Source of the DNA: Thermodesulfovibrio sp. 3462-1 | GTDB lineage: Bacteria; Nitrospirota; Thermodesulfovibrionia; Thermodesulfovibrionales; Thermodesulfovibrionaceae | NCBI RefSeq assembly: GCF_040451425.1 | Contig: NZ_CP144374.1 | Location: 868,001-932,000 of the forward strand | Length of the DNA stretch: 64,000 nucleotides | Direction: 5' to 3' | Part shown: in pieces, positions 1 through 64,000 of the stretch | Layout of the letters: every line of letters begins with the position of its first letter | How positions within the stretch are numbered: the stretch's first letter is position 1 | Translations under genes and position numbers: made by a program | The notes under the pieces: generated by a model | Databases searched by the model: none | Told to the model about the DNA's origin: nothing | What the model saw: only the letters and a program-made list of their open reading frames with translations

Positions 1-103
1 CCGTTGCTATAACTGCACTGTCAAGATAAACATCTACCTGCACTGTTGGATTACCTCTTGAATCAAGAACTTCTCTTGCCACTATGTCAATAATTTCTCC
101 CAT
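1..103 (-). CDS. eno: Enolase, N-terminal fragment (runs off the window)
   Basis: Only the first 34 codons are inside the window. The minus strand reads [20 protein letters not shown], the enolase N terminus with its invariant LDSRGNPT motif. Enolase converts 2-phosphoglycerate to phosphoenolpyruvate in the cytosol, in glycolysis and gluconeogenesis. The ATG (101-103) is preceded by GGAGG (complement of 111-115) at good spacing. It follows the DUF401 gene on the same strand by 26 bases, so it is probably the last visible member of the H-protein/lipoamide dehydrogenase/DUF401 operon. The rest lies outside the window, so intactness cannot be judged. Confidence 0.93.
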
Positions 104-129
104 CTTAAAGCCTCCTTTATAAATAGAGT

Positions 130-1326
130 TTAACTATAATATCTCAAAACAACAAATTCAATCAATGCAGCAAAAAATATTACAATGCAACCAGAAATGA
201 TTTTTCTGTAAATTCCTATCATATCTGCTTTAAAGTATTCTCTTGTAAGAATCAAACAAAGATGAAGAGGAGACAGAAGTACTCCTACATATCCTGACAC
301 AAAGGCAATGGAGATTTCATAGGGTAATGTTTCTTTTAGATGCGTAAGCAAAGGAAATGTGCTTCCAACAAATCCTATGCTTATTCCTGTAATAAGTCCG
401 ATGAGTAAAGGAAGTGTTATAAAAACAACCAGGTAGGGAATTCCAGATTGGGTTATTGCTTTAGCTATTCCATCTACAGCACCTGAGGCTTGAAGCATCT
501 CTTTAAAAATAATTACTCCAGCAACAAGCAGGAAAACATCATAGGTAAAGCCATATTTTATGATTGATAGAGTTTTTTTAATTGTTTTTTTATGATAAAG
601 GCATACTATCAAAATGTTTGCTATAAGAGCAATGAAAAGGTCAATTTTGAAAATTATTACAGGCAGAAGAACCAGAACTATTGGTGTAAAGCTTGATAAA
701 ATTTTAAGAGAAACGTTTTTACTTGCTTTTTTTTCATTCTTTACTCCATGCATGCTTAAGAAGAAACCTGAAATAAAGAGAATTAAAGCAGCTGGAAGAT
801 TTAACAGTATGAGTTTTCTTAAGGAAATTCCTGAAATAGCTGATGCAAGAACCACTCCAGGATAGAGAGGTAGAACAAGCTCCCATGGATGTCTATACCA
901 GTAGTTTATGAATGCTTTTTCTTCCTTTGACATCTCAAGATTTTTGGTGGCTGAATCAACCATCGGTGCTGAAAGATAAGCACCTCCAAGGGATGGTAAC
1001 ATTCCAATTATAAGAGGCATTGAAAGTATTGAAAGTTTTTTATTTGTAAGCAGAGTTTGAGATGCTTCTGTCATTTTTTGCATTAATCCTGTTTGTCTTA
1101 AAGCATACTCAAAGGATTTTATAAGAGTAAGTGAGAGAAAAAGGTTTATGGAAGTAGAAGAAGTAAAACTTTTGATAAGTTTGTATGGTAAACTTTTAAA
1201 GTCAAAGGAATAAAAAATTAAAAATATCAAAGAACCAGCTAATAGAGCATATCCAATACTTATTTTCTTTCTGAGCAAAAAGAGAATAAAAAGAAAAATA
1301 AAAGAAACTTTGAGGATATCAATCAT
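130..1326 (-). CDS. DUF401 family integral membrane protein
   Basis: A 398-residue polytopic membrane protein with about ten hydrophobic segments spread over its whole length. It matches my memory of the DUF401 (AF0261-type) family, which resembles ion or organic-acid permeases. Family-type signatures are [14 protein letters not shown] near residue 110, [14 protein letters not shown] near 145 and a glycine-rich stretch near 310-325 ([15 protein letters not shown]). The substrate is unknown. The start codon overlaps the stop of the upstream lipoamide dehydrogenase gene by 4 bases, indicating translational coupling, and enolase follows directly. The context (H protein, lipoamide dehydrogenase, enolase) suggests a carbon-metabolism-related transporter, but this is inference only. 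Confidence 0.8.
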
Positions 1327-2645
1327 TTTATTTTGTGAATTGCCTCATCAAAAAGGTCTTTCAGTGCCTCACCAACGCATTCAGAAAGAGTAGGGTGTGA
1401 ATGAATTAAATCCTTTAACTGTTTTGCTTTTGCTTTAAGTTTTACAGCAACTGCAAGTTCATGAATAAGTTCAGAAGCATCTGCTCCTACAATGTGAGCT
1501 CCAACAATAGTGTCAGAATCCCTATCTGCAATTACCTTTACAAATCCATCAATTTCTTCAATAATATGAGCTTTACCAGAGGCTCTGAATGGGAAAATTC
1601 CTTTTTTAATATTGATTCCTTTTTCTGTTGCTTCTTTTTCCTTTAATCCCACTGAACCAACTTCTGAAACTGTAAAAATTGTTGAAGGAATGACGCTGTA
1701 GTCCATTTTTTCATTGTATTCCATAGCATTTTTTGCAGCTACTTCTGCTTCTCTGTAGGCTACATGTGCAAGTAACCACTGTCCTGTAACATCACCAGCT
1801 GCAAAGATGTTTTCAACATTGCTTTGCATTCTTTCATTTACAACAATCTCTTTTTTACTGCCAATCTTGATTTCAGAAGTTTTAATGCACTCAGTATTAA
1901 AAGCTCTTCCAACAGAGACAAGAACAATCTCTGATGTAACAATTTTTCCATTTGAGAGGGTTATCTGAACTGAATTATCCATCTTTTTTAAATCTTCAAT
2001 TTTTACTGCAGTGTAAAACTCTATTTTTCTTTTTTTAAAGAGCTTTTCTACTTCCTTGGAGACATCTTCATCTTCCATTGGTAGGACTCTTGGCATTAGC
2101 TCTACAAGAGTTACCTTGCTTCCAAGAAGGTAAAATATCCATGCAAATTCACATCCTATGGCTCCTGCACCAATTATTGTAATTGATTTAGGTATTTTTT
2201 TAAGCATCCATAGATCATCACTTGAGAGTATTTTTTCTCCATCAAAATTAAGCATTGGAAGTTCTCGAGGCCTTGATCCTGTAGCAATGATTATTTTGTC
2301 TGCCTGAATTGTTTCTTGCGTGTTTTTTAAAAACACTGTTTTAGGATTAACTAATTCTGCCTCTGATTGAACAATTTTTACTCCTGTTTGCTTCAGCAGC
2401 ATCATAAGTCCTTTTTTTTGAGTATCCACAATTTTGTCTTTTTTTTCCATTAAAATCTCTAAGTCAATTGAGGAACAAGCATGTTTAAGATTATGAATTA
2501 TTGTTTTTGTAGGAATGCATCCTCTATTAAGGCAAGTTCCACCAATTTCTTCTTTTTCAATAAGAAATACCTCTGCCCCCAGTCTTCTCATAACAAGGGC
2601 AGAGACATAACCAGCAGGACCTCCTCCGATTACAGTGGCTTTCAT
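1323..2645 (-). CDS. lpdA: Dihydrolipoyl dehydrogenase
   Basis: A 440-residue FAD/NAD flavoprotein that reoxidises dihydrolipoyl groups with NAD+. Visible features are the N-terminal FAD-binding GGGPAG motif, the redox-active pair in GGTCLNRGCIPTK (Cys38 and Cys43), the second dinucleotide motif GAGAIGCEFA near residue 175, the second FAD motif AAGDVTG, and the C-terminal HSHPTLSE with the catalytic His. It lies directly downstream of the H-protein gene, which abuts its start, so its likely substrate is the lipoyl arm of that H protein (glycine cleavage, possibly in reverse). Length is slightly below the usual 460-475. Confident identification. Confidence 0.95.
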   Translation of the reverse strand: MKATVIGGGPAGYVSALVMRRLGAEVFLIEKEEIGGTCLNRGCIPTKTIIHNLKHACSSIDLEILMEKKDKIVDTQKKGLMMLLKQTGVKIVQSEAELVNPKTVFLKNTQETIQADKIIIATGSRPRELPMLNFDGEKILSSDDLWMLKKIPKSITIIGAGAIGCEFAWIFYLLGSKVTLVELMPRVLPMEDEDVSKEVEKLFKKRKIEFYTAVKIEDLKKMDNSVQITLSNGKIVTSEIVLVSVGRAFNTECIKTSEIKIGSKKEIVVNERMQSNVENIFAAGDVTGQWLLAHVAYREAEVAAKNAMEYNEKMDYSVIPSTIFTVSEVGSVGLKEKEATEKGINIKKGIFPFRASGKAHIIEEIDGFVKVIADRDSDTIVGAHIVGADASELIHELAVAVKLKAKAKQLKDLIHSHPTLSECVGEALKDLFDEAIHKIK

Positions 2646-3034
2646 TATCTTTCTTCTTCAAGATAACTTTCATACTCTTCATAATCCATTAACTCTTCCA
2701 ATTCCTGAGGATTATCCATTTCAATAACAGCAATCCAGCCTTTTCCATAAGGGTCTTCGTTAATAATTTCTGGATGGTCAATTAATTCTTCATTTACTTC
2801 AACTACTGTGCCGTTTACTGGAGCTATTACAGGAGAAGATGTTTTTGTTGACTCAATCTCTGCCATTTCAGTACCTGCTTCAATATGGGTATCAACCTCT
2901 GGAAGCTCAATGTAAATAATATCTCCAAGAGATTCCTGTGCATAATCAGTGATTCCAACTTTTACTTTTTTACTTCTACCTGATAGTTTCACCCAGGTAT
3001 GCTCTTTGTGAAATTTGTAATTTTCTAAGGTCAT
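2645..3034 (-). CDS. gcvH: Glycine cleavage system H protein
   Basis: A 129-residue lipoyl carrier protein that shuttles the aminomethyl group between the P, T and L proteins of glycine cleavage. The N terminus has the family signature (HKEHTWVKL), followed by GITDYAQESLGDIIYIELP. The lipoylated lysine is Lys64 in EIESTKTSSPV. The C terminus is acidic (EEYESYLEEER). It is the first gene of an operon with lpdA, DUF401 and eno. A GGAGGG Shine-Dalgarno lies just upstream of the ATG. No gcvP or gcvT is in the window, so whether it works in glycine cleavage or in a reductive glycine route cannot be decided here. Confidence 0.93.
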   Translation of the reverse strand: MTLENYKFHKEHTWVKLSGRSKKVKVGITDYAQESLGDIIYIELPEVDTHIEAGTEMAEIESTKTSSPVIAPVNGTVVEVNEELIDHPEIINEDPYGKGWIAVIEMDNPQELEELMDYEEYESYLEEER

Positions 3035-3068
3035 TTTCCCTCCATTTGAAAAAGTTTTTATTCTGATT

Positions 3069-3097
3069 ATTTAATTTGACAGGAAATAATTTGTCAA
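3069..3097 (-). promoter_or_regulatory. Candidate sigma-70 promoter for gcvH-lpdA operon
   Basis: On the minus strand a perfect -35 TTGACA (3097-3092) is followed after 17 bases by a weak -10 TTAAAT (3074-3069; TAAATA if the spacer is 18). The TTGACA is also one arm of an inverted repeat (TTGACA...TGTCAA), which could be an operator. It lies in the 65-base gap between murA and gcvH. Confidence 0.5.
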
Positions 3098-3099
3098 GT

Positions 3100-4350
3100 C
3101 TATTTTATTCTTTTTATCTCTGCACCAAGTTGAATGAGCTTTTTATCAAGTTCTTCATAACCCCTGTCAAGATGGTAAATTCTGTCAATAATTGTTTCTC
3201 CTTCAGCAATTAACCCTGCTATCACAAGTGAAGCTGATGCTCTTAAGTCAGTTGCCATTACAGGAGCACCTTTGAGTTTTTTTACTCCACGAACTGTAGC
3301 AGTATTACCTTCTACTGTTATATCTGCTCCCATTCTTCTCAGCTCTGCCACATGCATGAATCTGTTTTCAAAGATCGTTTCTTTTATTATGCTTGTTCCA
3401 TTAGCAATAGTCATCATTGCCATAAACTGTGCCTGCATATCAGTGGGAAATCCTGGATAAGGCATTGTTTTTACGTCAACAGCCTGAGCTCTTTTCGGTC
3501 CAATTACTCTCAAGCCATCTTTTGTTTGTTTAAAACTTACTCCAGCATCTTTCATTTTCACCATTATAGCATCAATGTGGTCAATTCTACATCCTTTAAG
3601 TGTTATATCTGCCCCACAGGCTCCAGCAATTGCAATAAATGTGCCTGTTTCTATTCTGTCAGGAATAATTTCGTATTCATGAGGAGGTTTAAGTTCGTTT
3701 ACTCCTTCTATTTGGATAATGCTTGTTCCAGCACCTTGTATTTTAGCTCCCATGAGTATTAAATAGTTTGCAAGGTCAACAATTTCTGGCTCTTTTGCAG
3801 CATTTTCAAGAACTGTAATGCCCTTTGCCAGTGTTGCAGCCATCATGAGATTTTCTGTTCCAGTTACTGTTGGAATGTCAAAATATATTTTTGCTCCTTT
3901 AAGTCTTGATGCTTTGGCAATTATGTAACCTTCTTCAAGGGATATCTTAGCTCCCATTTTTTCCAACCCTGCTAAATGAAGATTTACAGGTCTTGCTCCA
4001 ATTGCACATCCCCCTGGCAAAGAGACTTTTGCTCTACCAAATCTTGCTACAAGAGGTCCAAGCACAAGGATTGATGCTCGCATTGTTTTGACCAAATCAT
4101 AAGAGGCTTCAAACTTATTTATTCCCGTTGTGTCTATTTTACAAATCTCATTAAATTCAACTGTTCCTCCCATTGTTTTTATAAGTTCTGTCATTGTTAA
4201 AACATCCTTTAGTCTTGGAATTTTTTTTAGATTATGCACTCCTTGAGCAAGAAGGGTAGATGCCATGATTGGAAGGGCAGCATTTTTTGCTCCACTTATT
4301 GTAACTGTTCCTTTTAATGGCATTCCACCAAAAATAAGTAGCTTATCCAT
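3100..4350 (-). CDS. murA: UDP-N-acetylglucosamine 1-carboxyvinyltransferase
   Basis: A 416-residue enolpyruvyl transferase for the first committed step of peptidoglycan precursor synthesis in the cytosol: PEP plus UDP-GlcNAc gives enolpyruvyl-UDP-GlcNAc. The N-terminal GAKNA motif supplies Lys22, and [11 protein letters not shown] places the PEP-binding cysteine at residue 115, the same number as in E. coli MurA. A cysteine here predicts a fosfomycin-sensitive enzyme. Later motifs ([29 protein letters not shown]) are typical. Length is normal. It is divergent from the (p)ppGpp synthetase gene with only 38 bases between start codons. No Shine-Dalgarno precedes the ATG, and a possible -10 sits 7 bases upstream, so the mRNA may be leaderless. 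Confidence 0.96.
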
Positions 4351-4357
4351 GTTAAAT

Positions 4358-4363
4358 ATATTA
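4358..4363 (-). promoter_or_regulatory. Candidate -10 box of murA (leaderless-type)
   Basis: The minus strand reads TAATAT followed by ATTTAAC and then the murA ATG. No Shine-Dalgarno is present. The -10 to start-codon distance would put the first transcribed base at or next to the A of ATG. The -35 region is poor, so confidence is modest. Confidence 0.4.
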
Positions 4364-4388
4364 AACTAAAATAAGAGGTTAAGAAAAT

Positions 4389-6497
4389 ATGCTTACAATA
4401 GATGATGTAATTAAAAAGGTTTTACAGTATAGACCTCATGCAAATATTGAGCTTATTAAAAAGGCTTATATTTTTTCACGAGAAGCTCATTGTGCTCAGA
4501 TAAGAAAAGAAGGAATTCCTTACATATACCATCCTCTGGCTGTGGCAGATATACTTGCTGATATGAAACTTGACTCAACCACAATTGCTGCAGGACTTCT
4601 TCATGATACTGTTGAGGATGCTGAAATGACAATTGATGATATAAAAGAAATTTTTAATCCTGATGTTGCTTTTTTAGTAGATGCTGTTACAAAGTTAAGT
4701 AAACTTCAGTTTTCTACTGTAGAGGAGGCTCAAGCAGAAAGTTTCAGGAAGATGTTCCTTGCTATGTCAAAGGATATAAGAGTTATTTTAATAAAATTTG
4801 CTGATCGATTGCATAATATGAGAACAATTGAGTTTCTTCCTGTAGAAAAACAGAAAAGAATAGCAAAGGAAACCCTTGAGATATATGCTCCCCTTGCAAA
4901 CAGACTTGGAATTGGATGGATGCGCACTGAATTTGAAGATCTTTCTTTTAAGGTTCTTTATCCTGAGAAATATGAGGACCTTGTTAAAAAAGTAGCAAAA
5001 AGAAAGGAAGATCAGCAAGCATATATTGACAATGTTATAAAAATTCTTTCAGAGAAAATTAAAGCAATGAATATTCCCTTTAAGATATATGGAAGAGTAA
5101 AACACTACTTTGGAATATATCAGAAAATGATTAAACAAAAAATCTCTTTTGAGCAGGTTTATGATGTCATAGGAATAAGGATTATTACTGATACAGTGCC
5201 TCATTGTTATGATATTTTAGGTATTATTCATTCCCTGTGGACACTGATACCAGGACGATTTAAAGATTTTATAAGTCTTCCAAAATCAAATTATTATCAG
5301 TCCCTTCATACAACTGTTATAGGGCCAGGTGGAGAAAGAGTGGAATTTCAGATTAGAACAGAGGAGATGGATATAATTGCTGAAGAGGGTATCGCTGCTC
5401 ACTGGAGGTATAAAGAAAGAAAGGATTTAACTGAAAGAGAAGCAAAGCTTGTCTCATGGCTCAGGGATTTAATTAAAGAGATATCTGATCCAAAAGAACT
5501 TCTTGATGCAGTAAAAGCTGAGGTTGTGCCTGATACAATCTATGTTTTCACACCAAAAGGAGATGTGAAAGAACTTCCAGTTGGTTCAACACCAGTAGAT
5601 TTTGCCTATGCAATACATTCTGAAGTAGGAGCTAAATGTGCAGGCGCTAAGGTTAATGGGAGAATAGTTCCACTTAATTATCAACTTCAAAGTGGTGATG
5701 TGGTTGAAATAATAACAAGCCCCCATCAAAAACCAAGAAAAGACTGGTTACAATTTGTTGTTACTCAGAGAGCAAAAAACAGAATAAAGTATTTTCTCAG
5801 ACAGGAAGAAAGACAACAGGGAATTGACATAGGCAAGCAGTTACTTGAAGCAGAGTTGCGTAAACAGGGAATTCAAACAGCGATCCTTAAAAATGAAAAA
5901 ATTGAAAAAGTGCTGCAGGATTTTTCTGTTCAGTCTGTGGAAGATTTGTATCTTCTTATAGGACACGGAAAAATATCTGTTCATCAGGTTGTAAATAGAT
6001 TGTCTCCTGAGATTCCACAGGAAGAATTTGTTATTGCAAAAAAAACCAGTAATAGAAAAGACCATAAACAGTTTATTTCTCTTAAAGGAGTAGATGAAGT
6101 CTTATATCACATAGCAAAGTGTTGCATGCCTGTACCAGGAGATGAAATAATAGGCTTTATTACAAGAGGAAAGGGCATTTCAGTTCACAGAAAAGATTGC
6201 ATAAATGTTAAGCATATGGAGCCTGATAGATTAATAGAGGTATTCTGGACAGCTGATGACAGTTCAAAAGTTCAAACAAAAATTAGCATAGAATGCGTTG
6301 ATAAACCAGGTATTCTTGCCACACTTACAGGGCTTTTGTCGACAAATCAGGTTAATATAACTCAGGTAAAAGCTAACTCCACATCTGACAAAAGAGCACT
6401 AATTGATTTTACTATTGAAGTAAAAGACAGAGCACATCTTTCAGATATTATCAATAAAATATCACAGATCAGCGAAGTTTTATCAGTGAAAAGATAG
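4389..6497 (+). CDS. Bifunctional (p)ppGpp synthetase/hydrolase (RelA/SpoT homologue)
   Basis: A 702-residue stringent-response enzyme. Domains in order: HD-type ppGpp hydrolase (residues ~20-180, with YIYHPLAVADIL, GLLHDTVEDAEM including His72-Asp73, and RLHNMRTIEFLP), synthetase domain (~240-350, with GRFKDFISLPKSNYYQSLHT and EFQIRTEEMD), TGS domain (~385-450, DTIYVFTPKGDVKELP), a cysteine-containing helical region (CCMPVPGDEI), and a C-terminal ACT domain (~630-702). Both catalytic halves keep their key residues, so it should make and degrade (p)ppGpp. A weak AAGAGGTT Shine-Dalgarno precedes the ATG. Its 3' end overlaps the convergent tsaC gene by 15 bases. Confidence 0.95.
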   Translation: MLTIDDVIKKVLQYRPHANIELIKKAYIFSREAHCAQIRKEGIPYIYHPLAVADILADMKLDSTTIAAGLLHDTVEDAEMTIDDIKEIFNPDVAFLVDAVTKLSKLQFSTVEEAQAESFRKMFLAMSKDIRVILIKFADRLHNMRTIEFLPVEKQKRIAKETLEIYAPLANRLGIGWMRTEFEDLSFKVLYPEKYEDLVKKVAKRKEDQQAYIDNVIKILSEKIKAMNIPFKIYGRVKHYFGIYQKMIKQKISFEQVYDVIGIRIITDTVPHCYDILGIIHSLWTLIPGRFKDFISLPKSNYYQSLHTTVIGPGGERVEFQIRTEEMDIIAEEGIAAHWRYKERKDLTEREAKLVSWLRDLIKEISDPKELLDAVKAEVVPDTIYVFTPKGDVKELPVGSTPVDFAYAIHSEVGAKCAGAKVNGRIVPLNYQLQSGDVVEIITSPHQKPRKDWLQFVVTQRAKNRIKYFLRQEERQQGIDIGKQLLEAELRKQGIQTAILKNEKIEKVLQDFSVQSVEDLYLLIGHGKISVHQVVNRLSPEIPQEEFVIAKKTSNRKDHKQFISLKGVDEVLYHIAKCCMPVPGDEIIGFITRGKGISVHRKDCINVKHMEPDRLIEVFWTADDSSKVQTKISIECVDKPGILATLTGLLSTNQVNITQVKANSTSDKRALIDFTIEVKDRAHLSDIINKISQISEVLSVKR

Positions 6498-7076
6498 CTC
6501 CACAGCACCTTTTCTTATTACTACGGGAGGCTCAACTGTTGTATCTACAATTGTTGAAGGTATTCCAGGGAGTTTCCCTCCATCAATGATAAGATCAATA
6601 GGTGCTTCTTTGAAATACTCAATTACAGTTTCAATGCTGTCTGCTGGAGGAAAACCTGAAATATTTGCCGAAGTTGCTGTAATAGGGAATGGAGATTGTT
6701 GAATTAATTTTAATGCAAAAGACTCTCCTGGCATTCTGACTGCTATTTTTCCATCTTTTGTTATTTCTTCAGGTAGATTTTTTATTGCAGGTAAAAGCAG
6801 GGTCAAAGGACCAGGCCAGAACTTTTCAATAAGCTTTTGTGCTACAGAGGGTATAAATTCAGCAACCATCTCAAGATGTTTTAAATTTACAATCAATGGA
6901 AAGCTTTTTTCTTCTGGTCTTTTCTTGATTTCAAAAATTTTTTTTAGATTTCTTTTGCTGTTATATTTTGCTCCTATTCCGTAAAGAGTTTCAGTGGGAT
7001 AGATTATTATCCCATTATTGTCAAGAATTTTAAGAACTTCTTCTATGTTTATTTCTTCAGTTCTTACGAGTTTCAT
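6483..7076 (-). CDS. tsaC: L-threonylcarbamoyladenylate synthase
   Basis: A 197-residue YrdC/Sua5-domain protein that makes threonylcarbamoyl-AMP from threonine, bicarbonate and ATP, the first step of the t6A37 modification of ANN-decoding tRNAs. Visible motifs are IYPTETLYGIGA, the KRPEEKSFPL loop with the KxR-type lysine/arginine, WPGPLTLLLP, GKIAVRMP and ITATSANISG. It has the short TsaC form without the C-terminal Sua5 domain. Its start lies inside the end of the transglutaminase gene (20-base overlap), making it the last gene of the minus-strand MoxR/DUF58/transglutaminase run. Its 3' end overlaps the relA/spoT homologue tail to tail. Confidence 0.93.
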   Translation of the reverse strand: MKLVRTEEINIEEVLKILDNNGIIIYPTETLYGIGAKYNSKRNLKKIFEIKKRPEEKSFPLIVNLKHLEMVAEFIPSVAQKLIEKFWPGPLTLLLPAIKNLPEEITKDGKIAVRMPGESFALKLIQQSPFPITATSANISGFPPADSIETVIEYFKEAPIDLIIDGGKLPGIPSTIVDTTVEPPVVIRKGAVELSFH

Positions 7077-8907
7077 TTAATTCTTCAAGTAATGCTTTAA
7101 GTTTTTTATGTTCTTCTTTTGAAATTTCTCTATCTTTAAAATATATTTTTTCGTATTCTTTGACAAATTTTTCCGCTTTCAATTTTATTTCAGAATTATC
7201 TATTTTAGAAACAAACTCTTCCAATCCTTCATATTTTTTTCTTTCAAATCCCTTTTTTTCCATTATACTAAAAAATCTGTTTAACAGGTCTCTTTTTTTG
7301 TTGAAATATTGATAGATTTTAAGAAAGCCATAAAAAATACCTGTAGCCAGTATAATTAAAAGAATTTCTCTGGTAATTTTAATCTTTGGAATCTTTATGG
7401 ATTTTGCTAATTTAAACTGAGCCTTTATATCATAATCAAGAACAATATTGTTCCAGAGATAATCAATTAGATGGAAAATAACAGACTCATGAGTTCTATA
7501 CATTTTCCCTGATGGATCAAATCTATGCCACTGTCCATCAATCCATGCCTCAACCCATAAATGAGCATCAGAGGCTCTTACTATGTAATATCCTCCAAAT
7601 TCATTATAAGTTCCTCCTTTAAATCCTCCCACAACTCTTGATGGAATACCTTTAATTCTGAGCATTAACGCCATAGCTGTTGCAAAGTATTCGCAGTTTC
7701 CTTTTTTCTTGTTGAATAAAAAATCTTCAACAGGATTGTCACCTGTTGGAAGATCCTTCAAAGTGTATTGATAATTAGTTAAATATTTTAATATGCTTTC
7801 TGCTATTTCTTTTTTGCTTAATGCCTGCGATGTAATTTTTTGTGTGAGATTTATAATTTTTTCTGAGACAATCTCAGGAATTTCAAGATAAGCAGATGAA
7901 ACAGAAGCTTCTTTTAAATGATAATTTACAAAAGATGTGGCAGAGTACTTTATTGTTTTCTCAGGTGAAAATTTCATTCTGTAAATTCCTGGATACTCAA
8001 GAGCAGCATCTGGCATGTAAATCTTTAATGGATAATCCAGCACTGGAAGATACTGTTCTGTGAGTGGTTCTAAAGTTACACTATAGTTTATTTTTTCTCC
8101 ATAAATGGTAGCACTATCTTTCTCAGAAACTCTTTTATGCCATCTTTTACCATCAAAGTTATCAAATGTAATTACTCTCCAGTAAAGTTCCTGAGATAAT
8201 CTTTCCATCTTTACTCTCATTATGATTGTTTTGTCTTCTTCTATATCACTTACAGAACCAAGATTTACAGTGGAAGAAAATCCTGTTTTTGTTTTGCTAA
8301 AACCTATATCCATAAGGGGAACAGGCGTCCTTGGCAGAATAATAAAAAATAATGCACTTAAAGGAACTGAGACAACGGAGATAAAGATGGCAACTTTAAA
8401 AAGATTTATAAATTTCTCAAAATTTATAAAATCTTCCTTAACTTCCTTCATGTATGTAAGAAGCAAGATGGCAAAAATTGTGAAGACAAGCATCAGAAGA
8501 ACTCTTATGAGAAATATCCATGAAATATTAAAAAGTGAAGAACTTCCAAGTAAAAGCAGGGAAAGAAGGTAAATCTGTAAATACTCTCTTGAGCTTTTTT
8601 TGCTAAGAAATCTTATTGAAAGAATGAGCGTCAAAGCCTCTATTGATGGCAAAAGAATATCCTCTAATGAAAAACTTAAAAAGGGCATAATAATTAAGCC
8701 AATGGATATGAAATTAAGTAGCCATACAGGTAAAAAAATTTTTTTTATATGTAAAAATATAGAAACAATAACTATCAAGAGAAATATAAAATTCACATAA
8801 GTAGAAATGTATGAGAAGATAGCTGTAAAAGGTATCAGTGCAATTGTGATACTGAGCATAAAAATTATATTCTGAGCTTTACTTTGATTTATAAACTGCA
8901 AGAGCAT
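7057..8907 (-). CDS. TgpA-type transmembrane transglutaminase-like protein
   Basis: A 616-residue membrane protein. The N-terminal ~200 residues hold six or seven hydrophobic segments (TgpA/DUF3488 N-terminal region), then a periplasmic region with a transglutaminase-like core: catalytic Cys in KKGNCEYFATA (~residue 402), His in DAHLWVEAW (~450) and Asp in HRFDPSG (~464). A transmembrane helix follows near 515-535 and a charged cytosolic tail (DUF4129-like). The triad is complete, so a protease or transglutaminase-type activity is plausible; the physiological substrate of the family is not settled. Genes for DUF58 and MoxR proteins lie immediately upstream, the standard conserved trio. The start overlaps the end of the DUF58 gene by 29 bases. 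Confidence 0.9.
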   Translation of the reverse strand: MLLQFINQSKAQNIIFMLSITIALIPFTAIFSYISTYVNFIFLLIVIVSIFLHIKKIFLPVWLLNFISIGLIIMPFLSFSLEDILLPSIEALTLILSIRFLSKKSSREYLQIYLLSLLLLGSSSLFNISWIFLIRVLLMLVFTIFAILLLTYMKEVKEDFINFEKFINLFKVAIFISVVSVPLSALFFIILPRTPVPLMDIGFSKTKTGFSSTVNLGSVSDIEEDKTIIMRVKMERLSQELYWRVITFDNFDGKRWHKRVSEKDSATIYGEKINYSVTLEPLTEQYLPVLDYPLKIYMPDAALEYPGIYRMKFSPEKTIKYSATSFVNYHLKEASVSSAYLEIPEIVSEKIINLTQKITSQALSKKEIAESILKYLTNYQYTLKDLPTGDNPVEDFLFNKKKGNCEYFATAMALMLRIKGIPSRVVGGFKGGTYNEFGGYYIVRASDAHLWVEAWIDGQWHRFDPSGKMYRTHESVIFHLIDYLWNNIVLDYDIKAQFKLAKSIKIPKIKITREILLIILATGIFYGFLKIYQYFNKKRDLLNRFFSIMEKKGFERKKYEGLEEFVSKIDNSEIKLKAEKFVKEYEKIYFKDREISKEEHKKLKALLEELNETRKN

Positions 8908-9673
8908 AAAGCATTTTCCTTAAGTGAGAATGTCCTGTTTCTGGAGGATAAAATTCATTGTCAAGCTTTAATCCTATAGGATTTCCCATCTTTGTAAGCT
9001 CAATTAAAGCATAGGTTGTTTTACTGATTTTTTCTTCAAGGTTACCTGAAAAATCGCTTAAATTAACAACTACAGGGTTTCCTGCAGGAGGTGAAAACTC
9101 TTTTGTTTTAAGAGAAGATGTTTTAGCAGTTGCTTTCCAGTGGATGTATTTTAGGGGATCTCCATGACTGTAAGCTCTCACTCCAGTGACTTCACCTTCA
9201 TATGATTTTCCTTTGGAAATAGTTGAATCTATCTTTGCTTTTCCTTCTGCAATCAAAAAGGATATATCACATTTTAAAGGATAGGGAAATACTGTAAATT
9301 CAAGGTTTACTGGAAGAGCTCTTGTTCTTCTAAAGAAATAAAAGGGAAAGTATGATGAAATTATTATTTCATTGATAGTATGTTTGCCTCTTTCAGGAAA
9401 TGTTAAATTTACAATAAAAATTTTTTCTCCTTTCAGGTAAGAAATAACTGCTTCCTCATTAAAAACTTTGATTCTTAAAAGAAAAAGTCCGAAAAAATAT
9501 TTATTTTTTGCTCTTATTCTGAAACTTGCAGGTCTTAAGGCAAAGATATCCTTTGGAAGCAATATGGAAAGTTCAATATTTTTTTGATTAAAAAAGGAAA
9601 CAATACCACTCAAAGCCATAATACTCAAGAGAAAAGAAACTATCAAAAACAATAGATTGTTTCCTGTATTCAC
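8879..9673 (-). CDS. DUF58 domain-containing protein
   Basis: At least 264 residues with two N-terminal hydrophobic segments, then a soluble region with the DUF58 signature GDPLKYIHWKATAKTSSL near residue 170. Family members are partners of MoxR ATPases and TgpA transglutaminases, and all three are adjacent here. The start is uncertain. GTG at 9673 is the first standard start in frame, but the same frame stays open upstream and encodes GWIYIAITLLIGFGA, which looks like the family's usual first membrane helix. No ATG, GTG or TTG is available for that extension; ATT (9730-9728) or GTA (9736-9734), next to the moxR stop, are the only candidates. The protein may really be about 19-21 residues longer. 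Confidence 0.85.
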   Translation of the reverse strand: MNTGNNLLFLIVSFLLSIMALSGIVSFFNQKNIELSILLPKDIFALRPASFRIRAKNKYFFGLFLLRIKVFNEEAVISYLKGEKIFIVNLTFPERGKHTINEIIISSYFPFYFFRRTRALPVNLEFTVFPYPLKCDISFLIAEGKAKIDSTISKGKSYEGEVTGVRAYSHGDPLKYIHWKATAKTSSLKTKEFSPPAGNPVVVNLSDFSGNLEEKISKTTYALIELTKMGNPIGLKLDNEFYPPETGHSHLRKMLYALAVYKSK

Positions 9674-9732
9674 TGCTCCAAAGCCTATTAAAAGAGTGAT
9701 TGCAATATATATCCAGCCAGTATTTGTAATTT

Positions 9733-10662
9733 TTACGGTGGAGTTGAAATATTTTGCAAGATTGATGATATCACCTCTTGTTTTGATGTTTCCTCTTCTC
9801 TAAGTATAACGCGATGAGGCACCACAAAGGGAATCATTTCTTTTACATCTTCGGGAATTACATAGTCTCTTCCACTAAAATATGCATAGGCTTTTGCAGT
9901 AACAGTAATTGCCAGAGCAGCTCTTGTAGAAATGCCTAAAAGAATTCGGCTATCCTGTCTTGTAGCGTGAGCAAAATCAATAATCCAGTTAATGATTTTT
10001 TCAGAGATATAAATCTGCTTTATTTCATTCTGAATTTTTATTATTTCTTCTTTTTCAATGGCAGGACTAAGTTTATATAAATTTTCTCTTGAACTTCCTT
10101 CTTTAAGAATTTGCTTTTCTGATTCCCTGTCTGGATAACCAATGCTTATTTTCATCATAAATCTGTCAAGCTGGCTTTCAGGCAGAGGAAATGTTCCATA
10201 AATTTCAATTGGATTCTGGGTTGCGATTACAAAAAATGGCTTTGGAAGTTTAAAGGTTTTTCCATCAACTGTAACCTGTTCTTCTGCCATTGCTTCAAGA
10301 AGAGCAGACTGAGTTTTTGGTGTTGCCCTGTTTATTTCGTCTACCAAAACAATGTTATTAAAAATTGGACCGGGTTTGAACTCAAAATCAGAAGTATTCT
10401 TACTGTAAATTGAAAGCCCTGTAATGTCTGTTGGAAGAAGATCATTTGTGCATTGAATTCTGCCAAAGCTTAAATTTAAAGCTTTTGACAGAGCGATAGC
10501 CAAAGAGGTTTTACCAAGTCCTGGAAAATCCTCTATAAGAAGATGCCCTTTTGAAAATATGGCAATTAAAGAAAGAATGATCGCCTTTTCTTTACCCTGA
10601 AGGCAACTTTGAAGATTTTCAACAACCTGAAGAATTTTTTGATTCTTTATTTTTCCAATCAT
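9733..10662 (-). CDS. MoxR-family AAA+ ATPase
   Basis: A 309-residue cytosolic AAA+ ATPase. Walker A is GLGKTSLA near residue 48, Walker B is VLVDEINRATPKTQSALLEAM, sensor-1 is FVIATQNPIE, followed by LPESQLDRFMM. MoxR ATPases act as chaperone-like factors maturing partner proteins, here probably the DUF58 and transglutaminase products encoded directly downstream. The ATG lies immediately after a strong hairpin (10663-10687) and has no conventional Shine-Dalgarno at normal spacing; the only purine-rich run (GAGGGGG) is buried in the 5' arm of that hairpin. Its stop codon overlaps the presumed coding start of the DUF58 gene. Confidence 0.94.
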   Translation of the reverse strand: MIGKIKNQKILQVVENLQSCLQGKEKAIILSLIAIFSKGHLLIEDFPGLGKTSLAIALSKALNLSFGRIQCTNDLLPTDITGLSIYSKNTSDFEFKPGPIFNNIVLVDEINRATPKTQSALLEAMAEEQVTVDGKTFKLPKPFFVIATQNPIEIYGTFPLPESQLDRFMMKISIGYPDRESEKQILKEGSSRENLYKLSPAIEKEEIIKIQNEIKQIYISEKIINWIIDFAHATRQDSRILLGISTRAALAITVTAKAYAYFSGRDYVIPEDVKEMIPFVVPHRVILREEETSKQEVISSILQNISTPP

Positions 10663-10687
10663 AAAGAGGGGGATTAACCCCCTCTTT
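10663..10687 (-). terminator. GC-rich hairpin between ppaC and moxR
   Basis: A perfect 10-bp stem (AAAGAGGGGG / CCCCCTCTTT) with a 5-base loop fills the gap between the ppaC stop and the moxR ATG. On the minus strand only three T follow before the ATG, so termination would be imperfect. The same hairpin holds the only Shine-Dalgarno-like run of moxR, so it could act as terminator, attenuator or translation control. Confidence 0.6.
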
Positions 10688-10691
10688 TATT

Positions 10692-11591
10692 TTAACCTTC
10701 CAGATAAACCTTTTCAACAGGTGGTGCTACCTGTTTTTTACGGGACATTACACCGGGGAGCCATACAGAAGGACCGCTTACTTTAACATTAAAGGCTTTT
10801 TCAATTATTGCAGAATTGCCAACATAATAAAGTTCTGTTCCTTCTTTTATAATGTCAGTTGCCATAAATATTACCATGTCATAGCCTTTGCTGTTTTTAA
10901 GCTCATTAAGATACTTAACAAATTCATCCTTGCGCTCATAAACTTCTTCAATATCAACAACTTCTGTCTGACCAATGCCAACTTTTTTACCCTTAAAGTC
11001 ATAATCTTTGAAGTCAACATGAACAACATCAGCAACTGGTTTCCCTTTAATGCTTGCCTTTGCCTTTTTGAGATCAACTCCAAATTTTGTAATGTCTGAA
11101 ACTCCTGCTACTTGGGCAAGCTCCTGAGCTATTTTTTTGTCTTCTTCAGTAGTTGTTGGAGATTTGAAGATAACTGTATCAGAGAGAATTGCACTTAGAA
11201 GCAATCCAGCATATGTTTTGTTTGCTTTTACTTCATTGGGAAACATTTTTGCAATAACTGTTGCTGTGCTTCCAACAGGCTCAACATGAATAAAGATTGG
11301 ATCAGGATAATTAAAATTCATCTTGTGATGGTCAATGATTGCAAGTATTTTTTCTGCTCCATCAACCCTCTGACCAGGCTCATTATGATCCACTAATACA
11401 AGTGTTTTACCAGAGGCATTTTCTAAAATTTCAGGTGCAGCAACTCCAAATTGTTTTAATGCAAACTCTGTTTCTTCATTAATTGGTCCTGCTGTTGCTG
11501 GCTTGTAACCTTTAATCCCTGCATAAACAATCGCTGAACACACTGTGTCTGTGTCTGGTGCCTTATGGCCGATGACATAAATATCACTCAT
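10692..11591 (-). CDS. ppaC: Manganese-dependent inorganic pyrophosphatase (family II)
   Basis: A 299-residue DHH-superfamily phosphoesterase that hydrolyses pyrophosphate. Metal-binding motifs are visible: VIGHKAPDTDTVCSA near the N terminus, VLVDHNEPG (~residue 68) and the DHH motif IIDHHKMNF (~90). The C-terminal DHHA2 domain carries the substrate-binding SRKKQ segment near the end. It has no CBS or DRTGG regulatory insert. It has a good Shine-Dalgarno (AAGGAGGGG) and stands between folK and moxR on the same strand, with a hairpin after its stop. In a sulfate reducer such an enzyme would help pull ATP sulfurylase forward, an inference from physiology rather than from the sequence. Confidence 0.94.
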   Translation of the reverse strand: MSDIYVIGHKAPDTDTVCSAIVYAGIKGYKPATAGPINEETEFALKQFGVAAPEILENASGKTLVLVDHNEPGQRVDGAEKILAIIDHHKMNFNYPDPIFIHVEPVGSTATVIAKMFPNEVKANKTYAGLLLSAILSDTVIFKSPTTTEEDKKIAQELAQVAGVSDITKFGVDLKKAKASIKGKPVADVVHVDFKDYDFKGKKVGIGQTEVVDIEEVYERKDEFVKYLNELKNSKGYDMVIFMATDIIKEGTELYYVGNSAIIEKAFNVKVSGPSVWLPGVMSRKKQVAPPVEKVYLEG

Positions 11592-11690
11592 AGTTTTCCC
11601 CTCCTTAAAATTTTTTTAAAATTGTAAAATTTTGACAATTTCAACAGCAAAATGTCAAGAAAAAAGCCATTAAAATTTAAAATAGAATTA

Positions 11691-12143
11691 TTAAAGATTG
11701 TCAAACAGCTCTTTTATTGTTAAACCCAAAACAGGATGAACAAAATCCGGAGCTATTTCTACCAGTGGTTTTAAGACAAAGTATCTTTTATGCATCAATG
11801 GATGAGGAATATTCAGGTTTTCACTTTCATAGATAAGATTATCGTAAAAAATGATGTCTATGTCTATGATTCTTGGACCATATTTTATTGTGCTCTTACG
11901 TCCCATTTGTTTTTCAATTTTTTTAATTAATTGAAGAAGTTCCCGAGGATCAAAATCAGTAAATGCTTCAACAGCCATGTTTGCAAAATCTGGCTGATTT
12001 TTAAATCCCCAAGGTTTTGTAATATAAATGGAAGATTTTTTATTAATAATCAACCCTGACTGTTCAAGAATGGCAATAGCCTGAAGACAGTTTTTTTCCT
12101 TTTCACCGATATTTGAGCCTATAGAAAGAAAAACTCTATGCAT
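11691..12143 (-). CDS. folK: 2-amino-4-hydroxy-6-hydroxymethyldihydropteridine diphosphokinase
   Basis: A 150-residue pyrophosphokinase of folate synthesis that transfers diphosphate from ATP to 6-hydroxymethyl-dihydropterin. Typical signatures are FLSIGSNIGEKEKN at the N terminus, SSIYITKPWGFKNQPDF, and the GPRIIDIDIIFYD metal-binding segment near residue 90, followed by IPHPLMHKRYFVL. Length is normal. No Shine-Dalgarno is evident before the ATG. It is divergent from the OsmC gene, with the start codons about 50 bases apart. No other folate gene is nearby. Confidence 0.94.
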   Translation of the reverse strand: MHRVFLSIGSNIGEKEKNCLQAIAILEQSGLIINKKSSIYITKPWGFKNQPDFANMAVEAFTDFDPRELLQLIKKIEKQMGRKSTIKYGPRIIDIDIIFYDNLIYESENLNIPHPLMHKRYFVLKPLVEIAPDFVHPVLGLTIKELFDNL

Positions 12144-12193
12144 TAAAAATTATTTTAATGGTAAAATTAAAAAAATTCATCAAGGAGGATTTT

Positions 12194-12616
12194 ATGCTTA
12201 AGGCAAAGGTAAAATGGGCAGGGGGATTACAGTTTGTAGGACAATCTGGCACAGGTCATGCTATTGTTATGGATGGAAGTCCAGATTATGGTGGTGAAAA
12301 TACAGGGATGCGTCCAATGGAGCTATTGCTTGTTGGATTGGGAGGATGCAGTGGCATGGATATTGCTTCAATTCTTGCAAAGAAAAAGCAGGATGTAAGA
12401 GATATAGAGATAAATATTCAAGGGAAGCAGGCTGAAGAATATCCAAAAAGATTTACTGAAATAGAAATTGAATTTATCATTAAAGGGAAAAATCTTTCAG
12501 AAGAGGCTGTAAAAAGAGCTGTTCAACTGAGCATGGAAAAATACTGCTCTGTTAAGGCAACTTTAGAGCATTCGGCAAAGATAATTCATTCATACAAAAT
12601 TGTTAATGTAGATTAA
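12194..12616 (+). CDS. OsmC/Ohr family protein
   Basis: A 140-residue OsmC-fold protein, a family of thiol-dependent peroxidases acting on organic hydroperoxides. The two conserved cysteines are in GLGGCSGMD (~residue 55) and EKYCSVKATL (~120), with the GMRPMELLL helix start between strands. I start it at the ATG at 12194 because AAGGAGG lies 6-7 bases upstream; an open frame continues upstream to 12158 without a ribosome-binding site. Its stop overlaps the end of the convergent hypD gene by 4 bases. The exact substrate cannot be told from sequence. Confidence 0.88.
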   Translation: MLKAKVKWAGGLQFVGQSGTGHAIVMDGSPDYGGENTGMRPMELLLVGLGGCSGMDIASILAKKKQDVRDIEINIQGKQAEEYPKRFTEIEIEFIIKGKNLSEEAVKRAVQLSMEKYCSVKATLEHSAKIIHSYKIVNVD

Positions 12617-13671
12617 TTTCCTCCATATTTATAATAGGCTGCACAGCTTCCTTCTGAGCTGACCATGCATGCTCCAACAGGATTCTGAGGAGTGCAGATT
12701 TTTCCAAATAAAGGACATTCAGGTGGGAGTTTAACTCCTCTCAGGACAGCTCCACATTGACATCCTTTTGGTTCCTTTGAGTTGATTGGAGGAATATCAA
12801 AAACTTTTTCAGCATCTCTATGTGAATACTCTTTCTTAAGTTTAAGACCACTCTTAGGAATTACTCCAATGCCTCGCCAGTTGCTATCAAATGGTTCAAA
12901 ATACATGTTTATAAATTCAATTGCCTTTGGATTACCTTCCGGTTTTACAGCATCTTTATACTGTATCTCTATTCTTGGGTCATCTTCTAAAATTTGTTTC
13001 AGTAACATAGTTATTGCCTGCAAAATATCATCGGCATCAAATCCTGTGATTACGCAAGCTTTTTTGTATTTTGATACAATAAATTCATATGGTTTACTCC
13101 CAATTATTGTGCTTACATGACCCGGGAGAATAAACCCATCAAGTTTGAGTTCCTTTGTATTTACCAGAACTTCAAGTGCTGGTGGAACTAATTTATGAAC
13201 TGAATAAATGTAAAAATTGTCAATTTTTTTGTCTTCTGCAACGGCAACTGTAGCTGCTATAAGAGGTGAGGTTGTTTCAAATCCTACTGCAAAAAATACT
13301 ATTTTTTTATCTTTATTTTCCTGAGCAATTTTTAATGCATCCAATGGGGAGTAAACCATTCGAACATCAGCTCCTTCAGCTTTTGCTTTATAAAGAGAGC
13401 CATCGCTTCCCGGCACCCTCATCATATCTCCAAAGGTTGTAAGAATCACATTGGGCTGTTTTGCGATGTAAAGCATTCTGTCAATGTCTTGTATTGGAGT
13501 TACGCAAACAGGACATCCAGGACCACTCAGCAGTTTTATATTTGAAGGGATCAAACTTCTTATGCCATGTCTGAATATTGATACTGTATGAGTTCCACAG
13601 ACTTCCATTAGATTTATCTGTCTTTGGATTTTTTTTGATAGTTTTTCAATTGTTTCAATAAATTCTTTCAA
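12613..13671 (-). CDS. hypD: Hydrogenase formation protein HypD
   Basis: A 352-residue iron-sulfur scaffold protein on which, with HypC, the Fe(CN)2CO cofactor of [NiFe]-hydrogenases is assembled. Key signatures are MEVCGTHTVSIFRHGI near residue 22, GPGCPVCVTP near 55, and a C-terminal cysteine cluster (CQCGAVLRG, CPLFGKICTP) that binds the 4Fe-4S cluster. It is complete. It overlaps the gene upstream by 4 bases and so is the second gene of a two-gene unit. The other hyp genes (A, B, C, E, F) are absent from the window. Its presence implies that the organism makes or made a [NiFe]-hydrogenase. Confidence 0.96.
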   Translation of the reverse strand: MKEFIETIEKLSKKIQRQINLMEVCGTHTVSIFRHGIRSLIPSNIKLLSGPGCPVCVTPIQDIDRMLYIAKQPNVILTTFGDMMRVPGSDGSLYKAKAEGADVRMVYSPLDALKIAQENKDKKIVFFAVGFETTSPLIAATVAVAEDKKIDNFYIYSVHKLVPPALEVLVNTKELKLDGFILPGHVSTIIGSKPYEFIVSKYKKACVITGFDADDILQAITMLLKQILEDDPRIEIQYKDAVKPEGNPKAIEFINMYFEPFDSNWRGIGVIPKSGLKLKKEYSHRDAEKVFDIPPINSKEPKGCQCGAVLRGVKLPPECPLFGKICTPQNPVGACMVSSEGSCAAYYKYGGN

Positions 13672-14702
13672 TTTATTCCTCCTTCAAATATTTTATCAGT
13701 TAGAGTTTTAACTCCATCAAAGCCTTGCAATTTAAAAATTTCCAGTATTTGTTTATGATTATTCTTCCATCTGTTAAACTCTATATTTCTTATTTCTTCA
13801 ATTTTCTGCCAGTCCTCTGAGATGAGTGCTTGTTGTATCTGCAAAAAAACATTGTTAAGTATCTTCTTTTGATAAGCACCTTGCGTAAGTATGTATAAAC
13901 TGAGAAGCTCTTTATTTCTTTCAAGAGAGGCTTTATGCACAGGTCCTTTTTCTGAGAAATCAGCAACAAAGTCTAAAATTCCTCTTAAGATATGTTCTGT
14001 TTTTGAATTATCACATTTTTTTATCATTTCATTCCAGCAAGAGGAATTCAATTCCTGTTCTGCTATTTCGTGATAAAGGACTATTTTTGAATATGTATCA
14101 ATAATCTTTTGAAATTCCTTAGAAGAAATTTGATATTCATGGAAAATTCCAGATTTTAAGAGAAATTCATGACTGTTTTTCCCCCTCCAGCTCTGCAAAT
14201 TTTCCCATAACCTGTATTTTATATCTGTTAATCTTATGAAAACTGTATGACCAACACTCATCCCTGGCGAGGAAAAGATATCTCTTACAATTTCTTTTTC
14301 AATGAAATAAACATCATACCCCTCAACTTTTTCAAATCTGTGAATTAAGCCAATAAAAAAGCTCGGTTTCATAAATAAGGCAAAACCAGCTCCGTAAACA
14401 AAGCCATTGTTTACAATAATGCTGTTTATTTCTTCAATATCGAAGGGTGAATAAAATTTACCATTAATTTGAACTGGAATTAAAGAGGCATTTTCAAGCT
14501 TTTTCCAGACTGCTTCTTTTCTTTCAATCCACGGAAGTATCTCATCATTGCTTATCCTATCCCATGGTTCAAGTCCTCTTTCAATTTTGAAAAGCTCTCT
14601 AAGACGAAGTAGTAGTGTGCAGATTGAAAAATAACCCCAGTAATTGGCATCTGACACATCGCAATTAAAACTTACTGTTTTTAAAAAATCTGGATTTAAC
14701 AT
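13668..14702 (-). CDS. Conserved hypothetical protein (possible Sfum_1244-type family)
   Basis: A 344-residue, mostly helical soluble protein with no signal peptide. The N terminus (FNCDVSDANYWGYFSICTLL, then GLEPWDRI and LPWIERKEAVWKKLE) faintly recalls proteins labelled Sfum_1244 family in syntrophic and sulfate-reducing bacteria; this is from memory. No catalytic motif is recognisable. It contains a possible metal-binding patch (YHEIAEQELNSSCWNEM, ~residue 205-222). It is the first gene of a unit with hypD (4-base overlap), so a link to hydrogenase maturation is possible but unproven. An extended -10 (TGG-TATGAT) lies 6 bases before the ATG and there is no Shine-Dalgarno. Confidence 0.7.
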   Translation of the reverse strand: MLNPDFLKTVSFNCDVSDANYWGYFSICTLLLRLRELFKIERGLEPWDRISNDEILPWIERKEAVWKKLENASLIPVQINGKFYSPFDIEEINSIIVNNGFVYGAGFALFMKPSFFIGLIHRFEKVEGYDVYFIEKEIVRDIFSSPGMSVGHTVFIRLTDIKYRLWENLQSWRGKNSHEFLLKSGIFHEYQISSKEFQKIIDTYSKIVLYHEIAEQELNSSCWNEMIKKCDNSKTEHILRGILDFVADFSEKGPVHKASLERNKELLSLYILTQGAYQKKILNNVFLQIQQALISEDWQKIEEIRNIEFNRWKNNHKQILEIFKLQGFDGVKTLTDKIFEGGIN

Positions 14703-14708
14703 AGTTTT

Positions 14709-14717
14709 ATCATACCA
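14709..14717 (-). promoter_or_regulatory. Extended -10 promoter of the hypothetical gene/hypD unit
   Basis: The minus strand reads TGG TATGAT followed by exactly six bases (AAAACT) and the ATG at 14702. An extended -10 this close to the start codon predicts a leaderless transcript. Confidence 0.5.
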
Positions 14718-14733
14718 TATTGGAAGGTTTTTC

Positions 14734-14763
14734 TTGAATTAATGAGTTACGGTATTTTAAGAT
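14734..14763 (+). promoter_or_regulatory. Candidate secA promoter (leaderless-type)
   Basis: TTGAAT (14734-14739), an 18-base spacer and TAAGAT (14758-14763) are followed by six bases and the secA ATG. No Shine-Dalgarno lies between. The first transcribed base would be at or near the start codon. Confidence 0.45.
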
Positions 14764-14769
14764 ACATTT

Positions 14770-17412
14770 ATGGTAAAAATTCTGGAAAAAATTTTTGGAA
14801 CAAAGAATGAAAGAGAACTTAAAAGATATTTCAAAATCGTTGAGGAAATCAATGCAATTGAGCCTGAAATTTCCAAGCTTTCCGATGAAGCATTAAAAGC
14901 TAAAACTGAAGAATTTAAAGAAAGACTTTCAAAAGGTGAATCCCTTGATGATCTCTTAAGAGAAGCCTTTGCAGTAGTCAGGGAAGTTGCAAAAAGAACT
15001 CTTGGAATGCGCCATTTTGATGTTCAGCTTGTGGGTGGAATTGTGCTTCACGAGGGCAAAATTGCAGAAATGAAAACAGGAGAAGGTAAAACCCTTGTTG
15101 CAACTCTGGCTGCATATTTAAATGCGCTGGAAGGCAAAGGTGTTCATGTTGTGACAGTTAATGATTATCTTGCAAGAAGAGATGTTCAGTGGATGGGGCC
15201 AATTTATAATTTTTTAGGGCTTAGTGTTGGTGTAATTCAGCCTGATGCCTCATTTGTTTATGATCCCACTTACAGAGTTGCTGATAAACGCTTTGACAGG
15301 CTTCGCCCTTGCAGTAAAAAACAAGCCTATGCTGCAGACATTACCTATGGAACAAATAATGAATTCGGTTTTGACTATCTCAGAGACAATATGGTTTACA
15401 ATGTTGATGAACTCTGTCAGAGAGAGCTTAACTATGCAATTGTTGATGAAGTTGACAGTATTCTCATAGATGAAGCAAGAACACCTCTTATTATTTCAGG
15501 CCCTTCAGAAGAATCAACGGATATTTACTACGCTGTAAATAGAATTATCAAATACCTGAAACCTGATGAAGACTTCAAACTTGATGAAAAGCTAAAGACA
15601 GTGGTTCTTACAGAGCAGGGTTCTCGTAAATCGGAAAAACTACTTGGAATAGACAATCTCTATGATCCTTCTAATATTCAGATAGTGCATCATATTAATC
15701 AGGCTATAAGAGCTCATTACTTTTTTAAAAAAGATGTTGACTATGTTGTAAAAGATGGAAAAGTTATTATTGTTGATGAATTTACAGGAAGACTTCTTCC
15801 AGGAAGACGCTGGTCTGATGGGCTTCATCAGGCTATTGAGGCAAAGGAAGGATTAAAAATAGAGGCGGAAAATCAAACACTTGCTACAATAACCTTTCAG
15901 AATTACTTTAGAATGTATAAAAAACTTGCCGGAATGACAGGAACAGCCGACACAGAAGCAGCTGAGTTTGCAGAGATATACAATCTTGAAGTTGTCGTAA
16001 TTCCTACCCATAAACCTATGATAAGAATTGATTATCCAGATTCAGTCTATAAAACTGAAAAAGCAAAATACGAAGCAGTTGTAAGAGAAATTGAAGAATG
16101 TTATAAAACAGGAAGACCTGTGCTGGTTGGAACAACATCAATAGAAAAGTCTGAACTACTCAGTAGAATGCTTAAGAAAAAGGGAATTCCCCACAATGTT
16201 TTAAATGCCAAGTATCATGATAAAGAAGCTGAAATTGTTGCCCAGGCTGGAAGAATTGGTGCTGTAACAATTGCAACAAACATGGCAGGCAGAGGAACGG
16301 ATATACTTCTTGGTGGAAATCCTGAATTTCTGGCGAGGGAAATGCTTAATGGAAAAAACTACACTGAAGAAGAATTCACAGAGGCTTTAAAAAAAGCCAA
16401 GGAAATTTGCGAAAAAGAGCACGAAAAAGTTGTCTCACTTGGTGGTCTTCATATAATTGGTACAGAAAGACATGAATCCCGCAGAATTGACAATCAGCTA
16501 AGAGGTAGGGCAGGAAGACAGGGTGATCCTGGTTCTTCCCGTTTTTATCTTTCTCTTGAAGATGAACTTCTGAGGCTTTTTGGTGGAGAAAGACTTCAGA
16601 ATCTTATGCATTTTTTGAAAATTGAAGATGACACTCCAATAGAAAACAAAATGGTTTCAAAGGCAATTGAAAATGCTCAGAAAAGAGTGGAAGCCCACAA
16701 CTTTGATATAAGAAAACATCTGCTTAAATATGACGATGTTATGAACAGTCAGAGAAAAGAGATTTATTCTTTCAGAAAAGAAGTTCTTGAAAGTGAATCA
16801 TTGAAAGATAAAGTTTTTGAACTTCTTGAAATGGAAATTGATGAATTGGTTGATTTTTATTTATCTGAGCAAGATGAAGGGATTGAGAAACTTAAGGAGC
16901 AGATAAATGTAAGATTCGATATTGATGTTGATTTAAGCAATAAATCAAAAGAGGAAATAAAACAGTATCTCAATGAAAAACTTAAGGAAGCCTATGAGCA
17001 AAAGGAGTCAAAGGTTGGAACTCAATTGATGCGTGATGTGGAAAAGATGATTTTCCTTCATGTTATTGATACAAAGTGGAAGGATCATCTTCTTGCAATA
17101 GACCATATTAAAGAAGGGATTGGACTTAGAGGATATGCTCAAAAGGATCCTCTTGTAGAATATAAAAAAGAAGCTTTTGAACTTTTTGAGGAGATGTCAC
17201 GAAATATAATATCAGACATTCTTACAAGACTGTTTAAAATTCAGGTAAGGGAGGAATCTCAAGTTAAAGTTCAAAAGACACAAAAGATTCAAAGAAGCGG
17301 TGGAGATGGCGCGAATAGGCCAGTTGAAAAACCTAAAAAAATAGGACGGAACGATCCCTGTCCATGCGGTAGCGGCAAAAAATATAAAAAATGCTGCGGT
17401 AAAAATGCTTGA
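14770..17412 (+). CDS. secA: Preprotein translocase ATPase SecA
   Basis: An 880-residue motor ATPase that drives unfolded preproteins through SecYEG at the inner membrane. Walker A is TGEGKTL (residues 103-109), the DEAD-like Walker B is [15 protein letters not shown], followed by the preprotein cross-linking domain, the second motor domain ([33 protein letters not shown]) and the helical wing/scaffold domains. The C terminus carries the zinc-binding SEC-C motif ([16 protein letters not shown]), which contacts SecB and lipids. Length is normal. It is divergent from the hypD unit and has no Shine-Dalgarno. A 36-codon frame starts inside its stop region. Confidence 0.97.
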
Positions 17413-17515
17413 TGAGGAACTGTATAAAATTTTGAGGAAAAATTTATCTGATATTGAAATTTTTATCAAAGAAATAAAAAATTTTATAGCAGCTTACAGG
17501 AATATTATTCATTAA
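17405..17515 (+). CDS. Possible 36-residue ORF coupled to secA
   Basis: An ATG at 17405 overlaps the last codons of secA in another frame and opens 36 codons ([19 protein letters not shown]...) ending TAA at 17515. The predicted peptide is a charged amphipathic helix. It overlaps the 3' end of the convergent cupin gene by 11 bases. It may be a coupled small protein, a remnant of a longer gene, or chance. There is no independent ribosome-binding site. Confidence 0.2.
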
Positions 17516-17951
17516 TTTCAACAGGTTTATCCCGCTGAGAATCAACAATACATAGGAATCCAAAAGGCTCCTTAAAAGGATTAATTAGCTGATGTATCTC
17601 ATTAGGTGCTATGTAGAGTATATCAAGATATTTTAAAATGTAATTTTTTTTACCAAGACGCACTTTCCCTTTTCCCTTTAGACATATAACAACATGGGAA
17701 TGTTTATGATACTCAAGAGAGGAGCATCCACCAGGGGCTATTTCAAAATATCTAAGCTCAAATTTAATTGAATCAGATTTTATTAAAGGAAATCTTTCAA
17801 TAGAAATCCAGTTTCCCTTTTTATCTTTATATGGAAGGCTTTTTATTCCCTGCCATGCTCCATTTTTAAATCTAATTATTTTACTTTTTTTTATTTTTTT
17901 TACTGAAGGCAGTTCACAAAGATATTTTTGTTGCTTTTTTTTCTTATCCAT
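17505..17951 (-). CDS. Cupin-domain protein
   Basis: A 148-residue protein with a lysine-rich N terminus and a C-terminal single cupin barrel: the first motif is around GGCSSLEYHKHSHVVICLKGKGKVRLG (His residues as likely metal ligands) and the second is YIAPNEIHQLINP. Small cupins of this type bind a metal and a small ligand; the substrate is unknown. The start is the ATG at 17951. A longer open frame reaches 18059 but includes the AT-rich promoter region and runs into the chemoreceptor start, so I reject it. No Shine-Dalgarno is present; TATAAA lies six bases before the ATG. Confidence 0.8.
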   Translation of the reverse strand: MDKKKKQQKYLCELPSVKKIKKSKIIRFKNGAWQGIKSLPYKDKKGNWISIERFPLIKSDSIKFELRYFEIAPGGCSSLEYHKHSHVVICLKGKGKVRLGKKNYILKYLDILYIAPNEIHQLINPFKEPFGFLCIVDSQRDKPVEINE

Positions 17952-17957
17952 GTTATA

Positions 17958-17963
17958 TTTATA
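17958..17963 (-). promoter_or_regulatory. Candidate -10 box of the cupin gene (leaderless-type)
   Basis: The minus strand reads TATAAA, then six bases (TATAAC), then the ATG at 17951, with no Shine-Dalgarno. The surrounding sequence is very AT-rich, which lowers confidence. Confidence 0.35.
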
Positions 17964-18057
17964 TCCGTTATATATAATTATAGTCCAAATTTGAAAAATA
18001 TCCCAAATTATAAGATTATGAGACTGTGCAATAAAAAAGAAATAAAGGGGAGGGAGC

Positions 18058-20040
18058 ATGTTTAAGAAAATCCAAAATTTAATGGGTTCTTTTTCATTGA
18101 GTAAAAAAATATTTATTTTTTCAATGATATCAATTCTTATAGTTTATTCTGCGGTTGCTTTTGTTATTTATTTACAAACAAAATCAAAAATTGAAAATTA
18201 CAATGTTAATGCTCTGAAGCGTGAGGTAAATTTTGTAAAGGAGCAGATTGCCTGTTTTGATGAAGCTGCTAAGGATTCTGCTGAAAAGTTCATGAAGATT
18301 TTTCAAAGTATGCTCCCGCAGGGTCCGGCTGCAATTAAGCCGGATAATTCAATTCCAGACAAGTTTACAGCACTTACAGGTGGTTCAGTTGCAACAATAT
18401 TTAAAAGACAGGGCGATGATTTTTTAAGAATTGCTACATCACTTAAAAAAGAGGATGGTACAAGAGCAGTTGGAACAACTCTTGACAGAAATCATCCAGC
18501 CTATCAATTGCTTTTAAAAGGTGAAACCTATATTGGTAAAGCAACACTTTTTGGAAAAGATTACATGACAAAATATGTTCCTGTTAAGGATGCATCCGGC
18601 AGTGTAGTAGGAGTTTTATTCATAGGATTTGATATAACAAAAACAATGAAACATCTTAAAGATTTTATTCGTTCCATTAAAGTTGGAAAAACTGGTTATA
18701 TGTATGTTCTTGATGGAAAAGGCACACTTATAGTGCATCCTGCCTTAGAAGGTAAAAACATGATAGATTCAAAAGATGCTAAAGGAAGAGAGTTTATAAA
18801 AGAAATTGTTGAGAAAAAAGAAGGAGTAATTTATTATCCATGGAAAAATCCAGGAGAAACCTCTGCAAGACAGAAAGTTGTTGCCTATACAAATTATCCT
18901 TCATGGGGATGGATAATTGCCTCAGGAAGTTATGTTGAAGATATAGCAAGCGAGGTAGCTTATATAAGAAATCTTATGTGGGCTGTAAATATAATCGCTG
19001 CAATAGCAGTAGCCTTGTTAATATTTGTTGTAACACAGAGGGCATTAAAGCCTATACCTGACATGGCACAAAAGCTTGAAGAAGTTGCAAAAGGAGATTT
19101 CAGCACAATAGGATTTGGTAAAGGTTACAGAACAAGAAAAGATGAAGTTGGCCTTATTGCAAGGTCTGTTATAAAAGTGGAAGAGTTTACACAGCAACTT
19201 GTCCGAAATATTAAAAATTCAGCATCAATACTTCAGTCGGTAATCGGTGCACTGGAGGCAAATATTGAGAATGTCAAAGCAAAAACAAATGAGCAAACTT
19301 CACAGGCACATCAGATTGCAACTGCTGCTGAGCAGATGAGTCAGACAATAACAGACATTGCAAAAAATGCTGCATTAGCCTCTGATCTTGCAACTGAAAG
19401 TATGAATGTAGCAAAAGAAGGGCAGGGTCTTGCTGAGAATTCAATGAAAACAGTTCAATCAGCAAATCGTTCAACAGTGGAGCTTAAAAAGACTATAAAT
19501 GCTTTAAACACCAGAGTTGAAGAAATTGGAGATATTGTTACAGTTATTAAAGACATTGCTGATCAAACAAATCTTCTTGCTTTGAATGCAGCAATTGAAG
19601 CAGCAAGGGCAGGTGAGCAAGGTCGCGGGTTTGCAGTAGTTGCTGATGAGGTAAGAAAACTTGCAGAGCGAACAATTAAAGCAACTGAAGAAATAGCACA
19701 GAAAATAACTGCAGTTCAGACTGAATCAAAAGAAAGTTTAAAAAGCATGGATGTCACTGCCCGTGAAGTAGCCGAAGCCCTGAAAGCATTAAATGAAGTA
19801 AAAAAATCATTAAATAAAATTGCTGAGCATTCTTTAAAGGTAAAAGATCAGATAACACAGATAGCAACTGCAACAGAAGAGCAATCGTCAGCCTCTGATG
19901 AAGTTGCCCGTTCAGCAGAGCGTTCAAGCATGCTTGCACAGGAAGTGAAAAATACAACAGAGGCGGTGGTACAGGAAGTTGAAAATCTGAATGATGTAAT
20001 AAAAAGGCTTGCAGAGGCAATTAGAGGTGTAAAAGTTTAG
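18058..20040 (+). CDS. Methyl-accepting chemotaxis protein with periplasmic Cache domain
   Basis: A 660-residue chemoreceptor. A transmembrane helix at ~18-40 is followed by a periplasmic sensor of the Cache type (~45-300, with [28 protein letters not shown] and [19 protein letters not shown]), a second helix (~303-326), a HAMP linker (~327-385) and a cytoplasmic signalling coiled coil. The hairpin tip that contacts CheA/CheW is visible as [20 protein letters not shown] followed by [18 protein letters not shown]. There is no C-terminal CheR-docking pentapeptide. The ligand is unknown. A strong Shine-Dalgarno (GGGGAGGGAG) precedes the ATG. The next gene starts on its stop codon, an unusual pairing with an alcohol dehydrogenase. 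Confidence 0.95.
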
Positions 20041-21077
20041 TGAGAGTAGCAAAACTTTATAGATTTGGTGAGATAAAAATAGAGGAAATGCCTGTTCCTG
20101 AGCCAGGACCAAGAGATGCTCTTGTTAAAGTGAAAGCCTGTGGAATATGCTCTGGTGATATAATGCCGTGGTATATTGAAAAAAAAGCACCCCTTGTTTT
20201 AGGTCATGAAATTTCAGGAGAAATTGTAAAAATTGGAGAAGAAATTAAATCAGAAATTTTTTTGAAAGAAGGAGACAGGGTAGCAGTGCACCATCATGCA
20301 CCATGCATGGGTTGTTTTTACTGTAAACGTGGTGATTTTGTTCAATGTGAGACATGGAGAAAATCGAAAATTATTCCAGGAGGGATGGCTGAATACATAG
20401 TTGTTCCTGAAGTGAATTTAAGAAACGATACTTTGAAACTTCCAGACTCTCTATCCTTTGAACAGGGAGCTCTGGTTGAGCCAGTTGCATGCGTTGTCAA
20501 ATCTTTAAAAAGAGCTAATATAAAAAAAGGTGATACAGTGCTTGTAATTGGGCTTGGTGTAATGGGGCAGATACACATTATGCTTGCAAGACAGTTTGGT
20601 GCCCAAAAAGTTATAGGTGCGGACATGGTTTCTTTCAGGCTTGAAAAAGCTATGAAAGCTGGTGCAGATCATGTAATTGATGTTTCCCGGGAAGATATTT
20701 ATGAAGAACTGAAGAATTTAACCGATGGATTAATGGCTCAGGCAGTTATAATTGGACCTGGAAGCGTAGATGTGATAACAAATTCTTTAAGGCTTGTTTC
20801 ACGAGGTGGAACTCTTTTAATATTTACTCCAACTTCGCCTGAACAGAAACTATGTTTTTCAGTAAACGATATTTATTTCAATGATATCTCTATTACAACA
20901 AGTTACTCCTGCGGACCTGATGATACGAAAGAGGCTTTAAAATTCATAGAAAATGGCATAGTTGATTCTAATGTTCTCATTACCCATAGATTCCCTATTG
21001 AAAAAGTTAATGAGGCTTATGAAATTACGGCAATGGCAAAAAATTCATTAAAGTGCATGATATTGTTAAATAGCTAA
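20040..21077 (+). CDS. Zinc-dependent medium-chain alcohol dehydrogenase family protein
   Basis: A 345-residue MDR-family NAD(P)-dependent dehydrogenase. The catalytic zinc site is suggested by KACGICSGDIM (Cys near residue 37) and GHEISGE; the structural zinc cysteines are CMGCFYCKRGDFVQC (~85-100); the nucleotide-binding motif is VLVIGLGVMGQ (~170). The family includes sorbitol, threonine and alcohol dehydrogenases, and the substrate cannot be assigned. It starts with GTG sharing one base with the chemoreceptor's TAG, so the two are cotranscribed. Its 3' end overlaps the convergent radical SAM gene by 12 bases. Confidence 0.88.
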   Translation: MRVAKLYRFGEIKIEEMPVPEPGPRDALVKVKACGICSGDIMPWYIEKKAPLVLGHEISGEIVKIGEEIKSEIFLKEGDRVAVHHHAPCMGCFYCKRGDFVQCETWRKSKIIPGGMAEYIVVPEVNLRNDTLKLPDSLSFEQGALVEPVACVVKSLKRANIKKGDTVLVIGLGVMGQIHIMLARQFGAQKVIGADMVSFRLEKAMKAGADHVIDVSREDIYEELKNLTDGLMAQAVIIGPGSVDVITNSLRLVSRGGTLLIFTPTSPEQKLCFSVNDIYFNDISITTSYSCGPDDTKEALKFIENGIVDSNVLITHRFPIEKVNEAYEITAMAKNSLKCMILLNS

Positions 21078-22256
21078 ACTGTATTGCTCAATTGTATGCT
21101 TGAAATTTTGTATGAGATTTTTATTTCCGTAATACTTGTCTCCAATTGTTATAAAATGCTTTGCTCTTTTTATTACAACACCAAGATTTTTGAGTCCTTC
21201 AAGAGTTAAAGAAGTTGTTTTTCTTGCTTTTAAGATTCTTTTTGCAGATGTGATTCCTATCCCGGGCACTCTGAGAATTGTTTCAAAACAAGCTGTTTCG
21301 ATCTCAACAGGAAATAAATGAATATTCCTTAAAGCCCAATCAAGCTTTGGATCTATTTTTTCATTTAAAAAAGGTTTTTCTTCTGAAACAATTTCTTTAA
21401 CCTGAAATCCATAATATCTTATAAGCCAGTCAGCCTGATAGAGTCTGTGCTCTTTAAGGATGGGTGGTTTTTGAATCTGTGGAAGTCTTGGATCATCATT
21501 TACAGGAATATATGCAGAGAAATAAACTCTTTTAAGCCTCTGATTGTTTTTATAAAGATTTTCACAGAGTTGAAGAATTTCATAATCTGTATCTGGAGTT
21601 GCTCCAACAATCAACTGAGTTGTATGGCTTTTTGCTCCTTTGTCAGTATTTTCAATTATTTTGTTTATTTTTTCAATTGCACAAAGAATGGAAATCAATT
21701 TTTTCTGAGGAGCAATCAATGAAAGAGACTGCTGTGTTGGTAATTCCAGATTTATACTTACTCTGTCTGCCAGTTTAACTGCTTCAGCAATAGCAGTTTC
21801 TTCTGAATCAGGAATTATTTTTAAATGAATATATCCTTTGAATTGATATTTAATTCTTAAAATTTTTACTGCATCAATCATCATCTGCATTGTTTTGTCA
21901 GGACTGCTAATTATACCCGAACTTAGAAAAACTCCTTCAATTTGCCTGTTTCTGTAAAACTCATAGGCAACTCTTGCTAATTCTTCAGGCATAATAATAG
22001 TTCGTTGAATATCATTTCTTTTTCTATTTATGCAATAAGCACAATCATTTATACAGAAATTTGTAAGTAATACTTTAAGAAGGCGAATGCATCTTCCATT
22101 AGAGGTCCATATATTTTGTATTCCAAATTTTGAAAAAGTTTCTTTTTTTGAAAAGTTTTTTCTATCAAATGAAGGACAGCAGGATATATCAAATTTTGCG
22201 CCATTTGCAAGAATGGATAATTTTTCGTAAATATCAAGCGATTTCTTGACAAACAT
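21066..22256 (-). CDS. Putative DNA modification/repair radical SAM protein
   Basis: About 396 residues. The radical-SAM cluster motif is CINDCAYC (CX3CX2C; ~residue 68), followed by a TIM-barrel-like region (FLSSGIISSPDKTMQMM, GYIHLKIIPDSEE), and a C-terminal helix-hairpin-helix DNA-binding motif (ILRVPGIGITSAKRILKARK). This matches the family usually paired with an uracil-DNA-glycosylase-like partner (TIGR03916 type, from memory). That partner is not adjacent here. I choose the ATG at 22256 over an upstream GTG (22271), because the GTG lies inside an extended -10 box (TGT-TAAAAT) whose spacing predicts transcription starting at the ATG. Confidence 0.87.
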   Translation of the reverse strand: MFVKKSLDIYEKLSILANGAKFDISCCPSFDRKNFSKKETFSKFGIQNIWTSNGRCIRLLKVLLTNFCINDCAYCINRKRNDIQRTIIMPEELARVAYEFYRNRQIEGVFLSSGIISSPDKTMQMMIDAVKILRIKYQFKGYIHLKIIPDSEETAIAEAVKLADRVSINLELPTQQSLSLIAPQKKLISILCAIEKINKIIENTDKGAKSHTTQLIVGATPDTDYEILQLCENLYKNNQRLKRVYFSAYIPVNDDPRLPQIQKPPILKEHRLYQADWLIRYYGFQVKEIVSEEKPFLNEKIDPKLDWALRNIHLFPVEIETACFETILRVPGIGITSAKRILKARKTTSLTLEGLKNLGVVIKRAKHFITIGDKYYGNKNLIQNFKHTIEQYSLAI

Positions 22257-22261
22257 GAAAT

Positions 22262-22270
22262 ATTTTAACA
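22262..22270 (-). promoter_or_regulatory. Extended -10 promoter of the radical SAM gene (leaderless-type)
   Basis: The minus strand reads TGT TAAAAT followed by five bases and the ATG at 22256; no Shine-Dalgarno. This site decides the start codon of the radical SAM gene. Confidence 0.45.
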
Positions 22271-22278
22271 CTTTTTTA

Positions 22279-22308
22279 TTGACTAAAATAATGCTTTACT
22301 GGTAAAGT
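22279..22308 (+). promoter_or_regulatory. rpsU promoter with overlapping palindrome
   Basis: TTGACT (22279-22284), an 18-base spacer and TAAAGT (22303-22308) form a sigma-70-type promoter 40 bases before rpsU. A palindrome CTTTAC-TG-GTAAAG (22294-22307) covers most of the -10 box and could be an operator. Confidence 0.55.
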
Positions 22309-22348
22309 ATTTATTAAAATTCTAAAAAGAGAGGAGGGGAGCAACTGA

Positions 22349-22546
22349 ATGCCCTCTGTAAATGTTAAAGAGATGGATTCATTCGAGGCAGCATTGAAGA
22401 TGTTTAAAAAACAGTGCGAAAGAGAGGGAATACTTTCTGAAATCAAAAAAAGAGAACATTATGAAAAACCAAGCGTTAAAAGAAAGAAAAAGATTCTTGC
22501 TGCCAAGAAAAAATTAGCAAAAAAAATGAAAATGCTGTCAAAGTAA
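22349..22546 (+). CDS. rpsU: 30S ribosomal protein S21
   Basis: A 65-residue, very basic small-subunit protein. The N terminus ([26 protein letters not shown]) is the S21 signature and the C terminus is lysine-rich. S21 helps the 30S subunit base-pair with the Shine-Dalgarno sequence during initiation. A strong GAGGAGGGG precedes the ATG at about 9 bases. It is the first gene of the macromolecular-synthesis cluster (rpsU, then dnaG and rpoD), with a NIF3 gene inserted after it. A terminator hairpin directly follows, so expression of S21 and of the downstream genes is probably uncoupled in part. Confidence 0.96.
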
Positions 22547-22567
22547 TTTAAAGTCCTGCTAATATGA

Positions 22568-22607
22568 ACGGAGATTCTGTAAAAATGGAATCTCCGTAAT
22601 TTTATTT
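22568..22607 (+). terminator. Rho-independent terminator after rpsU
   Basis: A perfect 10-bp stem ACGGAGATTC / GAATCTCCGT (22568-22577 with 22588-22597) and a 10-base loop, followed by AATTTTATTTT. It may allow partial read-through into the NIF3-dnaG-rpoD genes, as in other rpsU-dnaG-rpoD operons. Confidence 0.8.
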
Positions 22608-22625
22608 TAAATTTAAGGAGGATTC

Positions 22626-23582
22626 ATGAAACTGAGAGATTTATATAAAAAAGCTATTCAAACAGGGATTGAAAATGATCCAAGAGGTAAAGATGAAGTT
22701 TTAAAAGAACTTGCCAAAAGAAAAAAAGATTATGAAGCACTTCCTGAAAAAAAGAAAGAATTTTTTGATATAGAATCCCTTGAAAATCCATATAGTGATT
22801 CAAGAATACTTTTTGGAACAGGTGAGGAAGAGATTAAAACAATTATTGCTGGTATAGACATGGAAGTTGGAGAAGTTGTTTTAGCTCATTCTTTAAGGCA
22901 AAGTGGAAATAAAGTAGACCTGATTCTTTCCCATCATCCTGAAGGTGGAGCCTATGCAAGGCTTTTTGCAGTAATGCACATGCAGGCTGACATTCTTGGA
23001 AGATTCGGAGTTCCAATTAATATTGCTGAAAGTTTATTAGAGACGAGGATAAAAGAAGTAGAAAGAAAATTGATGCCAGTGAATCATACAAGGGCAGTTG
23101 ATGCTGCAAGACTTCTTAATATACCTTTTATGTGTCTTCATACGCCAGCAGACAATATGGTTGCTACCTATCTGCAAAAACTTTTTGATGAAAACAAGCC
23201 TTATACTCTGGAAGATGTCCTGGATTTGCTCTTAGAAATTCCTGAGTATAAAGAGGCTGAAAAAAATTGTGCAGGACCAAGGATTCTTATTGGAAGTAAG
23301 GAAAGAAAAGCAGGGAAAATATTTGTTGATATGACAGGTGGAACTGAGGGAGCAAAGGACATCTTTCAAAGCATGGCTTTAAGCGGAATAAATACAGTGG
23401 TAGCTATGCATTTAAGTGAAGAACATCGCAAAGAAGCAGAAAAAAATCATATAAATGTAGTAATTGCTGGACATATAGCAAGTGATACCCTTGGATTAAA
23501 TTTACTTCTGGATAAAATAACAGAAGGAGAGGATATCAAGATTTTAGAGTGCTCAGGTTTTAAGCGCTTTAGCAGGCATTAA
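22626..23582 (+). CDS. NIF3-family (NGG1p-interacting factor 3-like) metal-binding protein
   Basis: A 318-residue protein of the NIF3 type. Likely metal-binding residues are in DLILSHHPEGGA (~residue 103), CLHTPADN (~180) and VVIAGHIASD (~287), the histidine-rich pattern of the family's dinuclear centre. The N-terminal ~60 residues are an extra charged helical region. The function of the family is not established; hydrolase roles have been suggested. It has a Shine-Dalgarno (AAGGAGG) and sits between the rpsU terminator and dnaG, ending 9 bases before the dnaG start, so it is cotranscribed with the primase and sigma factor. Confidence 0.85.
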   Translation: MKLRDLYKKAIQTGIENDPRGKDEVLKELAKRKKDYEALPEKKKEFFDIESLENPYSDSRILFGTGEEEIKTIIAGIDMEVGEVVLAHSLRQSGNKVDLILSHHPEGGAYARLFAVMHMQADILGRFGVPINIAESLLETRIKEVERKLMPVNHTRAVDAARLLNIPFMCLHTPADNMVATYLQKLFDENKPYTLEDVLDLLLEIPEYKEAEKNCAGPRILIGSKERKAGKIFVDMTGGTEGAKDIFQSMALSGINTVVAMHLSEEHRKEAEKNHINVVIAGHIASDTLGLNLLLDKITEGEDIKILECSGFKRFSRH

Positions 23583-23591
23583 GCCTTTGCA

Positions 23592-25292
23592 ATGAATTAT
23601 CAAAAAATCTTAGAAGAGATTAAAAACAGATTAGATATTGTTGATGTTATCTCTGAATACATTGATTTAAAAAAAACTGGTCAAAATTACAAATCTCTCT
23701 GCCCTTTTCATCCGGAAAAAACTCCTTCATTTTTTGTAAATCCTTCAAAACAAATTTTTCATTGTTTTGGCTGCGGAAAAGGTGGAGATATTATTACTTT
23801 TGTTATGGAGTATGAAAAAGTTAGTTTCTCTGAAGCTATTTCAATTCTTGCAAAAAAAGCAGGTTTAGAATTTGAACCCTCTGAAAAAAGCTTTTCTTAC
23901 GCATCAAAAGAAAAGCTTTATGAAATATATGAGCAGGCCTTGCATTACTATATATCTCAATTAAAAAACTCTGAGAAGGCAAAACAGTATCTTAAAAGTA
24001 GAGGAATTAATGAACAAACTGTAGAAATTTTTAAAATTGGTTATGCTTCCGAGGAACGAAATTCTTTATACAATTTTTTAAAAGAAAAAGGTTTTGACGA
24101 AAGTTTAATTAATTCTTCTGGATTAGTTAACAACTCTTATGATTTTTTCAGAAACAGAATTATTATTCCAATTCAGGATTTAACAGGCAGAGTTATAGGA
24201 TTTGGAGGAAGACTCATTGAAAGGGCAGTAGAGCTTCCAAAATATATTAATTCGCCAGACACACCTATATTTAAAAAAGGAGAAAATCTCTTTGGATTCT
24301 GGCATGCAAAGCAATACATCAGGGAGAAAGGATATGTAATTGTAGTAGAAGGTTATATGGATGTAATTCTTTGTCATCAGTACGGGTTTAAAAACACAGT
24401 AGCACCCTTAGGTACAGCTCTTACTCAGGAACAATTAGAAAAGACAAAAAGAATTCTTAATAACTTAAAAAAATTTACCAATAAGATATTGTTAATATTT
24501 GATGGAGATGAAGCAGGAATTTTAGCTGCTCAGAGATCCCTAATGTCACTGTTTAATGGAGGATTCATAGTAAAAATAGTTTTATTACCTGAAAAAGAAG
24601 ATCCTGCCAGTTTCTTGCAAAAGTACGGAGAAAAGGCATTTAAAAACTATCTATCCAAAGCTTTATCTCCTGTTGATTTAATCATAAAGAGCTATCCACA
24701 AAAAAAATTAAATGAGGGAATTCGTAATTTTCTAAATATGTTGAGCTACCTTAAAGATCTGATATATCGTGATGAACTTTTAAAAGAACTTTCAGAAAAA
24801 ACTGGAATTAATGAAATAACTCTCAGAGAAGAACTTAAACAAATTATTTCCAATAAAACTTCTAAAAAAGAAAGAATTGATCTTAAAGCATATTCAGGTT
24901 CTAAAGAAGAAGAAATTCTTCTTCGTATAGTGCTTTCCTATCCTGAAAAAATCAATTATATACTTGAAAAAGTTAAAATTGAAGATTTTGAAATTCAGTC
25001 AATAAGAAATATTTTTTTAAAAATACAGGAATTACAAAGAAATAGCGAGTTCTCATTAAATAAACTATTAAATATGCTTGATGAAGAGGAAAAAGCTTTT
25101 ATTTCTAAATTGATAATGACCTCTGAGATTGATGAAGAATCAGTTATACAAAATATGAAAGACTGCATAAAAAAACTCGCACTTAAATCTATTGATAAAA
25201 AAATTAAAGAAGTTGCAAAATTAGGTGATGAAAAAAACCTTAATGAATTAATTAAAATAAGGAAAAGTATTATACGAAACTACAATGGATGA
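23592..25292 (+). CDS. dnaG: DNA primase
   Basis: A 566-residue bacterial primase that lays RNA primers at the replication fork. The N-terminal zinc ribbon is [12 protein letters not shown]...[11 protein letters not shown] (Cys37, His40, Cys58, Cys61). The TOPRIM core includes [17 protein letters not shown] (catalytic Glu) and [17 protein letters not shown] (Asp residues), with the RNA-polymerase-like basic region before it (GFGGRLIE). The C-terminal helicase-binding domain is present but shorter and less conserved. The ATG lies 9 bases after the NIF3 stop with no clear Shine-Dalgarno. The 3' end overlaps rpoD by 8 bases. Confidence 0.96.
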
Positions 25293-26568
25293 ACAAAAAG
25301 ATTTTTTCAATGAATTTATTGAAAAAGATGAAGATACTGATAAATCAGCACAAGTTTATGATTCTCTAAGGCTTTACTTTAAGTGTATTAGTGCCTTTCC
25401 TGTTTTGTCCAAACAGGAAGAAGAAAATATTGCAAAGATCATACATGATAAAAAGATGGAGTTAATAAAACAATTGCTTTATATTCCCTTTGTCCAGAAG
25501 AAAATCTATGCATTGAGTAATATTTTTTCAAAAGACCCTGAAAAAGCTAAAGAAATTCTTGATGAGGAAGACAACATTGATGTGGAGGAAATAAAAAAAA
25601 TATTTATTAATGTTTCAGAAAATATAAAGAAAATTATGCGAAGAAAAAAAACTACAAAAGAATTTTTAAAAAAAATATTTGATATTCCCTTGCGAGATGA
25701 GTTAATAAATATGTTTGTGGAAGAGCTTGATAAATTAAGCAAAGAAATCATAAAAGGGAAGGATTTAAAGAATGTTACAAGAATGTCAAATGAAGAATTT
25801 TTAAATCACTTCAAAGTTATAAAACAGACATTTAACGAATTCACAGAGGCTAAAAATAAAATGATAGAGTCAAACCTAAAGCTTGTTGTAAGTGTTGCGA
25901 AAAAATATACTGGCAGAGGATTAAGCCTTGAGGATTTAATTCAGGAAGGAAACATAGGTCTTATAAAAGCTATTGATAAATTCGAATATAAAAAGGGATT
26001 CAAATTCAGTACTTATGCCACATGGTGGATAAGACAATCACTCAGTAGAGCCTTGGCAGATCACTCAAAAACCATCAGAATTCCTGTGCATGTTATAGAC
26101 AGTATATGTAAAATAAATAAAGTATATCGTGAGTTATATCAAAATTTAGAAAATGAACCTGACATATATGAAATTTCATCGAATTTGAATCTATCCAGTG
26201 ATAAGATTGCAGAGCTTCTTGCAATAACTAAAGAGCCTATATCAATAGATATTTCATTTAGAGATGATGACTCTCAGTTAAAAGATTTCATAGAAGATGT
26301 AAATTCTCCAAATCCCTATGAAGAAGCATTAAATAACGATTTAAGATATTTAATTGAAAAAGTTTTTTCAATTTTAAGTGAAAGAGAAAAAGAAGTATTA
26401 ATGAAACGATTTGGAATAAATACGGAAAAACCAAAAAGTCTTGAAGAAGTGGGTAAAGAATTTTCTGTTTCAAGAGAAAGAGTAAGACAGATTGAAATGA
26501 GAGCCATGAGGAAATTAAAACGCCTATGCAGGCTTAAGTGGCTTAGAGATTTTATTAGAGACAGTTGA
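25285..26568 (+). CDS. rpoD: RNA polymerase primary sigma factor (RpoD type)
   Basis: A 427-residue sigma-70 factor. Region 1.2 begins near residue 25 ([21 protein letters not shown]), followed by a charged non-conserved region, then region 2 ([20 protein letters not shown], with the -10-binding helix [17 protein letters not shown]), region 3 and region 4 ([14 protein letters not shown], then the helix-turn-helix [20 protein letters not shown]). Region 1.1 is essentially missing, making it shorter than E. coli RpoD. Position after dnaG in the rpsU-dnaG-rpoD arrangement supports its role as housekeeping sigma. The frame overlaps dnaG by 8 bases. A CAU tRNA follows 48 bases downstream. Confidence 0.94.
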
Positions 26569-26616
26569 CTAATCTACCTTTATAAGGTTATAGTAATTTT
26601 GTAATGTATTTATTCA

Positions 26617-26689
26617 GGGCCCATAGCTCAGCGGCCAGAGCTACCGGCTCATAACCGGTTGGTCCCAGGTTCGAATCCTGGTGGGCCCA
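26617..26689 (+). tRNA. tRNA with CAU anticodon (elongator Met, or Ile2)
   Basis: A 73-nt cloverleaf: acceptor arms GGGCCCA/TGGGCCC, D arm GCTC...GAGC, anticodon arm ACCGG-CTCATAA-CCGGT with anticodon CAT (26650-26652), and T arm CCAGG-TTCGAAT-CCTGG. The 3' CCA is not encoded. The first pair is G-C and the anticodon stem lacks the three G-C pairs of initiators, so it is not the initiator. It may be elongator methionine or the lysidine-modified isoleucine tRNA; these cannot be separated safely by eye. Confidence 0.92.
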
Positions 26690-26712
26690 TCTTTTATAAG
26701 GAGATATAAAAG

Positions 26713-27453
26713 GTGAATGGAGAATTGGATACTCTTATAAAACTCCAAGAAATTGACTTCTTAATTCTTTCTTTAAAACAAAAACTTGAAATAATTCCTC
26801 TGGAAATAAAAAATTTTGAGAAAAAAATGCAGGAAATTGACAGACAATTTGAAAATGAAAACAAAAAAGTTATAAATTTAGAAAAAAAGAGAAAAGAAAA
26901 AGAAATTGAAATTGAAGATATTAACGACAAAATAAAAAAACTCAAAGAAAAAACATCTCAAATAAAAACAAATAAAGAATACCAGGCATTGTTAAAAGAA
27001 ATTGAATTAGTTCAAGAAAATTTAAAGAAAGAAGAAGAAAATCTTTTATTGATTTTATATGATCTTGATGAAGCAAAAAAGGTTCTTAAAGAAATAAAGG
27101 CAGACATTGATGCAAGAAAAAGAGAAATTGAAGACAATAAGAAGCAATTGGAAAAAGAAATTGATATCACAGCTCAGCAGATTGAAGAACTCAAAAAAGA
27201 AAGAAAAGAATTAATAAATAAATTGCCATCAGAGCTTTATGAAGAATACATAGAACTGATGAAAAAACATAAAGGATTAGCGGTTGCTCAGGTAAAAAAC
27301 TCAGTTTGTCAAGGTTGTTTTCTTCATATTCCGCCTCAGCTTTATGTAGAAATAAAATTAAATCAATCAATTTATCATTGCCCTCAATGCGGTAGATTTC
27401 TTTATTATAAACCTGATAAAAAATTAGAGCAGGCACAGGTTCAAACTCAGTGA
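26713..27453 (+). CDS. C4-type zinc-ribbon coiled-coil protein (CT398/YbgI-region type)
   Basis: A 246-residue protein with a long antiparallel coiled coil (residues ~5-180, heavily charged with Lys/Glu heptads) and a C-terminal zinc ribbon (CQGCFLHIPPQ ... YHCPQCGRFLYY, four cysteines). The domain pair is common and widely conserved, often near NIF3 and RNase H genes as here; the molecular role is unclear, with nucleic-acid or flagellar export-related roles proposed for relatives. It starts with GTG at 26713 preceded by AAGGAG. It overlaps the RNase H gene by 4 bases. Confidence 0.85.
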   Translation: MNGELDTLIKLQEIDFLILSLKQKLEIIPLEIKNFEKKMQEIDRQFENENKKVINLEKKRKEKEIEIEDINDKIKKLKEKTSQIKTNKEYQALLKEIELVQENLKKEEENLLLILYDLDEAKKVLKEIKADIDARKREIEDNKKQLEKEIDITAQQIEELKKERKELINKLPSELYEEYIELMKKHKGLAVAQVKNSVCQGCFLHIPPQLYVEIKLNQSIYHCPQCGRFLYYKPDKKLEQAQVQTQ

Positions 27454-27848
27454 AAGCCCGGCTTTACTGTGATGGTGCATCAAGGGGAAATCCTGGAAAT
27501 GCAGGCATTGGATGTTTGATTATTTTAGATAACAAAAAAATAGCGATATCAGAATACATTGGAAAAACAACAAATAATGTAGCAGAATACACAGCATTAA
27601 TCAGAGGATTACAGGAAGCATTAAACCAGAAAGCAGAAGAAATAGAAATTTTTTCAGACAGTGAACTCCTTGTGCGTCAAATAAAAGGAGTCTATAAAGT
27701 AAGAAATAAAAATTTAATACCACTTTATGAAAAAGTTAGAGAACTTTTAAGCAGATTTAAAAAATATCAGATATCGCATATTTACAGGGAAGAGAACTCT
27801 TTAGCAGATAAACTTGCAAAAGAAGCATCATGCAAACAAAAAGAGTAA
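27450..27848 (+). CDS. Ribonuclease HI family protein
   Basis: A 132-residue RNase H-fold nuclease that would cut the RNA strand of RNA-DNA hybrids. Catalytic residues are visible: Asp in YCDGASRGNPG (residue 8), Glu in NNVAEYTALIRGL (~46), Asp in IFSDSELLVRQIKG (~70) and the C-terminal Asp in ENSLADKLAKEA. It belongs to the shorter group without the basic protrusion of E. coli RNase HI. GTG start overlapping the upstream stop (GTGA), and its own end overlaps the TtuA-like gene by 19 bases, so translation is coupled on both sides. Confidence 0.92.
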   Translation: MKARLYCDGASRGNPGNAGIGCLIILDNKKIAISEYIGKTTNNVAEYTALIRGLQEALNQKAEEIEIFSDSELLVRQIKGVYKVRNKNLIPLYEKVRELLSRFKKYQISHIYREENSLADKLAKEASCKQKE

Positions 27849-28744
27849 GATGCAAAATCTGCGGTAGTTTAAAAGAAGGAGTAAGCCTGAGGCATTATAA
27901 TTTAAGAGTCTGTCTTGACTGTTTCCCTCATTTTTTTAAAAAAAGAGTTCAGGAAACAGTGGAAAAATTTAAAATGTTTGGACCAAAAGACAGTCTCATA
28001 GTGGCTCTTTCAGGTGGAAAAGACAGTATGAGCGTTACTAAAGCATTAAAAGACTTAGGATACAGTATAAAAGCCTTCCATATAAATGCAGACTTAGGTG
28101 AAGTTTCAAAAAAATCCATTGAAATTGTGCAGAATTTTTGCGAAATAGAAAAAATTCCTTTAAAAATTGTTCACTTAAAAGAAGAAATTGAAATATCGCT
28201 TGAAGAAATCTCAAAAATACTAAAAAAACCTGTATGTGCTGTCTGTGGAATGCTGAGAAGATATATTTTAAATAAACAGGCAGATGGCAAAACAATTGTA
28301 ACAGGACATACTCTTAATGATGAAGTTTCATTTATTTTAAAAAACATGATCTTCTGGCATGATGAACTTTTAGCAAGACAATCCCCAGTTCTTCAAGAAA
28401 AAGAAGGATTAAGCAGGAAGGTCAAACCTCTTTGCCTTATTACAGAGGAAGAAACTGAACTTTTCTGTAAACTCTCTAACATAACCTATGTTAGTGAAAC
28501 CTGTCCTTATAAGTCTGGAGTTTACGAGGTATTTAAAAAGCTTGTCTATGAAATAAACAAAGAGTTTCCAGGCTCAATTATAGGATTTTACAAAGGCTTT
28601 TTAAAAAGAATGAACAAATTCTATTGTCAATCCTCTGAGGAATTGCTACTACAAAGATGCAAAAATTGTGGTTACCTTACAACTTTAGAACTTTGCAGTG
28701 TTTGCAGACTTAAAGAAAAGTTGCTAAAATATAAAAATGGGTGA
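27830..28744 (+). CDS. TtcA/TtuA-family tRNA thiolase
   Basis: A 304-residue PP-loop ATP pyrophosphatase. It has an N-terminal zinc finger (CKICG...RVCLDCF), the ATP-binding loop ALSGGKDSMSV (~residue 62), internal cysteines (KPVCAVCGMLRR ~residue 128; SETCPYKSG ~224) that could bind a 4Fe-4S cluster, and a C-terminal zinc finger (CKNCGYLTT...CSVC). Two zinc fingers flanking the PP-loop are characteristic of the TtuA group, which makes 2-thioribothymidine at position 54 of tRNA in thermophiles and stabilises tRNA at high temperature. The assignment to TtuA rather than Ncs6 is likely but not certain. Confidence 0.86.
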   Translation: MQTKRVRCKICGSLKEGVSLRHYNLRVCLDCFPHFFKKRVQETVEKFKMFGPKDSLIVALSGGKDSMSVTKALKDLGYSIKAFHINADLGEVSKKSIEIVQNFCEIEKIPLKIVHLKEEIEISLEEISKILKKPVCAVCGMLRRYILNKQADGKTIVTGHTLNDEVSFILKNMIFWHDELLARQSPVLQEKEGLSRKVKPLCLITEEETELFCKLSNITYVSETCPYKSGVYEVFKKLVYEINKEFPGSIIGFYKGFLKRMNKFYCQSSEELLLQRCKNCGYLTTLELCSVCRLKEKLLKYKNG

Positions 28745-29258
28745 AGTTTTAAAAGCGGTTAAAGAAAGAAGAAGTATTAGGTCTTTTTTAAAAAAAGAAA
28801 TTCCTGATGATATTATTAAAAAGCTTATTGAAGCCCTGATATGGGCTCCGTCTGCAGGAAATCTTCAGGCAAGAAAATTTTATTTTGTAAAAAACAAAGA
28901 TACAAAGGGAAAACTTGCTCAGGCAGCTTTATATCAAACATTTATAGCCGATGCCCCGTTGGTTATTGTTGGATGCATAGATAAAAATAAAATCTTTCCA
29001 AGATATGGACAAAGAGGTGTGCAGCTGTATGCAATACAGGATGTGGCAACAAGCATTACAAATGCAATGCTTGTTGCTCATGAAAATGGGCTTGGAAGTT
29101 GCTGGGTTGGAGCATTTAGAGAAGAGGAAGTTTCAAAAATTCTTGCTCTGCCAAAACATTTAAGAGCTGTTGTTATATTGCCTGTTGGATATCCAGCATA
29201 TGTGCCTTTAGCACCACCAAGAGTGTCAATTAATGAAGCAGTGGAGTTTGTTGAATGA
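28737..29258 (+). CDS. Nitroreductase family protein
   Basis: A 173-residue FMN-dependent oxidoreductase of the nitroreductase fold. The N-terminal FMN-phosphate contact RRSIRSFLKKEIPDD and the following IEALIWAPSAGNLQ are typical, as are GLGSCWVGAFREEEV and the C-terminal PVGYP motif. Such enzymes reduce nitro compounds, quinones or flavins with NAD(P)H; the natural substrate is unknown. It overlaps the TtuA-like gene by 8 bases and the inositol-phosphatase gene by 4 bases, so it sits in one operon with them. Confidence 0.9.
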   Translation: MGEVLKAVKERRSIRSFLKKEIPDDIIKKLIEALIWAPSAGNLQARKFYFVKNKDTKGKLAQAALYQTFIADAPLVIVGCIDKNKIFPRYGQRGVQLYAIQDVATSITNAMLVAHENGLGSCWVGAFREEEVSKILALPKHLRAVVILPVGYPAYVPLAPPRVSINEAVEFVE

Positions 29259-30046
29259 AAGAGTATCTTACTGTTGCAATAGAAGCTGCCCAGAAAGCAG
29301 GAAATATTATTAAAGAAAGAATTGGGACAATCAAAGACAATGAAGTCACTCAAAAAAGTATATCAGATTATGTAACAGAAGTAGATGTTTTATCAGAAAA
29401 GACAATAATTGCTCACATTAAAAAGCACTTTCCAACTCATCAGATAATGTCTGAAGAGTCATCAAATGACTATAAAAAGGCAGAATATCTATGGATAATT
29501 GATCCTCTTGATGGAACAACAAATTTTATTCATGCTTTCCCTGTTTTTGCCATATCTATTGCTTTGATGTATAAAGGCGAGCTTGTTTTAGGAGTTGTTC
29601 ATGATCCAACAAGAGGTGAGACCTTTTATGCTGAAGCTGGCAGTGGTGCTTTTTTAAATGAAGAAAAAATAAGAGTATCCACACTGAGTTTACCAGAAAT
29701 GAGCCTTATTGCAACTGGTTTTCCGTTCAGAAACAAACAATTCATTCCAAGTTATGTAAAAATATTTCAATCACTTCTTTACTCTGTCAGTGATCTAAGA
29801 AGAGCTGGTGCTGCAGCAATTGATCTTGCCTATGTCGCATGCGGAAGAGTGGATGGATTCTTTGAATTTGCTTTAAGTCCCTGGGACATTGCAGCAGGTA
29901 TAGTTTTAATAAAACAAGCAGGCGGAGTGGTATCAGATTTTGATGGAGAAGAAAAATATTTAAAAACAGGACATATCATAGCAGGCAATCCTGTAATTCA
30001 TTCTTTCTTAGTGAAAAAAATAAGAGAAGTTTTATCAAGTAAATAA
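29255..30046 (+). CDS. Inositol monophosphatase family protein
   Basis: A 263-residue Mg-dependent sugar or inositol phosphatase. Metal ligands are in MSEESSND (~residue 69), IIDPLDGTTNFIHAFP (~85-100) and SPWDIAAG (~210). In thermophiles members may also hydrolyse fructose-1,6-bisphosphate; this is noteworthy because the dedicated FBPase gene in this window is frameshifted, but the sequence alone does not show such activity. The start overlaps the nitroreductase stop (ATGA). The 3' end overlaps thiE tail to tail by 12 bases. Confidence 0.92.
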   Translation: MKEYLTVAIEAAQKAGNIIKERIGTIKDNEVTQKSISDYVTEVDVLSEKTIIAHIKKHFPTHQIMSEESSNDYKKAEYLWIIDPLDGTTNFIHAFPVFAISIALMYKGELVLGVVHDPTRGETFYAEAGSGAFLNEEKIRVSTLSLPEMSLIATGFPFRNKQFIPSYVKIFQSLLYSVSDLRRAGAAAIDLAYVACGRVDGFFEFALSPWDIAAGIVLIKQAGGVVSDFDGEEKYLKTGHIIAGNPVIHSFLVKKIREVLSSK

Positions 30047-30652
30047 ATTTTTATACTCCTTAGCTCTTTCTCTGATTGAAGGAGCAGTCCAGATATCACT
30101 TACTACTGCAACAATATCTGCACCAAGATTTACTAACTCTTTAGCTCTTTCAACATTCAATCCTCCTATTACGCAAACAGGAATAGAAAGAATTTTTTTA
30201 GCCTCTATGATAATAGATTTATCAACTATTTCAGCTTGAGGTTTAGTTGGTGAATAATAAAAACTTCCAAAGGCAACATAACAGGCACCTAAAGATTCCA
30301 TGTTTTTAGCTTTTTTAATATCACCATAGCAAGAGACACCTATAATTTTGTTTTTTAACTTTTCTTTTACTTCAGAAATATCAGCATCTTCTTTGCCAAT
30401 ATGAACTCCATGAGCATCTAACTTCATAGCTAAATCTACTCTATCATTTACAATAAAGTAGGCATTATATTTTTCGCAAAGCTCTTTTAATAAAAATCCA
30501 TAAGGAAGAAGAAAATTATCAGAGTTGGTTTTATCCCTGAGCTGAACTACACAAGCACCTCCATTTAAAGCTTCTTCAACCATTTCAAGAATTTTTTCAT
30601 AGGGAGTTAATTTTTCATCTGTTATTACATAAAGTCCTTTTAATTTCAGCAT
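30035..30652 (-). CDS. thiE: Thiamine phosphate synthase
   Basis: A 205-residue TIM-barrel enzyme that joins the HMP-diphosphate and thiazole phosphate halves of thiamine. Signatures include KGLYVITDEKL at the N terminus, VVQLRDKTNS, YFIVNDRVDLAMKLDAHGVHIG (Asp/His active-site region), GVSCYG, YVAFGSFYYSPTKP and VCVIGGLNVERAKELVNLGADIVAVVS. Complete and of normal length. It is preceded by the small cysteine-cluster gene on the same strand. No other thiamine genes and no TPP riboswitch are visible in the window. Confidence 0.93.
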   Translation of the reverse strand: MLKLKGLYVITDEKLTPYEKILEMVEEALNGGACVVQLRDKTNSDNFLLPYGFLLKELCEKYNAYFIVNDRVDLAMKLDAHGVHIGKEDADISEVKEKLKNKIIGVSCYGDIKKAKNMESLGACYVAFGSFYYSPTKPQAEIVDKSIIIEAKKILSIPVCVIGGLNVERAKELVNLGADIVAVVSDIWTAPSIRERAKEYKNLFT

Positions 30653-30654
30653 TT

Positions 30655-30993
30655 TTATCTAAGTTCCTTTAAAAATTCTATAATTTTTTTAATTCTTTCA
30701 GGTAAATCAATTTCCGGTTTAATTTCTTTTAATTTAAGCCACTTCCACATCCCAATTGGACAAAAAGTAGCAAAGCTTATTTTGAAGTTTATGCAAACCT
30801 CTGGACGATTTTTATAACTTGTGCATGATGCTTCTTTCCATTGATTTCCGTTTATTGAAATATCAGTTAAATATGGACACTTCTGGTTTTCAGGCTTCTT
30901 TACTCCATTTGGCAGTGGCACTGCCCAACGATAACAACACTCTGCACATCTAAGACATACAAAATTTTTTTTCTGCAGTATCCAGTATTTCAT
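30655..30993 (-). CDS. YkgJ-type cysteine-cluster protein
   Basis: A 112-residue protein with the CxxC-rich iron- or zinc-binding pattern of the YkgJ family: FVCLRCAECCYRWAVPLP near residue 12, CPYL near 40, CTSYKNRPEVCINF near 58 and FATFCPIG near 75. Eight cysteines could bind a 2Fe-2S or zinc site. The function of the family is unknown. It is the first gene of the thiE unit and is divergent from the Calvin-cycle operon. No Shine-Dalgarno precedes the ATG. Confidence 0.8.
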   Translation of the reverse strand: MKYWILQKKNFVCLRCAECCYRWAVPLPNGVKKPENQKCPYLTDISINGNQWKEASCTSYKNRPEVCINFKISFATFCPIGMWKWLKLKEIKPEIDLPERIKKIIEFLKELR

Positions 30994-31063
30994 TGAGTAA
31001 TTTACTGTCTAGACTCATAAATTTAAAAAATTTTAACATTTTCAAAATTCTAAAGACAATCTC

Positions 31064-31097
31064 TGTTACTTTTATTTGTTACCTAACAATGTTACCT
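31064..31097 (+). promoter_or_regulatory. Three phased TGTTAC repeats upstream of the sigma-54 promoter
   Basis: TGTTACT (31064), TGTTACCT (31077) and TGTTACCT (31090) recur with exactly 13-base spacing. The middle copy forms a palindrome, TGTTA-CC-TAACA (31077-31088). They lie 50-85 bases before the -24 element, a usual distance for an enhancer-binding activator of sigma-54 promoters. The regulator is not identified. Confidence 0.5.
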
Positions 31098-31145
31098 TTC
31101 ATAACGAGCTTTTTTTTAACGTCTTAATTTTTCTTATTTTTTTGT

Positions 31146-31163
31146 TTGGCACAGAAATTGCTT
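31146..31163 (+). promoter_or_regulatory. Sigma-54 (-24/-12) promoter of the Calvin-cycle operon
   Basis: TTGGCAC-AGAAA-TTGCTT matches the RpoN consensus (TTGGCAC, five bases, TTGC). The invariant GG and GC dinucleotides (31148-31149 and 31160-31161) are correctly spaced. The predicted transcription start near 31173 leaves about 27 bases of leader, with AAAGGAGG before the transaldolase ATG at 31200. Confidence 0.8.
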
Positions 31164-31199
31164 GCTTTATTAAAATCAAAAAAATGAAAGGAGGAAGAT

Positions 31200-31850
31200 A
31201 TGCAAATATTTTTAGACACAGCAGAAATTGAAGCAATAAGAAGATGGGCAGTTACAGGAGTGGTTGATGGAGTTACAACAAATCCTACTTTGTTAGCCAA
31301 GGCAGGAGCTAAGGATGTAAAAAGCGTTATAAAAGAAATATCAAGCCTTGTGCGTGAACCTGTAAGCGTTGAAGTAATATCAACAGATGCTGAAGGAATG
31401 ATAAGAGAAGCTCGTGAGTATGCTTCATGGGGATTTAATATTGCAGTTAAAATTCCTATGACAGAACAAGGAATGAAAGCTGTAAATGTTCTTTCAAAGG
31501 AAGGAATTAAAACAAATGTTACCCTTATTTTCTCAACAAATCAAGGAATTATTGCAGCAAAAGCTGGAGCTACTTATGTAAGTCCTTTTATTGGAAGGCT
31601 TGATGACATTTCTCATGATGGATTAACTATTGTTCGAGAATTGGCAGAAATATTCAGAATTTATAATTTTACAACAAAGATAATTGCTGCAAGCATTCGT
31701 CATCCAATTCATGTCGTAGAAAGTGCTCTTGCTGGTGCTCATATTGCTACCATTCCGCCAAAGGTTCTTGAAAGCATGTTTAAACATCCGCTTACAGATA
31801 TAGGTATTGAAAGATTTTTAAAAGACTGGGAAAGTCTTCATAAAAAATAA
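31200..31850 (+). CDS. tal: Transaldolase (fructose-6-phosphate aldolase/small transaldolase type)
   Basis: A 216-residue TIM-barrel Schiff-base enzyme of the short transaldolase subfamily. It moves a dihydroxyacetone unit between fructose 6-phosphate and erythrose 4-phosphate. The N terminus [11 protein letters not shown], the [11 protein letters not shown] segment, the catalytic lysine (Lys84) in [10 protein letters not shown], and SPFIGRLDD are typical. The open frame is intact. It is the first gene of the operon, behind the sigma-54 promoter, with AAAGGAGG upstream. In the transaldolase form of the Calvin cycle it replaces sedoheptulose bisphosphatase chemistry; without carbon fixation it still serves the non-oxidative pentose-phosphate pathway. 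Confidence 0.93.
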
Positions 31851-31866
31851 AAAGGAGGAAAGAGAA

Positions 31867-33150
31867 ATGAAGATGAAGTATATTGATTTTTTAGAAATTG
31901 GATACATTCCAAGAGAAAGTGATGTTTTAGCTGCATTTTATGTAGAGCCAGCAGAAGATGTAACTGTAGAAGAAGCAGCAGGAGCTGTTGCTTCAGAAAG
32001 TTCAATTGGCACCTGGACAGACCTTGCAACTATGAAACAAAGCATATGGGACGAATTAAGAGCAAAAGTTTATGCAATAGAGGACAATGTTGTGTATATA
32101 GCTTATCCTGAGGCACTTTTTGAACCAAGCAATATCCCTCAATTTTTAAGCAGCATTGCAGGAAATGTTTTTGGAATGAAAGCAGTTAAGGCTTTAAGAC
32201 TACTTGACATACGGGTAACTTCAATTTTTACAAAACATCTTCCAGGTCCTGCTTTTGGAGTTAGTGGCGTAAGAGATGTTTTAAATGTAAAGCACAGACC
32301 ACTTATTGGCACAATTGTGAAACCAAAACTCGGGCTTTCACCGAAAGAGCAGGCAGAAGTTGTATACAACTCTCTTGCTGGAGGACTTGATCTTGTAAAG
32401 GATGATGAAAATCTTACACATCAAGTTTTTTCAAACTTTGAAGAAAGAGTTTTACGGTGTCTTGAAGCAGTGCAAAAAGCAGAAAAGGAAACAGGAGAGA
32501 AAAAGGCTTATTTGCCCAATATCACTGCTCCTACTGAGGAAATGCTGAGAAGGGCTCAGTTTGTGAAAAACAATGGTGGAACCTATGTAATGGTTGATAT
32601 TGTTACAGCAGGATTTTCAGGACTGCAAGCTGTAAGGAATGCTAATTTAGGACTAATAATTCATGCTCACAGAGCAATGTATGCAAGTTTTGCGCGTCCT
32701 AAGAATCATGGAATTCACATGCTTGTTTTAGCAAAGCTTTCAAGGCTTGCAGGAGTTGACCAACTTCATATCGGAACAGTGGTAGGAAAAATGGAAGGTG
32801 ACAAAGCTGATGTAATGGTCTGCCATGAAGCTTTAGGAAACTCTGAACACACTCTTAATGCTCCTTTACCTCCTCAAAGTTGGTGAAATATAAAACCTGT
32901 TTTTTCAGTTGCTTCTGGAGGACCTCATCCTGGCCATGTTCCTGATCTTGTCAGTATATTTGGAATTGAGGCTGTGCTTCAGTTTGGTGGAGGAGTTCAT
33001 GGACATCCTGATGGAACTCGCTCAGGAGCAAAAGCTATAAGGGATGCTGCTGAGGCAGCAGTTCAAGGTAAAACTCTGGAAGAAGCAGCAAAGAAAAGTA
33101 AAGAACTGGCAAGAGCCTTAGAAAAATGGAAAGGGGTGGTAATAAAATGA
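31867..33150 (+). pseudogene. rbcL: Form III-type RuBisCO large subunit, interrupted by an in-frame TGA
   Basis: A 427-codon RuBisCO frame. Codon 340 (32884-32886) is TGA, and the frame then stays open for 87 codons to the true stop at 33150. Active-site residues look complete before the stop: Lys152 in VKPKLGL, the carbamylated lysine in LVKDDE (178-181), His268/Arg269 in HAHRAMY and Lys308 in VVGKMEG. After it come [11 protein letters not shown] and [11 protein letters not shown]. The residue replaced by TGA is probably the Gly that usually follows this Trp (GGA to TGA). GGPHPG has Pro where the family has Leu, a possible second lesion. A 339-residue product would lack the C-terminal phosphate-binding loops. 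Archaeal-like form III is my assignment from length and motifs. The stop overlaps the prk start. Confidence 0.9.
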
Positions 33151-33989
33151 AGCCAGTTTTAGTAGGAATTGCAGGAGACAGTGGAAGCGGAAAAAGTACA
33201 TTTGTTAAAACTCTGGCTAATTTGTTAGGAGAAAAAGAAGTAAGAGAAATATGCTTTGATGATTATCACTCCTTAGACAGATAAGAAAGAAAAGCTGTAA
33301 AGATAACCCCGCTTCATCCTCGGGCGAACAATCTTGGGCTGGCTATAGAACATATGTGGCATCTTAAACAAGGTAAAAAAATTTTAAAACCTGTATATGA
33401 TCACTCAACTGGAAAATTTGGGGAGACTGAATGGGTATTTCCTGTTCCCTACATAATATGTGAAGGATTGCATACATTTTACTTTAGTGTGCTTGCTGTG
33501 ATCTATGATTTAAAAATTTACTATGACACTGATCTTGAACTAAAAATAATATGGAAAATTCAAAGAGATGTTGTAGAAAGAGGATATTTTGCTGAAAAAG
33601 TAATAGAAGAGATAAGAGAAAGGCAAAAAGACATAAGAAACTTTGTTGAACCTCAGTCTCAATATGCTGACATTTTAATAAAGCTAAAACTGCATTCTAA
33701 TAATTCTATAGCTGTACAGTGGAATGATTCTATAGATGCTCAATGGTTCAAAAAAATTTTAAATGACCCTGATTCCTGGAATGCTGTAACAGAATGGTAT
33801 GGAGGCAAAAAATGGAATGTTTATGAGATAGCTCGACCATTTACAATCGATGAAGCAAAGAAAATATTTAAAATTGATAGTTCTTTCAAAATAAAAGAAA
33901 AAGAGCTTGAACCATATATGCTTGCAGCTGTTTTAGTTGCAAGCATACTTAAACAAATAAGAAATTTGAAAAACGAAAAGGAGGTGTAA
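33147..33989 (+). pseudogene. prk: Phosphoribulokinase, interrupted by an in-frame TAA
   Basis: The frame starts with [18 protein letters not shown] (P-loop at residues 10-18) and continues EICFDDYHSLDR, then TAA at codon 46 (33282-33284), then ERKAVKITPLHPRANN in the same frame to the stop at 33989. Relatives have LDRK at this point, so an AAA-to-TAA change is likely. The rest is recognisable PRK: KPVYDHSTG, CEGLHTFY (relatives usually have EGLHP) and KIQRDVVERGY. The enzyme would make ribulose 1,5-bisphosphate for RuBisCO. The C-terminal part could only be made by internal re-initiation and would lack the P-loop. The ATG overlaps the rbcL stop (ATGA). Confidence 0.9.
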
Positions 33990-33991
33990 AA

Positions 33992-34840
33992 ATGTTTGAA
34001 ACATTTGAATTAGTTTCAAATTACACAGAATTACAATCAGTAGCTTCAAGAATAAGAAAAAACATAATTGAGATGATTGCTAAGGCAGGCAGTGGACATC
34101 CTGGAGGAAGTCTTTCCTGCGTTGAGATTTTAACAACTCTTTATTTTAAAGTTTTAAGACTTAATCCAGAGTATCCAGAAGACATGGACAGAGATAGATT
34201 CATCCTTTCAAAAGGACATGCTGCACCTGCACTTTATGCAACCTTAGCTGAATTTGGTTTTATTCCAAAAGACTGGCTTCATAGTTTAAGAAAATTTGGA
34301 TCTCCACTTCAGGGACATCCTGATATGAAAAAGGTTCCAGGAATTGAAATATCTACAGGCTCTCTTGGTCAAGGTCTTTCAGTAGGAGTTGGAATGGCTT
34401 TAGGTGCAAAAATTCAAAAACTTGGATATCGTGTTTTTGTCCTTTTAGGAGATGGAGAATGTCAAGAAGGTCAGGTTTGGGAAGCTGCAATGGCTGCATC
34501 GCATTACAAACTTAACAACTTAATTGCAATCATTGACAGAAATAGACTTCAAATTGATGGAAATACAGAAGAGGTTATGTCCTTAGAGCCATTTGTTGAA
34601 AAATGGAAAGCCTTTGGCTGGATGACACTTGAAATAAACGGACATGATTTTGGTGAAATAATTCCGGCATTCCAGATAATTCCATATATATCAAAACCTC
34701 TTGCAATAGTGGCAAATACTGTTAAAGGTAAAGGAGTCTCATTTATGGAAAACAATGTTGACTGGCATGGTAAAGCTCCTAAGGCTGAGGAGGCTGAAGA
34801 GGCTCTTAAAGAACTCCAAGGAGTTTATGAGTTAGTGTAA
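33992..34840 (+). CDS. tktA: Transketolase, N-terminal (TPP-binding) subunit
   Basis: A 282-residue subunit of a split transketolase. TPP/metal-binding signatures are GSGHPGGSLSCVEILTTLYF (~residue 32), STGSLGQGLSVGVGMALG (~122) and LGDGECQEGQVWEAAM (~151), followed by IAIIDRNRLQIDG. It transfers two-carbon ketol units between sugar phosphates in the Calvin and pentose-phosphate pathways. The split into two genes is normal in archaea and many bacteria and is not damage. It has a Shine-Dalgarno (AAAGGAGGTG) and starts 2 bases after the prk stop. The frame is intact. Confidence 0.93.
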   Translation: MFETFELVSNYTELQSVASRIRKNIIEMIAKAGSGHPGGSLSCVEILTTLYFKVLRLNPEYPEDMDRDRFILSKGHAAPALYATLAEFGFIPKDWLHSLRKFGSPLQGHPDMKKVPGIEISTGSLGQGLSVGVGMALGAKIQKLGYRVFVLLGDGECQEGQVWEAAMAASHYKLNNLIAIIDRNRLQIDGNTEEVMSLEPFVEKWKAFGWMTLEINGHDFGEIIPAFQIIPYISKPLAIVANTVKGKGVSFMENNVDWHGKAPKAEEAEEALKELQGVYELV

Positions 34841-34852
34841 GGAGGTAAAAAA

Positions 34853-35794
34853 ATGCAAAAGAAAATAGCTACAAGACAGGCTTATGGTTCAGCTCTTGTG
34901 GATCTGGGCAAAAGCAACCCAAATGTTGTTGTATTGGATGCTGATTTATCAAAGTCAACATATACAGTAAAGTTTGCAAAAGAGTTTCCTGAAAGATTTT
35001 TCAATGCAGGAGTTGCAGAAGCAAATATGATGGGAATGGCAGCAGGTCTTGCTACGTGTGGATTTATAGTGTTTGCCTCCACTTTTGCTATATTTGCAAC
35101 TCAAAGGGCTTTAAACCAGATATTTCAAAGCATTGCATATCCTGAACTGAATGTGAAAATTGCTGCAAGTCATGCAGGAGTGACAGTTGGTGAAGATGGA
35201 GCAAGCCATCAATCTATTGATGATATATCCATAATGAGAGCAATTCCAGGAATGACTGTAATAGTTCCTGCAGACAGCACAGAAGCTTATCAAGCAACAA
35301 TTGCAGCAGCAAGACATTTTGGTCCTGTATATTTAAGACTTAGCAGAGCTCCAACTCCGCAGGTTCTACCTGAAGACTATATATTTAAAATTGGGAAAGC
35401 TTATGTATTAACAGAAGGTTCAGATGTAACTATAGTAGCCTGTGGAACAATGGTGTATGAAGCTATGGTAGCTCGAGAGAAGCTTAATTCTCATGGCATC
35501 ACTGCTGAAGTCATTAATATGAGCACAATAAAACCAATTGACAAAGAAACACTATTAAATTCTGTCAAAAAAACAGGATGTGTTGTAACAGTAGAAGAAC
35601 ACAGCATAATAGGCGGACTTGGTAGTGCAGTATGTGAGGTACTCTCTGAGGAGTATCCATGTCCTGTAAAAAAGATTGGAATTAAAGATCATTTTGGTCA
35701 GTCAGGAAAACCTGAAGAACTTCTTAAACATTATGGTCTTACCTCTGATGATATTGTTAATGGTGTAATAACTTTAAAAGGAGGTAGCCTATGA
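34853..35794 (+). CDS. tktB: Transketolase, C-terminal subunit
   Basis: A 313-residue partner of the preceding gene, holding the pyrimidine-binding and C-terminal domains. Signatures are ATRQAYGSALVDLGKSNPNV, FFNAGVAEANMMGMAAGLA (the catalytic Glu in GVAEANM, ~residue 55), SHAGVTVGEDGASHQSIDD (~102) and VTVEEHSIIGGLGSAVCE (~242). The frame is intact. GGAGG precedes the ATG, and its stop overlaps the gap start (ATGA). With the N-terminal subunit, transaldolase, RpiB and Rpe it completes a non-oxidative pentose-phosphate pathway. Confidence 0.93.
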   Translation: MQKKIATRQAYGSALVDLGKSNPNVVVLDADLSKSTYTVKFAKEFPERFFNAGVAEANMMGMAAGLATCGFIVFASTFAIFATQRALNQIFQSIAYPELNVKIAASHAGVTVGEDGASHQSIDDISIMRAIPGMTVIVPADSTEAYQATIAAARHFGPVYLRLSRAPTPQVLPEDYIFKIGKAYVLTEGSDVTIVACGTMVYEAMVAREKLNSHGITAEVINMSTIKPIDKETLLNSVKKTGCVVTVEEHSIIGGLGSAVCEVLSEEYPCPVKKIGIKDHFGQSGKPEELLKHYGLTSDDIVNGVITLKGGSL

Positions 35795-36271
35795 GGGTTG
35801 CTATAAATGGTTTTGGAAGAATAGGAAGATTGGTAACAAGAATCCTTTTTAATGAAAATCCTGAAAATGTTGATTTAGTTGCTATTAACAGTTCAAAAAA
35901 CACTGAGATGCTTAGCTATCTTCTTAAACATGACTCGGTATATGGAGAATTTAACAATAAAGAAATTTCCTATGACTCTGACCATTTATTGGTAGATGGC
36001 AAAAAAATTAAAATTATTGAGGAAAGACAGGATTTAACAAAGCTTCCGTGGAAAGAACTTGAAATTGACCTTGTTGTTGAGGCTACAGGAAAATTTAAGA
36101 AAAAAGAGGACTCCTACAAACACATTGAAGCAGGGGCTAAAAGAGTTTTAATTACAGCTCCAAGCGCTGAATCAGACATAATGGTTGTTTATGGAGTAAA
36201 TCATGCTGAAATAAAGCCGGAACATAAAATTATTTCAGCTGCCTCTTGCACAACAAACTGTACAGCTCCTA
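35791..36271 (+). pseudogene. gap: Glyceraldehyde-3-phosphate dehydrogenase, 3' half deleted
   Basis: The first 160 codons are normal GAPDH: NAD-binding INGFGRIGRLV, HDSVYGEF, VVEATGKF and the catalytic-cysteine motif SCTTNCTAP (Cys153). Homology stops exactly after this Ala-Pro. The next bases belong to pgk in another frame and the GAPDH frame ends at a TGA at 36298-36300 after ten unrelated residues. About 175 codons, including the whole catalytic domain after the cysteine, are missing. The product cannot be active. The ATG overlaps the tktB stop. Whether another gap gene exists elsewhere cannot be seen here. Confidence 0.92.
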
Positions 36272-37183
36272 ATTCACTTTGTTCCTTCATGAGGAGATGA
36301 AGTTAAAGATACTCTAAAATTGCTAAAAGATGGAGAAATTTTGCTTTTACAAAATTTAAGATTTCATCCTGGAGAAACAAGCAATGATGAAGAGTTTGCA
36401 AAGTTTTTAGCTTCACTGGCAGATATATATGTTTTTGAAGCATTTGGAACTGCTCATAGAAAGCATGCCAGTGTAGTTTCTTTACCTAAATTTTTACCTT
36501 CAATGATTGGATTTTTAACTGAAAAGGAGATAAATACCATAAATGGATTAATAGAGCAAGCAAAAAAACCTTTTTTGTTTATTTTAGGAGGGAAAAAAAT
36601 ATCTGACAAAATAAGAGTTTTTGAAAGACTTCTTGACAAAGCTCAGATAATTTGTATTGGTGGAGCAATGGCTTGTACGTTTTTTAAAGCATTGGGATAC
36701 CAGGTAGGAAAATCTTTTTATGAAGAAGACTCCTTAGATGTAGCAAGAGCAATAATGAAAAAAGCAGAACAGAGGGGATGCAAACTTCTGCTTCCACAGG
36801 ATGTTATGGTTGCAAAAACAATCAGCGACAATACAGAAACAAAGTATGTTTCTCGAGAAGAAATTCCTGAAGACTATCAAGTAGTTGATATAGGTCCAAA
36901 AACATTTGAAATTTATAAAAAGGAAATAAACTCTGCAAATACAATTTTATGGAACGGACCTATGGGAATTTATGAAATTCCTAAATTTTCATGGGGATCA
37001 AAAAGTATAGCCTTAACAATTGGCATGTCTAAAGCAATAAAAATATGCGGAGGAGGAGACACTGCTGAAGTTTTAAATTCTTCAAATTTAATTTCCCATT
37101 TTGATCATATTTCAACTGGAGGTGGAGCTTTTTTAAAGTTTTTAGAGGGTTCTTCATTGCCTGCACTTGAAGCAATTTCTTGA
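36272..37183 (+). pseudogene. pgk: Phosphoglycerate kinase, 5' end deleted
   Basis: Homology resumes at 36272 in the pgk frame as IHFVPS, then TGA (36290-36292), then GDEVKDTLKLLKDG. PGK proteins usually have two residues (such as Cys-Ile) between that segment and GDEV, so a 3-base loss turning TGT-ATA into TGA is plausible. The remaining ~296 codons are well conserved: LLLQNLRFHPGE, AFGTAHRKHASVV, FILGGKKISDK, GGGDTAEVL and HISTGGGAFLKFLEG. The first ~90 residues, including the substrate-binding loops, are gone. The lesion is the other side of the deletion that truncates gap. An internal TTG at 36320 could start a useless fragment. Confidence 0.9.
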
Positions 37184-37204
37184 TATTGAATAAAGGAGGC
37201 TGCT

Positions 37205-37651
37205 ATGAAAATAGCAATGGCAACAGATCATGCAGCATTTTCTTTAAAAGAAAGAATAAAGCATTATCTTAATAACTTAGAACATGAAGTAATTGATTTT
37301 GGATGTTACAGTGAAGAATCGGCTGATTATCCTTTGTTTATTTCAAAGGCTGCTCGGGCAGTAGCTAATGGACAATGTGAAAGAGGAATTGTAATGTGTG
37401 GTTCAGGGATAGGAGCTTCAATTGTAGCAAACAAAATAAAAGGAATAAGATGTGCTTTGGTTTATACTCCAGAGCTTTGTAGACTTGCAAGACAGCACAA
37501 CGATGCAAATATTATTGCTCTTGCAGGAAGATTTACTGAAGAAGATACAGCAAAAAGAATTGTTGATGTTTTTCTTTTGACTAAATTTGAAGGAGGAAGG
37601 CATTTAGGAAGAGTTAATCAAATAATAGAAATTGAGGAGGGCAGGCTATGA
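37205..37651 (+). CDS. rpiB: Ribose-5-phosphate isomerase B
   Basis: A 148-residue RpiB/LacAB-type isomerase interconverting ribose 5-phosphate and ribulose 5-phosphate. N-terminal MKIAMATDHAAFSLKE, SADYPLFISKAA, the active-site loop GIVMCGSGIGASIVANK (Cys ~residue 66) and RQHNDANIIALAGR are all present. The frame is intact. AAAGGAGG precedes the ATG, and its last codons overlap the aldolase start (ATGA). It serves both the Calvin cycle and ribose supply for nucleotides, which may explain its survival in a decaying operon. Confidence 0.94.
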   Translation: MKIAMATDHAAFSLKERIKHYLNNLEHEVIDFGCYSEESADYPLFISKAARAVANGQCERGIVMCGSGIGASIVANKIKGIRCALVYTPELCRLARQHNDANIIALAGRFTEEDTAKRIVDVFLLTKFEGGRHLGRVNQIIEIEEGRL

Positions 37652-38952
37652 AAGATTTAATTGCTCAAAATATTGAAGAGCTTGATTTTAATGATGTAGA
37701 CAATTTAATCTGGAGTGCTGTATTTTCATCTAAGGAAGAAACCAGAAACAAAGCCAAAGAAATGATATTTCTTAAAGGGCTTCAACATAGAGTGGTTCCT
37801 TCATCAATTCAAAATTTTTATGATGCAATGGGAAGAGGTGAACTCCACAGCATTACTGTTCCTGCTGTGAATATAAGAGGACTTACCTATTACGCAGCAA
37901 GAGCTATTTTTAGATCAGCGATGAAAAACAATGTAGGTTTGATTATATTTGAAATTGCTCGTTCAGAGATTGGTTATACATATCAAAGTCCTTCAGAATA
38001 TACTGCTAATATTATAGCTGCAGCTTTGCGGGAAGGATTTTACTATCCAATTTTTCTACAAGGAGATCATTTTCAGGTCAACAAGAAAAATTTTGAAAAA
38101 AATCATAAAGAAGAGATTGATACCCTTAAAAATTTAATAAAAGAATCGATAAATGCTGGTTTTTTTAACATAGATATATATGCCTCTACAATGGTTGATT
38201 ATTCAAAGAAAACTTTAAAGGAACAACAAAAAGAAAACTTTACTCTTACAGCTATGTTTACAGACTATATAAGAGTGTTGCAGCCAGATGGAATAACAGT
38301 TAGTGTTGGAGGAGAAATAGGTCATATTGGTGGTAAAAATTCTACAGTTGAAGAATTTGAGGCTTTTATGGAAGGTTATTTGAAAACTTTGAATTCTCAA
38401 AAAGGTATCTCAAAAATTAGTGTTCAAACAGGAACAGCTCATGGAGGAATTCCTTTAAAAGACGGAACTCTGGCTCAAGTTAAATTGGATTTTAATGTTT
38501 TAAAATCAATTGGTAGTTTAGCTCAGGAAAAATATGGATTAAGTGGAGCTGTTCAACATGGAGCATCTACTTTACCAATGGAATTATTTGATAAATTTCC
38601 TGAATCTTATACTTCTGAAATTCATCTTGCCACAGGATTTCAAAACACAATGTATGATTTAGCACCAGATTGGTTAAAGAAAGAAATTTATCAATACCTT
38701 CAAGAAAAATGTAAAGAAGAATGGAAACAGGACATGACATATGAGCAGTTCATATACAAAACAAGAAAAAAAGGATTTGGTCCCTTTAAAAAACAGTGGT
38801 GGAGTCTTCCAGAAGATATAAAAAACGCAATAATGGACGAACTTTCAAAAACTTTTGATGTAATATTTGAAAAACTTCGTGTTAAAGATTCAATACAGCT
38901 TGTTAATAAATATATAAATCCTGTAAATGTAAGTTTAAAATTTTTGCAGTAG
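37648..38952 (+). CDS. fba: Class II fructose-bisphosphate aldolase-type protein
   Basis: A 434-residue zinc-dependent aldolase of the long form. Metal and substrate signatures are VPAVNIRGLTYYAARAIF (~residue 73), FLQGDHFQV (~135, catalytic Asp/His), GGEIGHIGGKNSTVEE (~230), VQTGTAHGG (~260) and GAVQHGASTLP (~310, His as zinc ligand). It condenses dihydroxyacetone phosphate with an aldehyde phosphate, giving fructose 1,6-bisphosphate or sedoheptulose 1,7-bisphosphate. The C-terminal ~90 residues are extra compared with E. coli FbaA. The frame is intact, with GAGGAGG upstream. It overlaps rpiB by 4 bases. Confidence 0.87.
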   Translation: MKDLIAQNIEELDFNDVDNLIWSAVFSSKEETRNKAKEMIFLKGLQHRVVPSSIQNFYDAMGRGELHSITVPAVNIRGLTYYAARAIFRSAMKNNVGLIIFEIARSEIGYTYQSPSEYTANIIAAALREGFYYPIFLQGDHFQVNKKNFEKNHKEEIDTLKNLIKESINAGFFNIDIYASTMVDYSKKTLKEQQKENFTLTAMFTDYIRVLQPDGITVSVGGEIGHIGGKNSTVEEFEAFMEGYLKTLNSQKGISKISVQTGTAHGGIPLKDGTLAQVKLDFNVLKSIGSLAQEKYGLSGAVQHGASTLPMELFDKFPESYTSEIHLATGFQNTMYDLAPDWLKKEIYQYLQEKCKEEWKQDMTYEQFIYKTRKKGFGPFKKQWWSLPEDIKNAIMDELSKTFDVIFEKLRVKDSIQLVNKYINPVNVSLKFLQ

Positions 38953-38963
38953 GAGGTTAAAAA

Positions 38964-39927
38964 ATGGAAATAAAAAAAAGGCATAGATTTAAACAGATTT
39001 ATTCTTGAACAAGAAAGAAAACATCCAGAAGCAACTGGCACACTTTCTCATGCTTTAATGGCTATAGAAAATGCAACAAAAATTATTTCTTCATATATAA
39101 GAATGGCTGGACTTGTTGATGTAATTGGCAAAACAGGAAGAATAAATGTGCAGGGTGAAGAAGTTCAAAAATTAGATACCTTGTCAAATAGAGTTCTTGT
39201 AGAACATCTAAGTGGAAGTGGCGATTTTTATGCTGTAGCAAGTGAAGAAATGGAAAATGCTTTATTTCCTGAAGAAGGTAAGGAGGGCAAATATATTATA
39301 GCAGTAGACCCCCTTGATGGTTCTTCTGTAATTGATGCTAATACATCTGTGGGAACAATATTTTCAATCTGGAGAAAAACTTCTTCTGATGAATCAACAT
39401 TTTTACAAGAAGGAAAAAAAATAGTAGCTGCTGGATATGTTATCTATGGAACATCAACCATGCTTGTTTATTCAACCGGAAATGGAGTCTATGGATTTAC
39501 TCTTGATCCAATGGTGGGTACATATTTGCTTTCTCATCCAAATATAAAAATTCCTGACAAAGGCAAGATCTATGGATTTAATGAATCCTATTACAACAAA
39601 TGGGAAGAAAAAATTAGAAAATGCGTAGATTACTTTAAATCAGAAGGATATACTCTTAGGTGGGCTGGAGCAATGGTTACAGATATACACAGAACAATTA
39701 TGAAAGGCGGAATATTTGCCTATCCAATGGTAGGTTCAAAGGCAAAAATAAGACTTCTTTATGAAGCAGCTCCTATGGCTTTTTTAGTTAAACAGGCAGG
39801 TGGATTAGCAACCGATGGAACTGAAAATATTTTAGATATTAAACCCCAGGCTCTACATCAAAGAGTGCCTGTATTTATGGGTAGCCCGGAAGATGTGAAA
39901 AAATGCATGGAGATAATGAACAGATAA
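38964..39927 (+). pseudogene. fbp: Class I fructose-1,6-bisphosphatase, +1 frameshift in an A8 tract
   Basis: A normal start (AGGAGG then ATG at 38964) reads MEIKK and then meets eight A (38972-38979). Seven A would continue as GIDLNRFILEQERKHPEATG in the frame of the remaining gene; eight A shift the frame to a TGA at 39006. Downstream FBPase sequence is complete and conserved: ASEEMEN, VDPLDGSSVIDANTSVGT (metal-binding), TDIHRTIMKGGIFAYP and PMAFLVKQAGG to the stop at 39927. An internal ATG (39058) could start a product lacking the first ~31 residues, including part of the AMP-site/N-terminal helix. Transcriptional slippage on A8 could restore some full-length protein, so this is the mildest lesion in the operon. 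Confidence 0.88.
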
Positions 39928-39928
39928 A

Positions 39929-41201
39929 ATGAGAAAAACAAAGATTGTAGCCACTATAGGGCCCTCATCAGATAAAAAAGAAATAATCTCTCAAATGATT
40001 CAGGCTGGAATGGATGTGGTAAGGCTTAATTTTTCTCATGGAGATCATTTTTACTATGCTCAGGTCATAAAAACGATAAGGGAAGAATCAAATAAGCTTG
40101 GGAAAGCAGTTGCAATATTGCAGGATCTTCAGGGTAGCAAACTAAGAATAAACAACATAAATGGAAAAGAAATTGAACTTACTGAAGGTGAAGAAATAGA
40201 AATGTGATCTGGTGATGGTGTGTCTACTTCAAAAACTCTTTTTGTCCCGTATAAAGATTTGATTTATGAAGTCAAAGAAGGTGATGAAGTCCTGATTGAT
40301 GATGGATTAATAATACTTAAAGTAACTAAAAAACTCAATGACAAAATTTTTGCAATAGTAAAAGAAGGCGGAACTCTTAAACCTAAAAAAGGAATCAGTT
40401 TCCCTAACTTAAATGCAACTTTGAGTTTTACTGACAAAGACAAAGCTGATCTTTTATTTGGCATTAATCTTGATGTAGATTATGTTGCTGTTTCGTTTGT
40501 AAAAAACAAAAATGACTTACTTTTGATAAAACAGTGGGCAAATGAAGAGGGCTTGTTACTTCGGTGTTTCTCTCCCAATTCATGAAGTTCCTGTATATCA
40601 AAAAAAATTAATAGAACTTGCAAATCAGAAGTGTAAAATTGTTATAACCGCAACCCAAATGCTTGAATCAATGAGACAACATTCAAGACCAACCCGTGCT
40701 GAAGCAACTGATGTTGCAAATGCAGTTCTTGATGGAGCAGATGCTTTGATGCTTTCTGCAGAAACAGCAACTGGCAAATATCCAGTAGATGCAGTTAAAA
40801 CAATGAGTTCAATCATAAAATTTACGGAAGAAAATTTATCTCACAGAATTCCTGTTCTTTATAAGGTTGGAAGTTCTTTTTCTGAAGCAATAGCTTCTGG
40901 AGCCGTTGAAGTTGCTCAAGACATCAATGCAAAAGCAATAGTTGTTTTTACAGAGTTTGCATCAACCACAAAAGTGCTTTCAAAATTGCGTCCATCAATG
41001 CCGGTGATTGCTTTTAGTATAAAAGAAAAAACATACAGAAAATTATCTCTTTTTTGGGGGATAATTCCTATGTGGAACAAAAATTTTTCTCTAGAAGAGA
41101 TTGAAAAAACTCTCAAAAATTTAGGTATTGCCAGCAGTTCTGATAAAATAGTAATTGTATCTGGACAGTCAAATACTATAAAATTACACAGAATAGGATG
41201 A
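39929..41201 (+). pseudogene. pyk: Pyruvate kinase, in-frame TGA plus internal deletion
   Basis: The frame starts MRKTKIVATIGPSSDKKE and includes GMDVVRLNFSHGD. Codon 93 (40205-40207) is TGA, after which the frame continues SGDGVSTSKTLF. A second break lies near 40550-40562: KQWANEEG is joined out of frame to FGVSLPIHEVPVYQ. The ~40 residues usually between these (the catalytic Lys/Glu of the AKIE segment and the ARGDL metal site) are missing. The remainder (VITATQMLESM, RPTRAEATDVANAVLDGADALMLS, C-terminal allosteric domain) is conserved to 41201. The enzyme is certainly inactive. Its end overlaps the next gene by 4 bases. Confidence 0.9.
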
Positions 41202-42199
41202 AAGCTATGAAAACACTTGTAAGTATAATAGGAGCTGGTCCAGCAGGACTGGCAACAGCTGTAGAACTAAAGGCAAAAGGAATTGAAGACTTAATTATTT
41301 TTGAAAAAGGCGGAGATATATGTTCAACAATAAGAAAGCTTTATCCTCCACAGAAAAGAGTGGATAAAGTTTTCAAAGGATTACAACTTCAGGCTCAGGG
41401 GATATGTGATTTTCAGACGGAGACAAAAGAAGCTTTTCTTGAGAGAATGCGTAAATATGTAAAAGATTATGAAATTAAAATTAAATTTAATACAAGAATT
41501 GACGGATTAGAAAAACTCAATGATTTTTATGCAATAAAACATGAAAACTTAATAGTGGCTAAGAGTTACATAGTAATATTAGCTATAGGAGTATTTGATA
41601 CTCCTCGAAAGCCTTCTTATCCCATTCCTGAAGAAGTAAAAGATAAAGTATTTTTCAGACTTCCAAAAGAGTTTCCTCAAAATGAAAAAATACTCATTGT
41701 AGGAGGAGGGAACTCAGCAGTAGAGACTGCTTGTGCTCTTTCTGACAGTTGTGAAGTCTTTCTTTCTTACAGAAGAGAAAAACTTTTTCGGGTCAATGAA
41801 GAAAATCTTAAAGAGCTTGAAAAACGACAGAACAAAATTCGTCTTATCCTGGGAAGCGACATTGAGAAACTGGAGCCTGCAAATCAACAAGTTAAAGTAG
41901 TATTTAAAGATGGCTCTGAAGCGATTTTTTCAAAAATTTTTTATTGCCTTGGTGGTAGTGCACCAAAAGATTTTCTTCAAAAAATAGGGATAGAACTCGT
42001 TAATGGAAAACCTAAAATTGACGAATTTGGAGAAAGCAATCTCCAAAGAGTCTTTTTAGTTGGTGATATAGCCACGGAGCGTGGAAGTATTATGTTCGCT
42101 TTTAATTCAGCTTATAAAGTAGTTAAAAGAATTATAGAAAAATACTCAATTAAGGAGGACTGCGGTGGTACTCATAGCACCATCAATTCTTTCAGCTGA
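41198..42199 (+). CDS. YpdA/thioredoxin-reductase-like FAD-NAD(P) oxidoreductase
   Basis: A 333-residue two-dinucleotide-binding flavoprotein. The FAD motif is IIGAGPAGLATAVE near residue 10 and the NAD(P) motif is ILIVGGGNSAVETACALS near 165; VFLVGDIATERGSI (~285) is the second FAD contact. There is no CxxC redox pair, so it is not a classical thioredoxin reductase; it resembles YpdA-type or ferredoxin/flavodoxin-NADP reductases. The start may be the ATG at 41198 (overlapping the pyk stop) or at 41207, which has AGGA 8 bases upstream. The frame is intact. It lies between pyk and rpe, and its last 35 bases overlap the rpe gene. Confidence 0.8.
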   Translation: MKAMKTLVSIIGAGPAGLATAVELKAKGIEDLIIFEKGGDICSTIRKLYPPQKRVDKVFKGLQLQAQGICDFQTETKEAFLERMRKYVKDYEIKIKFNTRIDGLEKLNDFYAIKHENLIVAKSYIVILAIGVFDTPRKPSYPIPEEVKDKVFFRLPKEFPQNEKILIVGGGNSAVETACALSDSCEVFLSYRREKLFRVNEENLKELEKRQNKIRLILGSDIEKLEPANQQVKVVFKDGSEAIFSKIFYCLGGSAPKDFLQKIGIELVNGKPKIDEFGESNLQRVFLVGDIATERGSIMFAFNSAYKVVKRIIEKYSIKEDCGGTHSTINSFS

Positions 42200-42821
42200 T
42201 TTTGGAAGATTGGATGAAGAGATTAAGCTTGCCGAGGAGGCTGGCGTAGATATGATTCATATTGATGTAATGGATGGTCATTTTGTTCCGAATATTACGA
42301 TTGGTCCTTTAGTAGTGGAAGCTGCAAGAAAGGCAACAAATCTTCCTCTGGATGTTCATCTAATGATTACAAATCCTGAAAAATATATATCAGACTTTGT
42401 AAAAGCTGGTGCTCAGTATCTTACAGTTCATGTTGAGGCTTGTGTGCATCTGCACAGAACAGTCTGGCAAATAAAAGAACAAGGCATAAAAGCAGGAGTT
42501 TCACTAAATCCTGCAACATCTTTAACTACAGTAGAGGAGATACTTCAAGATATTGATTTACTATTAATAATGTCAGTTAATCCAGGATTTGGAGGACAAA
42601 ATTTTATACCTTTTTGCATAGATAAAATAAAGAAAGCTAAATCAATGATTCTAAACAAATTTTCCAATGCATTAGTTGAAGTAGACGGTGGAGTAAAGCT
42701 TGAAAATGCCCGTGAAATTACTGAAGCAGGAGCTGACATCCTTGTAATGGGTTCAGCTTTTTTTGGTGAAAAAAATTATAAAGAATTTATGGAAAAACTC
42801 AAAAAAACACTATCAATTTAA
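42165..42821 (+). CDS. rpe: Ribulose-phosphate 3-epimerase
   Basis: A 218-residue TIM-barrel epimerase interconverting ribulose 5-phosphate and xylulose 5-phosphate. Signatures include IAPSILSADFGRLDEEI, the metal-site HIDVMDGHFVPNITIGP (~residue 32), DVHLMITNPEKYI, GVSLNPATS, MSVNPGFGGQNF (~138) and EVDGGVKLENA (~172). It starts with GTG at 42165, supported by AAGGAGG about 7 bases upstream, and overlaps the reductase gene by 35 bases. It is the last gene of the operon and is intact. A weak hairpin follows. Confidence 0.95.
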   Translation: MVLIAPSILSADFGRLDEEIKLAEEAGVDMIHIDVMDGHFVPNITIGPLVVEAARKATNLPLDVHLMITNPEKYISDFVKAGAQYLTVHVEACVHLHRTVWQIKEQGIKAGVSLNPATSLTTVEEILQDIDLLLIMSVNPGFGGQNFIPFCIDKIKKAKSMILNKFSNALVEVDGGVKLENAREITEAGADILVMGSAFFGEKNYKEFMEKLKKTLSI

Positions 42822-42856
42822 CTTAACCCCCTTTTAAACTGCCTCTGAAATTAATG

Positions 42857-42873
42857 GAGAGGGAATTGCTCTC
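42857..42873 (+). terminator. Weak hairpin after the Calvin-cycle operon
   Basis: A 5-bp stem GAGAG / CTCTC with a 7-base loop, followed by TAATGCTAAAAATTT. No T-run follows, so termination here is only a suggestion. The 139-base gap between rpe and the convergent rluD holds nothing else I can name. Confidence 0.25.
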
Positions 42874-42960
42874 TAATGCTAAAAATTTATAACTCTGCGG
42901 AAAAATTAAGCAAATTTTTGCTATCCTAATTCTAATCGTTACTGCCTATAAAATTTACAC

Positions 42961-43935
42961 TTAGTTTTTTAAACCTTTGTTAAAAACCTTAGGAGGTTTA
43001 ACTGATAAAGTCAGAATTTCTATGATTTTTTCCATGTCTTCTGGTAAAGATGATTCAAATTTAAGATGTTGTCCTGTGACTGGATGATTAAATTCAATCC
43101 TCCATGCATGAAGCATCTGCCGTAAAACAGGAATTTTTTGTTTGCCAAGTTCTATATATGTTTTTTTTCCATAGGTTCTGTCGCCTATTACTGGATGCCC
43201 AATTGCTGAAAAATGAACTCTTATTTGATGGGTTCTTCCAGTAATAATCTTTACCTTTACAAGAGTGTAATTTTTAAAATTCTTGATTACTTCCCATTCA
43301 GTTATTGCCTCTTTTGATTTTTTTGCTCTTGTGGACATCTTTTTTCTGTCATAAATTGCTCTTCCAATTGGCAGTGTAATTCTACCACTACCTTTTAATT
43401 CTCCATAAACAAGAGCAATATATTCTTTATTGACCTGCCTTTTTTTAAAGGCTTCTACCAATCCATAATACGCGTTATTATCAATAGCAATTACAATTAC
43501 CCCTGAGGTGTCTTTATCAAGCCTGTGAACTACTCCTGGTCTTAGAGGAGCTCCAGCAGTGGCAAGTTTTTTTACATGATAGGCTAAAGCATTCAAAAGA
43601 CTTCCATCTCTGTGACCCGCACAGGGATAAACTACCATATTCGCAGGTTTTGAGAGCACAACTAAGTGTTCATCTTTGTAAATTATTTCAATTGGAATAT
43701 TTTGCGGAATTAATAATTTATTTTCTTCACTCTCAGATGAAAATCCGTCAAAAATTTCAACTAAATCATTAAGTTTTAGTTTATAACTTTTTGATTTAAA
43801 AAAATTATTAACCTTAACATATTTATTTTCAATCATTCCCTGTGCTTTTGCTCTGCTGAGATTCAATTTTTCAGAGAGGAAAACATCAAGTCTTTTGCCT
43901 TCCTGGGTATTGTCAATTTTTAAAATAAGGCTCAT
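42961..43935 (-). CDS. rluD: RluD-family 23S rRNA pseudouridine synthase
   Basis: A 324-residue RluA/RluD-type enzyme. An N-terminal S4 RNA-binding domain (residues ~10-70, GKRLDVFLSEKLNLSRAKAQ) is followed by the catalytic domain with VHRLDKDTSGVIV (the catalytic Asp, ~residue 140), KEYIALVYGEL, TGRTHQIRVHFSAIGHPVIGD and the C-terminal LHAWRIEFNHP. Members isomerise specific uridines in 23S rRNA helix 69 or similar sites; exact specificity is inferred only. It overlaps the uvrA stop by 4 bases. Confidence 0.92.
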   Translation of the reverse strand: MSLILKIDNTQEGKRLDVFLSEKLNLSRAKAQGMIENKYVKVNNFFKSKSYKLKLNDLVEIFDGFSSESEENKLLIPQNIPIEIIYKDEHLVVLSKPANMVVYPCAGHRDGSLLNALAYHVKKLATAGAPLRPGVVHRLDKDTSGVIVIAIDNNAYYGLVEAFKKRQVNKEYIALVYGELKGSGRITLPIGRAIYDRKKMSTRAKKSKEAITEWEVIKNFKNYTLVKVKIITGRTHQIRVHFSAIGHPVIGDRTYGKKTYIELGKQKIPVLRQMLHAWRIEFNHPVTGQHLKFESSLPEDMEKIIEILTLSVKPPKVFNKGLKN

Positions 43936-46433
43936 AAGCCTAATTTTTCTTTTAAAAATTTTCCAGTATATGAGGCAGGATTCATAGCAACCTCTTCAGG
44001 TGTTCCTTCTGCTACAAGATATCCTCCAAGAGCTCCACCTTCAGGTCCGAGGTCTATTATGTAGTCAGCACATTTTATAATCTCCAGGTCATGCTCTATA
44101 ACAATAACAGTATTTCCATTGTCAACAAGTCTTTGAAGTATGTTAAGTAGTCTTTCTATATCAACCATGTGAAGTCCTGTTGTAGGCTCATCAAGTATGT
44201 AGAGAGTTTTTCCTGTGGGTTTTTTACTAAGTTCTTTAGCGAGTTTAACTCTTTGAGCTTCTCCACCTGAAAGTGTTGTTGCAGCCTGTCCAAGTGTTAT
44301 ATAACCAAGACCTATATCATGCATTATTTGAAGCTTTTGTTTAAGTTTTGGCACAGCAGAAAAGAACTCAAGAGCTTCAGTTACTGTCATCTCAAGAACA
44401 TCACTAATACTTTTCCCTCTGTATTTAATTTGAAGTGTTTCTTCATTGTATCTTTTACCTTTACAACTGTCACAAACAACATAAACATCTGGAAGTAAAT
44501 GCATTTTTATTTTTTTTACTCCATCTCCCTGACAGGCTTCACATCTACCTCCTGAAAGATTAAAGCTAAATCTTGATTTTGTATATCCCCGAAGTCTTGC
44601 ATCAGGTAACATTGCAAAGAGTTCTCTTATTTCATTCATAACCTGAGTGTATGTAGCTGGTGTGGAACGAGAAGTTCTTCCAATAGGAGACTGATCAATG
44701 CAGACAACTTTGTCTATCTGTTCTATGCCTTCAATTGTTTTATGTTTGCCAGGATAAACAGAGGCATTGTAAAGTTTTTTTGCCAGAGCTTTATATAAAA
44801 TCTCAAATATCAATGTGCTTTTGCCTGAACCAGCAACCCCTGTAACGCAAACGAAGACTCCAATAGGAATGTTAACATTAATATTTTTAAGATTATAAGC
44901 TTCTGCTCCAATGATTTTTATAAATTCATTCGCTTTTCTTCTTTGTTTTGGAACTGCAATTTTATTTGAACCGCTTAGATACTGAGCAGTGATTGAATTT
45001 TTACTTTTTATAAGTTTTTCTGGAGATAATATCTCTGTAAGATAACCACCATCCCTACCACCACCAGGACCAAGCTCTACTACCAAATCAGCATTCATTA
45101 TTGTGCTTTCATCATGTTCCACAACAATAAGGGTATTTCCTCTCAAAGAAAGTTCTCTCATAGATTCAATAAGTTTCGAGCAGTCTCTTGGATGAAGCCC
45201 TATGCTTGGTTCATCAAGAACATAAAGAACACCGCTCAAATGAGAACCAAGCTGAGTTGCAAGCCTTATTCTTTGAGCTTCTCCACCTGAAAGGCTAAAA
45301 GAAGGACGATTCAGGCTTAAATACCCAACGCCAATTTTTTGGAGAAATTCAAGTTTAATAAAAATTTCTTTAAGTATTCTTTCAGCAATTGAAGATTCAT
45401 AAGAAGAAAATTCTAAATTAGATAAAAAATTTTTTAATTCATCAATCGAAACCGCTGATAATTCTGCTATGCTTTTTTTATTTATTTTTACTGCTAAAGC
45501 TTCCTGTCTAAGTCTTGTTCCTTCACAAAGTTTGCAAGGGATTAAGGTTAAAACATCTATTTCTTCTTCATCTTCTATGTTTTCATATCCAAGACCTTTA
45601 CATCTTGGACATGCACCGTATTTACTGTTAAAAGAAAAAAGTCTTGGATCAATTTCCGGTAGACTTATTCCACAGGCTGGACAGGCAAGAGTGCTACTAA
45701 ATATAATATCTCTGTTTTCATCAACAATATTTACTACAACTGTTTGATTATATTTCATTGCCAGTTCCAATGCTCTTTTTATTTGATTTTTGTATTTTTC
45801 TTTAACAATGATTCTGTCAACAACAAGTTCAATTGTGTGTCTTACATGTTTTTTTAATGAAATCTCCTGCGTAAGCTCCATGAGCTGTCCATCAATTCTT
45901 GCTCTTATAAAGCCTTCAGCTTTTGCTCTATCAAGGATTTCTTTGTGTTGTCCTTTTTTCTCAATAACCACCGGAGCTAAAACCTGGATTTTTGTTCCTT
46001 CAGGTAAAGCAAGTATTGAAGAAGTCATTTTATTTATATCCTGAGAGATTAATTCCCTTCCACATTTTGGACAGTAAGGAATTCCGATTTTTGCATAAAG
46101 AAGTCTTAAATAGTCATAAATCTCAGTAATTGTTCCTACTGTTGAACGAGGACTTTTTGATATTGTTTTTTGCTCAACAGATACTGCTGGAGAAAGTCCT
46201 TCAATAAAATCAACATCAGGTTTTTGAAACTGATCAAAGATTGTTCGTAATTCTATTGGAAGGCTTTGAAGATATCTTCTGTGAGCTTCAGCAAAAATTG
46301 TATCCATGGCAAGTGATGATTTTCCTGAGCCAGAAGGTCCTGTAATAACAATTATCTTATTTCTTGGAATTATTAAGTCAATGTTTTTAAGATTGTGCTG
46401 TCTCGCTCCTCTTATTACTATATTTTGCTGCAT
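43932..46433 (-). CDS. uvrA: Excinuclease ABC subunit A
   Basis: An 833-residue UvrA, the damage-sensing ATPase of nucleotide excision repair. Two ABC modules are complete: Walker [12 protein letters not shown] (~residue 32) and [11 protein letters not shown] (~530), with signatures [13 protein letters not shown] and [13 protein letters not shown] and Walker [12 protein letters not shown] and [10 protein letters not shown]. Zinc-finger cysteines are seen in CPACG...CPRCKG (~255-280) and CEACQG...CDSCKG (~650-680). It is about 100 residues shorter than E. coli UvrA (940), mainly in the insertions of the first module, but no key motif is missing. It lies between rluD and the DUF3108 gene on the same strand, starting 3 bases after the latter's stop. 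Confidence 0.94.
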
Positions 46434-46436
46434 CTT

Positions 46437-47435
46437 TTAATCTTTTCTGTATTCCTTTAACTCTGCTACCACTTTTCCTACAGGAACTTTTGTTTCAATT
46501 TTCAGTGGAATTTTACTCGCATCTTTACTCAACCAGATAATAATATCTCCTTTTCTTTTAAAAAGTCCTTCAGTGTCAAGTTGAGGCTTGATAACAATCG
46601 TGTCAATCTGTTTATTTGAGATTTCTATTTTTTCTTCTTTAATCGGTTGAACTACAACTGTGGCAAATTTGTTACTGTCAAAGATATCTACTGTAACAGG
46701 CTCATTTAAGTTGATTGGCATGGCTCTGAGATAGAAAAATCCTGAAAGAACATCCATAAATACTTTATTTATACCTTTATGATAAAATGTATTGTTTTTT
46801 AAATGATTGATAAAAACAATTTCTTTATTTTCATAATCAAAGATCGTTTCTTTGTTACCTCTGTGTTTTCCTTCGATTTGAACTAACGTAAAATGCTTTG
46901 GTAAACCTTTTTGTATTGTACTTTCTGCATGGTCATTGACATAATAAAAATTTGAAATAAATCCTGCAGATTTGACCTGAGAAGTTATAGTAATTGTATT
47001 TTCATCACCTTTTACAGAAACTACTGCAGAACCAACATAAATGCCCATCCAATATATGTCAAACTTCATGGTTTCATTGATAAATTTTGTAAAAGGATTT
47101 TGCTGAACTGGTAAACTCTGAGGTTTGTCAGAATTTTGAGTAAAATTAGAAGTAGGTTCTTCTTGCTTGTTTTCTGTAGTTTCGGATTTGTTATTTTCAG
47201 AAATTTCTTGCTTTTCGGATACTTGATTTTCTAATACCTGATTTTCTGAGCTTTTTGCCTCCTCAGGAGTTTCCACAATTTTTGGTTTCGGATTTTCTTT
47301 TTTACTTTGAAAAATATAGGTCTCTATAAAATTAAAAGAAGGCAAACTCAGCTGTATTTTACCAAGCGCTATCATTATACTCATATGAGCTAATATGGAA
47401 ATTAAAATTGCTACTATAATCCATCTCAGTTTCAT
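46437..47435 (-). CDS. DUF3108 domain-containing envelope protein
   Basis: A 332-residue protein with one N-terminal membrane anchor (residues ~5-27), a low-complexity Glu/Ser/Pro/Gln-rich linker (~45-115) and a C-terminal DUF3108 beta-rich domain (~120-330; [17 protein letters not shown] near the start, then [10 protein letters not shown]). The layout, anchor plus disordered linker plus periplasmic domain, resembles TonB-like or lipid-shuttle periplasmic proteins. The function is unknown. It is divergent from the TamB gene, which fits an envelope role. An extended -10 (TGT-TATACT) lies six bases before the ATG and there is no Shine-Dalgarno. Confidence 0.82.
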
Positions 47436-47441
47436 AAAAAT

Positions 47442-47450
47442 AGTATAACA
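47442..47450 (-). promoter_or_regulatory. Extended -10 promoter of the DUF3108-uvrA-rluD unit (leaderless-type)
   Basis: The minus strand reads TGT TATACT, then six bases (ATTTTT), then ATG at 47435. No Shine-Dalgarno is present, so the transcript probably starts at the ATG. Confidence 0.55.
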
Positions 47451-47455
47451 TTTAG

Positions 47456-47485
47456 TTGACCTACAGATTAAAACAAATATAGAAT
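47456..47485 (+). promoter_or_regulatory. Promoter of the tamB-omp85-surA-like operon
   Basis: TTGACC (47456-47461) and TATAGA (47478-47483, 16-base spacer; or TAGAAT 47480-47485, 18-base spacer). The -10 overlaps the ATG at 47484, which argues against that codon being the tamB start and for the TTG at 47511. Confidence 0.55.
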
Positions 47486-47510
47486 GAAAGATTATAACGG
47501 AGGTTATGGT

Positions 47511-50500
47511 TTGAAAAAAAAGATTTTAATTTTAGCTATTGTTTTAATTTTTCTGATATTTGTCTTTATTGGCAAAATTGATATTTCTTCAATTGTTATA
47601 AAACCAATTATCAATGAGCTTAGAGATATAGTTGGGATGGAAGTATCAATTGATAAAGCTTATTTCCACCTGATACCCCTTTATATTGAGCTTAAAAATG
47701 TTGTTGTATTTAATTCAGAAAATGATTTTTTAAAGCTTAAGAGAGTAAAGCTTTACATAGGATTAACACATATTTTTAATAAAGAAATAGATATAAGGAG
47801 AACTGTGCTATATTCAGCCAATTTCTCAATGAAACACTCAAGTCTTAACAAAGCCATACAAAGCATTTCAAATTACCTAAAAAAACCAGTAAAATTTCCA
47901 GTAAAACTGAAATTTAATTCTTTTGAAATAGAAAATCTTAATGGCGCAGTTCATGACAGTGATTTAAAGCTATATCTGGAAGAACTCTATGGAAGAGTTT
48001 TTCTGCGAGCAGAACCTAAAATTTCCATACTTTCTCATACAAAACTTTTTTCATCTCATTATCCAAATATTGAAACAAGGTTAAAAGCTTCTTTGAGAAT
48101 TACGCAAAAGAAAATAATTTTAGAGGAACTTAAACTCTTTGATATAAATTCTCTTTTAAAAAGCTCAGGGCAGATAAACTATACCAATTTCTTAGGAGAA
48201 TTTATCGTTTCTGGAAAGCTATTTTTTAAATCTCTTATGAAAATTTTTGGACTGAAAGATGGTTACGGTGAAATTGACATTAATGGTAAGGTAAGTTTTA
48301 TTGAAGGTCAAAAATGGCAGGATAAGATTAAACTTAATTTGCAATTTAAGGCTTCTTTCCTTCTTGAAGAGTTAATGAAGATTCTGAAAGTCTCTGAAAC
48401 ACTAACAGGACTTACAGAAGCTCAGGGAGAAGTTAAAGGCTCTATTTCAGACCCTCAAATTAATGCCAAAGTAAGTTTAAAAAAAGGAGATATTCTTGGA
48501 GTTAAAGTAGAAAAAATAGAATCTCAAGCTGTATATAAAGATGGAATTTTAGAGTTCGAAAAAGGGAAAGTAAAACTTTACGGTGGTTCTGCTCATGCTC
48601 ATGTGTGGATAACTCTTCCAAAAGTGGTAAAACATTATGTTTTTGTTGAAGTAAATAACATATCGAGCAATGGAGTTTTTGACCTTATTCACTGGAATCC
48701 GGGAATTGCAGAGGGAACGGTAAAAGGCTGGTTAATTTCAGAAGGAGAGAAGTTTTCTCCTAAAGCTTCATTTGTTTACTTAAAAACAGGAAATAAACCT
48801 GATGATTTAAGAGGAAAAATTGAATGGATAAAAGGAAATTTTGACTCTATAGATGGAATTTACAGATTTTCTTTCTTAGAGATTTCTTTACCTAACAGCA
48901 CCGCAAAGGTAAATGGCTATATAGATACTAATAATAAAAATCTTGATTTTGATTTTATCGGCAGCAGTAGAGATCTTCAAGAACTTTTAATTCCTTATCA
49001 AAAAGGGATTTATGGAAACTTGAATTTTAAAGGAAAACTCTATGGAACTACCGAAAATCCTGAAATAGCCATTGATTTTTCTTCAGAAAAAGTAAGCATT
49101 TGTACAAAACAGATAGATAAATCTCTTCCAGAACAAATAGTTGTATTTGATAATATCAAAGGAAACATAGTCTACAAAAAAAATCTCTTATTAATTAATG
49201 AAATTTCAGGAAACGAAGTTTTATTAAAAGGAAAAATTTTATTCCCTTATGCAAAAAATCTTTTTGAAATAAAAAATCCTGTATACGATCTTGTCTTTTC
49301 AGTAACAAAATTGCCATTAAAAAATATCTATATAAAAGCCTTAAACAAAGAGATCAACACTTCTCTGGATATAAAAGGTTTTATAAAAGACAGCGGTAAT
49401 ATTACAGCTAATGTAGTTTTTAGCCCTTTATTTTTAGGAAAAAATAAAATTTTTGACAAAATAGCAGGATTAATTTCATTGAAAGAGAGTTGTATTTATA
49501 TAAAAAATTTAAATGCTTATAATGAAGGAGATGTATTAAATGCATCAGGCTATTTGAAATTTAACGGAGAAGTTAATATTACAACAACTTCAAAGGCTTT
49601 TGATATAACTGAGATTTCTCTTGATTATGCAAAAAAAATCGGCATGAAATATATAGAAAAAATTAATTTGAACAACTTTAATTTTCAAATTCTTGGCTCA
49701 ATAAAAAATCCATTAATTAATGCAAACACAATTATTGCAATAAAACTGAAAAATAGCAAAAAAATTAACGGTATGTTAAACCTTAATTATCAACAAAACT
49801 ATCTTACAGTAAAATCTAATTTTATGAACAATATTTTATTTACCTTTGAAGGCTTTCCGAATAAAAAACAGTGGAACATAGCAGGAGATTTTGTTTCAGC
49901 AAGAGTTGATCCTTTCATATCAGCTTTTTTCAATAAATTACCAGAAGACTTGGTAATTTTAATCGATGGAAGGGTTAAATGTTCTATAATAGATAAAAAT
50001 TTTGATGCACAAATCGATTTAAAACGCATATTTACAAGACTTTATGGAATAGGACTGAATAATAAGAATCCTTTAAATGTCAGAATTGAGAAAGGAAATG
50101 TATATTTTAATCCACTTACTCTTATCGGTCAATCTACAGAGCTGACAATCAAAGGCAAAATAGTGGACTACTTTGATATTCTAATTGAAGGTTCTTCTGA
50201 TTTAAGACCATTTAAAGCTTTATTTAAAGTTGATGACATAAGAGGAAAAGCATCAATGCAGGTTTACATTTACGAAAGCAGAAAAAATCCTGAAATAGCT
50301 GGAGGAGTTGATGTAAGCAATGCATCAATTACTTTAAAAAAAGATATTCCTTCATTATCCAATATAAATGCTACTTTATCATTTAATGAAGACAGAGTGA
50401 TTATAGAAAAAGCTTATGGTACATTTTCTGAAGGCAGTATTGAGATGGAAGGAACTGTATATCTTGAAAAATTTGGAATAAAACAACTTGCACTTTCTGG

Positions 50501-51428
50501 AAAATTTTCATCAGTCAGATGGATATTTGCGCCAAGATGCTGGGCATATCTTGATGGAAAGGTCTACCTTACAGGAGCATATTCTCAGCCTTTGCTTTCA
50601 GGCCAAATTAACATTCAAAAAGGAGTATATACTGAAAGATTTGATTGGACTCGTCTGGCTCTTAAATCAAGTTCTCCAAAACCTACTGTAGCAAAAGACA
50701 GCTGGTTTAATAATTTGAAATTTAATTTACGAGCCCAGACCAATAACTTCTTTATCAATAATAATCTTGCTACAGTGAATTTAAATAGCGATCTTCTTTT
50801 AAAAGGTTCTTTACAGGAACCATCATTAATAGGATGGATAAATGCAAAAGAAGGATGGATTTATTTTAGAGGTAGCAAATTTGAAATTATGAGAGCACTT
50901 ATTCAATTCAACGATCCTAATTCAATAAGGCCTTATTTAAATATTTCAGCAAGAACAAATGTTTCTCAATACAATATAAATCTTAATTTAAATGGATATA
51001 TTGACCAGTTTAACCTCATACTGAGTTCAAATCCTCCTCTTTCAGAGCCAGAATTACTTAATCTGTTAGTATTGGGACAAAATGGAGGAGGGAAGGGGAT
51101 TCCAGGAGCATCAGAAGCTACTTCATTCATTACAGGACAGATGCAAGAACTGATTGAAGAAAGAGTTAGAGGGCTTACAGGCCTTGATATAATGAAAGTT
51201 GAAACAGGAATATCAAAAACAACAGGTTCTATTGCTCCAAGAATTACAGTGGGAAAGAAATTAATGGATGGAAGACTTATTGTTACTTATTCCACTCAAG
51301 CTGGAGCAACTGCGGAACAAATAATAAAAATTGAATATTTAGTTAAAAAGGGTGTCTCTCTTGTTGGAACAAAAGATGAAATTGGAGGGATTTCAGGTGC
51401 GATCAAGTTTCGTTTTGAGTTTCGTTAG
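47511..51428 (+). CDS. tamB: TamB-family translocation and assembly module protein
   Basis: About 1305 residues: an N-terminal membrane anchor (KKKILILAIVLIFLIFVF), a very long run of repetitive beta-strand sequence (AsmA/TamB-type hydrophobic groove) and a C-terminal DUF490/TamB domain with the family ending (LNLLVLGQNGGG, then VGKKLMDGRLIVTYST). TamB-like proteins span the periplasm and help outer-membrane protein insertion or phospholipid transport. I choose TTG at 47511 because GGAGG (47499-47503) is 7 bases upstream and the ATG at 47484 overlaps the promoter -10. The 3' end overlaps the Omp85 gene by 32 bases, so the two are translationally coupled. Confidence 0.88.
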   Translation: MKKKILILAIVLIFLIFVFIGKIDISSIVIKPIINELRDIVGMEVSIDKAYFHLIPLYIELKNVVVFNSENDFLKLKRVKLYIGLTHIFNKEIDIRRTVLYSANFSMKHSSLNKAIQSISNYLKKPVKFPVKLKFNSFEIENLNGAVHDSDLKLYLEELYGRVFLRAEPKISILSHTKLFSSHYPNIETRLKASLRITQKKIILEELKLFDINSLLKSSGQINYTNFLGEFIVSGKLFFKSLMKIFGLKDGYGEIDINGKVSFIEGQKWQDKIKLNLQFKASFLLEELMKILKVSETLTGLTEAQGEVKGSISDPQINAKVSLKKGDILGVKVEKIESQAVYKDGILEFEKGKVKLYGGSAHAHVWITLPKVVKHYVFVEVNNISSNGVFDLIHWNPGIAEGTVKGWLISEGEKFSPKASFVYLKTGNKPDDLRGKIEWIKGNFDSIDGIYRFSFLEISLPNSTAKVNGYIDTNNKNLDFDFIGSSRDLQELLIPYQKGIYGNLNFKGKLYGTTENPEIAIDFSSEKVSICTKQIDKSLPEQIVVFDNIKGNIVYKKNLLLINEISGNEVLLKGKILFPYAKNLFEIKNPVYDLVFSVTKLPLKNIYIKALNKEINTSLDIKGFIKDSGNITANVVFSPLFLGKNKIFDKIAGLISLKESCIYIKNLNAYNEGDVLNASGYLKFNGEVNITTTSKAFDITEISLDYAKKIGMKYIEKINLNNFNFQILGSIKNPLINANTIIAIKLKNSKKINGMLNLNYQQNYLTVKSNFMNNILFTFEGFPNKKQWNIAGDFVSARVDPFISAFFNKLPEDLVILIDGRVKCSIIDKNFDAQIDLKRIFTRLYGIGLNNKNPLNVRIEKGNVYFNPLTLIGQSTELTIKGKIVDYFDILIEGSSDLRPFKALFKVDDIRGKASMQVYIYESRKNPEIAGGVDVSNASITLKKDIPSLSNINATLSFNEDRVIIEKAYGTFSEGSIEMEGTVYLEKFGIKQLALSGKFSSVRWIFAPRCWAYLDGKVYLTGAYSQPLLSGQINIQKGVYTERFDWTRLALKSSSPKPTVAKDSWFNNLKFNLRAQTNNFFINNNLATVNLNSDLLLKGSLQEPSLIGWINAKEGWIYFRGSKFEIMRALIQFNDPNSIRPYLNISARTNVSQYNINLNLNGYIDQFNLILSSNPPLSEPELLNLLVLGQNGGGKGIPGASEATSFITGQMQELIEERVRGLTGLDIMKVETGISKTTGSIAPRITVGKKLMDGRLIVTYSTQAGATAEQIIKIEYLVKKGVSLVGTKDEIGGISGAIKFRFEFR

Positions 51429-54033
51429 TATTTTTATACTTTTATTTAATTTTGCATATGCAGCGGAATATATCAAAAAAATAGAAATAGAAGGATTAAA
51501 ATCTTTTTCGAAGGAAGAATTTCTTTATCTTATGGGAGTAAAGGAAAATCAAAGTTTTACTCCGGAAGAAATAACTACAGGAATTAAAAGATTATTTTTA
51601 AAGGATGTCTTTGATGATATAATTGTTGAATATGACCAGGGAATAATGAAAATCTCAGTTCAAGAAAAGCCACTGATAAAAAAAATAGAAATCAAAGGAA
51701 ATGAACACTTTTCTGAAAGTTTTTTTAAAAAATTGCTTAGTTTTAAAAAAGGCGATAGATTGAAGGAAATAGAATGCAAAAAAACCCAACATAACATTGA
51801 AAATGAACTTAATAAACGAGGATTTATAAACTGTCAGGTTAATATAGAAAAAAAAGTTTTTGAAAACTTTGCTGATATAACAATTTATATAAAAGAAGGC
51901 GAGCCATTGAAAATAAAAAGTATAAAATGGAAAGGGACTTTTGACGAGTATATTAAAAATTTCCTTTCTTTAAGTGTGGGAGAGCCTTTTGATAAAGTAA
52001 TACTTGAAGAGTTTATCAATAAAGTAGAGAAATATTTTATAAAACAGGGGTTAATCGGTTCTGAAATCTCATATTCCTTTACAAATGGAGAGCTTACATT
52101 AACAATTAAAGAAGGGAAAAAATTACAATTAGAATTCAAAGGAGTTAATTCTTTAAGTGAAAGGGATTTGAAAAGCATAGCAATGGCTCATTTTCAGGAT
52201 CAGGTTAATGAAAACATTATAAAAGACAGTATAAATAGTTTAATAACCTTTTATAGAGCTAAGGGATTTATTGAGGTAAGGGTCTATTCTTTATTAGAAC
52301 AAGCAAAAAATGAATGGAAAATAACATATTTTATAAATGAAGGAAATAGAAAATTTGTAAAAAAAGTTGAAATTCAGACAAAGCTTCCCAGAGAGGAAAT
52401 AGAAAAACTTCTTGCAAATAAAGAAGGTTCTTTTTTTAATCCTGAAGAATTAGAAAACGATAAGCAAAGAATTGAAGAATACTTTAAAATAAAAGGATAT
52501 TTTAATTGCAAAGTTTTTCCTCCTCAATTGCAAGAGGAAGAAAATAGTGTAAGTATTTTATTTAAAGTTCAGGAAGGCGAACAGGTTAAAATAAAACACA
52601 TTGAAATAAAAGTAAAAGATAATTTATTAAAAACCGAAGCTGAGGAAATAGCTAAAACTTACATAAATTCTCCTTTTAATGAAACAACTTTTCTTGAAAT
52701 GAAAAGAAAAATCAGGGAAATTTATTTAAAAAGTGGGTATTCAGAAGCCAGGATTGAGGGAAATTATGAAATAAAGAACTCTGATGCGTATGTAAGCTTA
52801 AAAATTGAACCGGGCAGTAAAAAGTATTTTGGCAAATCAATTGTTTTAGGTAATAAAAAAACGAAAACTAAATTTATTTATCAAAGACTTCTACCAAAAG
52901 AAAGTCAACCATATAATCCTTACACATTGGAAGAAGAAAGGCAAATTCTCTATAAGACAGGACTTTTTTCTCGGATAGATATAAAGCCTCAACCTCAAGA
53001 TGACTCCTTAGATTTAATTTACAATTTCGAAGAAGCTCCAGCTGGAGCCTTTGAATTTGGTTTTGGATTTGGAGAATATGAAAAAGCAAAAGCTTTTGCA
53101 GAGCTTTCTTATATAAATTTATTTGGAATGAACAAACAGATATTTTCAAGAGTTGAGCTAAACAATTTAGAAAAACGAAGTTATATAACTTATGTTGATC
53201 CCTGGATATGGAAAGACCTTACTTTTAAATCATCATTGCTTTTTGAAAAAATAAATTTTAAAAACATTGATACGAAGAGTATTATTTATAAAGTAAAAAG
53301 ATATAGTGCTTCTGCTGGATTTGAGAAAAAATTTTCTGAGTTTTTTAAGGCAGAACTTCTTTATGAAGCAACATATTCAAAAACATGGGATGTTATGCCT
53401 GAGGTTATTATTTCCGATCAAGACATTGGAAAATTATTTATAAGTGGAATAAAAGCATCGTTAATATATGACAGCAGAGATAATCCTTTTGATCCAACAA
53501 AAGGATGGCTCGCAGGTGTTACATCAAAATTAAGCAATGAATTTTTAGGTTCTGAGCTCAACTTTATGAAATCTTCTTTTTATATAAACAAATACACAGA
53601 ATTAATAAAAGGTCTTGTTTTAGCAACTTCTTTAAGGGGAGGGTGGGCATGGCTTTATGGAAAAACAGAGAACCTGCCAATCTCTGAAAGATATTTTCTT
53701 GGAGGAAGAGATACTGTAAGAGGCTATGCTCAAAATACATTGGGTCCTAAACAAAATAATCAGCCTACAGGTGGGAATGCCTTTTTAATGGGGAATGTAG
53801 AATTTAGAACATATCTTGGTAAAAACTTCTTTATAGTTAATTTTCTCGATTTTGGCAATGTATGGAAAAGGGTAGGGGATGTGGATGTGTCAAATCTCAA
53901 ATATACTACAGGAGTTGGACTAAGATATAAAACTCTGATTGGCCCCTTAAGAATAGATTATGGATATAAATTAAATAGACAACCAGGGGAATCACATGGG
54001 GAAATTCATTTTAGTATTGGTCACGCTTTTTAA
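51397..54033 (+). CDS. Omp85-family outer-membrane assembly protein with seven POTRA-like repeats (BamA/TamA-like)
   Basis: 878 residues from GTG at 51397, which has GGAGGG 7 bases upstream and is followed by a signal peptide ending near AYA (residue ~24). Seven successive ~75-residue POTRA-like units can be marked by recurring starts (IKKIEIEGLKSF, IKKIEIKGNEHF, IKSIKWKG, LEFKGVNSLS, VKKVEIQTKL, IKHIEIKVKD, KSIVLGNKKT), covering residues ~26-553. A 16-strand-type barrel follows, with LGGRDTVRGYAQNTLGP as the conserved L6 VRGY motif and a final phenylalanine (HAF). E. coli BamA has five POTRAs and TamA three. Adjacent tamB suggests a TamA-like or combined role. It overlaps the next gene by 38 bases. 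Confidence 0.9.
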   Translation: MRSSFVLSFVSIFILLFNFAYAAEYIKKIEIEGLKSFSKEEFLYLMGVKENQSFTPEEITTGIKRLFLKDVFDDIIVEYDQGIMKISVQEKPLIKKIEIKGNEHFSESFFKKLLSFKKGDRLKEIECKKTQHNIENELNKRGFINCQVNIEKKVFENFADITIYIKEGEPLKIKSIKWKGTFDEYIKNFLSLSVGEPFDKVILEEFINKVEKYFIKQGLIGSEISYSFTNGELTLTIKEGKKLQLEFKGVNSLSERDLKSIAMAHFQDQVNENIIKDSINSLITFYRAKGFIEVRVYSLLEQAKNEWKITYFINEGNRKFVKKVEIQTKLPREEIEKLLANKEGSFFNPEELENDKQRIEEYFKIKGYFNCKVFPPQLQEEENSVSILFKVQEGEQVKIKHIEIKVKDNLLKTEAEEIAKTYINSPFNETTFLEMKRKIREIYLKSGYSEARIEGNYEIKNSDAYVSLKIEPGSKKYFGKSIVLGNKKTKTKFIYQRLLPKESQPYNPYTLEEERQILYKTGLFSRIDIKPQPQDDSLDLIYNFEEAPAGAFEFGFGFGEYEKAKAFAELSYINLFGMNKQIFSRVELNNLEKRSYITYVDPWIWKDLTFKSSLLFEKINFKNIDTKSIIYKVKRYSASAGFEKKFSEFFKAELLYEATYSKTWDVMPEVIISDQDIGKLFISGIKASLIYDSRDNPFDPTKGWLAGVTSKLSNEFLGSELNFMKSSFYINKYTELIKGLVLATSLRGGWAWLYGKTENLPISERYFLGGRDTVRGYAQNTLGPKQNNQPTGGNAFLMGNVEFRTYLGKNFFIVNFLDFGNVWKRVGDVDVSNLKYTTGVGLRYKTLIGPLRIDYGYKLNRQPGESHGEIHFSIGHAF

Positions 54034-54484
54034 TTTAATTTATGCATCTGTAGCATTTTCAGAAGTTATAGATAGGGTTGTTGCTTATGTAGACAGTTAT
54101 GCAATAACATTAAGAGATTTTGAAAGTGTAGCCCTTAAAATGAAAGAAAAAATTCCTCAGATTAAGAATGAAGAAATTTTAAATACTATGATTAATAGAG
54201 TTCTTCTTCTAAAAAAAGCAAAAGAGCTTTTTATTGAGGGCAAAGATGAAGAATTGATTAATAATTATATTGATTTAAAGATAAAATCAACAATAATAAT
54301 TCCGGAAAATGAAATAAGAGAATACTATGAGCAGAACAAAGTTCAATTTAAAAACATTCCATATATTTCTGTGAGAAACGAAATTGAAAAATATTTATTT
54401 GAAAAGGAGTTAAATAAAAAACTTAAAGAACATATTGAAGAATTAAAAGAAATATCAGAAATTAAGATAATTTTTATTCCATGA
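53996..54484 (+). CDS. Short SurA-like periplasmic chaperone (no PPIase domain)
   Basis: A 162-residue exported protein. A signal peptide (MGKFILVLVTLFNLIYASVAF) precedes a SurA N-terminal-type helical domain beginning VIDRVVAYVDSYAITLRDFE, with TMINRVLLLKKAKELF. Canonical SurA continues with one or two parvulin PPIase domains, which are absent here; the polypeptide goes straight from the helical part to the C-terminal helix. It may act as a holdase for outer-membrane proteins with the neighbouring Omp85. It overlaps the Omp85 gene by 38 bases and its 3' end overlaps the convergent acetyltransferase gene by 11 bases. Confidence 0.8.
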   Translation: MGKFILVLVTLFNLIYASVAFSEVIDRVVAYVDSYAITLRDFESVALKMKEKIPQIKNEEILNTMINRVLLLKKAKELFIEGKDEELINNYIDLKIKSTIIIPENEIREYYEQNKVQFKNIPYISVRNEIEKYLFEKELNKKLKEHIEELKEISEIKIIFIP

Positions 54485-54932
54485 ACTCATAAATAAGAGC
54501 AATTTCATCACATTCAGGAAATTTTGGACATCTAATGCAATCGCCCCATATTTTTTGAGGAAGTTTGGATTTGTCAAGTTCTTTAAATCCTGTTTTTTTA
54601 AAAAATTCAGGTATATATGTCAAAACAAAAACTTTTTTAACTCCAAGCTTTTTAGCTTCACTGAGACATTTTTTAACGAGAAGACTTCCGATTCCTTTTT
54701 TCTGTGAATCCTTTTTTACTGCCAGAGACCTTATTTCAGCAAGATCTTCCCATAATATATGCAATGCACATACACCTTTAATTTCATTATTTTCTTCCGC
54801 AATAAAAAAATCTCTAATATTTTCATACAATTCGTTCAAAGAACGAGGAAGCATCTCACCTTTTTTTGCAAACTCATTGATTAATTTGTGAATTCTTTTG
54901 ATATCAGATATAGCGGCTTTTCTAATTTTCAA
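54474..54932 (-). CDS. GNAT N-acetyltransferase, N-acetylglutamate synthase-like
   Basis: A 152-residue GNAT-fold acetyltransferase. The acetyl-CoA binding motif is SLAVKKDSQKKGIGSLLVKK (~residue 72-91). The C-terminal LPQKIWGDCIRCPKFPECDE, with three cysteines, resembles the short ArgA-type N-acetylglutamate synthases; that assignment is moderate. If correct it makes N-acetylglutamate for arginine synthesis. It overlaps the gamma subunit of the 2-oxoacid oxidoreductase by 11 bases on the same strand. No other arginine gene is nearby. Confidence 0.78.
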   Translation of the reverse strand: MKIRKAAISDIKRIHKLINEFAKKGEMLPRSLNELYENIRDFFIAEENNEIKGVCALHILWEDLAEIRSLAVKKDSQKKGIGSLLVKKCLSEAKKLGVKKVFVLTYIPEFFKKTGFKELDKSKLPQKIWGDCIRCPKFPECDEIALIYEFME

Positions 54933-55461
54933 TGATGGAGAAACCTCTTAAAATTAGACTTTTGTTAATCTCAATCATTTCTTTTCTTTTTGGAGGGATT
55001 ATTTCTTCAATAGTTTCAAGAACTTTTTCTATACTCAATGTCTTGAATATCTTTATAAAAGCTCCAAGAAGTATCATGTTTGCAAGACGAGGATTTCCTG
55101 TCAAAGAGGCTTCTCGAGAAGCTTCAACTGGATAAATATTGATGTCATTACGACATTTTGAATTCTTTATTATTGAAGAATCATAAATAAGATAGCCACC
55201 TTGAGATACCCTGGTTAAAAATTTATTAAAAGAAGCTTCATTTAATACAATAAGATAATCAGCATTTTTAACTATTGGGGAACCTATAAGTTCATCAGAT
55301 ATTACAACCATACAATTAGCAGTACCTCCACGCATTTCAGCGCCATAAGAGGGAAACCATGTTACTTCTTTATTTTCTTTCATGGCAGCATGAGCAATTA
55401 CCTTGCCCAGAAAAAGAATTCCCTGTCCACCAGAACCTGCTATTATTATGCGTTGTTCCAT
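54922..55461 (-). CDS. 2-oxoacid:ferredoxin oxidoreductase, gamma subunit
   Basis: A 179-residue gamma-type subunit of the 2-oxoacid oxidoreductase family (KorC/VorC/PorG type). The N-terminal IIIAGSGGQGILFLGKVIAHAA and WFPSYGAEMRGGTANCMV are family signatures. With the beta subunit it would convert a 2-oxoacid (2-oxoglutarate is the usual guess for this branch) plus CoA to acyl-CoA, CO2 and reduced ferredoxin, or the reverse carboxylation. It overlaps the beta gene by 16 bases. No alpha or delta subunit lies in the neighbourhood. Substrate is not certain. Confidence 0.88.
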   Translation of the reverse strand: MEQRIIIAGSGGQGILFLGKVIAHAAMKENKEVTWFPSYGAEMRGGTANCMVVISDELIGSPIVKNADYLIVLNEASFNKFLTRVSQGGYLIYDSSIIKNSKCRNDINIYPVEASREASLTGNPRLANMILLGAFIKIFKTLSIEKVLETIEEIIPPKRKEMIEINKSLILRGFSIIEN

Positions 55462-56192
55462 TTATCCTTAATTACTCCTAATTTAAATTCTTTCATCATG
55501 CTTTCTCTGAGCCACTTTAAGGCTTTTTCAGGAGTCATTCCCCAGTCAGTAGGGCATGGGGAGAGCATTTCTACAAGGCTAAAGCCTTTTCCTTCAAGCT
55601 GATATTTAAAAGCTTTCTCAATATATTTTTTAGTTATAACAATATTTTTGTAACTGTCAAGAGAGCCTCTTGCAATAAAAGCTGAACCCTCAAGCACCGC
55701 GAGAAGTTCTGATACATGGATTGGATAACCTGCTAATTCAGATTTTCTACCTGATGGAGTTGTAGTTGTTCTTTGACCAATCAGAGTTGTAGGAGCCATC
55801 TGTCCACCTGTCATACCATAATTTGCATTGTTTATAAAAAATATGGTTATATTTTCTCCACGATTTGCAGCATGAATTATTTCAGCAGTTCCAATTGCTG
55901 CAAGATCTCCATCTCCCTGATACGCGAATATTACTTTGTCAGGACATACTCTTTTCATTCCTGTTGCTGCTGCTGGTGGTCTTCCATGAGGGATTTCTAA
56001 CATATCTATATCAAAGTAATCATAGGCAAACACAGCACATCCAACAGGAGCGATTCCAATTGTTATTTCTCTTATTTTAAGTTCATCAATAACCTCGGCA
56101 ATAAGCCTATGCGCAATACTATGACCACAGCCAGGACAGTATCTAAATGGAACATTTTTTAAAGATTCAGGCCTTGTAAATTTCTTTTTCAT
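55446..56192 (-). CDS. 2-oxoacid:ferredoxin oxidoreductase, beta subunit (TPP-binding)
   Basis: A 248-residue TPP-binding beta subunit. RYCPGCGHSIAHRLIAEVI at the N terminus, IPHGRPPAAATGMKR, YQGDGDLAAIGTAEI and the TPP/Mg segment FFINNANYGMTGGQMAPTT are characteristic of the KorB/VorB branch. It forms a complex with alpha and gamma subunits. It begins at the end of the ppx gene (4-base overlap) and overlaps the gamma gene. The alpha subunit must be encoded outside this window if the complex is functional. Confidence 0.9.
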   Translation of the reverse strand: MKKKFTRPESLKNVPFRYCPGCGHSIAHRLIAEVIDELKIREITIGIAPVGCAVFAYDYFDIDMLEIPHGRPPAAATGMKRVCPDKVIFAYQGDGDLAAIGTAEIIHAANRGENITIFFINNANYGMTGGQMAPTTLIGQRTTTTPSGRKSELAGYPIHVSELLAVLEGSAFIARGSLDSYKNIVITKKYIEKAFKYQLEGKGFSLVEMLSPCPTDWGMTPEKALKWLRESMMKEFKLGVIKDKWNNA

Positions 56193-57124
56193 AATTTGTT
56201 ATTATAGCAAAAATCCCTGTAATTTTTCATTATACCTTCAAGAAGTCCATTTTCACTTACAATTATTTTTTCAGCTCTTAAATAGTCAGCAAACTCTTTT
56301 AAAATAATTAAACCAGCACATATGATGTCTGCTCTATCCGGAGGCATTCCTTTGATTTTTTCCCTTTCTTGTAAAGAAGTAGATAATAACTTTTCAAGTA
56401 TTTGTTTAAGTTTTGTTTTCTCAATTTCGCTCATATGAATTTTTTCAGGTTGATATTCAGATAATTCAAAGTGAATCATAGCAAGACTGGAAGCTGTTCC
56501 TCCTGTTGCAATAATTTTTTGAATTTTTGTTTCTGGCAAAGCCTTTCTTATTTGTTCTTTTACAAATTTTTTAGCCTCCTGTATACATTCTTCAGAATAG
56601 GGGTCTTTATTTAAAAATCTTTCTTTAATTTTTAATGCACCTATTGGCAAAGAACCTGTATTAAATCTTGAATTTTCACAGTATATCCATTCTGAACTTC
56701 CTCCACCAATATCTAATATAAAAACAGAATCCTCTTTTTTTAATTCCTCATCCATAACTCCACGCAATGTATAATAGGCTTCTTCTTTTCCAGAAATTAT
56801 ATGAACATGAACACCTGTGAATTCCTTTACTTTTTCGCAAAAATACACACTATTTTTAGCCTCTCTTAAAGCGCTTGTTCCAACAGCAATAACGCATGAA
56901 ACATTAAATTTTTCAAATAGTTTTTTAAAATTTTTTAAAGCTATAATTGATGTTTTTATTGCCTTTTCTAAAATAACTCCATTTTCGGTAAGATTTTTAC
57001 CAAGCCGCGTTACAACTCTATCAGTATAAATTTTATTAATTTTATCTGCCTTTATATTTCCTATTAACATTCTTAAAGTATTACTTCCAATGTCTATAAC
57101 TGCGATATTTTTAATAGGTTTCAT
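56189..57124 (-). CDS. Ppx/GppA family exopolyphosphatase
   Basis: A 311-residue ASKHA-fold phosphatase. N-terminal phosphate-binding VIDIGSNTLRMLIG, GKEEAYYTLRGVMDEE, and VFILDIGGGSSEWIYC (second phosphate loop) are intact, with IIATGGTASSLAMI near residue 205. It is the short form lacking the C-terminal HD-like domain. It hydrolyses polyphosphate or the pppGpp 5'-phosphate; which one cannot be decided. It overlaps the proS end by 14 bases and the beta-subunit gene by 4. Confidence 0.9.
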   Translation of the reverse strand: MKPIKNIAVIDIGSNTLRMLIGNIKADKINKIYTDRVVTRLGKNLTENGVILEKAIKTSIIALKNFKKLFEKFNVSCVIAVGTSALREAKNSVYFCEKVKEFTGVHVHIISGKEEAYYTLRGVMDEELKKEDSVFILDIGGGSSEWIYCENSRFNTGSLPIGALKIKERFLNKDPYSEECIQEAKKFVKEQIRKALPETKIQKIIATGGTASSLAMIHFELSEYQPEKIHMSEIEKTKLKQILEKLLSTSLQEREKIKGMPPDRADIICAGLIILKEFADYLRAEKIIVSENGLLEGIMKNYRDFCYNNKL

Positions 57125-58829
57125 AATAAGTATTAACTATTTCTACAACAGCCTTATTTACAGGAACTTTTTTAGTTTCTTTAGTTCTTCTTTTTTTAAT
57201 TTCAACTTTATTTTCTTTGAGTGCTTTTTCTCCAATTATCACCTGAATTGGTATCCCAATTAAATCAGCATCTTTAAATTTAACTCCTGGACGTTCATCT
57301 CTGTCATCAATTAAAACTTCCATATGTCTATCTGCAAAGCTATTGTAAATTTCAGTAACTTTTTCATATAATTCCTCTGCTATGCTAACAGTTTTGTCAT
57401 CAGCCATATTAAGAGGAATAATTTCTATATCAAAAGGAGCTATACTTTTAGGCCATATTATTCCGTCATTATCGTGATTTTGTTCTATTGCAGCAGCAGC
57501 TACTCTTGCAGGACCTATTCCATAACTTCCCATAATAATTGGCTTTTCTTTACCATCTTTATCCAGGAAATAAGCATTCAGTGGTTCAGTGTATTTTGTG
57601 CCGAGTTTAAATATATTTCCTACTTCAATTGCTTTTTCAATTCTTAAGGAGCTTCCACACTTTGGACATTTATCTTTATCTTTAACTTTTCTTATATCTG
57701 TCCATTGAGCATCAAAGTGTTCTCCGGGAATAATTCCTTTAAGATGGTAATCTTTTTTATTTGCACCTGAAACATAGGCAATTCCTTTTTCTATTGAAAA
57801 ATCAGCAATTTTTTTGATTTTATGTCCAACTGGTCCAACAAATCCGAGTTCCACTCCAAGTATTTCTAATGCCTGTTCAGGCGTGGCAAAGCTGAATTCT
57901 CCAATAACTCTTGCAAGTTTTTTTTCATTAAGTTCTTGATCTCCTCTCAGCATAACTAATACAGGACCATTTTTTTCAGATATAACAAGAAGAGTTTTGA
58001 TAAAATATCTTTCATCTAAACCTAAAAATTCCGCTACCTCTTTTACTGATTTTTTTTGAGGAGTGTGAGCTTCTTTATATTCCATGTTTAAAGGTGACAG
58101 GGTAGGTAACTGAGACCTGGCAATTTCAATATTAGCTGCATAACCACAGTGGTCACATAAAACAATATCATCCTCACCAGCGGGCGTTGGAGCCATAAAC
58201 TCATGGGATTCCATATCTCCCATTATTCCAGGGTCTGATTCAACTTGAAAATATTTTAGACCACATCTTGTAAAAATTCTGTGATAAGCTTCTGCATGAA
58301 GTTTATAATTTTTATCCAGTCCCTCCCAGTCAATATCAAAACTATAACTATCTTTCATGATGAATTCTCTTGTTCTTAAAACGCCCCCACGAGGTCTTGC
58401 TTCATCCCTTAATTTTGTCTGAATCTGATACCATACTTGTGGTAACTGTCTATAAGATTTTATTTCTTTAGAAGCTATCCATGCCATAATTTCTTCATGA
58501 GTCATACCAAGACACATATCTCTACCAGTTCTATCTTTAAGTCTGAACATTTCTTCTTTTATGGTATACCATCTTCCTGTCTGTTGCCATATTTCAGCTG
58601 GATGAAGAATAGGCATCGAAATTTCTTGTGCCCCAATTTTCTCCATCTCTTCTTTCAAAATCGTATTTATTTTATTTAAAACTCGCCATCCAAGCGGAAG
58701 AAAAATAAATAATCCTGCAGCAAGCTGTCTTACATATCCAGCTTTAAGCATTAAAATATGGGATATTGCATTAATTCCAGAAGGAATTTCTCTCATAGTA
58801 GGAATAAATAATTTAGAATATCTCATCAC
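57111..58829 (-). CDS. proS: Prolyl-tRNA synthetase (bacterial type)
   Basis: A 572-residue class II aminoacyl-tRNA synthetase. Motif 1 region is around GWRVLNKINTILKEEME, motif 2 is TKLRDEARPRGGVLRTREF (~residue 150) and motif 3 is YGIGPARVAAAAIEQNHD (~445). A YbaK-type editing insertion lies at ~230-380 (ERYFIKTLLVI...), and the C-terminal anticodon-binding domain begins near 470. This is the bacterial architecture. GGAGG precedes the ATG. An extended -10 lies ~41 bases upstream. It is the first gene of the ppx/2-oxoacid oxidoreductase/acetyltransferase run. Confidence 0.96.
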   Translation of the reverse strand: MMRYSKLFIPTMREIPSGINAISHILMLKAGYVRQLAAGLFIFLPLGWRVLNKINTILKEEMEKIGAQEISMPILHPAEIWQQTGRWYTIKEEMFRLKDRTGRDMCLGMTHEEIMAWIASKEIKSYRQLPQVWYQIQTKLRDEARPRGGVLRTREFIMKDSYSFDIDWEGLDKNYKLHAEAYHRIFTRCGLKYFQVESDPGIMGDMESHEFMAPTPAGEDDIVLCDHCGYAANIEIARSQLPTLSPLNMEYKEAHTPQKKSVKEVAEFLGLDERYFIKTLLVISEKNGPVLVMLRGDQELNEKKLARVIGEFSFATPEQALEILGVELGFVGPVGHKIKKIADFSIEKGIAYVSGANKKDYHLKGIIPGEHFDAQWTDIRKVKDKDKCPKCGSSLRIEKAIEVGNIFKLGTKYTEPLNAYFLDKDGKEKPIIMGSYGIGPARVAAAAIEQNHDNDGIIWPKSIAPFDIEIIPLNMADDKTVSIAEELYEKVTEIYNSFADRHMEVLIDDRDERPGVKFKDADLIGIPIQVIIGEKALKENKVEIKKRRTKETKKVPVNKAVVEIVNTYYETY

Positions 58830-59107
58830 TTTCCTCCTATAAAATTAAAACTTGCTTGTTAGTAAATTAAGTATAGCACATTTTCATATAATTGTAGCAT
58901 TTTTTGAATTTGCCTAAAATTTCAAGAGATTGATAGAAAGGATTAAAAATATAAAAATTTAACATAATATACATTATCAGACATAATTTTAATGATAAAA
59001 AATGTTTAAAAGTTGTTAAGATTTTTGTGAGAAAATCGCAAAATATTACAAATCTTATGGAAAAATCTTGAATTGAATATTAATTGGGCAAACTGATTTT
59101 TTAGTTA
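58830..59107. other. 278-base AT-rich intergenic region
   Basis: Between proS and mtaB, both on the minus strand. Apart from the proS Shine-Dalgarno and promoter (58870-58878) I see no gene, no stable hairpin and no tRNA. The composition is about 80% A+T. It would also have to hold the mtaB 3' end processing signals, but no clear terminator is visible. Confidence 0.5.
58870..58878 (-). promoter_or_regulatory. Extended -10 promoter of proS
   Basis: The minus strand reads TGC TATACT, ending about 40 bases before the proS ATG. Unlike the leaderless-type genes, proS has a normal leader with GGAGG. No convincing -35 is present, as is usual for an extended -10. Confidence 0.5.
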
Positions 59108-60331
59108 TTATATATCGTTAATTAGACTTGCAAAGGCATGTGCTTCGTCAACATAATTTACAATGACTCTTAAAATATTTCCTGTGATAGACTCTTTACT
59201 GTCAATAAAACATTTAATATAATTATCAGAAGTTGCTGAAAAAAAGCCATTTTTCTTGTTTTCAACAATTACTTCAAGTTTAGAACCTACAAATTTTTTA
59301 ATATATTCTGATTTTTTCTTCTTGCCAACTTCTATCAAGTAGCTTGCTCTCTCTTTTTTAATATTGTCAGGGATGTCCTCACACATTGTTGAAGCCTTTG
59401 TAAAAGGTCTCTTAGAGTATGAAAAGACATGTAAATATGAAAATTCTGTTTTTTCAATTAATTCTAAAGTTTTTTTAAAGTCTTCTTCAGTTTCTGATGG
59501 AAAACCAACTATTATATCAGTACCAATAGAGAGCTTTGGATATTTTTTTAAAATTTTCTCTATTATGCCACAAAATTGAGTGGAATCATATGGTCTATTC
59601 ATTAGTTTTAAAATTCTATCGCTTCCATGCTGAAGCGGAATATGGAGATGTTTGCAAATTCTATGATCAGAGATTATTTCAACAAATTCATCATCAATAT
59701 GATTTACTTCAATAGAACTCAATCTTATTCTAAATCCGGAAGTTTTCTTAAGTATTATTTTAAGAAGTCCGTTTAAACTCATTTTATTTTCTAAATCTTT
59801 CCCATATAGTCCAATATTAATTCCGCTTAGAACAATTTCTTTAATTCCCATTGCAGTATAATCATTGATTTCTTTCAAAATTTCTTCAAACCTATAACTT
59901 CTTGGTTTACCCCTTAAATATGGCACAATACAATAACTGCAATATTGATTACAACCATCCTGAATTTTAACAATAGCTCTGTGGCGTAAAATATTTAAAG
60001 TTTCAGTTTTATCTAATGGTTTTAGGTTATTGATTATATTGTCTTTTTCAGAATTTAAAAATACCTTTAAATTTTCAAATTCTTTGGGTCTGCAAAGTTC
60101 TACATAGCAACCTGTGACAAAAGCCTTTTTACCTAATTTTTTAGCTTTATTTATTATCTGTCTTGATTGAACCTCAGCCTTATGAGTTACTGCACAGGTA
60201 TTTATAATCCAGATCTCTGCTTCTTCTGGATTAGTTGTAATAGTATAACCTCTAAGCCTTAAACGTTTTTCCCATCTCTGCGATTCTGCCTGATTAACCT
60301 TGCATCCATATGTAATAAAACATACCTTCAT
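59108..60331 (-). CDS. mtaB: tRNA (t6A37) methylthiotransferase MtaB
   Basis: A 407-residue radical SAM methylthiotransferase that converts t6A37 to ms2t6A in tRNA. The N-terminal UPF0004 domain starts VCFITYGCKVNQAESQR and includes IINTCAVTHKAE; the radical SAM motif is DGCNQYCSYCIVPYLRGKPR (~residue 125). A C-terminal TRAM-like region follows. The GCKVNQAE version distinguishes the MtaB/e-MtaB group from MiaB. It overlaps the miaB stop by 4 bases, so both thiomethylases are made from one mRNA. The t6A precursor pathway is represented in this window by tsaC. Confidence 0.92.
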   Translation of the reverse strand: MKVCFITYGCKVNQAESQRWEKRLRLRGYTITTNPEEAEIWIINTCAVTHKAEVQSRQIINKAKKLGKKAFVTGCYVELCRPKEFENLKVFLNSEKDNIINNLKPLDKTETLNILRHRAIVKIQDGCNQYCSYCIVPYLRGKPRSYRFEEILKEINDYTAMGIKEIVLSGINIGLYGKDLENKMSLNGLLKIILKKTSGFRIRLSSIEVNHIDDEFVEIISDHRICKHLHIPLQHGSDRILKLMNRPYDSTQFCGIIEKILKKYPKLSIGTDIIVGFPSETEEDFKKTLELIEKTEFSYLHVFSYSKRPFTKASTMCEDIPDNIKKERASYLIEVGKKKKSEYIKKFVGSKLEVIVENKKNGFFSATSDNYIKCFIDSKESITGNILRVIVNYVDEAHAFASLINDI

Positions 60332-61617
60332 TTTTGGATAAGTTCTCCTTCTAAGGAGTGTCTGTGCGCCTTTACAATTTTTATATCAACAATACTACCT
60401 AAAGCAATATCAGAAGCAATTTTTACTATTTTATTTGTTCTTGTTCTTCCTGTTGAATATTCACCTTCTCTATCTTCAATGAGAACTTCTTGAATTGTGC
60501 CTTCCAATGCTTTGTTTTTTCTCTCAGTTATCTCGTCCTGAAGCCTTAAAACCTCTGTAAGTCTATTAGCTTTGATTTCTTCTGAGATGTGTCCATCAAG
60601 CCTTGTTGCAGAAGTTCCAGGTCTTGGAGAAAATTTAAAAGCAAATATACCGTCAAATTGAATTTCTTTTAAAGCATTAAGAGTTTTTTCAAAATCTTCA
60701 TTCTCTTCTTGAGGGAATCCAACAATAATATCTGAAGTAATTGAAATATTTTGGATTGTTTCCCTAAGCCAGTGTATTTTTTCAAGATATTCTTCATAGG
60801 TATATTTTCTGTTCATAAGTTTGAGAATTTTATCTGAACCTGCCTGAAGAGGAAGATGAATGTGTTCACATACCTTTTCGCAATTTTTCATTGCATAAAT
60901 AAGTCTCCTTGATAAATCTTTGGGATGGGAAGTAACAAAACGAATTCTTTCAATTCCTTTAATTTCATTAACTTTTTCAAGTAATGCTGGAAAATCAATA
61001 TCACCATCTTTATATGAATTTACATTCTGTCCAAGAAGGGTGACATCTTTAAACCCAAGTTCTGAAAGAAGCTCAATCTCTTTAATAATATCCTCTGCAG
61101 GTCTGCTCCTTTCCCTACCCCGGGTATATGGAACAACACAGTAAGCACAATAATTATTACATCCATAAATTATATTTACCCATGCTTTTACAGAGTGCTT
61201 TCTTTTTATAGGAATTTTAGCATTAACTACATTTGAATTTTCATGTATAAATATTCTTTCAGATTGATCTTCAATAATACTTTCAAGAATATGAATATTA
61301 TCAGGACCGATTATATAATCAATATATGGAGCTTTATTTAAAAGCTTTTCACCCTGAAGTTGAGCTACACAACCTGCTACAATAATTTTTAATTGAGGAT
61401 TTCTCTTTTTAATATATTTAACTCTTCCAAGACTACTTAAAAATTTCTGTTCTGCTTTCTGTCTTATTGCACAGGTATTAAAAATAATAATATCTGCTTT
61501 TCTGGGTTCTTCCACTTCAATGAATCCTTTTGCTTCCAGAATTCCAAGCATTCTTTCTGTATCATGTTCATTCATCTGACATCCAAAAGTTTTAATATAA
61601 ACTGCCCTACCCTTCAT
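60328..61617 (-). CDS. miaB: tRNA-2-methylthio-N6-dimethylallyladenosine synthase
   Basis: A 429-residue radical SAM enzyme that adds a methylthio group to i6A37. Signatures are IKTFGCQMNEHDTERMLGI at the N terminus, FNTCAIRQKAEQK, VAGCVAQLQGE, the radical SAM motif GCNNYCAYCVVPYTRGRERS (~residue 150), and a C-terminal TRAM domain ending LEGELI. Both 4Fe-4S clusters can be formed. It is the first gene of a two-gene unit with mtaB. The ATG is six bases after an extended -10 (TGT-TATAAT) and has no Shine-Dalgarno. Confidence 0.95.
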   Translation of the reverse strand: MKGRAVYIKTFGCQMNEHDTERMLGILEAKGFIEVEEPRKADIIIFNTCAIRQKAEQKFLSSLGRVKYIKKRNPQLKIIVAGCVAQLQGEKLLNKAPYIDYIIGPDNIHILESIIEDQSERIFIHENSNVVNAKIPIKRKHSVKAWVNIIYGCNNYCAYCVVPYTRGRERSRPAEDIIKEIELLSELGFKDVTLLGQNVNSYKDGDIDFPALLEKVNEIKGIERIRFVTSHPKDLSRRLIYAMKNCEKVCEHIHLPLQAGSDKILKLMNRKYTYEEYLEKIHWLRETIQNISITSDIIVGFPQEENEDFEKTLNALKEIQFDGIFAFKFSPRPGTSATRLDGHISEEIKANRLTEVLRLQDEITERKNKALEGTIQEVLIEDREGEYSTGRTRTNKIVKIASDIALGSIVDIKIVKAHRHSLEGELIQK

Positions 61618-61623
61618 GTTTTT

Positions 61624-61632
61624 ATTATAACA
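61624..61632 (-). promoter_or_regulatory. Extended -10 promoter of miaB-mtaB (leaderless-type)
   Basis: The minus strand reads TGT TATAAT, a perfect extended -10, then six bases (AAAAAC) and ATG at 61617. It is the clearest of the leaderless-type promoters in this window. Confidence 0.65.
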
Positions 61633-61664
61633 GGCAAGAATGTGTGATTTTCAAACTTAACAAT

Positions 61665-61693
61665 TTGAAAGACTTTAAAAAATTAAGCATAAT
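61665..61693 (+). promoter_or_regulatory. Promoter of the Kef-type antiporter gene (leaderless-type)
   Basis: TTGAAA (61665-61670), a 17-base spacer and CATAAT (61688-61693), followed by six bases and the ATG at 61700. No Shine-Dalgarno. Confidence 0.55.
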
Positions 61694-61699
61694 ATAAAA

Positions 61700-63682
61700 A
61701 TGATTTATGAATTTTTACAGGCAATACTTATTATTTTTGGTATTTCTGGTTTAATCATTTATGTTCTTGGAAAATTCAAAATTCCAGCAATTGTAGGTTT
61801 TCTTATTGCAGGCACAATAATAGGTCCACATGGAATGGCACTTATAAAGGAGCCTCAACAGGTTGAGTTAATTGCTGAAATCGGTGTGATTCTTTTGATG
61901 TTTACCATTGGCGTGGAATTTTCTATCCCGAAATTATTTTCGTTAAAAAAAGAGGTCTTTTTATTTGGAAGCCTTCAAGTTTTGTTTACAATAATTGTAG
62001 TAAGTATCATAAGTCAAATTGTTTTAAATACAGCTTTAAATTTATCCCTTTTTTATGGCTTTATTGTTGCTTTAAGCAGTACTGCTATTGTTATGAAGCT
62101 TCTTTCTGATAGAGGAGAACTAAATTCACCACATGGAAAAATTTCTCTTGGAATTCTTCTTTTCCAGGATCTTTGTGTAGTCCCACTTATGCTTTTTACG
62201 CAGATGCTTTCTGCTGAAGATGGAAGTTTTTATATGTTTTTTGGAATTATCTTAAAGGCTTTTATTATACTCACTGTTATTTTCCTTTTTTCAAGAATAG
62301 CTGTTCCCTTTATTCTTCATGAAGTTGTAAAAACACGAAGCAGAGAACTTTTTATAATTGCAATTATTTCAATCTGTCTTGGAACAGCTTTCTTTACATC
62401 AAAATTAGGACTTTCCCTTGCACTTGGAGCTTTTTTAGCAGGTGTAGTTATTTCAGAGTCTGAATATTCAGCTCAGGCTGTGTCTGACATTTTACCTTTT
62501 AAGGAGACTTTTTCAGGCATATTCTTTATCTCCATTGGAATGCTTTTAAATGTCACTTATATTACAAATAATATTTCAGAGTTAGCATTTCTTGTTGGAG
62601 GGATTTTTTTTTCTAAAGCTTTAAGCATTGCTCTTATCATTTACTTTTTCCTTCGCTCTCTTAAGATATGCTTAACTTCTGCCTTAGCACTTTCTCAAAT
62701 TGGAGAATTTTCCTTTATCCTTGCATTTACAGGAAAAATAATGGGATTATTAAATGAAAATGATTATCAAAATTTTATCGCTGCTTCTGTAATAACAATG
62801 TTATTTACTCCTCTGATCATAAGATATTCTCCATCTGCAATCAATTATTTAATAAGTAAAGAACCATTCAAAGCACTTGAAAAGACACAAAAAATAAAAG
62901 GAAAAGAAATTGTTGTAAGGAAATCCAATCATGTGATAATTATAGGTTTTGGTTTAAATGGAAGAAATCTTGCAAGGGTTTTAAAAGAAACTAATATACC
63001 CTATGTTATTTTAGAACTTAATCCTGATACTGTAAGAAAAATGAAAAAGAAGGGAGAGCCTATTTATTATGGCGACGGAACAAGTCCAGAGATTTTGCAT
63101 AAATTGGGAATTCACAGGGCAAAAATTCTTATGATTGCCATATCTGATCCTGTGTCAACAAGAAAAATCGTTCAGATTGCCAAAACATTAAATCAAAAAA
63201 TTCACACAATTGTAAGAACGAGATTTATAACAGAAATTGAAGAACTTACGAAACTCGGAGCAGATGAAGTTATTCCTGAAGAGTTTGAGACATCTTTGGA
63301 AATTTTTGCAAGAGTGCTCCATCGTTTTGGAGTGCCAAGAAATCAAATACTACAGATGATAGAAAAAATCAGAGCAGAAGGATATGAAATTTTACGTCTT
63401 CCAGATATATCAAAGACACGCTCAGGAATTGAGTGTATTGTTTTTGAAGGACTGGAGATGGATAGTTTTCTTGTTGAAAAAGATTCATGGCTTATTGGGC
63501 ATTCATTAAAATCTCTTAATTTAAGGCAAGAGGCAAAAGTTACAGTAATTGCAGTGCAGCGAGGAGAGGAAACAATTTTAAATCCACAGGCTGATTTTAT
63601 ACTAAAGGAAGGAGATATAATAATCTATGTAGGCAACAAAAAACAGTTAATCGAAGCTATGAGCTTTTTTCAGAGAAAATGA
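61700..63682 (+). CDS. Kef-type CPA2 cation:proton antiporter with TrkA-N and TrkA-C domains
   Basis: A 660-residue membrane protein. Residues ~1-380 are a CPA2 antiporter domain with about 12 helices (GFLIAGTIIGPHGMALI, LFQDLCVVPLMLF, LGAFLAGVVISESEY). Then a RCK/TrkA-N domain with the nucleotide motif VIIIGFGLNGRNLARVL (~residue 412) and YYGDGTSPEILHKLG, and a C-terminal TrkA-C domain (~565-655). It is expected to exchange K+ or Na+ for H+ in the inner membrane under nucleotide control. There is no KefB/C glutathione-specific signature that I can recognise. It is a single-gene unit, divergent from miaB. Confidence 0.92.
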   Translation: MIYEFLQAILIIFGISGLIIYVLGKFKIPAIVGFLIAGTIIGPHGMALIKEPQQVELIAEIGVILLMFTIGVEFSIPKLFSLKKEVFLFGSLQVLFTIIVVSIISQIVLNTALNLSLFYGFIVALSSTAIVMKLLSDRGELNSPHGKISLGILLFQDLCVVPLMLFTQMLSAEDGSFYMFFGIILKAFIILTVIFLFSRIAVPFILHEVVKTRSRELFIIAIISICLGTAFFTSKLGLSLALGAFLAGVVISESEYSAQAVSDILPFKETFSGIFFISIGMLLNVTYITNNISELAFLVGGIFFSKALSIALIIYFFLRSLKICLTSALALSQIGEFSFILAFTGKIMGLLNENDYQNFIAASVITMLFTPLIIRYSPSAINYLISKEPFKALEKTQKIKGKEIVVRKSNHVIIIGFGLNGRNLARVLKETNIPYVILELNPDTVRKMKKKGEPIYYGDGTSPEILHKLGIHRAKILMIAISDPVSTRKIVQIAKTLNQKIHTIVRTRFITEIEELTKLGADEVIPEEFETSLEIFARVLHRFGVPRNQILQMIEKIRAEGYEILRLPDISKTRSGIECIVFEGLEMDSFLVEKDSWLIGHSLKSLNLRQEAKVTVIAVQRGEETILNPQADFILKEGDIIIYVGNKKQLIEAMSFFQRK

Positions 63683-63719
63683 AATTTCTTATTTTATGAA
63701 ACTTTAAAATATTTTTTTG

Positions 63720-63735
63720 TTCTCTTTCGGGAGAA
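63720..63735 (+). terminator. Weak hairpin after the antiporter gene
   Basis: TTCTC-TTTCGG-GAGAA, followed by TTAAATTTATCC. Short stem and no real T-run, so a low-confidence terminator. Confidence 0.25.
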
Positions 63736-63797
63736 TTAAATTTATCCTTTCTGTTTGCAATAACCATGCCATGTTCTTACCAAGAATTTTCATAATA

Positions 63798-63888
63798 CGG
63801 AGAGGGAGGGATTTGAACCCTCGGTGGAGCTTTTAGACCCCACACGCGATTTCCAGTCGCGCCCGTTCGGCCACTCCGGCACCTCTCC
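63798..63888 (-). tRNA. tRNA-Ser (GGA anticodon)
   Basis: A 91-nt class II tRNA on the minus strand. Acceptor arms GGAGAGG/CCTCTCC with discriminator G, anticodon arm GCGAC-TGGAAAT-type loop with anticodon GGA (complement of 63852-63854), long variable arm (GTGTGGGGTCTAAAAGCTCCAC) and T arm GAGGG-TTCAAAT-CCCTC. It decodes UCC/UCU serine codons. The 3' CCA is not encoded. Confidence 0.95.
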
Positions 63889-63909
63889 AGAGCTTTATTA
63901 TTTTAGCAT

Positions 63910-63999
63910 TTAATTAGTTATATTTTCAAAAAATTTTAAAAGTTTTTCTTCATTTTTTTTAAGAAAAGCTTCAAGCTCTTCCTTTGTAAGAGGTGTGCA
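63910..63999 (-). CDS. C-terminal end of an unidentified protein (runs off the window)
   Basis: The minus strand is open from the window edge to a TAA at 63912-63910, giving about 29 residues (CTPLTKEELEAFLKKNEEKL... ending ENITN). The sequence is a charged helix without recognisable motif. It lies just downstream of the tRNA-Ser region on the same strand. It could be a real gene end or chance; no product can be named. Confidence 0.35.
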   Translation of the reverse strand, partial: CTPLTKEELEAFLKKNEEKLLKFFENITN

Positions 64000-64000
64000 C

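Follow-up and report, generated by a model that had tools for sequence, protein, structure and literature searches.

A Nonsense Mutation in a Form III RuBisCO Gene and the Probable Decay of a Whole Calvin-Benson-Bassham Cluster in Thermodesulfovibrio

Introduction

How should an in-frame TGA in the middle of a well-conserved form III RuBisCO large subunit gene (rbcL) be read? The gene lies in a 64,000-nucleotide stretch of the genome of a hot-spring Thermodesulfovibrio, hereafter the window, to whose positions the coordinates below refer unless stated otherwise; the features of the gene cluster around rbcL all lie on its forward strand. The codon could be a disabling mutation, a recoded residue, a sequencing artifact, or the end of a shortened protein that is still in use. 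Here, we argue that it is very probably a nonsense mutation that marks rbcL as a pseudogene, within a Calvin-Benson-Bassham cluster the whole of which is in decay.

Results

A Premature TGA Separates rbcL from Its Phosphate-Binding Loops.

The rbcL frame (31867..33150; 427 codons plus stop) is open for 339 codons, meets a TGA at codon 340 (32884..32886), and continues open for a further 87 codons to the TGA at 33148-33150, exactly as the original prediction had described it. Reading the frame anew confirmed these numbers, and a profile search of the genome bore out the accompanying claim that RuBisCO sequence lies on both sides of the stop—i.e., the Pfam RuBisCO_large match covers the whole C-terminal domain (2.1e-96) and crosses the stop, with "1 TGA" inside. 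No second RuBisCO was found by profile search in the 1,818,996-base single-contig genome.

When compared to G002, the closest RuBisCO-bearing genome of the genus (1,935,540 bp), rbcL aligned without gaps over 427 codons at 88.9% nucleotide identity. The G002 gene is uninterrupted over 427 codons and carries GGA at codon 340, so that the window gene, with TGA in place of GGA in an intact orthologue, has the disabling lesion that defines a pseudogene. Because all 87 codons downstream can be aligned gaplessly to the intact G002 gene, a chance open frame downstream of the TGA can be discounted. Membership in form III follows from the intact G002 RuBisCO, which matches TIGR03326 with 566 bits against a cut-off of 497. 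The lost residue had been predicted to be a glycine, changed by a single step from GGA to TGA, and an alignment with form III relatives had been proposed as a check. We ran this alignment, and the glycine holds on the strength of the near relative rather than of family-wide conservation: codon 340 varies across 80 distant form III homologues (Tyr in 28, Gly in 21, other residues in the remainder), which rules out a universal glycine at this position.

The predicted removal of phosphate-binding loops was likewise upheld. The loop-7 (SGG) and loop-8 (GGG) segments follow the TGA and the loop-6 lysine segment, GKMEGD, precedes it; the reading frame up to the stop therefore lacks a complete catalytic domain with loops 6, 7, and 8. 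In addition, codon 353 (32923..32925), which lies in the SGG-x-H phosphate-binding loop (loop 7), encodes Pro in the window and Leu in G002, and the residue is Leu, Val, or Ile in 80 of 80 form III relatives. Leu353Pro is probably a second hit, a missense one beyond the stop, and read-through to a working enzyme would give no reason to expect it.

The TGA Behaves as an Ordinary Stop Codon.

We then considered whether the TGA at codon 340 might be read as selenocysteine or glycine, or simply be read through, to give full-length RuBisCO. The genome does hold a tRNA-Sec gene (genome positions 1312503-1312596), which means that this organism can likely insert selenocysteine at some site or other. 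However, the second element expected of a selenoprotein gene, a SECIS-like hairpin directly after the TGA, was not seen: there was no Rfam match, and no stable hairpin was detected just after the codon (z = +0.75 relative to shuffled sequence). TGA terminates 19 of the 50 intact genes in the window, and RF2 is present, whereas in the code that reads TGA as glycine (code 25) TGA would be unused as a stop and RF2 would be missing; that code is therefore out. Leu353Pro sits downstream of the rbcL stop, and the other lesions of the cluster described below, among them a TAA in the phosphoribulokinase gene and two deleted segments, are beyond repair by any recoding of TGA. Translation through codon 340 thus appears exceedingly improbable, in agreement with the original prediction, and the nonsense mutation remains the preferred reading.

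Two observations on the decoding machinery may be added. The RF2 gene (249-1362 of its stretch, near the contig end) has the programmed frameshift site in its classic form, CTT TGA, and the "1 TAA" recorded for it does not mean that RF2 is broken, since it lies upstream of the frameshift site in a frame that is not used. The tRNA-Sec gene suggests that the organism probably makes selenoproteins elsewhere.

The Cluster Carries at Least Seven Lesions, the rbcL Stop Included.

To place the rbcL stop in context, we called lesions gene by gene against G002, in which the cluster is intact and has an identical gene order; the lesions are known here from assembled sequence. The cluster opens with an intact gene of the transaldolase/fructose-6-phosphate-aldolase family (31200..31850; 216 aa, with equal length in G002), the G002 homologue of which matches TIGR00875 above the cut-off. 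After rbcL comes phosphoribulokinase (prk; 33147..33989), a pseudogene with a premature TAA at codon 46 (33282..33284), where G002 has CAA. The G002 homologue scores above the cut-off for NF005655, and the window gene is the sole match of the PRK type in the genome, with no second copy. The N-terminal (33992..34840) and C-terminal (34853..35794) subunits of transketolase are both intact. They are followed by the remnant of a type I GAPDH (35791..36270), the C-terminal half of which has been lost, together with the N-terminal part of phosphoglycerate kinase (PGK), in a 799-bp deletion relative to G002 (junction at 36270..36271) that fuses GAPDH to PGK. The PGK remnant (36271..37183) carries a premature TGA of its own at 36290-36292.

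Further along lie an open gene that we take, from its sequence, to be an RpiB-like ribose-5-phosphate isomerase (37205..37651) and an intact gene for a 434-aa protein distantly resembling class II aldolases (37648..38952). The resemblance of the latter comes from weak matches of the G002 homologue to TIGR00167/TIGR01859, the best reaching 51 bits where the cut-off is 216, and its product may perhaps serve this variant of the cycle as a divergent aldolase. Class 1 fructose-bisphosphatase (FBPase; 38964..39927; G002 homologue NF006778), the only one of its class in the genome, has gained 1 nt in an A-run near 38972-38981. The insertion puts the first codons out of frame, and the gene is open only downstream of an internal ATG (39058); judging from this frame, FBPase may still be produced from that ATG. 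Pyruvate kinase (39929..41201) is a pseudogene with a TGA at 40205-40207 and a 98-bp deletion at 40562/40563. The cluster closes with two intact genes, an FAD/NAD(P) oxidoreductase-like gene (41198..42199) and a gene that is, judging from its sequence, ribulose-5-phosphate 3-epimerase-like (42165..42821).

In sum, at least seven lesions (four nonsense substitutions, two large deletions, and one indel) affect 6 of the 13 cluster genes; those still open are transaldolase, both transketolase halves, and the RpiB-like, aldolase-like, oxidoreductase, and epimerase-like genes. In contrast, none of the 43 flanking genes in the window was found to be broken, as judged over about 50 kb from ORF lengths against G002; the exceptions in this comparison were ORFs cut by the edges of the compared stretches and a single pair of genes with shorter frames in G002. 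The difference between cluster and flanks has a Fisher p of about 5e-5, calculated with 44 flanking genes instead of 43, a discrepancy of no material effect. The original prediction of an inactivating nonsense mutation in RuBisCO is therefore supported, but it was drawn too narrowly, given the other lesions in the cluster.

The same distribution bears on whether the gene might be intact in the organism and the stop merely an error of sequencing or assembly. An indel in an A-run, such as that in FBPase, is a common type of error and, taken alone, could have arisen in this way. Against an artifact as the general explanation, however, four nonsense substitutions and deletions of 799 and 98 bp are confined to one functional cluster, with none seen in the flanks, and the assembly is a single contig estimated at 99.98% completeness and 0.02% contamination. 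We therefore regard an error as very unlikely and retain the nonsense mutation as our reading.

Two side observations also came from the comparison with G002. The gene pair that is shorter in G002 is a divergent one (17505-20040; 8510-11035 of the G002 stretch compared), encoding 184 and 660 aa in the window and 149 and 582 aa in G002; judging from the sequences, either the pair would have changed in G002 or its start sites would differ. G002 also has a gene of its own (2018-2776 of its stretch), absent from the window, for a 252-aa coiled-coil protein with internal repeats, which is located between the rpe-like and pseudouridine-synthase-like genes.

Second Copies Exist for Several Damaged and Several Intact Genes.

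RuBisCO was found in only 2 of the 16 genomes of the genus, namely the window genome and G002. For PGK, GAPDH, and pyruvate kinase, the window genome has an undamaged second copy elsewhere, and in congeners without RuBisCO these three enzymes are solely of the second-copy kind. Transketolase and transaldolase have second copies elsewhere as well. This does not support the idea that genes of the cluster have survived for want of another copy, and the decay looks random so far. A functional Calvin-Benson-Bassham cycle (transaldolase variant) is not encoded, as RuBisCO and phosphoribulokinase are both interrupted and both single-copy.

Substitution Patterns Point to a Recent Loss.

Between the window and G002, dN/dS was 0.076 for rbcL and 0.081 for prk, compared to 0.062-0.092 for tal, tktN, tktC, and fba, so that no signal of relaxed selection was measurable in the dN/dS of either rbcL or prk. 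As both values fall within the range of their intact neighbors, normal selection would have acted on these genes over most of the period after the divergence of the two species, which suggests that the loss of CO2 fixation is recent.

Conservation of this kind might also be expected if the 339-residue truncated RuBisCO had a new or residual function and were selectively kept, and the low dN/dS of the pre-stop part of rbcL (0.069) could be taken in its favor. Yet the post-stop part, albeit with few sites, is conserved too (0.111), as a stop of recent origin would explain better than selection on a truncated protein. Moreover, the truncation deletes phosphate-binding loops 7 and 8, and phosphoribulokinase, the source of the RuBisCO substrate, is broken as well. 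A retained short protein is thus scarcely credible, and the data are best accounted for by a recent nonsense mutation.

Discussion

Taken together, our results describe the ordinary pseudogenization of a whole pathway. The genes for RuBisCO and phosphoribulokinase, the two enzymes peculiar to the cycle and each present as a single copy, are both cut short, and the additional GAPDH, PGK, and pyruvate kinase genes of the cluster are damaged as well, as is its FBPase gene. Central metabolism could be kept through the undamaged versions of GAPDH, PGK, and pyruvate kinase encoded elsewhere in the genome, but CO2 fixation by the Calvin cycle would no longer be possible, and autotrophic growth has presumably been lost. 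Given how recent the loss appears, there is some chance, albeit a modest one, that natural populations of the species still hold working copies of the cluster; if so, the loss of a pathway could be caught in real time.

The locus offers a clean case in which an entire CO2-fixation pathway is decaying at once in a sulfate reducer, with a close relative that retains the pathway. It also carries a caution for genome annotation. In the window genome, RuBisCO and phosphoribulokinase score far above their profile cut-offs despite the stops, and for this reason matches to these two profiles are not in themselves proof that a genome is autotrophic.

The loss has a counterpart in the literature. Maltseva et al. 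(2024, Syst Appl Microbiol 47:126561), according to the title as cited in PMC12501866, PMC12281834, and PMC12613926, describe two new species, T. autotrophicus as the first autotrophic representative and Thermodesulfovibrio obliviosus as one that "has lost this ability". From that title and its citations, it appears that autotrophy lost with the breakdown of the Calvin cycle has been published already at the species level, and the present instance has probably been described before. The nif genes are reported to be lacking in T. autotrophicus and T. obliviosus and present in strain TK110, which has a chromosome of 1,953,749 bp (PMC12501866); we found nifH in neither the window genome nor G002, and G002 is not TK110. 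From evidence that includes the content of the genus, the broken cluster, and the absence of nifH, the window genome is very likely that of T. obliviosus, and G002 is likely T. autotrophicus.

Set beside these systems, the locus agrees with what the citing literature gives for T. obliviosus 3462-1, of a species described as having lost autotrophy and as lacking nif genes, the window genome likewise having no nifH. It differs from T. autotrophicus 3907-1M and strain TK110, members of the same genus that have a Calvin cycle with form III RubisCO (PMC12501866), in that nearly half of its cluster genes are broken. It also resembles the system of the 2019 PNAS paper, as that work is cited in PMC12501866, in bringing together genes for form III RuBisCO, phosphoribulokinase, transaldolase, and transketolase, and it departs from the system so cited in that the version carried by the window is non-functional.

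Follow-up and report, generated by a model that had tools for sequence, protein, structure and literature searches.

Deletion scar between gap and pgk in a probably decayed Calvin cycle operon of Thermodesulfovibrio sp. 3462-1

Gene content of the locus

The window analyzed here, a 64,000-nucleotide stretch of the Thermodesulfovibrio sp. 3462-1 genome (contig NZ_CP144374.1, positions 868,001 to 932,000 of the forward strand), contains an operon-like run of 13 genes on the same strand at 31200-42821: tal, rbcL, prk, tktA, tktB, gap, pgk, rpiB, fba, fbp, pyk, a thioredoxin-reductase-like gene and rpe (Table 1). Six of these genes (rbcL, prk, gap, pgk, fbp and pyk) carry disabling changes, with at least seven lesions in the cluster. 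As the remaining seven genes are open, some of the operon may still be in use. Promoter and terminator scans returned no more than was found in shuffled sequence. We also observed a weak, below cut-off match to the FBPase family at 29345-29545 (G000:C1:897345-897545). The gene that holds it is 263 aa long, lies immediately before the operon and probably encodes an inositol-phosphatase-family protein.

Table 1. Coordinates of operon genes and lesions in the window
Feature	Coordinates	Strand	Evidence or remark
tal, fructose-6-phosphate aldolase/transaldolase, TalC type, intact, operon gene 1	31200..31850	+	PF00923; G012 orthologue 94% identical, TIGR00875
rbcL pseudogene, form III RuBisCO	31867..33150	+	in-frame TGA at 32884 (codon 340 of 427)
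prk pseudogene, phosphoribulokinase	33126..33989	+	in-frame TAA at 33282 (codon 53)
tktA, transketolase N-terminal subunit, intact	33992..34840	+	PF00456
tktB, transketolase C-terminal subunit, intact	34853..35794	+	PF02779/PF02780
gap 5' remnant, residues 1-160 of type I GAPDH	35791..36270	+	PF00044 only; no PF02800 match there
deletion junction	36270..36271	.	799 bp of G012 missing; ends without common repeat
pgk 3' remnant, residue 92 onward	36271..37183	+	PF00162 positions 76/101-378
TGA nonsense codon, pgk frame (G012: TGG, Trp97)	36290..36292	+	G012 alignment
rpiB, intact	37205..37651	+	PF02502
fba, class II aldolase family, intact	37648..38952	+	PF01116
fbp, class I fructose-bisphosphatase, +1 frameshift	38964..39927	+	A8 run at 38972-38979, A7 in G012; G012 orthologue NF006778
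pyk pseudogene, pyruvate kinase	39929..41201	+	TGA at 40205 (codon 93); 98-bp deletion at 40562/40563
thioredoxin-reductase-like flavoprotein, intact	41207..42199	+	G012 orthologue comparison
rpe, ribulose-phosphate 3-epimerase, intact, last operon gene	42165..42821	+	TIGR01163 (G012 orthologue)

The only intact relative found, G012, carries the same operon unbroken and collinear, with DNA that is 86-87% identical. Its orthologues reveal the ancestral state of the two key genes: a form III RuBisCO large subunit (TIGR03326 rubisco_III, 566 bits against a cut-off of 497) and a phosphoribulokinase (NF005655, 250 bits against a cut-off of 236). A transaldolase also belongs to the cluster (PF00923 / TIGR00875). 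The window's own cluster would not amount to a functional form III, transaldolase-type operon of the Calvin-Benson-Bassham (CBB) cycle, since rbcL and prk carry nonsense codons. A genome-wide family search returned a single RuBisCO match in the window genome, and the nearest RuBisCO of other members of the order is only about 36% identical and comes without the operon proteins. A transketolase scan of named genomes, which possibly did not include the window genome's own records, found no close relative of the operon. Downstream of rpe, G012 carries an ORF of 252 aa (L027 2018-2776) that matches no NCBIfam family and is absent from the window at 42822-43042, a length difference of about 0.65 kb.

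The gap-pgk junction

The preliminary description of this DNA, made from the letters alone, had the GAPDH homology stopping at 36270 and PGK homology beginning at 36272 in a different frame, and alignment to G012 bears out both positions. The GAPDH homology corresponds to residues 1-159 of the 333 aa in G012, and the PGK homology, which runs from 36272 to 37180, corresponds to residues 92-394 of 397 aa. At the matching site G012 has full-length gap and pgk genes, is 799 bp longer and is collinear on both flanks; this is the intact relative, longer by roughly 0.8 kb, that the description had proposed as a check. When every possible cut point was scored, the best join fell at 36270/36271, which agrees with the earlier placement. 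The loss amounts to about 174 GAPDH and 91 PGK codons, close to the 175 and 90 estimated previously from usual protein lengths. These data support a single deletion, as first proposed, that removed the last half of gap together with the first quarter of pgk.

Beyond the join, the gap frame continues for 9 codons to a stop at 36298-36300. The gap remnant retains the NAD-binding domain and the catalytic Cys motif (SCTTNC) and has lost the C-terminal domain. The pgk remnant is missing its first 91 residues, the 3-phosphoglycerate-binding N-terminal part, and a 1-bp insertion relative to G012 near 37180 changes its final residues. Judging from the missing parts, we infer that neither remnant would give a working enzyme. 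The TGA in the PGK frame at 36290 was correctly noted before, but its suggested origin, the loss of three bases from a Cys-Ile pair, is ruled out because the alignment to G012 has no gap there. G012 reads TCA TGG GGT with no difference in length, so the TGA is a nonsense substitution at Trp97 of PGK.

A short repeat at both ends of the deletion, raised earlier as a possible clue to mechanism, was not found. With G012, about 14% diverged, standing proxy for the ancestral join sequence, the two ends of the 799 bp had no 7-mer in common within 60 bp and did not match in register at the cut. The divergence of G012 could mask one or two bases of microhomology at the join, but a longer repeat should show. 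The deletion may thus have arisen by illegitimate joining or by a replication error without a repeat.

Lesions across the operon

In rbcL, which is 92.5% identical to the G012 copy, a single TGA cuts away the end of the catalytic domain. The change in prk is CAA to TAA, and the ORF left over is without the N-terminal P-loop part. RuBisCO and PRK, the diagnostic enzymes of the Calvin cycle (31867-33989), have one nonsense codon each and are complete apart from that, so the pathway may still be reported as present by automatic annotation. In pyk, the TGA is accompanied by the 98-bp deletion, which breaks the frame. Here a search for a deletion-associated repeat gave common 7-mers only because the search windows overlapped, and this candidate was rejected. 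The fbp frameshift sits just past the start codon, and a downstream ATG at 39058 could yet yield a protein of 289 aa. In this stretch (38964-38979) the A8 run, as against A7 in G012, may be a real lesion, a homopolymer sequencing error or a slippage site.

We compared about 50 kb of the window gene by gene with G012 (46 G012 genes). Across this region, about 31 flanking genes had no internal stop, frameshift or truncation; their N-terminal differences are read as start-codon choice. Every one of the five genes that carry stops or deletions lies among the 13 operon genes of 44 tested (hypergeometric p=0.0012), and adding fbp would raise the count of lesion-bearing genes to six.

Redundancy and timing of decay

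Elsewhere in the genome lies an intact second gap-pgk pair (C1:244785-246501, with pgk at C1:244785 scoring 544.6 bits and gap at C1:246031), and family searches identified further copies of pyk, tkt and rpiB outside the operon. Relatives in the genus without RuBisCO likewise encode pyk, rpiB and tkt of their own elsewhere. Class I FBPase alone has no second copy scoring above cut-off in the window genome. Because other copies of most enzymes exist, most of the operon is a dedicated extra set that is likely dispensable for heterotrophic growth. With housekeeping versions of gap, pgk, pyk, tkt and rpiB still intact, losing the operon should cost the cell autotrophy, not glycolysis.

The pooled dN/dS was 0.092 for the broken operon genes (95% bootstrap 0.076-0.111), and 0.116 for the intact ones (0.098-0.137). 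Flanking genes gave 0.125, from a pooled dN of 0.068 and dS of 0.541. Since the broken genes have no excess of dN/dS, decay looks recent when set against the divergence of the two species (dS about 0.6). The neutral fraction of the path derived from these ratios was not above zero, with a 97.5% bound of about 0.2% of the path, a rough figure because genes differ in constraint.

Origin of the lesions

We are highly confident that a single 799-bp deletion left its scar here, knocking out both gap and pgk of a dedicated CBB operon of the form III RuBisCO, transaldolase type, whose pathway decayed after a turn to heterotrophy. In this scenario the cell would have become heterotrophic, selection on the carbon-fixation pathway would then have ended, and lesions would have gathered recently across the operon, the 799-bp deletion among them by illegitimate joining that no repeat mediated. 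The gap-pgk deletion is, on this comparison, best seen as part of the decay of the whole Calvin cycle operon. Errors of assembly or sequencing could in principle have produced both deletion and stops in an operon that is really intact; the lesions are read from the assembled sequence, which may hold an error at any one site, and the A8 run in fbp is a classic error site. However, the genome is a single contig with 99.98% completeness, and the lesions are varied (GGA to TGA, CAA to TAA, TGG to TGA, TTG to TGA, and deletions of 98 and 799 bp) and cluster in one pathway with none in about 31 neighboring genes, which makes such an artefact very improbable. It is harder still to credit functional remodelling, either as a useful GAPDH-PGK fusion or through readthrough of recoded TGA codons. 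Bifunctional PGK fusions do exist (PGK-TPI, NF010569) and TGA accounts for three of the four nonsense codons, but the reading frame changes across the join and a TGA comes within 20 bases of it, which rules out an in-frame fusion enzyme; such a protein would also combine a GAPDH without its C-terminal catalytic domain and a PGK without its substrate-binding N-terminus. Recoding is ruled out in turn, as prk is interrupted by TAA and two of the lesions are deletions, including the frame-breaking one in pyk; moreover, the flanking genes contain no internal TGA.

A refinement of the decay scenario, which we regard as unlikely, is that the genome shed RuBisCO, PRK, gap, pgk and pyk almost at once while selection for a non-autotrophic role kept tal, tktAB, rpiB, fba and rpe. 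The retained genes are open with dN/dS of about 0.06-0.24, and the genome is without a second class I FBPase. Yet the values are equally low in the broken genes and therefore reflect the time before decay, not current selection; in addition, second copies of tkt and rpiB are present, and fbp itself is frameshifted. If such trimming had occurred, a Calvin operon would have become a non-autotrophic pentose-phosphate cassette. The locus offers a clean, base-resolved snapshot of carbon fixation lost very recently: an intact sister operon is there to compare it with, and six genes are broken by separate lesions although their codons still look selected. With more strains, the order and timing of the loss of autotrophy could be tested.

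Comparison with known systems

A Calvin cycle with form III RuBisCO has been reported for Thermodesulfovibrio (PMC12501866, citing Frolov 2019 PNAS and Maltseva 2024). With form III rbcL, prk, a TalC-type transaldolase, transketolase, gap, pgk, fba, fbp, rpe and rpiB, the window operon resembles the Frolov 2019 PNAS system as cited there, but both key enzymes and four further ones are disrupted. T. obliviosus "has lost this ability", namely autotrophy, in the words of the title of Maltseva et al. 2024 (Syst Appl Microbiol 47:126561), as cited in PMC12501866. T. autotrophicus and T. obliviosus are sister species, one an autotroph using the form III RuBisCO Calvin cycle and the other, by that title, a species that lost autotrophy; according to PMC12501866, both are without nif. 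The pair resembles G012 and the window genome; nifH is absent from these two and present in the genus relative G002, a pattern that agrees with what PMC12501866 gives for T. obliviosus, T. autotrophicus and T. yellowstonii. With its decayed CBB operon and absent nifH, the window genome is consistent with T. obliviosus, and on the strength of the cited title, the organism's loss of autotrophy has very probably been published already. As in ordinary metabolic pseudogenes after lost selection, the nonsense, frameshift and deletion lesions of the window are confined to one dispensable pathway. We find no notable difference from such pseudogenes: the gap-pgk deletion pseudogene is ordinary pathway decay, caught at an early stage in which the remnants are nearly undiverged.
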